Assembly (NCBI GenBank): GCA_947626935.1
Contig: CANQUD010000017.1
Location: forward strand, 1-43,462
Source of the DNA: an uncultured Clostridia bacterium
Lineage (GTDB): Bacteria; Bacillota; Clostridia; Christensenellales; Borkfalkiaceae
Direction of reading: 5' to 3'
DNA length: 43,462 nucleotides
Shown piece after piece: positions 1 to 43,462 of this stretch; the first letter of the stretch is position 1; every line of letters starts with the position of its first letter. The position numbers and the translations under genes were made by a program. The notes under the pieces were generated by a model. The model saw nothing but the letters and a program-made list of their open reading frames with translations. It searched no databases and was not told the origin of the DNA.

Positions 1-43
1 GGTCGTAGAACGTGAATTTTGTGAGTTGTGTTTTTCCTTCCAT
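1..43 (-). CDS. Start of a protein that runs off the left edge
   Basis: Only the first 14 codons are inside the window (MEGKTQLTKFTFYD...). The start is convincing because a perfect SD, AGGAGG, lies six bases upstream of the ATG at 43. It follows the sigma/HTH-like gene on the same strand, but a likely terminator lies between them. Function cannot be assigned from so short a piece. Confidence 0.6.
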   Translation of the reverse strand, partial: MEGKTQLTKFTFYD

Positions 44-44
44 A

Positions 45-188
45 TTACCTCCTAAAATTTGTAGTTCGCCGCTGTTTACCGACTGCGACGGAAGTCAGAA
101 GTTCTGCATTGGTATCACCTCCGAGGCAACAAAAAACCCACGACGATTGCCGTGAGCTTTCCGTTGCTATTTTGTTTTCGGCGGGCAT
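45..188 (-). CDS. Possible 47-aa small ORF
   Basis: An ATG at 188 follows a GGAGGGG SD (192-198), and the frame stays open for 47 codons. Its TAA lies inside the SD region of the next gene, an arrangement typical of translational coupling. Against it, a stem-loop with a T-run (131-156) lies inside the frame and could end transcription. No family is recognised. It may be a small accessory protein or a chance frame. Confidence 0.25.
   Translation of the reverse strand: MPAENKIATESSRQSSWVFCCLGGDTNAELLTSVAVGKQRRTTNFRR
131..156 (-). terminator. Rho-independent terminator candidate
   Basis: On the minus strand CTCACG and CGTGGG pair (6 bp, one G-U) around an 8-nt loop, followed directly by TTTTTT. 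It lies about 95 bases after the stop of the sigma/HTH-like gene and probably ends that transcript. Confidence 0.5.
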
Positions 189-249
189 TTGCCCCTCCAT
201 ATACTAACACTCGGGCGCACCCGAATTATTCCGCGCACCGTAAAATTTT

Positions 250-1434
250 TTATTTTTTCTTTTTGGCGTACTTCTTGATCGTCGCTTCGATGTCCGTATT
301 CTCGTCCGCAACGACAACGCCGAGCGCGCGCAACAGCTCGTCGTTCCGCTTCTTCATCTGCGGCGCGATCTTCGGGATAAACCGCTTTTCCGCAAATTGT
401 CCCGCCGTCATCTCCACGCGCTTTGCGATCCTCTCTTGCTCCGCAAGATACTTTTCGTAACTTGCTTGACTCGGTTCGGGCGTGATTGCTCTTCGCCGCT
501 CCATCTCCGTCACAAGGCAGTAATAGAGCCATATAAAGATGTCCGCTTGGTCGTCCAACCCTTGATAATAGAATATCCTCTGAAAGAGCGGCGGGAGTTC
601 TTTGATAAGCTCTATCGACCGCCATTCCTTGTCGGGGTTATCGTCATATTCTTCTTCTGCGATATAGAGAAAGAGAATTTTATAGACGTAATGATAATAC
701 TCTCCGAAGCTGTAAAAGTAGACGAGAAACTCTTCCAACATCCGCTCGCCGACGAGATAGTTGAAGGTCTCCGCGATCACGTCGATATGGTGCGGCATCT
801 TATGGGAGTAGAGGAACTTCTTCCATTCGATCTCAAATTCTATCTCTATATCGGAGAGCGCACCGTCATTCATGCGCTCATGCTCGATCCGATCCAAGAC
901 TTCCGAAAGCTCTTTGGATACATAACTCTGCGACTTCCCGAGCTTCTTTGCGACGAACTTCTGCGAAACATCTTGCTCATACGCTTTGAGGATGATCTTG
1001 TCCTCTTTGGGAAAATGTTTGACGAGCGCGGCTCTGTCCATTTTCTCGGCGAGGGCGTTTTCCAAATCGTAAGTCCCTTCGTCCGCGAGACAGTCCCACG
1101 GGTTGGTTTCGTCGTCGTCCTCCGAAAGCAGACCGCGCCGACGGACGTATTGTTCCACATCGAGGGCGCGGCGGTCATGTTTATGGTTGTTGTTATGTTC
1201 GATCCTGTCCCGCTCCACGAGCGCGGCGTACACCTCGGGCGGCACTTTGACGGGAATGATATAGTAGTCCTTCTGACGATAATATCTACCGCTCTGCGGC
1301 TCTTCCAAAGAGGTGTAGAAGTATGTAACAAGACCGTCCTCGTCCGCTTTCCGATGGGGACGGTTGAGCTTTCTCCCGCTCAACATTCCGTATTCGATAT
1401 TCGGCTTCGCCTTGTTGTAGGTGTACTTCGTCAC
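250..1434 (-). CDS. HTH (sigma region 4-like) protein
   Basis: This 394-aa protein has a helix-turn-helix at about residues 156-180 (QKFVAKKLGKSQSYVSKEL), the kind found in sigma-70 region 4 and in element-borne sigma-like regulators. An acidic stretch precedes it. A tyrosine-rich helical half of unknown function (about 200-330) and a lysine-rich tail follow. It likely binds DNA and controls transcription of a mobile or accessory region, but no promoter-recognition region 2 is evident. The start is GTG at 1434. A TTGACA-17-TAAGAT promoter places the transcript start at about 1434, so the mRNA is probably leaderless. An internal ATG at 1386 lacks an SD. The specific family was not identified. 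Confidence 0.6.
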   Translation of the reverse strand: MTKYTYNKAKPNIEYGMLSGRKLNRPHRKADEDGLVTYFYTSLEEPQSGRYYRQKDYYIIPVKVPPEVYAALVERDRIEHNNNHKHDRRALDVEQYVRRRGLLSEDDDETNPWDCLADEGTYDLENALAEKMDRAALVKHFPKEDKIILKAYEQDVSQKFVAKKLGKSQSYVSKELSEVLDRIEHERMNDGALSDIEIEFEIEWKKFLYSHKMPHHIDVIAETFNYLVGERMLEEFLVYFYSFGEYYHYVYKILFLYIAEEEYDDNPDKEWRSIELIKELPPLFQRIFYYQGLDDQADIFIWLYYCLVTEMERRRAITPEPSQASYEKYLAEQERIAKRVEMTAGQFAEKRFIPKIAPQMKKRNDELLRALGVVVADENTDIEATIKKYAKKKK

Positions 1435-1440
1435 ATCTTT

Positions 1441-1469
1441 ATCTTATCACTCTCCACCATAAATGTCAA
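1441..1469 (-). promoter_or_regulatory. Promoter of the HTH gene, leaderless type
   Basis: The -35 TTGACA (1464-1469) and -10 TAAGAT (1441-1446) are separated by exactly 17 bp. The expected start point, seven bases after the -10, falls on the GTG start codon at 1434. Confidence 0.65.
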
Positions 1470-1556
1470 TCAAAATGCGAACGTTTGTTTTGATTATTTT
1501 GCCCGTATCCCCGAGTTTTAGAAATATTTTAAGCGACTTATAACTAAATGTTCTAC

Positions 1557-4500
1557 TTAATTGTTTTTCGTTCTTATACGCTTTAATACTTCTTCAACTG
1601 GGGCTTTGTCTTTCATATCCGGCGGAATAATTATTTTGTCGTCTGGTAAAATACACCCACTTAAAATGCTATTAATGTCTATCTCCCAAGCATTTACTAT
1701 AGTTAATTCCGTAAGAATAATTCTTTTATCTGATAATTTGTAGGCTGAATTTTCTGTATGTGCAGCACAGATAAAATATCTTTTATATTTATTATACTCC
1801 GCTATGAAATTATCTAAATTTTGAGGATTAACAACTTCCATAGTATGAAATTTTATTGGAGTACAATAATAATTCTCTACTTCTGGCGCATTTTTCATCA
1901 GCAACCCATCATTGTATGAGACTGCTATTCTATACATATATGGATTATCAGCGGATACGCCCTTTATAATTGAAATTTTTATTATATTCTCTTTATCTGT
2001 CGCTCCTATTTCTTGAAGCCATTGTTCAAAAATCTGCTCCCCTATTTTTTCCACCTTAAAGACAAAACCCATAATGGGCGGAACGGGGCATGGAGAATAT
2101 GCATACATCATTCCAGACCATTGCGCCTTATCCCATAAAGGAATATTGATTATACTATATGTTTTGGCTTTTAATATAACCTTATCAATAGTATATTCGT
2201 CGAAATTATTAAGATTTGATTGGAGAATGTTCCTGGAGCGCGTTAAATCAATCGGTCTTTCTCTCAAAAGTTTTATTTCTGTTTTTTGATGAGGTTTAAG
2301 ATATTCTAACGAAAATATATCAAATCCAAAGAAATTATCGTCGGCGAATGGATTTATAAGATAGGCGATACGTTCAAAAATAGAATCATTGTTTATTATT
2401 TCATGCAATTGATCATGGGTAGTAAAAGATATTAGTCCACATTCGATCACCTTCATGACCAAATCTCTAAACAAGTTCTCTATGATTATACCTTTCGTTT
2501 GTCTTAAACTATCCATCGGGGGTAACGCAATGTGAATCCGCTTTGAAATTCCATCAACAAAATCAATCAAATAAGAAGCGGATTCTATAAACGTGATGCT
2601 AAAGATTATTTTTGATATCGGCGCCAATATGGTTGCTTTTTTAAAAGATACAAAAAACCCTTCAAGTGCAGCCAAAAGTGCCGAAGCAATCTTTATTTTA
2701 TCAATATCATTTTCTACGTGAAATTCGAGTTCGCAGCCTAATACATTCGAGTGGAGCGAAGTTTTATCATCATACGTACTGTTAAATTTTACTGTTAAAT
2801 CAGGGTATATATTTTCATTGAAATGCTTTATATAATCCTTAATATGGGCATCTTCTATGCTAGAAGCTTTAAAGCATTCTAATATTTTTCGCGCATCGCC
2901 GAGAATGTACTCAATAATAATAGTCGGTATTAGTAAGCCCAATTTATCAAAGATATCATAATATTGAGTAAGCGCATTATACATATCAAATGGACTGTTC
3001 AATAATACTCTTCCCACCATGAATTCAATGCGCTGTCTCATATCATTAAGTCGGTCATCGGTTTGATACCCAGATAATTCAAGTTTACGTTGTATCATGT
3101 TCGCCATATACATGACATTGCAAAATGGAGTTAATCTCCCTAAGCACAACTCAATTTCTGCCAACGTGTAAATGGCTTTCAAAAAAAGTGGATCATATTC
3201 GCCAGTACTTATACAATCTTTCGAAATAAAATATAATGCGTACAAAATAGAACTTCTGCTCGCCCAAAGAGCTTCTCTGTTTTTATATAATAATGAAATT
3301 TTACACAAGCTTTCTATCAAGTTGTATTGAGAATCTTCGCGTATAAACAAGGATAATGCTTTCCCCACCAAAGCAATTGCCTCGTAAATTTTATTTTGAG
3401 CGACGCAAAGCATTGCTCTTTCTATATAAATTTGTCCTTTTTTGACTCCAGCGACATAATCTCCATAATCGGCAAGGACGCTATCATAAAACGAGAAAAG
3501 TTCATCATCTTTATAACATTTTACTAATATTGATAGGCAATTTTTTAAAGTAATTATATCAAAACCTATTATCTTTTTTCCATCAGCATAAGCTTCTTTT
3601 AACTTTTTTACTGTATCTTTTATATCTAGATTTTTTATTATTTGGTTATCCAATGCGCATATTATTTTTAATTCAGCGCAGAATAAATCGTTGCATTCAC
3701 TAAGATTTATATTATCGATAAGTTGGTAAAACTCCAAAATCTCCCCTTCTGCTCTATCTTTATATTGAGCCGATAGGGAAAGTGGAGCAATAGAGGTAAT
3801 TAAATTTGAGTATCGCTCAATGTCCCAAATAAAACGAGTACCCTTTATTAGTTTTTTAAACTCGTCTAATGCATATAAATAATCCTCGTATTTTTCGTAC
3901 CAGTATAACGACTTCCAAGCATAATCATAATATGCATTTTTTAATAATGCATTGGATTGCGTTTCTTTTGCCAGTCGTATTGCAATGATAAACTTTTCTT
4001 TTACCTCCTCAAAATCCCTTTCATTTTGACAATATAAGTTTGCCAACCGTAAACTTCTTTCTGCGTTTTTATATAGTAATTCGGGGTTGTCCCTGTCTTT
4101 TTCCAGCTCCTCTTCTATTTTTTTAATTTGCAGGCTTCTTTTATGGTCATTTGCACCTTCTTGATAATCTTCATTTCTACGACAATCAATATGCAACTCT
4201 TTTTCTACTAAATCATAATAATCTCTATTGATTACTTCCGTAAGAATCCAGTTTTTATCAAGTATAATAATTTTAATCCTATCTTTATATGTATCTATTA
4301 TAGTTGCGCGATCTTTACTTTTTGCAAGCCGACTAGTAATAAAGTAAATGGTCGAGTAGTCTCTTTGGGTTGATAAAATTGACTCTATGTCATGTTTACA
4401 TTTTGCTTTCCAATCTGCTTTCACTGAAAAGGCGAAAGCCCAAGATTCATTGCCAGAATCTGTGCTTGCTATGCCCCAATAGAGAGATATGGCTTTTGAC

Positions 4501-4775
4501 ACAGGAAAATTGGTGGCATCTGTTTTTCCGTCTCCTCCACCATACGGACCTGTACCTGGAACAATATTAGGGCATATAACTCTTTTGCAAAGTTGAGTAG
4601 CAAAATTTTCAAAATCCTTTTCTTGATTTTTGCTAGACAGATTTTCAAAATGATATTCCAATTCTGCCCTATCTATTGTGTATTTGTGAGATACAACTGA
4701 ATCGGAAAACCGTTCAGTTCTTAATGTTTTCATAAAGTTTTTAGGGCTCGGAACATTTTCTTTTCGTATTTCCAT
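1557..4775 (-). CDS. Large protein with nuclease-like N-terminus and helical (TPR-like) body
   Basis: This 1,072-aa protein is last in the R-M operon and starts 4 bases after the preceding 114-aa gene. The N-terminal part resembles Mrr/DUF4297-type PD-(D/E)xK nucleases: GGGDGKTD at about 79-86, then FAFSVK ending at Lys119, with Ser where Glu or Gln is usual. It is followed by a long stretch rich in short helices that looks like tetratricopeptide repeats (about 210-700) and an unrecognised C-terminal part. Known proteins of this general shape act in anti-phage defence, with the repeat region sensing and the nuclease cutting. That role is inferred here from architecture and location. The gene is far more AT-rich than the R-M genes before it, which suggests separate transfer. 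The SD (GGAG) overlaps the end of the upstream gene. Confidence 0.6.
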   Translation of the reverse strand: MEIRKENVPSPKNFMKTLRTERFSDSVVSHKYTIDRAELEYHFENLSSKNQEKDFENFATQLCKRVICPNIVPGTGPYGGGDGKTDATNFPVSKAISLYWGIASTDSGNESWAFAFSVKADWKAKCKHDIESILSTQRDYSTIYFITSRLAKSKDRATIIDTYKDRIKIIILDKNWILTEVINRDYYDLVEKELHIDCRRNEDYQEGANDHKRSLQIKKIEEELEKDRDNPELLYKNAERSLRLANLYCQNERDFEEVKEKFIIAIRLAKETQSNALLKNAYYDYAWKSLYWYEKYEDYLYALDEFKKLIKGTRFIWDIERYSNLITSIAPLSLSAQYKDRAEGEILEFYQLIDNINLSECNDLFCAELKIICALDNQIIKNLDIKDTVKKLKEAYADGKKIIGFDIITLKNCLSILVKCYKDDELFSFYDSVLADYGDYVAGVKKGQIYIERAMLCVAQNKIYEAIALVGKALSLFIREDSQYNLIESLCKISLLYKNREALWASRSSILYALYFISKDCISTGEYDPLFLKAIYTLAEIELCLGRLTPFCNVMYMANMIQRKLELSGYQTDDRLNDMRQRIEFMVGRVLLNSPFDMYNALTQYYDIFDKLGLLIPTIIIEYILGDARKILECFKASSIEDAHIKDYIKHFNENIYPDLTVKFNSTYDDKTSLHSNVLGCELEFHVENDIDKIKIASALLAALEGFFVSFKKATILAPISKIIFSITFIESASYLIDFVDGISKRIHIALPPMDSLRQTKGIIIENLFRDLVMKVIECGLISFTTHDQLHEIINNDSIFERIAYLINPFADDNFFGFDIFSLEYLKPHQKTEIKLLRERPIDLTRSRNILQSNLNNFDEYTIDKVILKAKTYSIINIPLWDKAQWSGMMYAYSPCPVPPIMGFVFKVEKIGEQIFEQWLQEIGATDKENIIKISIIKGVSADNPYMYRIAVSYNDGLLMKNAPEVENYYCTPIKFHTMEVVNPQNLDNFIAEYNKYKRYFICAAHTENSAYKLSDKRIILTELTIVNAWEIDINSILSGCILPDDKIIIPPDMKDKAPVEEVLKRIRTKNN

Positions 4776-4779
4776 ATCT

Positions 4780-5124
4780 TTACTCCATAGCTTTGATCAT
4801 GGCTTCGACGAAGGAAATTTCATCGGGGGACAAACGGCTTTTGTAGCCGCTTATTTTTTCGACAACAAGTTTTGCGCCTTGAGCGCACAAAAAATTTTCG
4901 GCGTTGATATATGCTTGCTCGTAGGTGAGGGGCGGTTGCGTGTTGACAGTATTCCACACAAGAGTTTCAAGAGAATATTTTATCGTCAGCGCTCTTATAT
5001 GTTCCTGCATCTTTTGGAACTGTCGTGCGCGATAATATTCGCGCAGTTTTTGCACATCGTCGCAAAGGTCAAAAATTTCTTTTACATCTTTGAACTTTTC
5101 AAAAACCTCTAAATAATCGTTCAT
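4780..5124 (-). CDS. Small helical protein of the R-M operon, unknown
   Basis: This 114-aa, mostly helical protein is not recognised. Its start, ATG at 5124, has the SD AAGGAC and lies 12 bases after the restriction subunit's stop. It ends 4 bases before the large nuclease-like protein, so the two are almost certainly co-translated. It contains LREYYRARQFQKMQEHIRAL and a C-terminal segment with KSRLSPDEISFVEAMIKAME. Possible roles are an adaptor or inhibitor for the 1,072-aa protein, or an accessory factor of the R-M complex. Nothing in the sequence decides between them. Confidence 0.55.
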   Translation of the reverse strand: MNDYLEVFEKFKDVKEIFDLCDDVQKLREYYRARQFQKMQEHIRALTIKYSLETLVWNTVNTQPPLTYEQAYINAENFLCAQGAKLVVEKISGYKSRLSPDEISFVEAMIKAME

Positions 5125-5136
5125 ACTTTTGTCCTT

Positions 5137-7935
5137 TTAGCTTTGGAAAAATCCGTCCGTTTCGAAGATATGTGTCAGTTCATCATTGCTCATACAGCGA
5201 GCAACCTTTTCGCGGATAGAACTTTTTGACATATCCAAACGGAATGCTTTTTCCTTTCCGACAGAGTCTTTTTCCAATCTGATAAGCTGAATGCGTCCCA
5301 CTCCCGGGTTTTGCCTTGCATATTCCGCAAAGCCTTTTGCCTTGCCGAGGTTATCCGCCCTTGACGGATCGTGCGGTTCGAGTATATCCACAACATAATC
5401 GGTGCCTTCGCGGCGAACGATCAGGAAATCGGGATATGTCGGTTTCATTTCCCCGTTGATTTCATAGGGAATGCAGAGCGCCCAAGACTTTCTGTCATAA
5501 TTGCGCAACCAACATACAAAATCATCTCGATTTTCTTCTTCGGCTATAACAGCACTTTCCCAACTATTGAGTTTGATATGTGCAGTCCCTGAATCATCTA
5601 CAAAAAGATGATTGCTATACGCTTTCCCGGCAGTATCCCGCGGGACGCGAATTGTTTCGGGCAATCTGAAATTGTGCTTACTTATTACATCGCCATTGGA
5701 AACTATGTCATCATAACGTTTTTTGAACTGATCCGAAAGAGAAACCGTGCGCCGCCGGTAAGTATCGTTCAGCTCGTGAAAGCGATTTTTCGCGTATTCA
5801 TTGAGCGCATCCATGCAGCCTGCATTGGCGACAAAGATAATGACGTGTATTTTGAGATCGATCAATTCTTCGTCGTTAAAATATCGATTCACATACGCAT
5901 TAGCAACGCCCTCGCTTCCAAGACGAATTTCCGCAAGTCGGCATTGACGCTCAATGTCCGTATCCGTCGTAGAAAACAAGTCGTAAGTAGCATAATTGTC
6001 TATCGAATTTCCGAATACATCAAAAATCTGCGCTGTCAACTTAAACTGCGACACTTTTTCGGCAAGCGCGTCGTAATCTCCCTGTTCTTTCAGCGTTTCG
6101 ATATGCTTGTGGATCATCTCGGTGATGTCGGAGATTACGCGCTCTTTTGCGTCGATATCAATATGCGTTTGTGTCAAAAGGCGGGCAAGCGCATACAGAG
6201 ATTTCAAGTAATCGGTGATGCGTGTCGTGCGAACATCATAAGTCAAAAGTCCCATATCGTTTATTGCGCGCACAATAGCCTCACGGTCAAGCTTGGGAGA
6301 TGGCGAGGTGTTTTCCCGACTCGTTTCTTGTATAGGCGCTTCGTTTGAACGAGGGACAACAACGGGCGAGGAAATATGGTCGGTTTCGCCAGGCTGTGCG
6401 GTGTCCGCTTGGTCTTGAGCGTATTCTTCCAAAGGAGTAGCGGGGACAACGGGCTGTACATCGTCCGATATGTTTGCATGAGCGCCGGCGGGAGCGGGAA
6501 TCTGTCCCTCTGCCACTTGCGGCACTTTTCCATCGGAACTTTGACTTGAAGGGCGAAGAGATAACGTGCTGTAACTATCATTCCCAAGCGCTTCTGCCTC
6601 GATATCGGTAGGTATCGTCGCGCCTTCCTCGTTTTGCAAGGCGTTCACCACATCGCGCACAGTAGTTTCATTGAACTGCGGCAAAAACAGATGAACGTCG
6701 TTGAGCGTTTCGTCCACTTTGATATGCTGTTGGAGCGGAGTACGCACCATTCGCCCAAGCAATTGAGCAATATAGGTGTAATCGACCGCGCGGCGGAAAG
6801 ACATCATCGTCTCTGCGCGAGGGCAATCCCAACCCGTCGAAAGGGTTTCCTTGAAGAAAACCACTCTGATGCGTTTATCGTCCGCAATGCGCGAAGGTTC
6901 GCAATAGGGGACATCCAAGCCGTTGATTTGGATTGTAGACGTTCCCTCTCCGAAAGCATGAACAACTTGTCCCGCCGAAAAACGGTTTCCAAGCCTTTCC
7001 TCTATGGTATGCAGACATTCATCGAGATCCGTTGCAGAGATTTGATGACTTGTGCCGTTCTGCACCTGAATGACGAAAATGGGATTGACCTGCGTATAGT
7101 GCTGTTCATAGCAATACTGATACCAATGATCCCATTTCTCTTTCCATTCGTCCGTCGCCGCCTGCAAGACCGCCATGTCGTTGCCCGCATGTTCGGGATA
7201 TGTAATTACGATTTTGTCTTTCAATAGTCCCGAAGCGCGCACCTCGCTTGGCGTAGTCGTCACATAATGCGTGGTAGATTGAATACCCTCTGCCAAGCGA
7301 TTGAACCTCTGCGGCGTGGCAGTCATGCCGATGACCACGGGCATGGGCGGCAGCCGATCCGCTTCCGAACCTTTCAAGAACTTCTGCATGATCGTCGTGT
7401 TCTTGGTGAGATCGCTCGGCTTCTGCGCGCCGCGGTGCGCCTCGTCGATGATGAAATACAGACGATCCGATTTCTCCCGCACGGTATTTGAAAGAGTTTC
7501 CCAAATGGTATGTTGCCGTCCGTCGGAATGTTTGGTAAGATTGCTTGATTTGGAGAGCTTTTGCGTGTTAAGGAAGTATATGTGCCCATCTTCCAACAGC
7601 TCCATATCAAAGTCATCTTCCTTGATGGTGACGCATTGATTGAGCCGAATTTTATCTGCTTTCAAATCGATTTTTAGGCGAGATTGCTCATTGAGTTGGG
7701 GAGAATCCGAAAGCCAAACAAAAATCGCATCGTTCTGATCGGGATAGCGTTCGTCGCCATAGTAGATCGCCTCGATGAGCGCCGACATGACGATTGTTTT
7801 CCCCGCGCCCGTGGGAGCAGTATAGGAAACGACTTGCGGCGTATGCGTGCGATAATAGCCGCCAAGCGCTTCGGCGGTTTTCTGCCTTAAATTGGCAAGC
7901 GCTATCTTTTGAAAAGGAAACAATTCGACGTTCAT
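5137..7935 (-). CDS. Type III restriction subunit (Res), DEAH helicase-nuclease
   Basis: This 932-aa SF2 translocase is the restriction partner of the upstream methylase. Walker A TAPTGAGKT is at 39-47, DEAH at 164-167, TAT (motif III) at 205-207 and QLLGRMVRTP (motif VI) at 391-400. A low-complexity Pro/Ser/Thr linker separates the helicase from the C-terminal half. The C-terminal nuclease region has YPDFLIV at about 834-840, but where ExK is expected it reads DILEPH (850-855), so the nuclease core is a variant. The start is ATG at 7935 because a perfect SD (AGGAGGTGA) lies just upstream and the methylase TGA sits inside it. A longer frame to 7974 exists but would overlap the methylase. Confidence 0.85.
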   Translation of the reverse strand: MNVELFPFQKIALANLRQKTAEALGGYYRTHTPQVVSYTAPTGAGKTIVMSALIEAIYYGDERYPDQNDAIFVWLSDSPQLNEQSRLKIDLKADKIRLNQCVTIKEDDFDMELLEDGHIYFLNTQKLSKSSNLTKHSDGRQHTIWETLSNTVREKSDRLYFIIDEAHRGAQKPSDLTKNTTIMQKFLKGSEADRLPPMPVVIGMTATPQRFNRLAEGIQSTTHYVTTTPSEVRASGLLKDKIVITYPEHAGNDMAVLQAATDEWKEKWDHWYQYCYEQHYTQVNPIFVIQVQNGTSHQISATDLDECLHTIEERLGNRFSAGQVVHAFGEGTSTIQINGLDVPYCEPSRIADDKRIRVVFFKETLSTGWDCPRAETMMSFRRAVDYTYIAQLLGRMVRTPLQQHIKVDETLNDVHLFLPQFNETTVRDVVNALQNEEGATIPTDIEAEALGNDSYSTLSLRPSSQSSDGKVPQVAEGQIPAPAGAHANISDDVQPVVPATPLEEYAQDQADTAQPGETDHISSPVVVPRSNEAPIQETSRENTSPSPKLDREAIVRAINDMGLLTYDVRTTRITDYLKSLYALARLLTQTHIDIDAKERVISDITEMIHKHIETLKEQGDYDALAEKVSQFKLTAQIFDVFGNSIDNYATYDLFSTTDTDIERQCRLAEIRLGSEGVANAYVNRYFNDEELIDLKIHVIIFVANAGCMDALNEYAKNRFHELNDTYRRRTVSLSDQFKKRYDDIVSNGDVISKHNFRLPETIRVPRDTAGKAYSNHLFVDDSGTAHIKLNSWESAVIAEEENRDDFVCWLRNYDRKSWALCIPYEINGEMKPTYPDFLIVRREGTDYVVDILEPHDPSRADNLGKAKGFAEYARQNPGVGRIQLIRLEKDSVGKEKAFRLDMSKSSIREKVARCMSNDELTHIFETDGFFQS

Positions 7936-7939
7936 CTTC

Positions 7940-10033
7940 TCACCTCCTGACGGTATTGATGCGGAAATTATCAAGATAGTCGCGGTAGAGCTGATAACTT
8001 TCCTTGACTTTCAGCCCCGCGATCATATCCCGATAGCCCGCTTCCGAATCGGTAACGATAAACACCGTATCGATCTCGGGATGTTCTTTCAGTTTATCGG
8101 CAAATTCTGTGTACTGCTTTTCGTCTGTTAGCACCGCAAAACGGTTCTCGGGCAAAATCAACATATCGGGTGTATGCTCATCGATGACGGGGCATCTGCC
8201 GATTGCTCCCGCTTTCATCCAAAGCGTAGGGAGCATTTCTTGGAATTGCCTTCCGAGCGCGACCGCATTTTTATCGAGGAACCCGAGTTTGAAGTAGACG
8301 GCATTTGCCTTGAATCCGTCCGCCATGGGGATGTCGCTTCCCAGATAGTTCCCCTTAAGCGGATTGCCGTTCACGTCATGTCCTTCAATGGAGCAGACGG
8401 TGCGCGGCCAATTCACATAGCGTGCGATCCCGAGTTTTTCCCATTCCTCGTCGCCGGGATGATAGCCCTTTGCGGATAGTTCTTTCGCCTCGGCATCGGA
8501 AACCTCGTTATTCGTCACCATGATACAGCGTCTATGTCCGCCGTCCTCTGCGTTGAGAAGATTGACGGCATGAAGCGTTGTCCCAGATCCCGCAAAGAAG
8601 TCAACGATAAGTGCGTTAGGCTTATTGGCGACAAAGAAACGAATAACATCATGAACAGCGTATAAGGATTTAGGAAAGGTAAATCTTTTCTCTCCAAAAA
8701 TATTGCCCAACAAACGGGAGCCATATTGTGTAGCGTCATGAGAGGAAATATTCCATATATCACCAGGAACAGCACTTACAAAATCAGTATTTATATCATC
8801 AACTATAATTTCATTGTTAATGCCGCGTCCTATTTCAACAAACTCACCGTTGCAGATTTTTTCATATTCTCCGTTCTTTAATATGTAGACTGTATAACCA
8901 CGTATTGCGTTGCCACCAATTTTTACGCGACCTTGCTCCATACGTTGTAAAAAAGTCTCGGTTGTCCATTGCCACCGTCCTTCTGTCCCGTTGTCTCTTA
9001 TGGGCAACAAACTATATAGACCTTCTATTTGCGGAGCTTCTGATACTCCATGCGGAAGCGGATCGCCAATTTTTTCAATTTTCCCGCTTGTTTTATCAAT
9101 ATAAATAGGATAAAAACCACCAGGAGAATCTTCTCTTGATGCACCAGTCCCAGAGCGTTTTAATAAATCCCAGCGCACTTGTCCCGTATGAGTCCGTCCT
9201 TTGCTTGATACCCATTCACGAGGCAATTTTAATTTAGACGGTGCCGCTACACCAAAGGATATAAGATAAATGTATTCCCCGCTACGTCCAAAGCCTTCCG
9301 CGCGTGCTACCACTGCTGGATTTATTGCGCTACACACCATCTGCATTCTTGCCTCGGGGAACATCTCTTCAAGCAAACAACCAAGATGCAAATATTCTTT
9401 TTCATCGATCGTAACGATCAAAACAGAGTCTTGGGGATTAAGTAGTTTTTTCGCCAAGCGCAAACGCTTTTGCATCATAGAAAGCCATTTGCTATGACGG
9501 TATTGATCGCTCCCATCCACATAATCGTTGTTATATTTCCAATCGCGCGCGCCTGTATTGTAGGGCGGATCGATATAGATACAGTCTACTTTCCCCGCAT
9601 AGAGGTATTCAAGAAGCTGCAAGGCATGATAATTGTCTGCCTCGATGAGCGTGTGCCACAAATCGCTGTCGGGCGCATTGCAGACGCTGTCCATAGGCTT
9701 CAAATAGGGATAGATTGCCTCACCGAACTCCGCAATGGAGACAAGCTCTTCTACCTTAAACTCCGCCGTCGCGCTCTTGTCTTTATTGAGGCACGTCGCA
9801 ACGCCGTCCTCGATTTTGAGTACGATGTAAAAATCCCTGACTTGCCCTGTTTTCAACGCCACCTTCGAACCCTTTTTCACGGGGATATCCCAAAGCGGCG
9901 TACACTCGGGCAGATGTTCCTCAAAGACAAGCCCGAATTTTTTCTGCTTTGCGAGCTTGTCCGCCTCCGCCGCGATCCGCGCGCGCAGTTCGGGGTTTTC
10001 GATCTGTATAATGAGTTCATCCAAGATAGCCAT
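7940..10033 (-). CDS. Type III DNA methyltransferase (Mod), adenine-N6, beta class
   Basis: This 697-aa protein methylates adenine in its target and supplies the recognition function of the R-M complex. The catalytic motif DPPY (155-158) precedes the AdoMet-binding motif VDFFAGSGTT (about 473-482), the order of beta-class type III Mod enzymes. The region between them (about 230-400) is the target recognition domain and differs strongly from the second Mod in this window, although the flanking motifs are nearly identical. The N-terminus is an oligomerisation-type helical region. The start at 10033 follows the SD AAGGAGA. A 162-base leader with its own promoter separates it from the acidic micro-ORF. 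Confidence 0.9.
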   Translation of the reverse strand: MAILDELIIQIENPELRARIAAEADKLAKQKKFGLVFEEHLPECTPLWDIPVKKGSKVALKTGQVRDFYIVLKIEDGVATCLNKDKSATAEFKVEELVSIAEFGEAIYPYLKPMDSVCNAPDSDLWHTLIEADNYHALQLLEYLYAGKVDCIYIDPPYNTGARDWKYNNDYVDGSDQYRHSKWLSMMQKRLRLAKKLLNPQDSVLIVTIDEKEYLHLGCLLEEMFPEARMQMVCSAINPAVVARAEGFGRSGEYIYLISFGVAAPSKLKLPREWVSSKGRTHTGQVRWDLLKRSGTGASREDSPGGFYPIYIDKTSGKIEKIGDPLPHGVSEAPQIEGLYSLLPIRDNGTEGRWQWTTETFLQRMEQGRVKIGGNAIRGYTVYILKNGEYEKICNGEFVEIGRGINNEIIVDDINTDFVSAVPGDIWNISSHDATQYGSRLLGNIFGEKRFTFPKSLYAVHDVIRFFVANKPNALIVDFFAGSGTTLHAVNLLNAEDGGHRRCIMVTNNEVSDAEAKELSAKGYHPGDEEWEKLGIARYVNWPRTVCSIEGHDVNGNPLKGNYLGSDIPMADGFKANAVYFKLGFLDKNAVALGRQFQEMLPTLWMKAGAIGRCPVIDEHTPDMLILPENRFAVLTDEKQYTEFADKLKEHPEIDTVFIVTDSEAGYRDMIAGLKVKESYQLYRDYLDNFRINTVRR

Positions 10034-10106
10034 TCTTCTTGTCTCCTTGTGTCACACAGAGACGTCTTTCGACGTCAAGTTCCTCGAATTTGCAATATCC
10101 GTGTTT

Positions 10107-10115
10107 ATTATAGCA
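10107..10115 (-). promoter_or_regulatory. Internal extended -10 promoter before mod 1
   Basis: On the minus strand TGCTATAAT is an extended -10 element, with no clear -35. The surrounding 15 bp (10107-10121) recur exactly before the second methylase (18466-18480). Confidence 0.45.
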
Positions 10116-10195
10116 CATTTCTTGCCCGTTCCGCTACCCAAATACGGATATTTTCTGCAACTGCGTAGGGAATTTTAGTCCACTTCGCGGAGAAT

Positions 10196-10291
10196 TTAAT
10201 CGTCCTCGTCGTCCATGTCCATGAAAATCATATCTTCAAGCTGTGCTTCCTCGTCGTCCGTGTCCACGAAGAGCCAATCAAAAATACCCAT
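10196..10291 (-). CDS. Acidic 31-aa micro-protein heading R-M operon 1
   Basis: The product begins MGIFDWLFVDTDDEEAQLED and ends MDMDDEDD. Fourteen of its 31 residues are Asp or Glu, and there is no Lys or Arg. A strong SD (AGGAGG, then CAAT, then ATG) and a promoter lie directly upstream. A paralogue at 18520-18615 heads the other type III R-M operon, differing at four positions (V9G, E15D, I22V, F23L). The hydrophobic start with an acidic tail suggests a small protein that mimics nucleic acid or binds the R-M enzymes or their regulator. This is inference. It could instead be a leader peptide. It is too short for standard gene finders. Confidence 0.7.
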   Translation of the reverse strand: MGIFDWLFVDTDDEEAQLEDMIFMDMDDEDD

Positions 10292-10312
10292 ATTGCCTCC
10301 TATGATAACCTC

Positions 10313-10321
10313 ATTATAACA
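10313..10321 (-). promoter_or_regulatory. Extended -10 promoter of R-M operon 1
   Basis: TGTTATAAT on the minus strand is an extended -10. The place of the -35 is occupied by the centre of a palindrome and has no consensus. The mRNA would start about 15 bases before the micro-ORF. Confidence 0.6.
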
Positions 10322-10324
10322 CAC

Positions 10325-10351
10325 CAAATATGACAGATATAGTCATGTTTG
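10325..10351. promoter_or_regulatory. Palindromic operator of R-M operon 1
   Basis: CAAATATGAC and GTCATGTTTG form 10-bp arms with one mismatch and a 7-bp spacer. It begins 3 bp from the extended -10, exactly as in the copy at 18649-18675, where the arms are perfect. Confidence 0.65.
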
Positions 10352-10370
10352 AAAAAGAATTTTTGCCGAC

Positions 10371-11630
10371 TTATAAATACCACGCGGGGATCTCTAAAAT
10401 ATTCTCGCGCAAGGCAGCGGGTTGCGGGCATAAACAGAGAATTGCGCCCGCGCCGCGCTTTTTATTTTCTATTTTGTCGAGTACGGTAAACGCCGCCGTT
10501 TCATCGGCTGTCACTTTCGCGCCTTGCTTGATTTCGATTGGATAGAGTACGCCGTTCTCCTCGATGATAAGGTCGATCTCGCTCTCTGCGTCCACTTCCT
10601 TGCCGTCTTTCAACACTTTCTTCTTATCTTTTCCGCGATAGTAAGAAACGCAGTAGCGGTAGTCAATGCCGCTGTTCGAGTAAGATTTCAGAATTTCGGA
10701 GACGACGAACGTCTCAAAAAATGCTCCGCTCATCGCGCCCACGGCAAGCGTTTCGGGCGTGAGCCAGCGGGTGAGATAGGCGGCAAGTCCCGTATCTCTG
10801 AAATAGAGTTTGGGCGTCTTGATCGCCCGTTTCAGCACCGACGAAGTGTACGGCTCTAACAAATAGATAATGCCCGAAGCCTCCAAAATGGAGATCCAAT
10901 TTTTGACCGTTCCTTGATCCTTGCCAATTTCGTCGGCGATGTTGGAATAATTGAGCATTTGCCCCGTGCGCGCGGCAACGGCGACCATGAACTTGCGGAA
11001 ATCGTCCAAATTCTGCACGGCGGAGAGGCTTCTCACATCCCGCTCCAAATAGGTCTTTACATAGCTTGCGTAGAACGTTCCCCAATCTACTTCACGATTT
11101 TGCAGTTCGGGATAACTTCCGCGGTGAATGATTTCCCAAATATTCTTCGGCGGCTTTGCCGTCTTGCCGCGTTCCTTCACATATTCCATTGTAGGAAGGA
11201 AAGGTATTTTGAAGTTGTCGCCCATAATCTCACGCAAAGAGAGTCCGCAAAGTTCAATAATCCCGACTCTGCCCGAGAGCGACTCGGAAACGTTCTTCAT
11301 GAGTTCAAACGGCTGTGAACCCGAAAGACAGAACAGCCCGCGCTCGTCCGCTTCATCGCATTTGATCTTGATATAGCGGAAAAGATCGGTCACCCGCTGT
11401 ACTTCATCGTAGATCACGGGCGGCTCGTTGAGCATTAGAAAAGTTTCGGGATTTTCCCGCGCCTGCTCCTCGATGAAAGGATCGTCGAAGGAGACATACT
11501 TTTTGTCGGGAAACAGCTTTTTCAGCATGGTCGATTTGCCCGTCTGCCGCGCCCCCGTCACCAAAATACATTTGAAAGTGCTGTCGCTCTTTTGTACGAT
11601 TTCCTCAATGCTTCGGCGAATATATTTCAT
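10371..11630 (-). CDS. AAA_14 / DUF4143 ATPase
   Basis: This 419-aa protein belongs to the common ATP-binding family with an AAA_14 domain followed by DUF4143. Walker A GARQTGKS is at 26-33 and the Walker B-like PVIYDEVQR at 71-79. The C-terminal DUF4143 has a PD-(D/E)xK-like core: EIDLII at about 351-356 and EIK at 366-368. These proteins are frequent in accessory regions and their biological role is not settled. The start is ATG at 11630, with GGAG just upstream and a consensus promoter 55-83 bp upstream. The open frame continues to 11762, but that stretch runs through the promoter. It ends about 20 bp before the operator of R-M operon 1 with no clear terminator, so read-through is possible. 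Confidence 0.85.
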   Translation of the reverse strand: MKYIRRSIEEIVQKSDSTFKCILVTGARQTGKSTMLKKLFPDKKYVSFDDPFIEEQARENPETFLMLNEPPVIYDEVQRVTDLFRYIKIKCDEADERGLFCLSGSQPFELMKNVSESLSGRVGIIELCGLSLREIMGDNFKIPFLPTMEYVKERGKTAKPPKNIWEIIHRGSYPELQNREVDWGTFYASYVKTYLERDVRSLSAVQNLDDFRKFMVAVAARTGQMLNYSNIADEIGKDQGTVKNWISILEASGIIYLLEPYTSSVLKRAIKTPKLYFRDTGLAAYLTRWLTPETLAVGAMSGAFFETFVVSEILKSYSNSGIDYRYCVSYYRGKDKKKVLKDGKEVDAESEIDLIIEENGVLYPIEIKQGAKVTADETAAFTVLDKIENKKRGAGAILCLCPQPAALRENILEIPAWYL

Positions 11631-11646
11631 ACCAACTCCAATAAAA

Positions 11647-11687
11647 AATATGACTAATCTCGAATTATTTTCCAGATTAGTCATATT
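11647..11687. promoter_or_regulatory. 14-bp inverted repeat in the DUF4143 promoter
   Basis: AATATGACTAATCT (11647-11660) and its exact complement (11674-11687) flank a 13-nt spacer. The repeat overlaps the -10 and predicted start point, so it is more likely an operator than an RNA hairpin. Its outer half-site AATATGAC matches the arms of the R-M operators. Confidence 0.6.
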
Positions 11688-11713
11688 ATACACCATTGTA
11701 AGCGAAATGTCAA
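11685..11713 (-). promoter_or_regulatory. Consensus promoter of the DUF4143 gene
   Basis: TTGACA (11708-11713), a 17-bp spacer and TATAAT (11685-11690): a perfect sigma-A-type promoter. Confidence 0.8.
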
Positions 11714-11784
11714 CCCTAAATTTGAAATAAGAAAAAATGCTTCTTAATGCCCTTGATCGCATAGTGAGAAGCGGCGCAAGAACG

Positions 11785-12405
11785 TTACGGTTTTTCCAAC
11801 TGCAACGCCTCTATCAGCTGGTACACCGAGGTGCAGGAGTTCCACTTCCAAATCTCAGGACGAGAGTTTTCGCCATATTTTTGCAAGTGACGTTGCATCC
11901 ATTTCTGATAGACGACTTTTGCGTTCTCCGTCGCCTTCTTATAGTCGGGAATGAAGTAACTTTTGAGAAGTTCCCTGTCCGTTTTGTCGTACTTCAAACC
12001 CGCTTTCTTCTTTCCCAAATAACTGTTCAAGAGGCGTTCATGGTCGTCCGTACTCATCTCCCGCTCGCATTTTTCAAAGTGCGAAATGAGCCAAACCTCA
12101 AAGGCGCGGTTCGAGAAGGCATACTTGATGTGATACTTTTCCGCTTCTGTGATCGCGGGAACAAGTCTGCCGTCGTCGAACGTAAAATCAATATCGAACA
12201 CGATCCAAACTTGATTGGAGTTCGGAAGATAACGGGTTGCGGCTCTCACAAGCCCCACGGGATCTGCGTTCTCGAAAATGATCTTTACGTCATAGATGCT
12301 CCGCTTCGACTTCAATAAGTCAAAGTAATTGTACTCCGTATTCTTGCCGTTCGTTATGATATAGAACTCGTTTCTTGTCGGTCTTTTTCCAAAAGTACGT
12401 CCCAT
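11785..12405 (-). CDS. rloB: RloB-like (AbiLii-like) Toprim nuclease
   Basis: This 206-aa protein matches the RloB family, a Toprim-fold putative nuclease. ITNGKNTE at 17-24 gives the N-terminal acidic site, VFDIDF (about 69-74) is the DxD motif, and SNRAFEVWLISHFE (about 98-111) is the family's signature segment. It starts 9 bases after the RloA-like ATPase with the SD GAGGTGA. The pair is equivalent to AbiL (AbiLi/AbiLii) and related to PARIS, in which an SbcC/OLD-like ATPase controls a Toprim effector that stops infected cells. The phage-defence role is inferred from these relatives. Confidence 0.8.
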   Translation of the reverse strand: MGRTFGKRPTRNEFYIITNGKNTEYNYFDLLKSKRSIYDVKIIFENADPVGLVRAATRYLPNSNQVWIVFDIDFTFDDGRLVPAITEAEKYHIKYAFSNRAFEVWLISHFEKCEREMSTDDHERLLNSYLGKKKAGLKYDKTDRELLKSYFIPDYKKATENAKVVYQKWMQRHLQKYGENSRPEIWKWNSCTSVYQLIEALQLEKP

Positions 12406-12414
12406 AGCTTCACC

Positions 12415-13716
12415 TCAATCGCGCGTCATGTCGGGCAGTTTGGAATAAAAACCCGCAAGATATTTCTTGCTGAAAAGGTCTGTTTTGCGTACATTCTTGA
12501 AATCGGAGAGCGCAACAAGACGGCTTTCGCCATATTCGTCTTTGCTCGTAAAATAAATCTGATCGCGGCGCAAATCTTCATCCATCAACATGACGTTGTG
12601 CGCGGTGCAGATAAGCTGTGCGTTCTTCGGATTCTTGTCAATGGAATTGAATAGTTTGATCAAAAAATCTGCTACCAAGAAATGCAGTTTGGAATCCATT
12701 TCGTCGATAAAGATCACGCGACCTTGATCGAGCGCGGCGAGAAGCCAGCCGAGATAGCACAGGAGCCGAATCGTCCCCTCGGAATTGAAGCCCACGTCCT
12801 TAAAGAGCATCACGTCCTTCTGCCTCGTTACTTTCTTATCGGAATCATAAACGTCGAATGTCGTCAGCATATCAATGTTGAACAGCTTGCTATCTTCCTG
12901 CTTGATCTGCCCTCTGACGGAATCGGGTTGAATTTGAAGTTGCGTATTGAAGCGAAGCACATCGTTCAGATCTGCCATGTTTACGATCTTGTCTTTTTTG
13001 ACTTCGATGCTCTTGATCCCGATATCCGCGCGTTGAAGGATCTTCAATGCTTGATAGAGATATTTTTGATTTTCCATCGTATAGATATCAAGGCTGTTCG
13101 CGTTGTTCTCGAAAACAATCAACAAGTTTTGAAACCACGCGAGAACATCCGAGAGGGAAGAGGCAATGTCCAAATGGAAATTGTTCCCGATGGATAGGAA
13201 CAATGCGCTCGGAGAAAGATTGATAAGCCGCGTCGCGCCATCATCCAAGCCCGTAATTTGCAATTTTGTACCCTTTCTCTTAAATACGGGCGTCAATCTT
13301 TCTTTGCGCTTGTCTAACCATTCCGAAGTTACGATTCCGCCGCACAAGGTAAAGCCATACCGATAGAAAGTTTCGTTTTGGATCAATTCCACTTCATACA
13401 AACTTTCCCGTTCGGAAGCGTCCTCGTAAAAAGCAAAGGGTTGATTGTCATGTACGATAGGAAGTTGCGACGCCGAAAACAGAAGGACATTCTTCATATA
13501 GGCTAACGCCTTGATGACATTCGTTTTCCCCGAAGCATTGCCGCCGAAAATGATTGCTGATTTTAAGAGAATATTATCGTCCTTGGGCATTAACTTCGCA
13601 TTGACGGGAAATGTATTGATCTCCTGCAATTCGCCGTCCTTGACTGCCTGCATACTCAAAACTGTTTCTTCGTAGAAAGATCTGCAATTTTTGAAGCGGA
13701 ATTGTACTAACATCAT
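12415..13716 (-). CDS. rloA: RloA-like (AbiLi-like) AAA ATPase
   Basis: This 433-aa ATPase is of the AAA_15/AAA_21 (OLD/ABC-like) type. Walker A GGNASGKT is at 58-65 and the Walker B segment FIDEMDSKLH at about 337-346. The next conserved switch is ICTAHN. The N-terminus FRFKNCRSF is the usual beta strand of this family. It is first in a two-gene operon with the RloB-like nuclease and is expected to be the sensor or controller. There are tandem ATGs at 13716 and 13713. The SD CGGAGG is 3 bases from the first and 6 from the second, so the second may be the one used. Confidence 0.85.
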   Translation of the reverse strand: MMLVQFRFKNCRSFYEETVLSMQAVKDGELQEINTFPVNAKLMPKDDNILLKSAIIFGGNASGKTNVIKALAYMKNVLLFSASQLPIVHDNQPFAFYEDASERESLYEVELIQNETFYRYGFTLCGGIVTSEWLDKRKERLTPVFKRKGTKLQITGLDDGATRLINLSPSALFLSIGNNFHLDIASSLSDVLAWFQNLLIVFENNANSLDIYTMENQKYLYQALKILQRADIGIKSIEVKKDKIVNMADLNDVLRFNTQLQIQPDSVRGQIKQEDSKLFNIDMLTTFDVYDSDKKVTRQKDVMLFKDVGFNSEGTIRLLCYLGWLLAALDQGRVIFIDEMDSKLHFLVADFLIKLFNSIDKNPKNAQLICTAHNVMLMDEDLRRDQIYFTSKDEYGESRLVALSDFKNVRKTDLFSKKYLAGFYSKLPDMTRD

Positions 13717-13736
13717 CTACCTCCGTATATGACTAT

Positions 13737-13765
13737 ATTCTACCACCATTATACCCAAATGTCAA
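13737..13765 (-). promoter_or_regulatory. Promoter of the rloA-rloB operon
   Basis: TTGACA (13760-13765), a 17-bp spacer and TAGAAT (13737-13742). Just downstream, 13727-13733 reads ATATGAC on the plus strand, a single half-site like those in the R-M operators. Confidence 0.7.
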
Positions 13766-13811
13766 TGTTTTAAGACACGATTTTGCGGTTTTTTTGCAAA
13801 AACAGCAATTA

Positions 13812-13845
13812 AGGCTTCTTGCTCATGATCGACGCAAAGAAGCCT
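13812..13845. repeat. 9-bp inverted repeat near the integration scar
   Basis: AGGCTTCTT (13812-13820) is repeated inverted at 13837-13845 with a 16-nt spacer. It lies between the defence genes and the tRNA fragment and may be part of an attachment region. Confidence 0.4.
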
Positions 13846-13857
13846 GCAAAAGACAGA

Positions 13858-13889
13858 TTGGGGAGTAGATTGGGGAGTGATTGGGGAGT
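13858..13889 (+). repeat. Three direct repeats of TTGGGGAGT
   Basis: Copies begin at 13858, 13870 and 13881, spaced 12 and 11 bp apart. Short direct repeats at about helical spacing and roughly 75-100 bp from a tRNA core are what arm-type binding sites of tyrosine integrases look like. That role is inferred. Confidence 0.4.
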
Positions 13890-13961
13890 AGAAGAGAGAG
13901 AATAGGCTGAAAATGGGCATTTTTTAATGATTTTTGCGTGTTTTTGGTCGATTTTTGCCCC

Positions 13962-14017
13962 GTTGCCACGGACTCTGACTCCGTCATTCGTTGGTTCGAA
14001 TCCAGCTACCCCAGCCA
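13962..14017 (+). tRNA. 3' fragment of a tRNA-Gln(CUG) gene, integration scar
   Basis: A perfect anticodon arm (ACGGA, loop CTCTGAC with anticodon CTG, TCCGT at about 13968-13984), a five-base variable loop, a T-arm (GTTGG, TTCGAAT, CCAGC) and the 3' acceptor strand TACCCCA-G-CCA are present. The 5' acceptor strand TGGGGTA and the D-arm are missing, and the sequence upstream does not pair. This is the classic remnant left when an element integrates into the 3' end of a tRNA gene. An intact copy would be expected further left, outside the window, so the element would extend leftwards. The 468-base gap 13717-14184 otherwise holds the rloA promoter, short repeats and two hairpins. Confidence 0.75.
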
Positions 14018-14043
14018 AGGCGTCGCAACACGACGTATTTCCA

Positions 14044-14069
14044 GAGTCCTTGCCTTTTGGCGAGGACTC
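14044..14069. repeat. 11-bp stem-loop after the tRNA fragment
   Basis: GAGTCCTTGCC and GGCGAGGACTC pair over 11 bp (one G-U) around TTTT. No T-run follows on either strand. Confidence 0.6.
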
Positions 14070-14094
14070 AACTTTTACGTCGGTTGCTCCTTTT

Positions 14095-14127
14095 CCCGAA
14101 AAATCTTGCTACGCAATCTTTTTCGGG
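14095..14127. repeat. Nested hairpin after R-M operon 2
   Basis: CCCGAAAAA pairs with TTTTTCGGG. Inside, TTGC pairs with GCAA around a 3-nt loop. The two helices are separated by a 2x2 mismatch that reads GA/GA in RNA from the minus strand. It lies 58 bases after the res 2 stop and may stabilise or end that mRNA. Confidence 0.5.
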
Positions 14128-14184
14128 AGTCCCATTGGCGCAAGGCGTATTTTGCAGAGCGGGCGTCGGGATGAACGATGCACA

Positions 14185-16431
14185 TTAAATAAACACCTCG
14201 ATGGGTTTCCACACATTTCTGTTTGTCACATCCTCTGACCAAATAGTGTTGGATAGGTAGAGCTGTGCTCCGACGGCGCGGACAAACCCCCACTTGATTT
14301 CGGGATGGCGCGATGCGTATTCCTTCAAAGCCTCAAATTTACAAGGTGCATACTTATCGATATTATTTGAACTGCCCTCTGCCGTCATGCCGCCTTTTGC
14401 TTCGATGATCCATACGTCGCCATTTGTCAATTTTATGATATAGTCCGGATAAAAATTCCCGCGACGGAACGCCATTCGATAAACGATGCTGAAATATTCG
14501 TCACCTTTATCTCCGTTTTTGTAGCACCATTCGACGGGATCGTAATTCTCACACCATTGTTCAAAAGAAATTTCCGTAAACGTGCGCTTGGGCTGGATCA
14601 GAATATTGCTCCCGTAATCCACAAACACATTTTTCTGCATGATTTTTGCGCTTCCCATGCGTTTGTGTTGCTTGTAATATTGTTCCCTCGGGATGCACCA
14701 ATCCGACGAAATAATGTCGGCTTCCTCAATATCACCGATACGTTCTGCGCTGATATCGCTGAAAACAGAGATGAGCCGATCGCGGTTGTTTACGAGAAAC
14801 GCGTTATATTCACGCAAACCCATGTTGTCTATCAGCTTATTCTCTCTTTCAAAGTCGATTTCTTCTTGTGACAATAAGGACATCTGCGTATCCAAAGGTC
14901 CGAACAACACACGCAAAGCATTATTGGAAATACTCTCGTCAACTTTGATCGCCCGCGCGATCCGACGTTTTGCATCCCTGATGATAAAACCGTCGTCATG
15001 GTTGTCGATTTGATGTTCTCCGCCAAAAATATGATTGAGGGTGCGAATATCATGCGTCGTTCTTGCCACGCCTTCAATTGCTTCCGCTTTCAATTTCGTT
15101 CCGAAAACATAGCCTCTACTCCTTTCCATTTCACGCCTATCCAATTTGCCGTTGCGGTCGAGATCGCAGTCCTGAAGCATTTGCTCCCGAATAACTTTCA
15201 CAACTGCCTCGGGATTTACGGCATAACGGTCACTTCCGTTGAGCGTCTCTTTCTGCAAAAGGATACTCGGCGCATTCGGCTTGCGTTTATAGAGATAAGT
15301 ATAGAAAGAATCGTTGATGCTACTTGTAAGGCCCTCAACATACTCGCTGTCGAGCGTATACACATAGCAATTGTCGATCAGAGGACAATCATAATGTTTC
15401 CGCTCCGGCATACGGCGGACACGTCCGATCGTCTGAATATTGAAACGTTCCGTTCCGCCTTCACGCAACTTGACAAGTATTTTTGCGCGAGGGCAGTCCC
15501 AACCTGTTGCAATTGCTTGTTTGAACAGCAAGAAAGCATATTGTCCATCGAGTTTTTTGATCTCTTGCGGATCATCCGGATGATCTCCGCTGAACCAAGA
15601 GGCAACAAGTCCCGAATTTTGCGAATATCCCATATCGTCCAAAGCCCGCTTGACCCGCTCGATCCATTCTTCATATCCATTGGGGAATTGGATCAGGACC
15701 AGCGGTCTGATTTTTATCCCCCTGCGGTCATATTCGGCTTGAATTTCCTTACGTTTTTTGTCGGCAAGTTCCAAAAGCATAAGATCGTCATCGAGTTTGT
15801 TATTTTCTTCAATAGCAGCCGATACGCCCTCATTGATAGAAATGCCTGTTGCGATCAAGCCGGCCGCAATAACGTCGTCGTCTGAAACGATCTCCGTATG
15901 GTCCCCTTTGCTGACAGGGGTGGCGGATATACGCAAAACATGGCGGGGCTGTATATTGGCGATATACTCGTTCGCCGTATCCTGATACTTATGTTCTTCA
16001 TCGATCAACATAAAGATCTCTATACCGTTCGTATGGCAAAAGAGAACTTGCGCCATCAGATCGCGATGCTCGCCATCGCGAAGTACAAGATTGGAAGCGC
16101 GGTTGATTTTGTCCCAATTGATAAAGAATACTTTCCCGCGGGGATCGCTTTCGTTGATAAAAGCGTAAACATCGCCGTCCGGAATGCCCGAAATGACCTC
16201 GCAGAAACTGTCTTGCGATTGTTTTTCAAGTCCGCCTGCACCGGGACATAACCACAGAAAAACCGTATTGGGATTCTCATCCAAGTACTCATCGATGAAC
16301 CAACTTGCGATCACCGTCTTTCCGGAACCTGTTGGAGCAGAAAGGACGATCTCCTCATGGTCGGCGCATTTATGTAATAAATTGTTGACGCATTTCTCTT
16401 GAAACGGGTAATTTTTCGATCCGATATACAT
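14185..16431 (-). CDS. Type III restriction subunit (Res) 2, DExH helicase-nuclease
   Basis: This 748-aa SF2 translocase has a PD-(D/E)xK tail and is shorter than Res 1. Walker A APTGSGKT is at 32-39, motif II is DEEH (144-147) rather than DEAH, SAT is at 169-171, and TIGRVRRMP is motif VI. The C-terminal nuclease core is intact: YPDYII (about 661-666) followed by IIEAKGG with Glu677 and Lys679. The start ATG at 16431 shares one base with the methylase stop (TAATG), and AAGGAGA is the SD. The two subunits are thus translationally coupled and form one R-M complex. Sequence similarity to Res 1 is limited to the motifs, unlike the closely related Mod proteins. Confidence 0.85.
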   Translation of the reverse strand: MYIGSKNYPFQEKCVNNLLHKCADHEEIVLSAPTGSGKTVIASWFIDEYLDENPNTVFLWLCPGAGGLEKQSQDSFCEVISGIPDGDVYAFINESDPRGKVFFINWDKINRASNLVLRDGEHRDLMAQVLFCHTNGIEIFMLIDEEHKYQDTANEYIANIQPRHVLRISATPVSKGDHTEIVSDDDVIAAGLIATGISINEGVSAAIEENNKLDDDLMLLELADKKRKEIQAEYDRRGIKIRPLVLIQFPNGYEEWIERVKRALDDMGYSQNSGLVASWFSGDHPDDPQEIKKLDGQYAFLLFKQAIATGWDCPRAKILVKLREGGTERFNIQTIGRVRRMPERKHYDCPLIDNCYVYTLDSEYVEGLTSSINDSFYTYLYKRKPNAPSILLQKETLNGSDRYAVNPEAVVKVIREQMLQDCDLDRNGKLDRREMERSRGYVFGTKLKAEAIEGVARTTHDIRTLNHIFGGEHQIDNHDDGFIIRDAKRRIARAIKVDESISNNALRVLFGPLDTQMSLLSQEEIDFERENKLIDNMGLREYNAFLVNNRDRLISVFSDISAERIGDIEEADIISSDWCIPREQYYKQHKRMGSAKIMQKNVFVDYGSNILIQPKRTFTEISFEQWCENYDPVEWCYKNGDKGDEYFSIVYRMAFRRGNFYPDYIIKLTNGDVWIIEAKGGMTAEGSSNNIDKYAPCKFEALKEYASRHPEIKWGFVRAVGAQLYLSNTIWSEDVTNRNVWKPIEVFI

Positions 16432-18326
16432 TATTCCGCCGTCTCCTTTAATTCTTTTCCGAAGAATTCCTTCGGAATATATTTGAAGCCGATCTCGTTC
16501 AGCCGTTCCATTTCTTCCGAATTAAAAATGATATTTTGGTTGACCCAAATTATTTCAATTTGTTTATACGCCTCATTCCCCATAACATATTTGCGGAAAT
16601 CTTCTTTATTCATTACAAGCACGTTTTTGATGTTATCTACTTCGATACCGTTTTGCAATTCTATCATTTCTTTGATATGCATGCAAAGTGCGTTGCTCAA
16701 AAGATAATCTTCCGGTTTCCGCGGCGTCCATTCACATTTGAAATATTTAACATTGCAGATGAACCCGTCCGATTTTTTGATTTTTGCCAGTGTGGGATAT
16801 TGTTGACGTTTGACTTTTCGATATATGATTTTCTTGAGCGGTTTCCCTGTTGCCTTGGATATCGATTGTGCCTCGTCGTCCGGTTCATATATTTCTATTT
16901 CAACACCGTAATCCCCTTTCAGGGGTTTCCCGTTTATATCCCTGCCCTCGATAGAACAGACTGTACGAGGCCAAGTAACATACTTCGCAATACCGAGATC
17001 TTCCCATTCCGGATCGCCTTTTTGAAAACCTTGTTCCGTTAATTTCTTGGCGTCCGCCAGAGAAACCTCGTTATTCGTGACCATGATACAGCGGCGATGC
17101 CCGCCATCCTCGGCATTCAGAAGGTTGACTGCGTGGAGCGTAGTCCCTGAACCTGCAAAGAAATCAACAATGAGCGCATCCTTCCCGCGGTCACATGCAC
17201 GCAAGCATTCCAAGACCAAATATAGAGATTTCGGAAAAGAAAAGCGATTTCCGATCATATTCGCTATCAATTGCGAACCGGAATTATTTGCAAAAAAAGC
17301 AGGATTTTCCCAAACAGTTTTTCGGGTATACCATTGCTTGTTACGTTGAATATTGACTATGCCTCGGATCTTCACTGGGACCAGTTCATCAAGAATGTCC
17401 CCCACCGTATTGTACGCGAATCGCCATCTTCGCTCAATACCGTTTGCATCAATAGGCCACACTGTAAGTTCTGTGCCGTTTTGTTCATTGGCAGACGTCG
17501 GATGAAAATCATCCGACGGGACTTCTCCCGTTCTTACGACCCGATCAGACGTCGTATCTACAATGATCGGATAAAAACAATTCGGCGATCCTTGCCGCTT
17601 GGAGTTTTCTTTTCCCCAATCCCGAAACGGCGTCAATTCGCCCGAAAGATTTCTCCGTTCTTTTTGGATATATCCATTTTTATTAGGGAAAATGAAATAC
17701 GCATATTCGTGGCAAAAGGAGAAATTGCCTCCCTGAATGCCGCCGGGATTATGTACGACAGCAACGCAGTTTATGATATATTCCGAAAACATCTCGTGAA
17801 GCAATAAACCCAATGTATTCATCTCGTTTTCGTCAATTGCGCAGATGATGGCTCCGTTGGGAGAGAGCAGCTTCTTTGCAAGTGTTAATCTGCTTTCCAT
17901 CATAGACAGCCATTTGCTGTGACGATATGCGTCGTTGCCGTCAACATAATCGTTGTTATACTTCCAATCACGTGCGCCTGTATTATAAGGCGGATCGATA
18001 TAAATACAGTCAACTTTCCCCCTATGTGTCTTTTCCAAAAGATACAGGGCTTGCAGATTGTCGCCCTCAATGATATAATTCCAGGGAAGAGTTTTGTCCT
18101 TGCAAATGCGCCTCTCCGGATCCTCACGGAGTACGGGAATATTGTTTTGCAACATTTCATCGACTTCATCGGTATGTTTTTCAAACACAAGTCCGAATTT
18201 CTTTTCGCGTATGTGATTTTCTATCTCGTTAAAAGCACGAATCGACGCATCGTCGCTATGCGTCTTTTTCAGTTCTTCCAAAAATTCAAGCATTCTCTGC
18301 CGCTTTTTCTGCGATAAGTTAGGCAT
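16431..18326 (-). CDS. Type III DNA methyltransferase (Mod) 2, adenine-N6
   Basis: This 631-aa beta-class methylase is the modification and specificity subunit for Res 2. DPPY is at 111-114 and VDFFAGSGTT at about 386-395. The segment after DPPY (YNTGARDWKYNNDYVDG) and the segment after the AdoMet motif (LHAVNLLNAEDGGHRRCIMV) are identical to Mod 1. The roughly 170 residues between are unrelated in sequence, so the two enzymes should recognise different targets. It starts at 18326 with the SD AAGGAGA. A 193-base leader with its own extended -10 separates it from the acidic micro-ORF at 18520-18615. Confidence 0.9.
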   Translation of the reverse strand: MPNLSQKKRQRMLEFLEELKKTHSDDASIRAFNEIENHIREKKFGLVFEKHTDEVDEMLQNNIPVLREDPERRICKDKTLPWNYIIEGDNLQALYLLEKTHRGKVDCIYIDPPYNTGARDWKYNNDYVDGNDAYRHSKWLSMMESRLTLAKKLLSPNGAIICAIDENEMNTLGLLLHEMFSEYIINCVAVVHNPGGIQGGNFSFCHEYAYFIFPNKNGYIQKERRNLSGELTPFRDWGKENSKRQGSPNCFYPIIVDTTSDRVVRTGEVPSDDFHPTSANEQNGTELTVWPIDANGIERRWRFAYNTVGDILDELVPVKIRGIVNIQRNKQWYTRKTVWENPAFFANNSGSQLIANMIGNRFSFPKSLYLVLECLRACDRGKDALIVDFFAGSGTTLHAVNLLNAEDGGHRRCIMVTNNEVSLADAKKLTEQGFQKGDPEWEDLGIAKYVTWPRTVCSIEGRDINGKPLKGDYGVEIEIYEPDDEAQSISKATGKPLKKIIYRKVKRQQYPTLAKIKKSDGFICNVKYFKCEWTPRKPEDYLLSNALCMHIKEMIELQNGIEVDNIKNVLVMNKEDFRKYVMGNEAYKQIEIIWVNQNIIFNSEEMERLNEIGFKYIPKEFFGKELKETAE

Positions 18327-18465
18327 GGTATCTCCTTATTGCGCCGTTCGATATGAGCCAAAAAAGCCAATGTCACCTTTGACAATAAATATGTTGAGCT
18401 ACGTCTTCGGTTTGTTCTTCATTCCATTTGTGTTTTCTTCCTTGAATATTCATGACCGCACATCC

Positions 18466-18474
18466 ATTATAGCA
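18466..18474 (-). promoter_or_regulatory. Internal extended -10 promoter before mod 2
   Basis: TGCTATAAT on the minus strand, inside a 15-bp block (18466-18480) identical to 10107-10121 ahead of mod 1. No -35 consensus is visible. Confidence 0.45.
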
Positions 18475-18519
18475 CATTTCACGCCAAAAACACGAGAAAA
18501 TTTACAATTTTCGAGAAAT

Positions 18520-18615
18520 TTAATCGTCCTCGTCGTCCATGTCCATGAGGACCATATCTTCAAGCTGTGCGTCCTCGTCGTCGGTGTCGCCGAAGAGCCA
18601 ATCAAAAATACCCAT
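18520..18615 (-). CDS. Acidic 31-aa micro-protein heading R-M operon 2
   Basis: The product begins MGIFDWLFGDTDDEDAQLED and ends MDMDDEDD. It is a paralogue of the micro-protein at 10196-10291, with 27 of 31 residues identical and the four changes mostly conservative. There is no basic residue. The SD AGGAGA lies 5 bases before the ATG and the predicted mRNA starts about 15 bases upstream. Conservation of the frame, of its length and of its position first in both type III operons argues for a real product. Candidate roles are a DNA-mimic brake on the R-M enzymes, a co-regulator at the palindromic operator, or a leader peptide. All are inference. Confidence 0.7.
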   Translation of the reverse strand: MGIFDWLFGDTDDEDAQLEDMVLMDMDDEDD

Positions 18616-18636
18616 ATTGTCTCCTATGATAACCCT

Positions 18637-18645
18637 ATTATAACA
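18637..18645 (-). promoter_or_regulatory. Extended -10 promoter of R-M operon 2
   Basis: TGTTATAAT on the minus strand, 3 bp from the palindrome. The -35 position reads GCCGTC, so the promoter probably depends on the extended -10. Confidence 0.6.
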
Positions 18646-18648
18646 CGC

Positions 18649-18675
18649 CAAATATGACAGACGGCGTCATATTTG
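18649..18675. promoter_or_regulatory. Perfect palindromic operator of R-M operon 2
   Basis: CAAATATGAC and GTCATATTTG are perfect 10-bp arms around the 7-bp spacer AGACGGC. The palindrome covers the -35 region, as expected for a repressor or auto-regulator. The same element at the same distance lies ahead of R-M operon 1. Confidence 0.75.
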
Positions 18676-18691
18676 AAAAAGTTCTTCATGT

Positions 18692-18970
18692 TTATTCGGC
18701 GCACAAAAATTCTTCCACGTTTTGATAGACGACCTCGCCGTCTGTCGTGTTTTCACCGCGGTAGAGGACGGTGCGCTTTGTAATTTTCCCAAAACGGAAC
18801 TCCGCTTCGCGGCACTTCCTGTCGTCGAGCAAATTTTTATACTGCTCGGGAATGGACCGTTGCGCCTTGATCTCTTTCACGCGCTCCCCGAGTCGCTTGC
18901 GCTCTTCGATCTGAACACGCAAGGGCACGGCAAGTCCTTCCCGCAAATTTTCGTCCATTTTGCGCTTCAA
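18692..18970 (-). CDS. Small charged helical protein, unknown
   Basis: This protein of 92 aa (TTG start at 18970) or 88 aa (ATG at 18958) is rich in charged residues. An N-terminal amphipathic helix (VQIEERKRLGERVKEIKAQR) is probably coiled coil. No family is recognised. Neither start has an SD: the predicted transcript begins at about 18976, leaving a leader of 6 or 18 bases. It lies between the FtsH-like gene and R-M operon 2 and has its own promoter embedded in a fourfold 8-bp repeat, so it is tightly regulated. It could be a small DNA-binding or antitoxin-like protein. Confidence 0.5.
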   Translation of the reverse strand: MKRKMDENLREGLAVPLRVQIEERKRLGERVKEIKAQRSIPEQYKNLLDDRKCREAEFRFGKITKRTVLYRGENTTDGEVVYQNVEEFLCAE

Positions 18971-18974
18971 AAAG

Positions 18975-19028
18975 ATAACCCCATTATAACCCCCGTTTTA
19001 TTTTTTATCAAGGGGTTATAGGGGTTAT
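18975..19028. promoter_or_regulatory. Four 8-bp operator half-sites around the promoter of the small unknown gene
   Basis: ATAACCCC occurs at 18975-18982 and 18986-18993, and its complement GGGGTTAT at 19012-19019 and 19021-19028. The sites bracket both promoter hexamers, so this is likely a double operator for a dimeric regulator. Confidence 0.6.
18983..19011 (-). promoter_or_regulatory. Promoter of the small unknown gene
   Basis: TTGATA (19006-19011), a 17-bp spacer and TATAAT (18983-18988). Confidence 0.65.
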
Positions 19029-19064
19029 TTCGGAAAGATCTTTTTGTCAAGCGGACGGTCTCAT

Positions 19065-20456
19065 TTACTTCCGAATGCCGCCCAACTGCTCCAAAATCGG
19101 TTCGCAATCCTTCCTCTCAAGGATTTGTCTTTCAACAAGAATGGGAATGAGCCTCTGGATCAGAGTTTCGTTTTTTTCAATGATGGCTTTTGCTTTTTCA
19201 TAGCGCTCTTCGATGATTTCGTCAAACATTGTGTAAAGGCGTTCCGTCCACGCATCCGAGTAGCACATAATTTCCTCCCGTCTTTCCGAATAGCGATGGG
19301 AGAATCCCAACATGCCCCAGTCGGACATAGCAAAGAGAATATCGTCCACCAAAGTAAGGTCATACTTCACATTCTCGTAGAGCTTGTGCAAAACAACCTC
19401 TTCCGCCGCGTAGCCTCCGAGGCGTACGACGATCGCGTTCATGAAATCTGATTTGGAGTACAATCTTGCAGGGATATCCTCTTCCGCATCTTCTTCGTCC
19501 TCTTCTTCATCTTCATCGTAGTCGTAGTCATCGTCGTCATCGCCTCCTTTGTAGTCTGAATCGAAATCGGAAAATAGCCCGTTGAAGAAGTCGTTTCCCA
19601 CCGAATCACGATCCAAATTCAAAACATATCCCCCGTCATTCATCGTCTTTGCCACGACGAACGCGCCGATATTCCTGCACGCGCGGACCGCATCGTCCAT
19701 GGCAGACCGCGCACGCGGAATATCCTCGGCTTTGATTTCCGAAATGCGATCATGAATGAGTTTTTCGCTCACAAAACCGCTTTCATCCGACTGCAGAATA
19801 CATTCATTGACGAGTGTTTCGAGTCCTGCGCATGAAAAACCGTTTGTGAGTTTTGCGATCTCCTCCATAGCCAACGCAAATTGACAAGAAGAGCGATCTG
19901 CATACATCTTCAAAATCGCCTCCCGTGAAGAAAGCGTCGGATTCCCGATCCAAATTTTCTTGTCGATCCTTCCCGGGCGCGTGAGGGTTCCAGGCAATGC
20001 GTCGTAATGATTGCACGTCGCGATAAACACAATGTTCCCCGTGCTATCCATGCCGTCGATCAGGGTAAGCAGCTGTGCAAGGATCGTTTTGGAGCGATCG
20101 GTCACATACGCCTCATTCCGATTGGGGAGCACCTTATCGACCTCATCGAAAAAGATCATTGTAGGCTCTTTGCGCTTTGACGCCTTTGTAAATTCCCTTC
20201 GGATGCGCCTGCAGACCGCGGCTTCATTCTCCACATTGCCGAGGTCGATCTTGAAAATCTCCAATCCGCATACACTCGCCATGACTTTGGCAAACAGCGT
20301 CTTGCCCGTGCCTGTCTCGCCATAAAACACGATCCCCTTCGGTAACTTGGCGCCTTTCGCTTCATACTTTTCGCGATTGCTGAAAATTTCACATAGCCGC
20401 ATCAGCTCCTCTTTCTCTTGCTCGTACCCTGCAATGCTTTCAAATGTGTAGTTCAT
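19065..20456 (-). CDS. FtsH-like AAA+ protein lacking the zinc protease site
   Basis: This 463-aa protein has the FtsH domain order but no membrane segments. Walker A GETGTGKT is at 46-53, Walker B IFFDEVD at 101-107 and the second region of homology with RPGR at 160-163. The C-terminal part aligns with the M41 peptidase (ARLYSKSDFMNAIVVRLGGYAAEEVV, given here only as an anchor around 330-355). The zinc motif HExxH is replaced by RNIGA at about 261-265. An Asp/Glu-rich insert lies at about 306-327. It should be an ATP-driven unfoldase or scaffold without proteolysis. The start ATG at 20456 has the SD AAGGAGG. It is divergent from a WYL regulator, which may control it. Confidence 0.75.
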   Translation of the reverse strand: MNYTFESIAGYEQEKEELMRLCEIFSNREKYEAKGAKLPKGIVFYGETGTGKTLFAKVMASVCGLEIFKIDLGNVENEAAVCRRIRREFTKASKRKEPTMIFFDEVDKVLPNRNEAYVTDRSKTILAQLLTLIDGMDSTGNIVFIATCNHYDALPGTLTRPGRIDKKIWIGNPTLSSREAILKMYADRSSCQFALAMEEIAKLTNGFSCAGLETLVNECILQSDESGFVSEKLIHDRISEIKAEDIPRARSAMDDAVRACRNIGAFVVAKTMNDGGYVLNLDRDSVGNDFFNGLFSDFDSDYKGGDDDDDYDYDEDEEEDEEDAEEDIPARLYSKSDFMNAIVVRLGGYAAEEVVLHKLYENVKYDLTLVDDILFAMSDWGMLGFSHRYSERREEIMCYSDAWTERLYTMFDEIIEERYEKAKAIIEKNETLIQRLIPILVERQILERKDCEPILEQLGGIRK

Positions 20457-20571
20457 ACTCGATTACCTCCTTGGTTTTCTTTCATTATAAACCAACTGCG
20501 GTGAAATGATATGACCGCAATATCGGAGAAAATTTTGCACCCTTTTTCGTGGGAACGTATGAAAAAATTGC

Positions 20572-20600
20572 TTGATTTTTGCCCCCTTTTCGGGTACAAT
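20572..20600 (+). promoter_or_regulatory. Promoter of the WYL regulator
   Basis: TTGATT (20572-20577), a 17-bp spacer and TACAAT (20595-20600). It places the start point near 20607 and excludes the upstream ATG at 20511. Confidence 0.7.
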
Positions 20601-20618
20601 AATTCTGTGAGGTCTACC

Positions 20619-21614
20619 ATGGATGAAAAAATTAAAATCAGTTTACCGAAAGTGACTTTGGAACTGCTGAAAAAAGACTGCCTGGATTTCAAGGTGGTAA
20701 AGGAAAGCGGTGCGCAAAACTTCAACGCCTTTATCAATACGCTGATCGCAAACTATTACGAAGCGTTCTCTGCGAACGAGGAAAATTTGTACGATGACAT
20801 CAAAGACGCCATCTCCGTGATCCCCGATTACTACAAGGAAAAGGTCTTTCAGGATGTCGTGAAGGTATTTGCAAAGCGTTCCGAGCAGATCGATGGGAAA
20901 AAGGATACCACCACCTTCTCCTTCAAGCCGACGAAAGTATCCGAAAAAGCTATTTTCTACATAGAAAATGTCATTCTAAAAAGCGAATCTCTCTCCTCTT
21001 TCTATCGAAGAATGTTCTTGGCGTACTCCCAAAAGACAAAAAACGAACGGGAAAAGATCATTTATGCGGAGAATTTTGCTCTTCTGCAGAAAGCGATCAA
21101 AAAGAATGTGCAGGTATGCCTCGTCCTCAAATCAGGAGAAGTGATGAAAGGCGTAAATCTGCACTCTGTGAGTCCCGCAAAAGACGAGCTGTTTAACTAT
21201 GTTTTGTTTTTCCGCGAAAAGAAAAACTTCACCGTGCGGCTTGCCTCTCTGCGCTCCGTATCACTTCTTTCGGAAAAGGCGGAGATCCCCCTGAAGAACG
21301 CTGCCCTGTTCGATCGCCAAGTCGCCTGCGGTGCGCAATACCCGATGTACAATACAGACGATGAGCCGATCAAAGTACAACTCAATGAGAAAGGAAAGAA
21401 ACTTTTTCAGAAAATCTATCTCTATCGCCCTATGCCCGTCAGTATCGAAGGAGACGTCTACACGTTTGATTGCTCTGCAAATCAACTTCTGTACTACTTT
21501 GAACGGTTCGGCGACAGCGCATTGATCCTTTCACCGAAAAGACTCGGCATTTTCATGCGAAACTATTATTACTTTGCTCTGAAAAAGTATAAGAGTCTCT
21601 ATAAGAACGCGTGA
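20619..21614 (+). CDS. RHH-WYL transcription regulator
   Basis: This 331-aa protein has an N-terminus that reads like a ribbon-helix-helix DNA-binding domain (about residues 4-50, IKISLPKVTLELLKK followed by FNAFINTLIANYY). A helical linker follows, and then a WYL-type sensing domain (about 165-235, VCLVLKSGEVMKGVNLHSVS). WYL proteins such as BrxR and CapW regulate phage-defence operons, often as repressors released by nucleic-acid ligands. RHH dimers bind short palindromes. Its position in the island makes it a candidate regulator of the divergent FtsH-like gene or of the R-M operators, but this is inference. The start ATG at 20619 has GAGG 6 bases upstream and fits the promoter. Confidence 0.7.
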   Translation: MDEKIKISLPKVTLELLKKDCLDFKVVKESGAQNFNAFINTLIANYYEAFSANEENLYDDIKDAISVIPDYYKEKVFQDVVKVFAKRSEQIDGKKDTTTFSFKPTKVSEKAIFYIENVILKSESLSSFYRRMFLAYSQKTKNEREKIIYAENFALLQKAIKKNVQVCLVLKSGEVMKGVNLHSVSPAKDELFNYVLFFREKKNFTVRLASLRSVSLLSEKAEIPLKNAALFDRQVACGAQYPMYNTDDEPIKVQLNEKGKKLFQKIYLYRPMPVSIEGDVYTFDCSANQLLYYFERFGDSALILSPKRLGIFMRNYYYFALKKYKSLYKNA

Positions 21615-21656
21615 AAATTGCGTTGCCCTTCTGCGCCCTGCGGGGAAGGAAGTTTA

Positions 21657-24443
21657 TTACAAGTACTGTCTCCGCCGCCTGGCGCCCGACAAGTTTTCAA
21701 ATTTTACCGTGGCAATGTATGCTTGCGAGCCGTCCCGCGTGCAGGTCGGCTCCTGTCTGTCTCCCGTTGAAATGCCATCGCCGATGACCGTGACAGGGCT
21801 GCTCTCCTTGTTGCAATTTTCGCAGCGGATAAGATCGAATGTCGCGCTCGCATGACCGTCCCATTTCGCCGAGCCGACATCGAGGCTGTGCTTGCCGATG
21901 TACGCCGCGCTTTCGCCCTCTTTTATATAGTAGCATGCCTTTTCTTTTTCGCTCTTGAAATGCGCGGTGGGGTCGCTCCCCGTCCATGAAAGGACTTTCA
22001 TGCCGACATCGGTCATTTCGTCCACTTGAATGGCGATCGTCCCGCTGTGCGATGCGTCCTGCACCGTGATCGATGTGCCCTTTTGGAGATGGACCTTCGT
22101 AACGTCGCCGCCGTTCAAAATGAAGGAGCCGCCCGAGACGGTGACGGTGCCTTCCACCTTTCCCGTGCCGCCGAGCGTGAATGACCCGCCCGAGACAGCG
22201 ATATTCCCCGTCAGCGTCCTGCCGTTCAAGTCGAGCGTGAGAGTTCCCCCGCCCACCGTCAGCTCCGCCGAGGCGTTGACGTCTATCTGCAGCGTGACGG
22301 TCGCGGTTCCCGTCGCCGCCGCCCATGCCTCGCCGATCGTGCCGAAATAGGAGATCCCTTCCTTCGTCACCGTCGCCGCGGTCTGAATGACCTCGACGGA
22401 AAGCTCCGCGGTCATTTGCTCGGGAGCGAACCGATAATTTTTATTCGTAAGTGTGACCGTCAGGGTATAATTGCCCGCTTCTTTGATCTCTTCTACTTTG
22501 GCACCGCCTTTGGACGCGGTGATCTCATAGTCCGAACCCGTGATCTCTGTCGCGGTCACTTGGATGTTTTTGACGATTTCATCGAGGAGATCCTTGCCCG
22601 TGGTGTAGTAGGGTTTCTCTACCTTCCATGTCGCCGTCGCCGTCGCGGGGATGACGTTCATCGTGACCGAAACGGTCGTTTCCGCGGTGCCGTTTTCAAA
22701 TTTGTAGTTGTTGTTTGTGTCGCCCTCGATGACAAAGACGATCGTCACGGAGACGCTCTCGCCCGCATCCGCGCTTTCAAGCGTCGCGCTTCGGACGGTG
22801 ACCTTCACGCCCCCGTCCGCAGAAATGATCCCGCTGACGGCGTCCGAATAAGTCACCGTCGAAACATCGACCGTTTCGCTCCCGTCATACGTCTTGTCGG
22901 CTACGGAAATTTTGCCGCTGTCGAGATGAATTGTCGCCTGTTCGATCGTGAAGGAGACGACCGCTTCGATTGCGTCGTAATTGTCTCCGTCCGCGGCGAC
23001 AGTCGCCTTTACATAGTAGGTCCCCGCGTTGGTGGGTTTTTCGGGAAAATATGTGCCCGATTGATTGTTTTCGTGCGTATAGGTGAATGTCGCGTTGCCG
23101 AATTTGGACGGCGCGGACGGTTCGTGCGCCGCTTCGCCGTACGTCCAATTTGCAAGAGTGACGTTTCCGCTCCCGCCCGTCCATTCGTTTGTCGCCTTGT
23201 TGACGGTGTAAGTGTATTCAACAAACGTCCCGCCGTTTTCAAACAGATAGTTTTTCTGTGCGTCGGAAGTCAGTTCGACCTTGACTTTGTACCCGCCTGT
23301 CTTGACGTTCTTGACTTCGGCGCTTTTTGCTCCGTCAATGGTGATGGTATACCCGTCTTCTTCGGGGTGCGGCGTATTCGCTGCAATCGCAGCCTTCAGC
23401 GCTTCGAGGATCTCTTGCGCATGATCTGCTCCGTCATAGGTCGTGTCGCTCTTGGAAAGCTCCGCCTTGAGCCGAGCCTTTTCGATCGTAAACGTATCAA
23501 CGGGGTTCGACACGTCATAGTTTGTCTCCGCATCCCCGTGGAGTATGATGTTGATGTCGTAAGTTCCCGCACCGAAGGGCTTGCCGTTCGAGAGCTGTCC
23601 GTCAACGGTTGCGTATGATACGGTATAACCGTTTGCGCTGTTATTCTCCCTAAAGGAAGTGTCCCCCGAAGCGCCCGTTATTGTGATCGTGGGGATCTGC
23701 TCCGCACGGTTGTACGTCTTGGAAGTGTTGCTTACGCTTACACTCAAATTTGCTTTTTTGATTTCGTATCCGTGCGTCGTTGTTCCCGTCAAGCTGTAAT
23801 TTCTCGCCGTTTCCGTATCGGAAAGCGAAATGGCTACGGTGTATGTCCCCGCCTTCGTCATCGAAGTTCTGTCGTTGTTGGAACTCGTGTTGACCGTGAT
23901 CTCGTAATCGCCCGACTCTAATGTCTCAATGGGGTCGTGAAAAGAAACGTAACTGCTTTTTACGGTATTCAACCAGTCGGTCCCGTTGTAGATCACGTTG
24001 ACAAAATCGGTGAACCGCACTTCGATCTTTTTGGGGTCGATGACATACGGATTACTGACCTCAGGTTGAATATAGTTTGTCTCCGCATCCCCTTGGAGCG
24101 TGATGACTATGGTATAATTTCCCGCCCCTTTGGGCTTATCACTCTCCAACTGCCCGTCTTCCGTTTCGTATGATACGGTATAGCCATGTTCATCGTCTTC
24201 GGTCAACGTCTCGCCCGACGTTTGACCTGTTACAATAATAGCGGTGGGTTCATGTGTCTCTCCATCGTAGATCGGGACGCTGCCCGCTGTCACCTGAACC
24301 TCTAAAGTGTCCTGCTCAATTGTGTACTCGAACTGAATTGTGCTCTCCTCTCCTTCTTTGTCAAACACATAATGAGAGCCTTCCGGATCTGTAAGAATAA
24401 CTTCTACCTGGTATTTGCCCGCGTTGATAACCTCTGTGGTAGA
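21657..24443 (-). CDS. MBG-repeat surface protein, C-terminal part after a frameshift
   Basis: This is the continuation of the secreted protein whose start is at 25381. It contains repeated MBG/bacterial Ig-like domains, each with a YDG or YNG motif and an AG.Y or AGNYTI strand, up to about eight copies, then a short beta-rich region and a cysteine-containing segment (CENCNKESS). It ends in basic residues (ARRRRQYL) with no LPXTG or other anchor, so the C-terminus looks truncated. In this frame the domain reads through 24443 (STTEVINAGKYQVEV). The first available start codon is a GTG at 24368, which lies inside a domain and has no SD. Such proteins are adhesin-like and extracellular. Confidence 0.7.
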   Translation of the reverse strand, partial: STTEVINAGKYQVEVILTDPEGSHYVFDKEGEESTIQFEYTIEQDTLEVQVTAGSVPIYDGETHEPTAIIVTGQTSGETLTEDDEHGYTVSYETEDGQLESDKPKGAGNYTIVITLQGDAETNYIQPEVSNPYVIDPKKIEVRFTDFVNVIYNGTDWLNTVKSSYVSFHDPIETLESGDYEITVNTSSNNDRTSMTKAGTYTVAISLSDTETARNYSLTGTTTHGYEIKKANLSVSVSNTSKTYNRAEQIPTITITGASGDTSFRENNSANGYTVSYATVDGQLSNGKPFGAGTYDINIILHGDAETNYDVSNPVDTFTIEKARLKAELSKSDTTYDGADHAQEILEALKAAIAANTPHPEEDGYTITIDGAKSAEVKNVKTGGYKVKVELTSDAQKNYLFENGGTFVEYTYTVNKATNEWTGGSGNVTLANWTYGEAAHEPSAPSKFGNATFTYTHENNQSGTYFPEKPTNAGTYYVKATVAADGDNYDAIEAVVSFTIEQATIHLDSGKISVADKTYDGSETVDVSTVTYSDAVSGIISADGGVKVTVRSATLESADAGESVSVTIVFVIEGDTNNNYKFENGTAETTVSVTMNVIPATATATWKVEKPYYTTGKDLLDEIVKNIQVTATEITGSDYEITASKGGAKVEEIKEAGNYTLTVTLTNKNYRFAPEQMTAELSVEVIQTAATVTKEGISYFGTIGEAWAAATGTATVTLQIDVNASAELTVGGGTLTLDLNGRTLTGNIAVSGGSFTLGGTGKVEGTVTVSGGSFILNGGDVTKVHLQKGTSITVQDASHSGTIAIQVDEMTDVGMKVLSWTGSDPTAHFKSEKEKACYYIKEGESAAYIGKHSLDVGSAKWDGHASATFDLIRCENCNKESSPVTVIGDGISTGDRQEPTCTRDGSQAYIATVKFENLSGARRRRQYL

Positions 24444-25381
24444 GTCACCGTTATGGTATAATCATCACCATAAATAAGCTTATCTTCCCCGAAAGATGTT
24501 TGAACAGTGGTACCTTCTTGGATCTCATTAAGCTTATTGTTTCCGTCGTAAATAACTTCGGAAAAATCAGAGAGCACATCTACTTTTATGGCAAAGGGGT
24601 CAAAGTCCTCGGACGTTTTATTGAAATAGTTGCCGACGTTTCCGCCGGGGTTTGCAGTCTCAAAACTTTCTTCATCGATATACGGACGCTTCCGATCCTC
24701 GTTTTCCTCTATCGTAATGTCGGCGTCGCTCGTCAGCTCGCCGCACTCGACAATACTATCGTCGTTTGCTAAAGTGACGCTCCCGATCGTAGGGCTGCCG
24801 CTTACGATGAGCGTACCATCTACTTCAATGGGAACATTGATCCCGCAGTCTTCAATGAAAAGTGAAGCTCCATTTTGTACGACAATCTTCGCGTCACCTG
24901 TGGTTTCAATGTGCTCAGCTCCCGTACAATCACAGATATAAAAAGTCTCGATGCCGTCAATAATAAAATCTTCATCTAAAATAAGACCTCGTCCGTTCAG
25001 GCAAAGAGCGCCACCTTTTGTGATCAAGGCTCCCTCGGACAATGTTATTGTGTCCGATTCTGTACTCGAAAGATAGACTTTCTCCCCGTTGACAATTTGG
25101 TCGAAAAAGTTGTAGCCACCGACACCTTCTTTATCGGTGACGGGAACCCAATGATCATGGTCTACGCTGTCATGTTTATAGGCATTTTCCGCGGGATTTG
25201 CCGTCGGCATGATCTCCGACTCGTATGCGGAAAGAGACGCGGCATGGGTCACCGCGCCCGACCGTGCGGCTGCGTCAGCCGCTTCTCCCGCTCCGTTGAT
25301 AGAAATAGCCGCCGCCCCCGCCGTGAGCGAGACCGCCATTGCAAGCGTCAACAGCCCGACGATCTTCTTTTTCTTGATCAT
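24404..25381 (-). CDS. MBG-repeat surface protein, N-terminal part with signal peptide
   Basis: The protein starts at ATG 25381 (SD GGAGGG) with a signal peptide: KKKK followed by a hydrophobic core (IVGLLTLAMAVSLTAG). A beta-helix-like region with short repeated strands follows, then the first half of an MBG domain (YGDDYTITVT). The reading frame then breaks at about 24443. Adding one base restores a continuous domain with the downstream frame, giving a protein of about 1,250 residues. The break could be a real pseudogene mutation, phase variation or a sequencing error. A consensus promoter at 25632-25660 implies a 5' leader of about 245 bases. Confidence 0.75.
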   Translation of the reverse strand: MIKKKKIVGLLTLAMAVSLTAGAAAISINGAGEAADAAARSGAVTHAASLSAYESEIMPTANPAENAYKHDSVDHDHWVPVTDKEGVGGYNFFDQIVNGEKVYLSSTESDTITLSEGALITKGGALCLNGRGLILDEDFIIDGIETFYICDCTGAEHIETTGDAKIVVQNGASLFIEDCGINVPIEVDGTLIVSGSPTIGSVTLANDDSIVECGELTSDADITIEENEDRKRPYIDEESFETANPGGNVGNYFNKTSEDFDPFAIKVDVLSDFSEVIYDGNNKLNEIQEGTTVQTSFGEDKLIYGDDYTITVTLPQRLSTRANTR

Positions 25382-25631
25382 GATGTTTCCCTCCGCTTTG
25401 AAAGGTTTGTTTTTTTGCTTCACGACAAAAACCGTGCCGCATGGAAAAAATATATGACAGGATGCGGGGCGAATCGGCTTCGCTCCGCTCTCTTCTTTTC
25501 CGCCTGTTTCGGCCCGATCGCGAAAAAGGCGGAACGGATCTCCTGCGGCTACCTCTTCCGACGGTCTTTTTTCAGAACAAAAAAATACGCGGATCCTTTC
25601 AATTCGTGTATTTTCTCTTGTTTCCTTCCCT

Positions 25632-25660
25632 ATTATAACGAGCACGCGCACGACAATCAA
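25632..25660 (-). promoter_or_regulatory. Promoter of the MBG-repeat gene
   Basis: TTGATT (25655-25660), a 17-bp spacer and TATAAT (25632-25637). The transcript would start near 25625, about 245 bases before the start codon. The leader includes a 7-bp inverted repeat, TTCCGCC/GGCGGAA at 25498-25534. I see no known riboswitch in it. Confidence 0.65.
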
Positions 25661-25765
25661 GTGTTAAATGGGCACTTTTTGAATTTTTTTCAGACTTTCT
25701 TCCGTTTTCCGCCCCCGAACAGCCCTCGGAACGGCAAAGGAAGTCTTGTCCCGCGTGACGCGGGC

Positions 25766-25794
25766 TTGACATCTCCCTCGGAATGTGCTACAAT
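25766..25794 (+). promoter_or_regulatory. Promoter of the membrane-anchored unknown gene
   Basis: TTGACA (25766-25771), a 17-bp spacer and TACAAT (25789-25794). The start point near 25801 excludes the GTG at 25785 as a start codon. Confidence 0.75.
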
Positions 25795-25823
25795 CGAGAC
25801 ACGAAACGGGAAGGTCACGGGCG

Positions 25824-27101
25824 ATGGAATGGTATTGGATTGTCACGATCATAGCGGCGGCGGCTGTCGCCGCTTTCGTCGTGTGTTTCCTCTGCCTGAA
25901 ACGCAAGAAAAAGCAACAACAGCCCTCTCACTCTCCCGTGCGGGAAGAGCACGTCCGCATCGAACAGGTCGCGGCGGACGAGATCGACGAGAACGCCCTC
26001 TGCGAGATCGAAGATCCCGACGTTGCCGACCGCGTGAAGGTCCTGATGCCCGAAGCCGTCCGTGCGCAGATCTCCGCGGGTCTCGTCGTCACGAACTGCA
26101 GCAAGACGGTCTACAAGGTCATTCTCCCCGCAAGTACCAAGCTCGCGGCGGCGACGGGCGGAGCGGCTTCCCTCTCCGCGGGCGCGTCGATGGCGGCGGC
26201 ACAGATCGGAACGCTCGCCGTCAGCTCCTTCTCCGCCGTCATGAGCGCGGCTTCCATGGTCGTCGGGCAGTACTATATGACGCTCGTCAACCAGCAATTA
26301 AAAAAGATCTCCGAGCGGATCTCGCGGCTCGGAGAATTTCAGGACAGCGAATTCAAGAGCAAGGTCTTTGCCCTGCATGCGCAGGTCTTGCGCTCGGCGG
26401 CGTTCCGCGCGGAGACGATGGAGAATACAGCCATGCGCGAGGCGGAGATCGGGAAGCTCGACCATCTCGAACACGAGTGCATCCAGCTGCTCGGACAAGC
26501 CTCTCTCATGGTCGCCGACTATGCAGGACGGACCGACCTCGACGATCAGAGATATCTCCGCGCGACGGCGGAAGTCGACAAGTGGTTCTCAGGGCAGAAG
26601 CTCCTTCTCGTGCTCCTTCGGGAGATCGCGGAACTGCGGTTCACCCTCTACCTCGGTGCGGCGTCGCGGGAACAATGCGGAGCGCTCTTCCGCATCTATG
26701 CGGAGAAGGCGGAAGAGACGAGGCAGATGCTCCTCAAATGGCACACGGAGACCGAAGAGCGGCTCGGCATGCAGCCCGGGGAATCAAGATACAGACGGAG
26801 AGGGCTTGACAGGGCGGTGCATTGGCTCCCCGCGCTGTTCAAGAAAGACCTGAAGTACCGACAGATCCCCCCGTCCACCGTCGCGCTCATCGAGCACCAG
26901 ACGGAAGCGCAGCCCTTTGCAGCCGCCGAACAGGACGACCTCTTTCGGGAAGATGTGGAGATCATCGCGAAGGACGGGAAATTCTACTATCTTCCGAAGC
27001 CGTCCGAGACGAAGCATGAGGACGGTCCGCAGCAGAAGGAAGAGGAAGAAGAGAACTCTCATCCCGAGGACGAAGATCTGGCATTGAAAGTCGAAAATTA
27101 A
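25824..27101 (+). CDS. Membrane-anchored helical protein, unknown
   Basis: This 425-aa protein has a single N-terminal membrane segment (about residues 4-25) followed by KRKKKQQQ, which predicts a type I-like anchor with the bulk in the cytoplasm. An Ala/Gly/Ser-rich hydrophobic stretch lies at about 105-155 (GGAASLSAGASMAAAQIG), then helical segments with coiled-coil character, and a very acidic C-terminus. No family is recognised. The Ala/Gly-rich stretch is reminiscent of membrane-inserting helices. It is a single-gene unit with a consensus promoter upstream and a strong terminator downstream. Confidence 0.7.
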   Translation: MEWYWIVTIIAAAAVAAFVVCFLCLKRKKKQQQPSHSPVREEHVRIEQVAADEIDENALCEIEDPDVADRVKVLMPEAVRAQISAGLVVTNCSKTVYKVILPASTKLAAATGGAASLSAGASMAAAQIGTLAVSSFSAVMSAASMVVGQYYMTLVNQQLKKISERISRLGEFQDSEFKSKVFALHAQVLRSAAFRAETMENTAMREAEIGKLDHLEHECIQLLGQASLMVADYAGRTDLDDQRYLRATAEVDKWFSGQKLLLVLLREIAELRFTLYLGAASREQCGALFRIYAEKAEETRQMLLKWHTETEERLGMQPGESRYRRRGLDRAVHWLPALFKKDLKYRQIPPSTVALIEHQTEAQPFAAAEQDDLFREDVEIIAKDGKFYYLPKPSETKHEDGPQQKEEEEENSHPEDEDLALKVEN

Positions 27102-27108
27102 ATCTTAT

Positions 27109-27154
27109 GGAAGCGGCGGGGCGCAAATGATATGCGCCCCGCCGCTTCCCTTTC
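27109..27154. terminator. Bidirectional terminator
   Basis: A 16-bp GC-rich perfect stem (27109-27124 with 27134-27149) has a 9-nt loop and is followed on the plus strand by a T-rich tail. It separates the convergent genes ending at 27101 (+) and 27177 (-). Confidence 0.8.
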
Positions 27155-27176
27155 TTTCCGCCCGCTTTAATTTTTC

Positions 27177-28280
27177 TCATGTTTCAAACCAGATCAGCGG
27201 GACGAGCATCTCTTCCGTCAGGGATGCGTGATGTCCCTTGAAATCGTGGCTGCGGGGAGTCAGTTTCATGATCTTGTCCGTCGTGGCGATGGCGATGTAG
27301 TCTCCGAGCAGCTTTGCGTTTTGGTTGGCGGCGCAGCCGAAATAGTTCTCCCCGATCAATCTCTCGACGGGCGTCAGGGCGAAGTCGGCTCCGTACTTCT
27401 CCTCAAACAGCTCTTCAAACGCCCTCTTTTCCCCCTCTTTCACCTTGAATGCCGCCGCCCGCGCCTCGAGATAGGGTCGCCACTTCAGAAGGGAACAGAG
27501 TTCCCCGTCCCTGTAGACCTCGAACTGTCCGCCGATGTCGACCTGTCCGTGGTCCGCCGTGACGATGACGAGCGTATCGGAGAGCGCTGCGGCGAGTTCT
27601 TCCACAAGTCCGTCGAGCGCACAGATGACCTTCTTTGCCTCTTCGGAAGAGACCCCGTGGCGGTGCATGGTGCTGTCGGGTTCGGGGCAGTAGGCGTAGA
27701 TGAACTGCTTCCCCTTCTTCTTGCACACCCTCTCGATCTGTGTCTTCATCTCGAACATGTCGCCGTAGGGATAGCGGTTCTCCTCTTCCCGCCAAAACGG
27801 CGGAACGACGACATTTGCCGTGTACTGTCCGATCTTCCGATAGAAGGGCGTCGTCGGCAGGACGCGGCGGGCATAGCCGAGGTGAAGGGGTTCTCCCGTC
27901 GCCGAATCGACGTCGGAGAAGAGGTCGACCGCCCGCTGCAGTTCCTCAAAGTAGAGGCTCCAGCCGAACCAGCCGTGCTCCATGGGGAAAAGCGCCGTCT
28001 CGAGGGACGTCGTCGCATTGGTCGTCGTCGAGGGAAAGACGGAAGTCAGTTCCCGCTTGAGATTTCTGCGCAGAAAGCTCCCCTCTTCCAAGTTTCTGGA
28101 GATCGGGTACATTCCCAAGCCGTCCAAAACGAGCAGAACGATGTTCTTATACCCCGCGGAGAGCTGCCTTGAAAGGGCGGGAAGGGTCGGCTTGCCGTTG
28201 GGACAGCCCAAGCTCTCTGCGAGCGTCGAGGACAGATTGACGATGCTGTTGTTGAAATCGGGTTTGATCCACTGACTCAT
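27177..28280 (-). CDS. Alkaline phosphatase superfamily phosphodiesterase
   Basis: This protein of about 367 aa belongs to the type I phosphodiesterase/nucleotide pyrophosphatase family. VLDGLG (Asp53) and ADHGQ carry metal ligands, FPSTTTNATTS (83-93) carries the nucleophilic Thr, and EPDSTMHRHG gives further ligands. No signal peptide is seen, so it is probably cytoplasmic. It would hydrolyse phosphodiester or phosphomonoester substrates, and the substrate is unknown. It starts 8 bases after the DUF2779 gene. An alternative in-frame ATG at 28292 overlaps that gene's stop as ATGA. I chose 28280 for its GAGAG SD-like sequence. The two genes form an operon. Confidence 0.8.
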   Translation of the reverse strand: MSQWIKPDFNNSIVNLSSTLAESLGCPNGKPTLPALSRQLSAGYKNIVLLVLDGLGMYPISRNLEEGSFLRRNLKRELTSVFPSTTTNATTSLETALFPMEHGWFGWSLYFEELQRAVDLFSDVDSATGEPLHLGYARRVLPTTPFYRKIGQYTANVVVPPFWREEENRYPYGDMFEMKTQIERVCKKKGKQFIYAYCPEPDSTMHRHGVSSEEAKKVICALDGLVEELAAALSDTLVIVTADHGQVDIGGQFEVYRDGELCSLLKWRPYLEARAAAFKVKEGEKRAFEELFEEKYGADFALTPVERLIGENYFGCAANQNAKLLGDYIAIATTDKIMKLTPRSHDFKGHHASLTEEMLVPLIWFET

Positions 28281-28288
28281 ATTTTCTC

Positions 28289-29794
28289 TCATTCGGGCAG
28301 TTCCGTGACCCGCTTCAGTTCCCCGTACACTTTGACGAGGGCGAAGGTGTCGAGTTCGCAATACTTGAGAAGGTCGTGCTCCGCCTTCTCCCGCTCCTCT
28401 TTGGGCATGTCCTTGAGGCGGGGAAAGAGGTCCATCGCCTCGCCGCCGTTGTGCACGCCCTCGAGCGAATGATAGTCGAGGGACGGGTCGTCGGGGAAGA
28501 TCGCGGGGAGCACGCTCTTGATGGAGAACGATCCCCCCATCGCGCGGTTGTAGTAGCAGCCGTTTCGGAAGGGGTCGAGAAGGTCCTTGATGTTGTCGGC
28601 GATCGACGAAAGATGTGCTTCGAGGTCGGGGAAAGCTTCGGCGAGTTCCTTGAGACGGGAGCATTCAAACGACTTGTTGTAGGCGAGCACGCAAACGTCT
28701 GCGGGAATGTCCCCGACGAGGCGCTCGGCGATCGCTCTCCGCGGGTCCTCTTCGGGTCGTCCCAAAAATTCTCTGTGCTCGAGGGAGCCGTTTTCCCGCA
28801 AGATATGCAGGGAATATTGGACGGGGATCTGCTGGTACGGTCTCGTTCCGACATACTGCGGAATGACGGGCTGGACAGTCTCAAAATCGAGAAAATACAG
28901 CGGATATGGAAGCGTTTTCAAAAATGCGGCGATCCCGTCCCTGTCGAGATAGGTCCCCTTTTCGGCAAGGGCGAACTCCACCTGTCGGCGGCGGATGCCG
29001 TCGGGCGCGTAGCCGCCGTTCAGGACGTCCTCGAAGCTCACGACGCCCTCGCGGTAGAGGTCGATCTTCTTTCGGAAGGAGAGGCGGTAGAGGTCGAACA
29101 CGGACGGCTTGGGCAAATTCCTCGAACAGTAGCCGAAAAAGGCGCAAGGATAGGGCTTGTCGCATGCCTCGGAGAGGTCGGCGGGCGGTTCATCCCGCAA
29201 GGACATGACCTTTTCCGCCTCCCGAAGGCTCTCTTCCACCCCGCCGATCTCCTGTGAAACGAGGTCGGTCACATCGGTGATCCGAAAGAACCTGTGAAGG
29301 TCGAGCGTGCCGTCGAAGAGGTAGCTGCTGTCGATCGTGACGAGAAAGACCCGCCCGACTTCGACCCCGCATTTTTCAAGGACGTATTTTTGATAGGATG
29401 TATCGAGAATATAGACGTGATTGTCGGGAGACGTGCTGCTCTTGACCTCGTAAATATCGTACCCATGTTGCGATTTTCGCAAAATATCCACGGCGCAGTA
29501 GAGACCGTTATAGTCGAAAGAAGCTTCGCAGATGTTCTCCCTTCCCTCGGCGAGATACTGTCTCGTGAGCGCCTTCATCCTGTTGAGGTCGAGGGTGCCG
29601 CTCCGCTTGAAGGAAGTCACTTCGACGTAGTCGCCGAAGAGACCCATCGCGAGGTCCCCCACCTCGTTGCCCGCGTCGAACCGCGCCTGCGTTGCGGCGT
29701 CGACGGCGTACAGTTCGGGTCTGTATTTTTTGAGCCACGGGATCTTGGGACATTGCTTGAAATCGCAGTATTTGGACTTGCTGAAATAGAACAT
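28289..29794 (-). CDS. DUF2779 protein: Cas4-like nuclease fused to DEDD exonuclease-like domain
   Basis: This 501-aa protein has an N-terminal PD-(D/E)xK domain like Cas4: VDIL (Asp103) and YEVKSS with Glu116 and Lys118. Cysteines at about 15, 211, 217 and 223 are spaced as in Fe-S cluster nucleases of the Cas4/AddB type. The C-terminal half (from about 300) is DUF2779, with LDFETV at 302-307 as the first DEDD-type motif, AYNKSFE, and a late YCELDTFALV that supplies the last acidic residues. It probably processes DNA or RNA ends. The cellular role is not established. The start ATG at 29794 has the SD AAGGAGA and a promoter just upstream. Confidence 0.8.
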   Translation of the reverse strand: MFYFSKSKYCDFKQCPKIPWLKKYRPELYAVDAATQARFDAGNEVGDLAMGLFGDYVEVTSFKRSGTLDLNRMKALTRQYLAEGRENICEASFDYNGLYCAVDILRKSQHGYDIYEVKSSTSPDNHVYILDTSYQKYVLEKCGVEVGRVFLVTIDSSYLFDGTLDLHRFFRITDVTDLVSQEIGGVEESLREAEKVMSLRDEPPADLSEACDKPYPCAFFGYCSRNLPKPSVFDLYRLSFRKKIDLYREGVVSFEDVLNGGYAPDGIRRRQVEFALAEKGTYLDRDGIAAFLKTLPYPLYFLDFETVQPVIPQYVGTRPYQQIPVQYSLHILRENGSLEHREFLGRPEEDPRRAIAERLVGDIPADVCVLAYNKSFECSRLKELAEAFPDLEAHLSSIADNIKDLLDPFRNGCYYNRAMGGSFSIKSVLPAIFPDDPSLDYHSLEGVHNGGEAMDLFPRLKDMPKEEREKAEHDLLKYCELDTFALVKVYGELKRVTELPE

Positions 29795-29813
29795 GGGCTG
29801 TCTCCTTTCGCTC

Positions 29814-29842
29814 ATTATAGCACAGTTTTCATGCAAAATCAA
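29814..29842 (-). promoter_or_regulatory. Promoter of the DUF2779 operon
   Basis: TTGATT (29837-29842), a 17-bp spacer and TATAAT (29814-29819). The mRNA would start about 13 bases before the ATG. Confidence 0.7.
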
Positions 29843-29846
29843 CAAG

Positions 29847-29878
29847 AAAAAACGGCGGGCGCCATAAGGCGCCCGCCG
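29847..29878 (-). terminator. Terminator of the large lipoprotein gene
   Basis: An 11-bp GC-rich perfect stem with a 4-nt loop is followed on the minus strand by TTTTTT, 12 bases after the stop codon at 29890. Confidence 0.9.
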
Positions 29879-29889
29879 CCGAGTCCGAC

Positions 29890-32800
29890 TTATTCGACCC
29901 ATTCAAGGTCAAACGAAATGCTGCCAAACGACATTTCAGCCGTCAGTTTTGCCGTTCTGCCGTCCTCAAGTTTGATCGTGAGGCTGCCGTCGTCATTCGG
30001 TGTCGCAGAGGTGAACGGGATCGCTTCGTCCGAGCTAAAGTTCTCAAATTTCTTCAGTTCCTTGATCTTCAAGTTGCCTTCGCTGTCAACATGAACGACC
30101 GCTTCCACCGAATACATATCATCACCTTCGCCGAAAATAATGCCCGATTCCGTCGTGTCATAATCGGTATGCGTGATGGTAAGCGTGAAGTTGGGAGAAT
30201 AGTCGTAAGGCTCGATCGTGATGGTATACGTTCCGTCCCCTTCCACGGTCAGCGTCGCGACCGTCTTTTCGGCGTTGTAGACGATGCCCGAGATGTCGAT
30301 CGTCTTGCCCTTCGATTTGATCTCGAGGATCTGGTCGAACTTCGTGAAATCTTCGCTCACCTTCAATGTGATCGTGAATCCGCTCTTTTCGATGACATAT
30401 CCGTCAAATGTCACGGAAAGGGTAGGGACGCCCTGTTCGGAGACCGTGACGTTCAAGGTGTAGTGCAAAGAACTTGATACATAGCTCCAAACGCCGTCCG
30501 AAACTTCCGTAAAACCGTAGTTCAGCGCATAGTAGATGCCGTCGCCGTAGGGATCGTATTCGGCTTTCACAAGATTGACCTTCTGATCCGCGGAGACGGT
30601 GACCGTCAGGCGGAACGAAAGATCTTGCGCTTTGCCCTCAAGAACGTACTGTACTCCGAGGTCGGTGACGGTAAATACGCCGTTTTCGAGCGGTGCAGAG
30701 AAGCCGTGCCCTCCCGCATTGAATTCGAGCAACTCGTCATAGCTGCTGTATGAGAAGCTGTCCACAGCCTTCCCGTCGTAGGTGACGCCCGTGACATCGA
30801 GGGTGACGGAGACGCCGAAGCTCGTGCTGACGGAAGCCTTATAGGTGATGACGACGTCCTTGTCGTTCACTTTCGCGCTCGTCGTTCCGCTCTCTCCCGA
30901 TTTGAGATACGTAACGCCGTCGACGGTGACGGACGTTCCCGCGAGCGAGAAGGTCCCCTTGGAGACATACTGCCCGCCTTCATAGGCGTAGAGGGTGCCG
31001 ACATCGCCTTCCACATAGTAGAAGTAGGACAACGTTTCCTCATAGGACCAGCTACCCTTTGCGTAGAGGGTCGCCGTGCCGCCCTCGAGGACGAACGCTT
31101 TATCCGTCTTGAGGTCGTAGTAGGAGACAGCCTCTCCCTCTTCGGTCCCCGCAAGCGCGATGAATGCGGAGAGGTCGACGTCGACTGCGCCCGTCTTGTT
31201 TTTGCCTTCCGCCATGTCGTAGTAGTCGATGGAATCCGTCTTGCCCTTGAACTTCGCCGCCGCCGCATTGAGTCCCGCGACGCCGCCGCTGACCAAGATC
31301 TTGCTCCCCTCGATCAGGACCGTCTCGTTGACGAGACCGAAGGCGCCCCTCTTCGCGAGGAATGCGGTGAGGTCGACCGTGAGCTTTGTAAGGTCCGCCG
31401 CCGTGAGGTCGAGCGTGAGGACCACGGGATCGAGCGCGATGCTGTGCGTGAAGGCGTATGCGCCGATCGATCCGATCTTGCCGAGCTTGACTTCCGCGAG
31501 GTTGACGCAGTCATAGAACGCCTTTTCGCCGATCGTCGTGCAGTTCGGAAGATCGACCTTGGTGAGCGACCAAAGATGTTCAAACGCCGATGCGCCGACC
31601 GACTCGATCTTGTCGGAGACAAGCTCCTCGAGCGAGGTCGCATAGTAGAACGCCCCATCCTCAATCGTCGTGACCTCGTTGAAGTCGATCTTCTTGACGT
31701 TGATCGCGCCGCTCAATTTGAAGGCGCCCGTCGCGATCGTGTGGACCCCGTCGGGGATCTTGATGGACTCGTCTGTGCCGAAGTACACATAGAGCACGTT
31801 CTCGCGGACCAAGAACTCTCCCTGCAGGAGCGAGAAGGTCCCGTCGCCTTTGAGTTCGAAATAGATGAGCTTGGTCGAACCCGTCACCTTGAGGCAGTAC
31901 ACTTCCTCGCCCTTGATGACTTGATAGTACTCGCCCGAGTAGACGACGCCGTACTTGTCGACATAGACGCCCTTTCCGAATCCGTCCATGGAGAGGATGG
32001 ACCAGTCGTCGTTGAAGTAGTCGTGATCTTCGCCCTCGCCGTAGACGGAGTAGATGTAGAGCACGCCGCCGCCGTACGTGGTCGCCGCGGGCTTGAAGTA
32101 GAACTGCACCTTGCCGTTCACGCTGTAGGCATAGGTATCTTCGAGCGTCGGCACGAATTCATACGTTCCCTTCGACTGCTCGACGCCTTCGCTGTCGTAG
32201 AGGGTCGCCTTGCTGTGTCCGTCGAGGTAGAGATAGTTGCCCGTCGTCCCGCCTTGGACCTTGTATTCCGCGACGGAGCCGTAGAACTTATCCCGATAGT
32301 AGACCTTTCCGTCCTCGTTGATGTCGAACACATATTGCACCATTTCGCCGTCGATGTAGGTGACGAACACGATGACGTTGCCGCTTTCGTCTGCCGAGAA
32401 CTGCGGCGCGACGTTGTAGTACTTGTCATCGATCGTGCCGCGCGCCATGTAGCCCTTGTAGCTGAAGGAACCGTTGACGTCCTCGCCGACAAAGGATGCG
32501 CTCTCCTCGATGTAGCCGTCGCCGCCCATGAGAGTCCCGAGTTCGGCGCCGTCGTCGGTGTACGCGTCATACTGCCCCATGAGCGCCTTGTTCTGGAGAA
32601 CGAAGAAGGGATAATGGTTCCCGTCGTCATAGAGATCGTAGAGAAGGATCTTGGCTTCGCGCACGTCCGCCGCCCCTTCCGTATTGAAGGTAAGCGCGAT
32701 CGTGTACGAAGCGATGAGCCTGCCCGCAACGGACTGGCTTCCGTTGAGGACCTGATAAGTCCCCGTCTCCGTGACGATCTGATAGTCATATCCTTCCTCG

Positions 32801-35800
32801 TCAAAGACGGCATATTCATAGACGAATCCGCCCTTGCCGTTGAGGTGCAAGCCCGAAGAGAGCACGCCGCCGGGGAATCCATCCTCGTCGAGCGCCGTCC
32901 CGTAGTAGTAGCCGAGGAGAAGTCCCTCTTGCGTCGAACCGTCTACGAGCGCAAAGGTCTTTTCGGTCTCGTCGACATAGTAGTAGACATCGTCTGCGTC
33001 CTGTTCCGCGGGGGTAAAGACGAGAATGTCGTAATCCATATAATAGGAGCCTTCCGCCGTCTGCCCGCCGACCGTCAGCGTCGCGTTGCCGTAGCCGTCC
33101 GTCGTCAGCGTATCCTGTCCGTTCTTGAGGTCGTATACGCAGCCGTCATAGTAGGCGAATTCCTCTCCCTTGACCTTGAAACGGAATTCTCCGAAGGTCT
33201 CGAGGATGATGTCGCTGTCGTCGTAGTAGTCCAGTCCCTCGTAGTAGATGCTCTCGTTGTATGTGAAGGTGTACTCATCGGCGGAGCCGTCGACGGGGAC
33301 CGTGGAGCCTGCGAGCAGGAATTCGAGCGCGGAGTTGTCCGCTTCGTCGCTGTAGAGCATGCCGATGAAGGTGAGGTCGTCCGTCACGACGATCACGATG
33401 TCGCCGCCCTCCGAGCCGTCCGCATAGGCGATCCCGAGGTACAGGACGCCCTCGGCTTCGAGGTCATAGATGATGACTTCCTCTTCGTCCGACGAGAGAT
33501 CGTAGTACGTATCGTACACGGCGTACAGCGAATGGACGGTCGAGGGGACGCTTTCGGGAAGATCGAACTCGAGAACGGAGATGAGTCCCGTCGCAAGTTC
33601 ATGGTAGGACACCTTGACGGGGTCGCCGTCCGTCGGATAGAAGTACGCTTCGCCCTTGGCATCGATCTCGAGAGAGCCGTCGGCGCCGTTGTAGAACACA
33701 TACTTTTCGACGTCGCCGTCCCAGGTTTCTTCGTCGAACTCGAAGGTGCCGTCATCCTTCATGTTGAAGTACATGCCGTCGTAATCAAGGTCGGTGTTAA
33801 AGAGTTCGTTTCCGTAACTATACCAAGCGCCCCAGACGAGAAGTTCGTAGACATCCGCCCCGTAGGTCTCGGAATAGCTTCCGTACCAGAGGTCGACTTC
33901 CTGCCCACTCGAGTCATATTCGTTGTAATAGAAATACAGGAACGCCTTGTGGGTGCTGTCTACCGTATAAGAGGTGCCCTTGAAGATGAAAGAGTTCGTA
34001 ACTTCATGGACGCCCGCGGAGACATCGAGCAAATTTTCATTCAGAGCTTCGAAGTCAAGCACCGTCCCGCCGTCCTCGTCCGTCGATTCGGAGAGAAGAT
34101 ACTTTGCGGTTTTCGTCGATGTGTCGAAGCGGTCGAAGCTCGGATGCTCCTCTTTGATGTCGGTCGCCGTGTACAGGAGATATGTGTTGACGCCGCCGTA
34201 ATTTCCGACCATGCCGTTGCTGCGGGCCAGCCATGTCTCGTCCTTGACGAACGCATAGGTACCCGTGGAGACGACCGTTTTCGGATCCTCTCCGTAGTAA
34301 TAGCGCGTCGCACCGCCGAAGCCGTCCAGTTCCAACGCTTGCGTCCTGTAAGCGCTGATGACATGGAGATATGTGCCCTCGTAGCCGTCCGACTGGGCGA
34401 ACGTCCCCTCGATCGCATGTCCGCCGAGGTCCTCATGCGTTCCGTTTTCGACTTTGACGAGACCGAGGTCGGGAATGCTGACGATGCCGTTCCCCTTTGC
34501 ATAGTAGTCGTATTCTACGGTCGTGCCGTCGTCCTCGAGGCTCGTCGCGACGCCGAAGCCGTCAAAGTGGAGAATGGACCAGCCGCCGCCCGCAAGTTCG
34601 CCGTCATAGGCATACCAGCCCTCGACGCCGTCATGGAGACGGAAGTAGAGAATGCCCGCCGCCTCGATGAGGACGAACTGCATGGGTTCCCCGTTTGCGG
34701 GCGTGAAGAGGTACTTGCCCGCCTCTGCATCGACGGTGTAGCTGCCCTTGACGGAAGGTCCCGTCTCGGGGACATAGGTGACTTCGCTCGGGGAGACGAT
34801 CTCGAGGGTCGCCGCGGAGCCTAAATAGTCGTGGAACGTCTTGTAGATCGTATCACGATAGTAATAGAACTTTTCGCCCGAGATGACGCCCTCGAGCTTG
34901 AAGCCGTCCTCGTCCGTCTCAAAGGAGAAGGCGCCCGTCCCCTTGTCGAAAGACGTGCTCTTCTTTCTGCCCTCTTCCATGCCGACACGGTCGAGATACA
35001 GGACACCGCTCTCGGTCTCGAGTTCATAGAGATAGTCCATTCCCTCAAAGACATCCGTGTAGCGGGTGTAGACGGGGTCGACATAGACGGAAAGTTCGCT
35101 GTCGCCGCTCTCCGACACCGTCACGGCGTCCGTCTTTTCGGTGTTCAGCGTGTAGTGCTCGGGGACAAAGGCGGAGCCGTCCACCGATTCGCCCGCATAG
35201 CCGTACGCCGTCACGACGGTCTCGTCCTCGACGTACTTGTCATAGGCGGCAAAGTCGAGCTTAAAGAGCTTGACCTTGTAGGGAGCTTTCCAGACCGCCG
35301 TCAGCGTGACGCCTTCCGCGGGCATGACGTCGCCCGCCTTGAGGTCGGCGCCGTTCCACGTCCACTTGCCGAATTCGTATCCCGTCTTGGTGGGAAGATG
35401 CCCCTGCATGAAGGTGTAAAGATCGCTGCCTGCTTTGAGGTAAAGCTTCTCCCCCCCCGTGACAGTTCCGCCGTCAAGGGAGAGGGTGATCTGCGGGAGC
35501 GCCGTCCACTTGGCGTAATATGTAACGTCCTCGTCGGGCATGACCGCGGGAAGGGACTGCTTGTCCCCCGTGCCTTCCGCATCGAGATACCAGCCCTCGA
35601 ATTCGAACCCTTCCTTTACGGGATCGGACGGGGGCGTGATCGCGGCGCCCGCTTCCGCAACGATGTCGGGGACATAGACCCCCTCGCCCGCTTCGAAATG
35701 GAGCGCGTGCTCGCTTTCTCCGCCGCATGCCGCAAGCCCGACCGCAAATAACAGGGTCAGGACGCCGACAAGTACGGACAACAGATAGCTGCGTATGGTT

Positions 35801-35808
35801 TTTTTCAT
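29890..35808 (-). CDS. Very large lipoprotein with InlB B-type repeats and a leucine-rich (LRR_5) block
   Basis: This 1,972-aa protein has a lipoprotein signal peptide with lipobox LAAC (Cys28), so it is anchored on the outside of the membrane. Two repeats of the Listeria-Bacteroides (Flg_new/InlB B) type follow (about 35-170; EGFEFEGWYLD, YYAKWT). Then come many copies of a beta-strand unit with YYYD or YVDE sequences rich in Tyr, Asp and Gly (about 200-1,330). A BspA-like leucine-rich block lies at about 1,345-1,460 (GVHTIATGAFKL), followed by a C-terminal beta-rich part. A cell-surface binding or adhesion role is inferred from the domains. SD AAGGAGG. A -10 TATAAT at 35846-35851 lies upstream, with a poor -35. 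Confidence 0.8.
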   Translation of the reverse strand: MKKTIRSYLLSVLVGVLTLLFAVGLAACGGESEHALHFEAGEGVYVPDIVAEAGAAITPPSDPVKEGFEFEGWYLDAEGTGDKQSLPAVMPDEDVTYYAKWTALPQITLSLDGGTVTGGEKLYLKAGSDLYTFMQGHLPTKTGYEFGKWTWNGADLKAGDVMPAEGVTLTAVWKAPYKVKLFKLDFAAYDKYVEDETVVTAYGYAGESVDGSAFVPEHYTLNTEKTDAVTVSESGDSELSVYVDPVYTRYTDVFEGMDYLYELETESGVLYLDRVGMEEGRKKSTSFDKGTGAFSFETDEDGFKLEGVISGEKFYYYRDTIYKTFHDYLGSAATLEIVSPSEVTYVPETGPSVKGSYTVDAEAGKYLFTPANGEPMQFVLIEAAGILYFRLHDGVEGWYAYDGELAGGGWSILHFDGFGVATSLEDDGTTVEYDYYAKGNGIVSIPDLGLVKVENGTHEDLGGHAIEGTFAQSDGYEGTYLHVISAYRTQALELDGFGGATRYYYGEDPKTVVSTGTYAFVKDETWLARSNGMVGNYGGVNTYLLYTATDIKEEHPSFDRFDTSTKTAKYLLSESTDEDGGTVLDFEALNENLLDVSAGVHEVTNSFIFKGTSYTVDSTHKAFLYFYYNEYDSSGQEVDLWYGSYSETYGADVYELLVWGAWYSYGNELFNTDLDYDGMYFNMKDDGTFEFDEETWDGDVEKYVFYNGADGSLEIDAKGEAYFYPTDGDPVKVSYHELATGLISVLEFDLPESVPSTVHSLYAVYDTYYDLSSDEEEVIIYDLEAEGVLYLGIAYADGSEGGDIVIVVTDDLTFIGMLYSDEADNSALEFLLAGSTVPVDGSADEYTFTYNESIYYEGLDYYDDSDIILETFGEFRFKVKGEEFAYYDGCVYDLKNGQDTLTTDGYGNATLTVGGQTAEGSYYMDYDILVFTPAEQDADDVYYYVDETEKTFALVDGSTQEGLLLGYYYGTALDEDGFPGGVLSSGLHLNGKGGFVYEYAVFDEEGYDYQIVTETGTYQVLNGSQSVAGRLIASYTIALTFNTEGAADVREAKILLYDLYDDGNHYPFFVLQNKALMGQYDAYTDDGAELGTLMGGDGYIEESASFVGEDVNGSFSYKGYMARGTIDDKYYNVAPQFSADESGNVIVFVTYIDGEMVQYVFDINEDGKVYYRDKFYGSVAEYKVQGGTTGNYLYLDGHSKATLYDSEGVEQSKGTYEFVPTLEDTYAYSVNGKVQFYFKPAATTYGGGVLYIYSVYGEGEDHDYFNDDWSILSMDGFGKGVYVDKYGVVYSGEYYQVIKGEEVYCLKVTGSTKLIYFELKGDGTFSLLQGEFLVRENVLYVYFGTDESIKIPDGVHTIATGAFKLSGAINVKKIDFNEVTTIEDGAFYYATSLEELVSDKIESVGASAFEHLWSLTKVDLPNCTTIGEKAFYDCVNLAEVKLGKIGSIGAYAFTHSIALDPVVLTLDLTAADLTKLTVDLTAFLAKRGAFGLVNETVLIEGSKILVSGGVAGLNAAAAKFKGKTDSIDYYDMAEGKNKTGAVDVDLSAFIALAGTEEGEAVSYYDLKTDKAFVLEGGTATLYAKGSWSYEETLSYFYYVEGDVGTLYAYEGGQYVSKGTFSLAGTSVTVDGVTYLKSGESGTTSAKVNDKDVVITYKASVSTSFGVSVTLDVTGVTYDGKAVDSFSYSSYDELLEFNAGGHGFSAPLENGVFTVTDLGVQYVLEGKAQDLSFRLTVTVSADQKVNLVKAEYDPYGDGIYYALNYGFTEVSDGVWSYVSSSLHYTLNVTVSEQGVPTLSVTFDGYVIEKSGFTITLKVSEDFTKFDQILEIKSKGKTIDISGIVYNAEKTVATLTVEGDGTYTITIEPYDYSPNFTLTITHTDYDTTESGIIFGEGDDMYSVEAVVHVDSEGNLKIKELKKFENFSSDEAIPFTSATPNDDGSLTIKLEDGRTAKLTAEMSFGSISFDLEWVE

Positions 35809-35845
35809 ACCGTCCTCCTTTTTTCCAAAGAATCTATAAGAGTAT

Positions 35846-35851
35846 ATTATA
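35846..35851 (-). promoter_or_regulatory. Candidate -10 of the large lipoprotein gene
   Basis: TATAAT on the minus strand, 38 bases before the start codon. The -35 position (AAGTCG) is poor. The 518-base gap 35809-36326 otherwise holds an AT-rich stretch and the C-rich repeat at 36066-36186. Confidence 0.35.
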
Positions 35852-36065
35852 CTATATCATATCCGCGGCGACTTTGCCCGATTTTTTGATATGGAATATT
35901 TTTTTGTATAAAAAGTGTGATTTCTCTGCATATTATGTGAATTATAATCACATTATTCGCTTTTTTGGAAACTTTATGAAGTTATTTCGTGCTGCTTTTC
36001 TGCATATATTCTGAATTATGCTTGATTTTATACGAAATGGTCGCGGAGTGACATTGTGGTGGGCG

Positions 36066-36186
36066 TTATCCCCCCCATTCGTCACGGCTTTGCCGTGCCA
36101 CCTTCCCCCCGTAGGGGGTCAGGTCTGATGTAGAGCCTACCCCTTCGGGGGGGAGGCTCCCGCGCAGCGGGTGGTGGGGGGGACAT
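36066..36186. repeat. C-rich palindromic dispersed repeat, copy 1
   Basis: The element ends in short inverted repeats (TCCCCCCCA at 36069-36077, its complement at 36175-36183) and contains several internal hairpins. Thirty bases of its right end recur in inverted orientation at 43357-43386. It is a small non-coding dispersed element. Confidence 0.6.
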
Positions 36187-36317
36187 TCTAAAATTACGTG
36201 CCATAGGCGGAATTCACTTCCGCCGTGGGCGACCCTATTTGCCACACTACCGTAGGCTTAATGTCAATACATATAACGATTTCGGAGCGACCTAATTGAT
36301 GAACAGCGTTACATCGC

Positions 36318-36356
36318 TCGAATGATTTATTTTGCGAAACAAAATAAATCATTCGA
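36318..36356. repeat. 17-bp perfect inverted repeat across the ddl stop codon
   Basis: The arms 36318-36334 and 36340-36356 are exact complements with a 5-nt loop. The ddl stop (36327-36329) lies in the left arm. It may end or stabilise the operon mRNA, though neither side has a T-run. Confidence 0.7.
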
Positions 36357-37406
36357 AAAGATAGCGTTTTCAAGGATCCCCGTCGTGAGCGTCGGCTTCT
36401 CGGGCGTTCCCCCCTTTGCCCCTTCCTCGACGAGGGAGACGAGGAAATTTTTGGAGTCCGTCAGAGTCTTTCCGAACAGATAACAGGCGAGAGACCCCGG
36501 GACGGTGTTGAGTTCGTTGAAGTACACCTCGTCGCCGATGAGCAGAAAATCCGCCCGCACGACGCCGCGGATCCTGAAGCCCTCATACAGTTTTTCGGTG
36601 CATAAGTGGACCTTTTTTGCGATCTCGGCGGGAATTTCGGCGGGGATCTTCGAGCGTTTTTCGTCGCCGCTCTCGTACTTCTCCTCAAAGGAGAGAATCG
36701 CCTCGTGCGAAAAGACTTCCTCGACGGGAGAGAGCACGATCTTGCCGCCGATGCGGCAGGCGGCGCAGTTGAGATCCCGCTTTTCCTTTGCGTACGGCTC
36801 GATGAGGGCGGTGTCGTCGAGGGTGAAGGCGAGCGCCAGCGCCTTTTTCAGCTCCCCGCCGTCGTTTGCGATCTTGATCCCGATGCTCGACCCGAGGTGT
36901 GCGGGTTTTACGATCATGGGATAAGAAAAGGGCAGATTTTCGATCCCATCCCCCTCTTTTACGCAGTATCCGTCGAGCACGGGGAGTCCCATGCCCCGCG
37001 CCGCCGCCTTCGTCAGCGTCTTATCCATAAAGACGGCGGAGACGGCGACGTCGGGCGACGCGCTCGCGATCCTGTGCCACTTGAGAAGGGCGGAGAGGGT
37101 GCCGTCCTCGCCGAAGCCGCCGTGGCAGCAGTTGAGGGCGACGTCGACGGGAAATCTCTTCTTCCCCTTCTCAAGGCAAAGTCCCCCCTCGCAGAACTGC
37201 AGGCGCTTCCACCTGTCGGACGGCGACCGAAACTCCTTCACGGCACGCATTCCGCCCGTGAACATGGCGTTTTGGCGGGTCAGATAGACGGGCAGAACGT
37301 CGTACCCCGCGCTGCGCAAAAGATTGCAGCACAGCATGCCCGTGATGACGGAGATCTCGTGTTCGTTGGAGTTCCCGCCGAAGAACACAGCTATTTTTTT
37401 TGACAT
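36327..37406 (-). CDS. ddl: D-alanine--D-alanine ligase
   Basis: This 359-aa ATP-grasp enzyme joins two D-alanines for peptidoglycan. FFGGNSNEHEISV (8-20) is the N-terminal substrate motif, HGGFGEDGT (about 95-103) the second, KPAHLGSSIGI the ATP-grasp loop, and RADFLL with FNELNTVPGS the metal and substrate site. It is the last gene of an operon after murF, which uses its product. SD GGAGG. The last eight residues (SNDLFCFAK region) are encoded by an inverted repeat, so the C-terminus may have been altered by insertion of that repeat. Confidence 0.93.
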   Translation of the reverse strand: MSKKIAVFFGGNSNEHEISVITGMLCCNLLRSAGYDVLPVYLTRQNAMFTGGMRAVKEFRSPSDRWKRLQFCEGGLCLEKGKKRFPVDVALNCCHGGFGEDGTLSALLKWHRIASASPDVAVSAVFMDKTLTKAAARGMGLPVLDGYCVKEGDGIENLPFSYPMIVKPAHLGSSIGIKIANDGGELKKALALAFTLDDTALIEPYAKEKRDLNCAACRIGGKIVLSPVEEVFSHEAILSFEEKYESGDEKRSKIPAEIPAEIAKKVHLCTEKLYEGFRIRGVVRADFLLIGDEVYFNELNTVPGSLACYLFGKTLTDSKNFLVSLVEEGAKGGTPEKPTLTTGILENAIFSNDLFCFAK

Positions 37407-37478
37407 GAAAAAACCACCTCCGAGTTATTTTTCCTCTTTGGTGGTCAGAAATTTTTTTCGTTTGTATCGCAAAAGACG

Positions 37479-39053
37479 TCAATATTTGTCGGGAAGATCG
37501 TTCAGAAACAGGACGGTGGTGCCGCTATGGATCGTCTGCACGATCAGGTCCTGCGCGTCGGAGAGGGTGGGAACGATGTACAGTTTCTCCTCGTCTCCGC
37601 CCATCTTCTTGTAGCCGTTGCGGATGGGAAGGATCTGCGTCTCGCCGACGAGGATGATCGCATCCAGCCCGACGATCGCCTCGCCGAGCCGCTCGTTGAC
37701 GGTCTCCTCGAGTTCGCCGAGTTCCACAAGCCCCGGGGTGACGATGACCTTTTCCCCGACGGCACACTTGAGCACCTCGACGGCGTTCATCGCCCCCGTC
37801 GGGTTGGAGTTGTAGCTGTCGTCAAGAATGACGACACCGCCGCTCTCCGACCGCTCGAGCCGATGCGGAACGGGCGTGAGCGCGGGAAGCGCCGCGACGA
37901 TCTCCTCGAACGTCATGCCGAGCGCCATGCAAAGCTCCGTCGCAAGCGCGACGTCCTCGGCGGCATGTCTGCCCAAGAGCTTCACCTCGACTTGCGCCTC
38001 TTTCTCCCCGACGATGAGGGTGAACTTCGTCGTTTCGCACGATATGAGGACGTTTTCCGTGCGGAAGTCCCTGCCCGCGATCTGTGCGTCCTCGCGAAGC
38101 TCTGCGGCGGTCTCGCCCAAGATGACCTTCTCCGCCGCCCGCGCAAGCTCTCCCTTTTCCCGCTTGATGTTCTCAAGGGTCCCGAACGTCTCCGCATGTT
38201 GTGCGCAGATGCCCGTCACGACGCCAACGGAAGGTTTGACCATCTCGCAGAGTTCCCTGATGTCGCCGACCTTCCTTGCGCCCATTTCGGCGAGAAAGAT
38301 ATCGCAGTCCGCCCCCTCTTCGTTGACGAACTTCGCAATGCCGATGGGCGTGTTGAAGGAAGCGGGCGTCGCCTTCACGTTGTATTTCGCCGAGAGGAGC
38401 TGTGCGGCGTACATCTTGACGCTCGTCTTTGCAAAGCTCCCCGTGATCCCGACCTTGATGCAGCGGCTTGCTGCGAGCTTCTCCGCCGCCTTCTTGATGA
38501 AATGTCTGCCGCGCGGGACTTCGTAGCTCTTCATGACGAGATTCGCCGCCGCGATCAAGAGAAAGAGGAGCAGGGGGGAAAGCCCCGCGGGCGCCATGCG
38601 GAGCGCCGTCGCCAAGGGGTGCCCGATCGCCTTCGCGGCGAAAAACAGCCCGATCCCGCCGCCGAAAAACAGGGCAAAAACGAACAGATATGTGCAGATA
38701 AGGAGCCTTACGAGCCTCTTTGTCATGTTCACGGGGAGCTTCAGCGCCCTGCGGAATGCGAACACAAACAGGATGCAAAGTCCCACGAAGCCAGCCGCCT
38801 CGATGATCTCCGCATAGGCGCCCAAGAAGGAGAAACACAGCCCGAGGAGCGCCGTCACGAGGAAGAGGCAGAGCGCCAGCAGGCGATACCTGCGGCGGAG
38901 CATATTCTTCTTCCTGAAATACCATCTGACAAAGGCGCTGCCCGCGTACCCTTCCTGTTGCAGGATGCCGAAAAGGGGCATCGCGCAGGGAAGGAGTCCC
39001 GTCGTAAATGCCACAGCGTACGCCGCGACGATCCATAGTTCGGTTGTGTTCAT
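37479..39053 (-). CDS. murF: MurF-type ligase with N-terminal membrane domain
   Basis: This 524-aa protein is predicted to add D-Ala-D-Ala to UDP-MurNAc-tripeptide. Unlike classical MurF it begins with about 170 residues holding some five membrane segments (about 5-30, 58-80, 86-101, 115-140, 155-172). The ligase part follows: the P-loop is GITGSFAKTS (202-211) with Ala in place of the usual Gly before KT, then EMGARKVGDI, HRLE and DDSYNSNPTG. Membrane-bound MurF forms are known in some Clostridia. It overlaps the hydrolase stop by ATGA at 39050-39053 and precedes ddl by 72 bases. Confidence 0.85.
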   Translation of the reverse strand: MNTTELWIVAAYAVAFTTGLLPCAMPLFGILQQEGYAGSAFVRWYFRKKNMLRRRYRLLALCLFLVTALLGLCFSFLGAYAEIIEAAGFVGLCILFVFAFRRALKLPVNMTKRLVRLLICTYLFVFALFFGGGIGLFFAAKAIGHPLATALRMAPAGLSPLLLFLLIAAANLVMKSYEVPRGRHFIKKAAEKLAASRCIKVGITGSFAKTSVKMYAAQLLSAKYNVKATPASFNTPIGIAKFVNEEGADCDIFLAEMGARKVGDIRELCEMVKPSVGVVTGICAQHAETFGTLENIKREKGELARAAEKVILGETAAELREDAQIAGRDFRTENVLISCETTKFTLIVGEKEAQVEVKLLGRHAAEDVALATELCMALGMTFEEIVAALPALTPVPHRLERSESGGVVILDDSYNSNPTGAMNAVEVLKCAVGEKVIVTPGLVELGELEETVNERLGEAIVGLDAIILVGETQILPIRNGYKKMGGDEEKLYIVPTLSDAQDLIVQTIHSGTTVLFLNDLPDKY

Positions 39054-39745
39054 CGTAAAAACTCCTCTGCCGCCAAGTTGAAGGCGAGCGGGTCATCTAA
39101 AAACGGAAAGTGTCCGCAGCCGTTCAGGAGCTTCAGCCTGCTCCCCGCGATCTTTCCGAGGTAGACTTGAATGGACGAGAGCGGGACTTCCTCATCGTTC
39201 TCCCCGTGGAGAAAGAGAACGGGCGCCGTGATCCGCGCGGCGGTCTCCCCGAGGTCCTCGTTGACGATCTTTTTGTAGCTCTCCCGCATGACGGGGGAAA
39301 GGGATCGGTATTCCGCGCTGCCGAAGTGCCTCTCGGCGAATTTCGGGGCGAATTTTTTGACAAATCGATAACTTTTGACGCGAAAAGTGTAGGATGGGGT
39401 GCGTTTTCTGACGATCCCCGCACAGCCCGTCAGGACGGCGCGGGAAAAACAGTTCTCCGCAAGGAGCTTGACGGCGACCCTTCCGCCGAAGGAATGGGCG
39501 ATGACGCGCGGACGGGAAATGCCGAGGGTCGACAAGACCTCTTTCGTCCATTCCGCATAGTCGTCCACCGACCATGGAGCCGTGAGCGGTCCCGCCTGCC
39601 CCATCCCGGGGAAATCTGGGGCGGTCACGCGGTAAAATTTCGAAAAATAGCTTATCTGCGGGTAAAAGCTTTCCTTGGAAGAGAGATAGCCGTGGAGAAA
39701 GAGGAGATCTTCCCCCTCTCCGCGCTGCAAATAGCTGATCTTCAA
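39050..39745 (-). CDS. Alpha/beta hydrolase
   Basis: This 231-aa alpha/beta-hydrolase-fold protein has the oxyanion strand LFLHGY (about 15-20), nucleophile elbow AHSFGG with Ser85, acid GENDEEVP and catalytic His in NGCGHFPFLDDP. The substrate is unknown. The start is TTG at 39745, overlapping the rimI stop (TTGA), with the SD GGAG five bases upstream. The open frame runs on to 40117 but only through rimI. It sits between rimI and murF in the operon, and a role in envelope precursor metabolism is only a guess from context. Confidence 0.82.
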   Translation of the reverse strand: MKISYLQRGEGEDLLFLHGYLSSKESFYPQISYFSKFYRVTAPDFPGMGQAGPLTAPWSVDDYAEWTKEVLSTLGISRPRVIAHSFGGRVAVKLLAENCFSRAVLTGCAGIVRKRTPSYTFRVKSYRFVKKFAPKFAERHFGSAEYRSLSPVMRESYKKIVNEDLGETAARITAPVLFLHGENDEEVPLSSIQVYLGKIAGSRLKLLNGCGHFPFLDDPLAFNLAAEEFLR

Positions 39746-40176
39746 CCCAACTCCTTCACCATGACGACGGCGTCCTCGCCGTCGGGATAATAGCGCGTTC
39801 TGCAATGAAGTCCGCGGAAACCGCTCTTGAGATAGAGAATCTGCGCGGGGGAATTGGAGACGCGGACTTCCAGAAAGACCTTTTTGACCTTCCGCTTCTT
39901 CGCGATCCGAAGGAGTTCTTCCATGATTTGGGTCCCCCGTCCGCAGCGGCGGTACATTTCGCTCACCGCGACGAGTTCGATCTCCGCCTCGTCCAGCGTG
40001 ATGCTCATTCCGCCGTAGGCGGTGACGTTCCCGTCCTCTTCCAAGAGAACGCCCACAAAGCGATCGGAAAGAAAGGAATCGGCGAGCATGCGCCGCGTCC
40101 ACGGGTCCGAAAAGCATTCCGCTTCGATGGATACGATCTCATCGAGATCGTTGAGTTTCCAAGCTCTCAAACTCAT
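39742..40176 (-). CDS. rimI: Ribosomal-protein-alanine N-acetyltransferase
   Basis: This 144-aa GNAT enzyme has the acetyl-CoA motif RRCGRG at 76-81 and the C-terminal NSPAQILYLKSGF typical of RimI. It N-acetylates proteins, classically ribosomal protein S18. The start ATG at 40176 overlaps the tsaB stop (ATGA) and has the SD CGGAGG. RimI next to tsaB and tsaE is a common order in Firmicutes. Confidence 0.88.
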   Translation of the reverse strand: MSLRAWKLNDLDEIVSIEAECFSDPWTRRMLADSFLSDRFVGVLLEEDGNVTAYGGMSITLDEAEIELVAVSEMYRRCGRGTQIMEELLRIAKKRKVKKVFLEVRVSNSPAQILYLKSGFRGLHCRTRYYPDGEDAVVMVKELG

Positions 40177-40775
40177 CTTCCTTCCTCCGCATTGGACTTT
40201 CGGAGATACACCGCCTCGAGTTCCGCACAGGGCTTTGCGTCCTTTCCGAGCGCTTCCGCCGCCGAAAGGAGTCCCTTCGCCGCGGAGACGTCCCTTCCGC
40301 CGAGCAATTCCCCGTCCCCCGAGATCGGCGCATAGCCCGCCCCGATCCACGCTCTTGCGTCCTCTTCGGACAGATAGCGGGCGGGAGAGACGGCTTTGAC
40401 GCCGTCATAGGGACAGGCGTAGAAATAGCCGTGTCCCGCGTCCGCAAGACAAAGATGCTTTCCGCTCCCTTCAGCATATGCGAGGCAGTCGAAGGAAGTG
40501 ACGGCAAGGGCGGGCTTCTCCGCCGCCGTGCACAGCCCCTTGACGGTGGCGATGCCGATGCGGATCCCCGTGAACGACCCCGGTCCGACGACGCATGCGA
40601 GGAAGTCGCAGTCCTTGAGGGAAAGGGACGCCCCTTTCATGGCGCGGTCCACTTCGTCCATGAGACGGACGGAGTGCTGCATGGCGCAGTCGGGAAGATC
40701 GGTGATGACCGTTTTCTCCCCCTTCGCAATGACGAGGAGCCGCTTTGTGCTCGTATCGATCGCAAGAAATTTCAA
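40173..40775 (-). CDS. tsaB: tRNA threonylcarbamoyladenosine biosynthesis protein TsaB
   Basis: This 200-aa protein is a partner of TsaD in making t6A37 on ANN-decoding tRNAs. LAIDTST (4-10) and GPGSFTGIRIG (64-74) are the family motifs. It is a scaffold and dimerisation partner, not catalytic by itself. The start is TTG at 40775, overlapping the tsaE stop (TTGA), with SD GGGAGA. An in-frame ATG to 40943 would lie wholly inside tsaE. Confidence 0.88.
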   Translation of the reverse strand: MKFLAIDTSTKRLLVIAKGEKTVITDLPDCAMQHSVRLMDEVDRAMKGASLSLKDCDFLACVVGPGSFTGIRIGIATVKGLCTAAEKPALAVTSFDCLAYAEGSGKHLCLADAGHGYFYACPYDGVKAVSPARYLSEEDARAWIGAGYAPISGDGELLGGRDVSAAKGLLSAAEALGKDAKPCAELEAVYLRKSNAEEGR

Positions 40776-41173
40776 AACCGTATCTCCCTGCCCGCCGCCG
40801 TTTTGACGATCTCCACGCGCTTGACGCCGTCGGGGAGAAGGGACGCGATGTTTTCGCTCCATTCCACGAGACAGACGCCCGAGCCGAAATATTCCTCGAA
40901 TCCGAGCGCACGGGCATAGTCCTCGGACGGAACACGGTAACAATCGAAATGATAGAGCGGGATCTCTCCCTCATAGCTGTTGATATAGGCGTAAGTGGGG
41001 CTTGTCACTTCCGAGGAGACGCCCAGTCCCCGCGCAATGCCCTTTGCGAGGACGGTCTTGCCCGCCCCCATTTCGCCGATGAGGAGCACCGTATCGCCCG
41101 CACGGAGCGTCTTTGCGAACGCTTCCGCCCACGCGAGCGTCTCCTCTTCCGAATGTGAAACAAAAACAGCCAT
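40772..41173 (-). CDS. tsaE: tRNA threonylcarbamoyladenosine biosynthesis ATPase TsaE
   Basis: This 133-aa P-loop ATPase of the t6A pathway has Walker A GEMGAGKT (33-40), then SPTYAYIN and HFDCYR, and LVEWSEN. It works with TsaB and TsaD in the t6A complex. It is the first gene of the six-gene operon tsaE-tsaB-rimI-hydrolase-murF-ddl. No SD precedes the ATG at 41173, and the promoter's start point falls at or just before the ATG, so a leaderless mRNA is expected. Confidence 0.92.
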   Translation of the reverse strand: MAVFVSHSEEETLAWAEAFAKTLRAGDTVLLIGEMGAGKTVLAKGIARGLGVSSEVTSPTYAYINSYEGEIPLYHFDCYRVPSEDYARALGFEEYFGSGVCLVEWSENIASLLPDGVKRVEIVKTAAGREIRF

Positions 41174-41181
41174 ACACGGAC

Positions 41182-41210
41182 ATTATACCGCATATGGCTG
41201 CAGTTTGCAA
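41182..41210 (-). promoter_or_regulatory. Promoter of the tsaE operon, leaderless type
   Basis: TTGCAA (41205-41210), a 17-bp spacer and TATAAT (41182-41187). The expected start point, 41175-41173, coincides with the tsaE start codon. Confidence 0.65.
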
Positions 41211-41286
41211 GAAAATTAAAAATGAAAAATGAAAAATTGTAGTGAGGTGAATTTAGAATACGTTGCCCATTCCCTTGATCCCCCTC

Positions 41287-41402
41287 CTACTTCGCGCTAC
41301 GCGCTACTTCGCGGCTATGCCGCTCGTGCCGCCCTTCGACGACATAAAGAACGTGCGGGCGGGGCGTGCCGCGCTTGGTGCAATAAGAGTTCTCGCGGGG
41401 CG
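41287..41402. repeat. 116-bp dispersed repeat, copy A
   Basis: Nearly identical (about five mismatches) to 43217-43332. It contains internal palindromes such as TTCGCGGCTATGCCGC and is flanked by the short inverted CTCCTAC/GTAGGAG. It fills most of the gap 41174-41449, and no gene is supported in it. Confidence 0.8.
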
Positions 41403-41449
41403 GGAGAGGAGTAGGAGATGGGTCACCGCCGCCCATTCGGCGTTTGTCG

Positions 41450-41770
41450 TCACATTGATTCAAATTCAAGATAGTTGATGTAATCGGTCCCGCCGTAAAG
41501 AACGCGCAGGACCGTCACCGTTCTCTCGTCGGCACGGTAAAAGAGGAGATAATTTTCCACGACGACCCGACGGATATTGGTGTCCGGCATGTAGGTCCAC
41601 CGCACCTTTTCACCCTCAAAGGGGAAGTCTTTCAGGCGCTCCATGGCACCGAGAAGCCGACGCAAGAGGTTGTTTGCCGCATCGGGCGCATGCAAATTTT
41701 CGCCGATATATGTGCTGATTTCGTCGAGATCGCGAAGCACGCGTGGCGCGACCGTGAGCTTACAGGCCAT
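41450..41770 (-). CDS. RelE/ParE-family toxin
   Basis: This 106-aa protein has the RelE/ParE fold pattern: LTVAPRVLRDLDEISTYI helix, GAMERLKDFPFEG, RRVVVENYLLFYRAD and VTVLRVLYGGTDY strands. RelE-type toxins cleave mRNA at the ribosome and ParE types poison gyrase. The sequence does not decide which. Its start at 41770 overlaps the antitoxin's end by 11 bases, typical of a type II toxin-antitoxin pair. Confidence 0.88.
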   Translation of the reverse strand: MACKLTVAPRVLRDLDEISTYIGENLHAPDAANNLLRRLLGAMERLKDFPFEGEKVRWTYMPDTNIRRVVVENYLLFYRADERTVTVLRVLYGGTDYINYLEFESM

Positions 41771-42020
41771 ACTTTTTTCTCACTTTTGCGGAAAATTCCT
41801 CAAACGACAGTCCCTTACCGCTCTTGACCTCGTCCTCGCTCTCCTTTAAGTCGCGGAAGAGGCGGATCTCCGCAAACATGGCATTGTAGACGTCCATGCT
41901 CATGAGCACCATGTCGCCGTATCCGTTTTTGGTGACGAAGATAGGCTCGCGCGAAGTTCTGCAACGCTCGGAGATCAACGTCGTGTCCTTTAAGTCCCGA
42001 ATCGGAATAATTTGTGCCAT
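41760..42020 (-). CDS. Phd/YefM-family antitoxin
   Basis: This 86-aa protein has an N-terminal DNA-binding part like Phd/YefM (MAQIIPIRDLKDTT, then PIFVTKNGYGDMVLMSMDVY) and a charged C-terminal tail that would wrap the toxin. The start ATG at 42020 has the SD GGAGGG. The open frame to 42164 crosses the promoter. It should repress its own operon through the inverted repeat at the -10. Confidence 0.88.
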   Translation of the reverse strand: MAQIIPIRDLKDTTLISERCRTSREPIFVTKNGYGDMVLMSMDVYNAMFAEIRLFRDLKESEDEVKSGKGLSFEEFSAKVRKKYGL

Positions 42021-42041
42021 TTTTCTGCCCTCCAATTCTAA

Positions 42042-42080
42042 TGTGGGATAATTATACCACATATATTCGCCCCTGTCAAG
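42042..42080 (-). promoter_or_regulatory. Promoter and operator of the toxin-antitoxin operon
   Basis: TTGACA (42075-42080), a 17-bp spacer and TATAAT (42052-42057). ATGTGG/CCACAT (42042-42047 and 42058-42063) form an inverted repeat spanning the -10, a likely autorepression site. Confidence 0.75.
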
Positions 42081-42100
42081 CGTTCTTTTATTTTTATTCT

Positions 42101-42853
42101 TTATGACCAAAGAAAATATCTTAAAAGCGCAAAGAGCACGAGAAGCAAGACGACTGCAACACATGAGAGCGTAACAATGAGATCACGCCGCTTCGCGACG
42201 GATTCCTTTCCCGCTTTCGGTTCAAGCCTCTCGCCCATGCGGTTGATGAGACGGGAGATATGCTTGTATACGATAAGGGTCATAATGCTTGCGATAAGAC
42301 AACGCATCGCGTTGAAGGGCAAAACGGAAACCCAAAGATAAAAATTATAGAATGTCTCCTGTGTGATGGATGGAAACAGAATTCTCATCATGTTGAGCAG
42401 TATCTCCCAATTTCCGTGAAACATTACAAACACATAGAATGGGATAAGGATAAGCCAATTCGTTAAAATTGCCACTGCGATCGACGACAGAGAGCCGACG
42501 GCAAGGGAAAGGAGCGCCCCCTTGAATGTGCGGTTGTGCTTGTAGATGAACCCTGCCGGGATCACAAAACCGAAACCGATGAGAAGATTTGCGAGTTCCC
42601 CGACAAACATGCTGCCCGTTCCCTTGCACACAAGGCGGACAAGCAGTTTGATGACGACGATGATACACCCCGAAACGGGTCCCATGGCAAACGTTCCGAT
42701 AAAGAGCGGAATGTCGGAAAGGTCATATTCGAGAAATCCCGGAAATGCGAATGGCAACGAAAAACTGAATACATGCAACAGCCCGGCAAGTGCGCCGAAG
42801 AGTGCGATCATTGTGATTCGCGTTGTGCTGAAAAAAGTGCGGCTTTCCTTCAT
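42101..42853 (-). CDS. ribU: Riboflavin ECF transporter substrate-binding subunit
   Basis: This 250-aa membrane protein of the RibU family is the S-component of an energy-coupling-factor transporter that binds riboflavin. Motifs are LPFAFPGFLEYDLSDIPLFI (about 36-55) and VGELANLLIGFGF, with about six membrane helices. A charged segment and an extra C-terminal membrane helix (about 225-248) extend beyond the usual length. The start ATG at 42853 has the SD AGAGGTG. It follows an FMN riboswitch, so its expression should be off when FMN is plentiful. The EcfA/T energising subunits are not in the window. Confidence 0.9.
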   Translation of the reverse strand: MKESRTFFSTTRITMIALFGALAGLLHVFSFSLPFAFPGFLEYDLSDIPLFIGTFAMGPVSGCIIVVIKLLVRLVCKGTGSMFVGELANLLIGFGFVIPAGFIYKHNRTFKGALLSLAVGSLSSIAVAILTNWLILIPFYVFVMFHGNWEILLNMMRILFPSITQETFYNFYLWVSVLPFNAMRCLIASIMTLIVYKHISRLINRMGERLEPKAGKESVAKRRDLIVTLSCVAVVLLLVLFALLRYFLWS

Positions 42854-42894
42854 AAAGAACACCTCTGAAATGATTTTCGGATATTCTTTGAAAG

Positions 42895-42918
42895 AAAAAA
42901 GCCCGTAAAATACGGGGC
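42895..42918 (-). terminator. Attenuator terminator of the FMN riboswitch
   Basis: A short GC-rich stem (CCCGTA/TACGGG) with a small loop is followed by TTTTTT on the minus strand, between the riboswitch and ribU. It is the likely switching element. Confidence 0.85.
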
Positions 42919-42929
42919 TTTTCAAACTC

Positions 42930-43040
42930 TTCTTTTCTCATCCGGACTATACCGTCGGTACGGGAATTGCACCCGTTCGGTCCCAGAGGGATTCGCAGAC
43001 TTTACTGCCGGTGGAGACTTTCACTCCGCCCCAAAGAATA
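42930..43040 (-). ncRNA. FMN riboswitch (RFN element)
   Basis: On the minus strand the conserved RFN segments appear in order: GGGGCGGAGTGAAAGTC, CACCGGCAGTAAAG, GACCGAACGGGTG, CCCGTACCGACGGTA, and AGTCCGGATGAGA. The element lies between a consensus promoter and the ribU attenuator. Confidence 0.97.
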
Positions 43041-43053
43041 TTCGATCGCAGTC

Positions 43054-43082
43054 ATTATAGCGCCGCTTTCCGCCGATGTCAA
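43054..43082 (-). promoter_or_regulatory. Consensus promoter of the riboswitch-ribU unit
   Basis: TTGACA (43077-43082), a 17-bp spacer and TATAAT (43054-43059). Confidence 0.85.
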
Positions 43083-43142
43083 GTATTTTCTTGCCAACGA
43101 GAAAAGTTCATGTCGCATGGGTCTGCGCGGCGTCTGTTCCTG

Positions 43143-43342
43143 TACGTCATTCCGCCCCGCGCGATACGTCATTCCGAACAAAGTGAGGAATCTCGACTTT
43201 GAGATTTCTCGCTACGCTACTTCGCGCTACGCGCTACTTCGCGGCTATGCCGCTCGTGCCGCCCTTCGACGCCATAAAGAACGTGCGGGCGGGGCGTGCC
43301 GCGCTTGGAGCAATAAGAATTCGCGCGGGGCGAAATGACGTA
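43143..43342. mobile_element. 200-bp MITE-like element with 22-bp terminal inverted repeats
   Basis: The ends 43143-43164 and 43321-43342 are inverted copies with one mismatch, beginning TACGTCATT and running into CGCCCCGCGCGA. It has no coding capacity. Its inner part contains the 116-bp repeat (copy B, 43217-43332) also found at 41287-41402. TA at both ends is compatible with Tc1/mariner-type target duplication. Confidence 0.7.
43217..43332. repeat. 116-bp dispersed repeat, copy B
   Basis: It matches copy A at 41287-41402 over its whole length with about five differences, and lies inside the MITE-like element. Confidence 0.8.
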
Positions 43343-43356
43343 GTAGAGGACGTTAT

Positions 43357-43386
43357 CCCCCCCACCACCCGCTGCGCGGGAGCCTC
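43357..43386. repeat. C-rich repeat, copy 2 (partial)
   Basis: Thirty bases identical to the complement of the right end of the repeat at 36066-36186. It continues into unassigned sequence to the window edge, so only part may be visible. Confidence 0.6.
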
Positions 43387-43462
43387 TTTGGGCGGCAGGG
43401 ACCGCCGCAAAGCCCGTCGCGCCTGCCAGCGCTCCTGTCGCGGCGCAGCTCACAGCCCACTG

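Follow-up and report, generated by a model that had tools for sequence, protein, structure and literature searches.

Two operons for type III restriction-modification (R-M) enzymes in an uncultured Clostridia bacterium (Borkfalkiaceae) are each preceded by an open reading frame (micro-ORF) for a 31-aa acidic microprotein, and the question raised by the locus is whether this peptide is a component of the R-M systems, an element of their control or a passenger of their promoters. The window, meaning the whole stretch of DNA analyzed, comprises 43,462 nt (contig CANQUD010000017.1, assembly GCA_947626935.1, positions 1-43,462, forward). The only known RNA element that Rfam identifies in it is an FMN riboswitch at 42926-43042.

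The two ORFs reported by the first-pass annotation are confirmed (Table 1). Their products, MGIFDWLFVDTDDEEAQLEDMIFMDMDDEDD and MGIFDWLFGDTDDEDAQLEDMVLMDMDDEDD, are identical at 27 of 31 positions; MGIFDWLFVDTDDEEAQLEDMIFMDMDDEDD contains 14 acidic residues, and basic residues are absent from both. The promoters, described in that annotation as identical, are alike rather than identical, with 90% agreement over -66 to +98 and differences at 4 of the 7 positions of a palindrome spacer. The annotation had also made each micro-ORF the first gene of a type III R-M operon, which holds for position and not for tightness of coupling: gaps of 162 and 193 nt separate the micro-ORFs from mod, and both contain a second promoter-like TGCTATAAT. 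Coupling is closer in relatives, where half of the gaps measured to the next gene (8 of 16) span 4-66 nt.

Table 1 Features of the window around the two micro-ORFs
Feature	Position	Strand	Basis
Type III Res 2	5137..7974	-	ResIII; PADLOC REase_III, weak
Type III Mod 2	7940..10033	-	PADLOC MTase_III
Second promoter-like TGCTATAAT, between micro-ORF and mod 2	10107..10115	-	
Micro-ORF copy 2, 31 aa	10196..10291 (stop included)	-	translation; E 1.5e-14
Shine-Dalgarno AGGAGG, micro-ORF copy 2	10296..10301	-	
Extended -10 TATAAT, TGT before, micro-ORF copy 2 promoter	10313..10318	-	
Palindrome ATGACTATATCTGTCAT, putative WYL-domain regulator operator	10330..10346	-	sequence, shared motif
AAA_14/DUF4143 ATPase, directly upstream of micro-ORF copy 2	10371..11762	-	stretch common to G087 (L018)
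RloB-like protein	11785..12405	-	PADLOC AbiLii
AAA_21 ATPase after Res 1, same direction	12415..13716	-	PADLOC AbiLi
Type III Res 1	14185..16431	-	ResIII
Type III Mod 1	16431..18326	-	N6_N4_Mtase; PADLOC MTase_III
Second promoter-like TGCTATAAT, between micro-ORF and mod 1	18466..18474	-	
Micro-ORF copy 1, 31 aa	18520..18615 (stop included)	-	translation
Shine-Dalgarno-like AGGAGA, micro-ORF copy 1	18620..18625	-	
Extended -10 TATAAT, TGT before, micro-ORF copy 1 promoter	18637..18642	-	
Palindrome ATGACGCCGTCTGTCAT, putative WYL-domain regulator operator	18654..18670	-	sequence, shared motif

Spread and selection of the microprotein family

The window pair were the only copies found when their own genome was searched (E 2.7e-14 and 1.0e-11). 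Thirteen strong copies occur in 10 of 103 genomes of the same genus, the own genome included, and 19 in 14 of 398 genomes at the family level, where two further weak matches were obtained (G382 and G333, E 0.01-0.04). The microprotein family comprises 21 intact copies in two related genera (g1 and g8) within one family of gut Clostridia. An order search (396 genomes) gave one weak match outside the family (G610, E 5.9e-5, 20 residues, internal stop), at whose locus two script checks found no frame matching the microprotein, and a class search (391 genomes) gave no match except the own genome.

With all intact copies but L106 and L108 (19 of 21) in the calculation, dN/dS is 0.11 within g1 (78 pairs), 0.09 within g8 (15 pairs) and 0.13 between the genera (78 pairs), the pairs not being independent. 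A ratio of about 0.1 is the sign of purifying selection for which the first-pass annotation had suggested looking. Shine-Dalgarno-like sites are kept before the micro-ORFs even where the upstream DNA is unrelated, and the layout is unchanged in L106 and L108, at 50-53% identity. The description of a conserved acidic microprotein tied to R-M genes, translated to all appearance, is upheld.

The peptide itself resembles nothing in the collections searched. None of the 21 members matched Pfam or NCBIfam at E<=1; PHROGs gave no convincing match (one member to a tail-assembly family, E 0.27, taken as chance), and two weak matches to glycine cleavage H protein in a PDB profile search (E 1.6-1.7) were likewise taken as chance. 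AlphaFold predicts two helices at low confidence (pLDDT 66), and no paper on such a microprotein was found in the open-access literature. A phage or plasmid origin was considered and set aside, with no match by pattern in viral contigs or by tblastn at E<=10 in phages and plasmids, searches limited by the short query.

The mean difference between micro-ORFs from different genomes is 8.3 of 87 nt in g1, though most downstream systems there are unrelated, and 8.0 of 87 nt in g8. Within a genus the microprotein changes little from one unrelated R-M type to the next, so the partner it acts with is probably generic or encoded by the host. Tracking of the host rather than of the R-M system would be confounded with descent, as seen in L028 and L102, which have a Mod in common at 79% DNA identity and whose micro-ORFs diverge to a similar degree (22 of 87 nt). 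We make no claim of general gene conversion within genomes, where pairs differ at 0-9 of 87 nt and only G309 (0) stands out.

R-M operons behind an exchangeable 5' head

Fourteen of the 19 intact copies with readable downstream DNA head methyltransferase-bearing R-M operons; the other five precede non-R-M genes, unidentified genes or no genes. The R-M systems are of type III, type I-like and helicase/Eco57I types, the assignments for L101, L103 and L105 being made by N-terminal similarity to scanned proteins and those for L024 and L027 by DNA similarity to scanned loci, rather than by scans of their own. The earlier proposal of a type III R-M component is therefore too narrow, the association being with R-M operons in general. 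An exclusive and constant tie to type III mod-res genes was not found, given these other types and two homologous mod genes without a micro-ORF: in G041:C2 and G031:C20, Mod proteins 98 and 76% identical to window Mod 2 stand behind another head. Decayed micro-ORFs (L107, L109 and L113) precede R-M genes in all three cases. Loss of the ORF amid conserved surroundings, named in the first-pass annotation as grounds for rejecting a function, was seen in part, in these three decayed copies and the two Mod 2 homologues, which show the micro-ORF to be dispensable for retention of the R-M operon. The second promoter-like site, present in many gaps, could let the R-M genes be transcribed without the micro-ORF.

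Comparison of loci indicates that the micro-ORF belongs to a 5' control head that can be exchanged and stands before many R-M operons. Closely similar R-M operons carry the micro-ORF head, another head or a helix-turn-helix (HTH) gene in the same slot; in G015, a 65-aa XRE-like gene fills the slot before a helicase that is 75% identical. Between L022 and L027 the upstream DNA is unrelated, the micro-ORFs are 86% alike, the spacers 53% and the R-M genes 92-99%. At several loci homology begins at the ATG or stops just after the micro-ORF, and for 3 of the 19 strong copies the contig ends no more than 300 bp away (0.29 expected). No recombinase was seen constantly near the micro-ORF (ORF starts read by eye). 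A MITE-like mobile mini-element was also considered and dropped: no terminal repeats were seen in the aligned edges (by eye), no clean empty site was found, and the other arrangements observed are replacements.

Promoter palindrome and a candidate WYL regulator

Thirteen of the 21 intact copies have the palindrome TGAC-N7-GTCA, matched at >=7 of 8 bases, 50-55 nt before the micro-ORF; L025 reaches 7 of 8 as well and was excluded because its site lies elsewhere and has no -10. The palindrome lies over the -35 region, its TGAC starting 26-27 nt before the -10 wherever both are recognized. Eight copies have no good palindrome next to the micro-ORF: L028 and L103 have a full one before a gene inserted ahead of the micro-ORF, L022 likewise but degenerate, L025, L105 and L108 have no good palindrome there, and L065 and L101 match at 6 of 8 bases. 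Exact palindromes are present, too, at three sites of the own genome that have no link to R-M (C22, C33 and C40).

A core WYL regulator, an HTH_11-WYL-WCX protein encoded on another contig than the window, was found in 18 of 21 genomes tested, and TTGACA-N5-TGTCA precedes its gene in 15 of 19 orthologues examined, the own included. When a matrix built from these 15 sites was scanned against 379 kb in 29 loci, most of them chosen around micro-ORFs and three (L057-L059) fetched for palindrome matches and so acting as extra competitors, 10 of the 13 best matches fell on micro-ORF operon heads, six different ones. The full promoter pattern matched 33 sites, spread over 20 of the 103 genomes of the genus, and none with the reversed control. 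Pattern sites elsewhere head cas3-, hsdM-, serine recombinase-, SbcD- and OLD-like genes (23 of 24 sites away from micro-ORF operons read; 9 head proteins scanned, the rest named by first residues).

Because the WYL gene's own promoter and the micro-ORF promoters have the palindrome in common, we infer that it is the putative binding site of this regulator. The geometry relative to the -10 is like that of DriD-type activation, which suggests a damage- or phage-inducible defense regulon. In the regulator's own promoter the palindrome is 5 bp nearer the -10, so that the site could serve activation or repression. A palindrome stands at the micro-ORF of G098, none being seen before its WYL gene (L115), and G007 has a micro-ORF and no WYL match. 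The palindrome in common with the WYL gene, together with the XRE-type gene in the slot of a homologous operon, leads us to favor a role for the micro-ORF in control over one as a subunit.

Proposed mechanism, alternatives and known systems

The explanation we prefer, with confidence about evenly balanced between acceptance and doubt, is a 5' control head that opens with the micro-ORF as its first cistron, can be exchanged and joined to many R-M operons, and would provide damage- or phage-triggered R-M with a microprotein brake. Conservation of the protein, the swapping of heads and a common palindrome at a set distance from the -10 are seen in the sequences themselves. The WYL/HTH_11/WCX regulator would bind the palindrome and, DriD-like, activate promoters without a good -35; the trigger would be single-stranded nucleic acid from DNA damage or phage attack, bound by the WYL domain, so that R-M is induced on demand. 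The microprotein, acidic and in that respect like a nucleic acid, would be made along with the R-M enzymes and act in trans. It would temper the response by occupying a nucleic-acid-binding protein of the host, most simply the WYL regulator itself, or the DNA clefts of R-M enzymes generally. This brake step has less support than the induction step. A tentative and rather doubtful proposition is that a lineage-specific acidic microprotein is a general restriction modulator, standing in for single-stranded nucleic acid at the WYL sensor or for DNA at the R-M enzymes; the portable head would then give any captured R-M operon damage- or phage-triggered induction together with a built-in brake.

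A brake of the DNA-mimic kind, in which the acidic peptide fills R-M DNA clefts and limits self-restriction at establishment or after DNA damage, would suit the 14 acidic and no basic residues, the many R-M types attached, as expected of a general mimic, and the early synthesis of a first cistron. Ocr and ArdA, however, are much larger than 31 aa, five of the readable copies stand before no recognized R-M genes, and R-M operons persist after decay of the micro-ORF or without it, and we judge this account unlikely. If the micro-ORF were instead a leader whose translation acts in cis, by attenuation, by protecting the mRNA or by giving a strong start, with an unimportant peptide, its shortness, its place 5' of the operon wherever one follows and the 4-66-nt gaps in half of the copies measured would be accounted for. 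The peptide is nevertheless conserved far more than the DNA, the layout being kept even by L106 and L108; no terminator-like hairpin on the transcribed strand and no Rfam match was found near the window copies, and the second promoter-like site would bypass the micro-ORF. These points make a leader improbable.

Slightly more improbable still is a recombination anchor, a homology stretch kept where defense modules swap, in the manner of a cassette junction, with coding secondary. The homology edges at the micro-ORF and the excess of copies near contig ends agree with it, but substitutions build up far more quickly at synonymous sites than in the amino acids, which is wrong for a DNA site, and no recombinase is constantly nearby. 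The low dN/dS and the Shine-Dalgarno-like sites kept beside unrelated upstream DNA leave very little room for a neutral or chance passenger inside a conserved promoter, despite its restriction to one bacterial family among the genomes searched and its absence or decay in some loci.

It is still debated how R-M systems are brought under control in bacteria that have just acquired them. A portable head with a conserved microprotein, found before unrelated R-M types and apparently wired to a core WYL sensor, would offer the lineage as a whole one answer, a single switch for many defense systems. Sites of the WYL type also front cas3-like and hsdM genes. The peptide is small and cheap, and its effect is directly testable.

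The controller (C) proteins of type II R-M systems are small HTH DNA binders that set operon timing. The microprotein, like them small and R-M-tied, shows no HTH domain, having 31 aa, no basic residue and no Pfam or NCBIfam family. DNA binding by it is implausible because of this size and composition. As far as the available sections of the reports describe them, Ocr and ArdA (PMC2806950, PMC3969726) are alike in strong negative charge and an R-M link but are borne by phages or mobile elements. The microprotein drew no match in phage or plasmid records, and sequence kinship to these proteins was found neither in Pfam/NCBIfam, nor convincingly in PHROGs, nor by tblastn of phages and plasmids. 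RptR, in the available part of its description, is likewise the first ORF of a defense island, of type I R-M, but is a 79-aa DNA-binding helical repressor, a dimer, of its own promoter at TAGCTA (PMC12255303); both peptide and operator differ here.

Further parallels, in the portions of the reports available, are WYL transcription factors with defense or DNA-damage genes as targets. BrxR, in whose report CapW is also named, acts on an inverted-repeat operator and is encoded inside the island it controls (PMC9122601); the sites of DriD, described in a preprint, overlap the -35 with constant spacing to the -10, and its trigger is single-stranded DNA (PMC12340889); PafBC recognizes a motif that is not palindromic (PMC6789036). 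The present case is like BrxR and DriD in its inverted-repeat operator and like DriD in the -35 location and fixed distance from the -10. Unlike BrxR, the putative regulator is encoded on another contig and is near-universal in the genomes tested, and unlike all three, as these portions describe them, the predicted operator moves together with heads that can be exchanged, the microprotein being present in one type of them.

The micro-ORF and its distribution

The first-pass annotation had described two open reading frames for 31-aa acidic proteins in the window, and re-reading both ORFs bore out their existence and description. By sequence, the micro-ORF does encode a protein: dN/dS is 0.11 within the window's genus (g1), 0.09 within a second genus of the same family (g8) and 0.13 between the two (19 of the 21 intact copies; pairs not independent), and six residues (M1, F4, D5, D20, M24 and D25) are invariant in all 21 rows of the alignment. 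A Shine-Dalgarno-like sequence precedes the start codon despite unrelated upstream DNA in loci L022 (weak), L025 and L028. Neither Pfam nor NCBIfam gave a family match, and PHROGs gave one match only, at chance level. The AlphaFold model suggests two short helices (3–8 and 14–26), its pLDDT of 66 being too low for interpretation.

No copies beyond these two were found in the window's own genome. Within the genus, profile searches recovered 13 strong copies (E below 1e-16), spread over 10 of the 103 genomes searched, own genome included. The family as a whole yielded 19 strong copies (E below 1e-15) from 14 of 398 genomes, these 14 belonging to g1 and g8; with two intact diverged forms, L106 in genome G290 and L108 in G247 (50 and 53% identity to the first alignment row), the intact set comprises 21. 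Outside the family, a single weak, unconfirmed match was seen among 396 genomes of the order and none among 391 genomes of the class, and copies may be missed or broken in metagenome assemblies. A pattern search of the genome_contigs collection returned 13 stretches, all from uncultured Clostridia records with the sample label 'Lapin', which we read as rabbit gut. Three of the 19 strong copies, at both ends of G087:C25 and the start of G041:C20, sit 60–192 bp from where the contig stops, while 0.29 copies would be expected within 300 bp; this hints that repeats or strain variation at the junction broke the assembly.

Coordinates of the micro-ORF copies and of neighbouring features (window positions unless a locus is named)
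Feature	Position	Strand	Remark
Micro-ORF copy 2	10196–10291	−	
Micro-ORF copy 1	18520–18615	−	
1072-aa and 114-aa proteins	1557–5124		After Res 2, same direction; 1072-aa protein without Pfam or PADLOC match; similar 114-aa ORF also behind related operon in L024
394-aa protein	250–1434		Weak Sigma70_r4 match (E 0.0008, below cut-off); style like sigma-like genes behind palindrome promoter in other genomes
FtsH-like AAA/M41 protein	19065–20456		Upstream of copy 1; long acidic linker DDDDDYDYDEDEEEDEED; ~90% DNA identity in G002
FMN riboswitch	42926–43042	−	
Gene X	L028:6894–8136		Frame broken
Gene X	L024:8644–9846		
Gene X	L150		

Operons behind the micro-ORF and exchange of the head

Nineteen of the 21 intact copies have readable downstream DNA (L018 and L026 run into contig ends and were excluded), and 14 of these head a restriction-modification (R-M) operon with a DNA methyltransferase. 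The genes are type III Mod-Res (both window copies, L024, L028, L101, L102, L105), type I-like N6_Mtase and S (L020, where PADLOC type IIG and type I models score alike), a PLD/SNF2 helicase with Eco57I methylase (L022, L027, L065, L103) or Eco57I-type enzymes (L023, L106), the types being assigned by DNA similarity to scanned loci for L024 and L027 and by N-terminal similarity to scanned proteins for L101, L103 and L105. The remaining copies precede a PD-Lambda-5_A-like piece (L021), PDC-S31 and AIPR/AbiU genes (L104), genes without assigned identity (L025, L108) or no nearby same-strand gene (L019). All three decayed copies also stand ahead of R-M genes: L107 carries an internal stop, L109 lacks its first half, and L113 has an altered start and is truncated. 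Eight of 16 measured copies are 4–66 nt from the gene that follows; the remaining eight are 86–193 nt away, and in 7 of these the gap contains a TATAAT-like second promoter. The gene X family, ~400-aa proteins without assigned function (MKFD...DIVDF), adjoins micro-ORF heads or follows the same promoter.

BLAST between loci and segment alignments place breaks in homology around the micro-ORF. L022 and L027 share R-M genes at 92–99% identity, with 53% in the spacer, 86% in the micro-ORF and unrelated DNA upstream. Between window copy 2 and L024, homology covers the R-M operon starting at the ATG, with identities of 92% for the micro-ORF, 79% for the spacer and 90% for Mod, while the DNA farther upstream is unrelated; window copy 1 and L021 match in the ORF and in the DNA preceding it, and not in what lies downstream. 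The Mod of the copy 2 operon recurs in G041:C2 (98% protein identity) and G031:C20 (76%) behind another promoter and another small ORF, homology restarting at the mod ribosome-binding site, and in G015 a homologous helicase (75%) has a 65-aa ORF, labelled XRE-like by eye, in the micro-ORF slot. Because of these breaks and alternative heads, we conclude that the head is swapped and that its slot is open to a regulator-looking gene.

The promoter palindrome and the WYL regulator

At least 7 of the 8 bases of TGAC-N7-GTCA occur 50–55 nt upstream of the start codon in 13 of the 21 intact copies, a count that leaves out L025 (7/8 at another place, without a -10). The palindrome was not found at the micro-ORFs of L105 and L108, nor at this position in L025, and reaches only 6/8 in L065 and L101. 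In L028 and L103 the order is palindrome, inserted gene, micro-ORF, R-M, as in L022 with a degenerate palindrome. The palindrome centre lies at about -32, over the -35 place, with the -10 set at -12 to -7. Most -10 elements are of the extended type, and wherever one was recognised it lies 26–27 nt downstream of the first T.

The same palindrome lies upstream of a gene for a WYL/HTH_11/WCX regulator, which the own genome carries on a different contig; exact palindromes occur at three further places in that genome, to which we attach no tie to R-M. Among 21 chosen genomes (13 with an intact micro-ORF, 8 without), 18 carry the regulator; it is missing from G007 (a micro-ORF carrier), G012 and G020. 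TTGACA-N5-TGTCA precedes the gene in 15 of 19 orthologues examined; G098 has the palindrome at its micro-ORF and none seen upstream of its WYL gene. A matrix built from these 15 sites alone placed 10 of its 13 best matches on micro-ORF operon heads (six different heads) in a scan of 379 kb of other loci, both strands counted. Upstream of the WYL gene itself, the distance between palindrome and -10 is 5 bp shorter and the palindrome takes in a -35-like TTGACA, as autorepression would predict.

Across the genus, the extended promoter pattern (≤3 mismatches) matched 33 sites, spread over 20 of 103 genomes, and the reversed control matched none: 8 at micro-ORFs, 1 at the L028 operon head and 24 elsewhere. 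The 23 of these 24 that were read (Pfam scans on 9 head genes) precede Cas3-type (2), hsdM (3), serine recombinase (2), OLD-like ATPase (1), SbcD-like phosphoesterase (1), gene X (1), sigma-like/unknown (10) and other unknown genes (3). The g1 loci with this palindrome and -10 promoter type (L136–L165) possibly form a genus-wide WYL defence and mobile-element regulon.

Possible mechanism and known systems

For DriD, a preprint (PMC12340889) reports sites that overlap a suboptimal -35 and keep a constant spacing to the -10, with ssDNA bound in the WYL domain as the trigger; micro-ORF promoters are alike in having the site over the -35 place and a fixed -10 distance. A WYL-type regulator may thus act at the head palindrome by DriD-like activation and, because the layouts match, DNA damage or phage DNA would induce the heads and hence R-M. 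The microprotein's own role is the least certain step; with 14 of 31 residues acidic, a natural guess is that it would occupy the WYL nucleic-acid pocket or DNA clefts. Micro-ORFs of g1 genomes differ at a mean of 8.3 of 87 nt while most systems behind them are unrelated, and since the peptide stays similar across them, its partner is more likely host-encoded or generically nucleic-acid-binding than part of one R-M type. Across genera, following of the host by the peptide is confounded with descent: the Mod genes of L028 and L102 are 79% identical in DNA, and their micro-ORFs have diverged to a similar extent (22/87 nt). The functional reading of the head overall is one that we infer from sequence.

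An open-access literature search found no acidic microprotein of non-DNA-binding appearance as first ORF of unrelated R-M types in one lineage. WYL control of defence islands is already known from BrxR (PMC9122601), and RptR (PMC12255303) is a known case of a small R-M regulator encoded by the first ORF.
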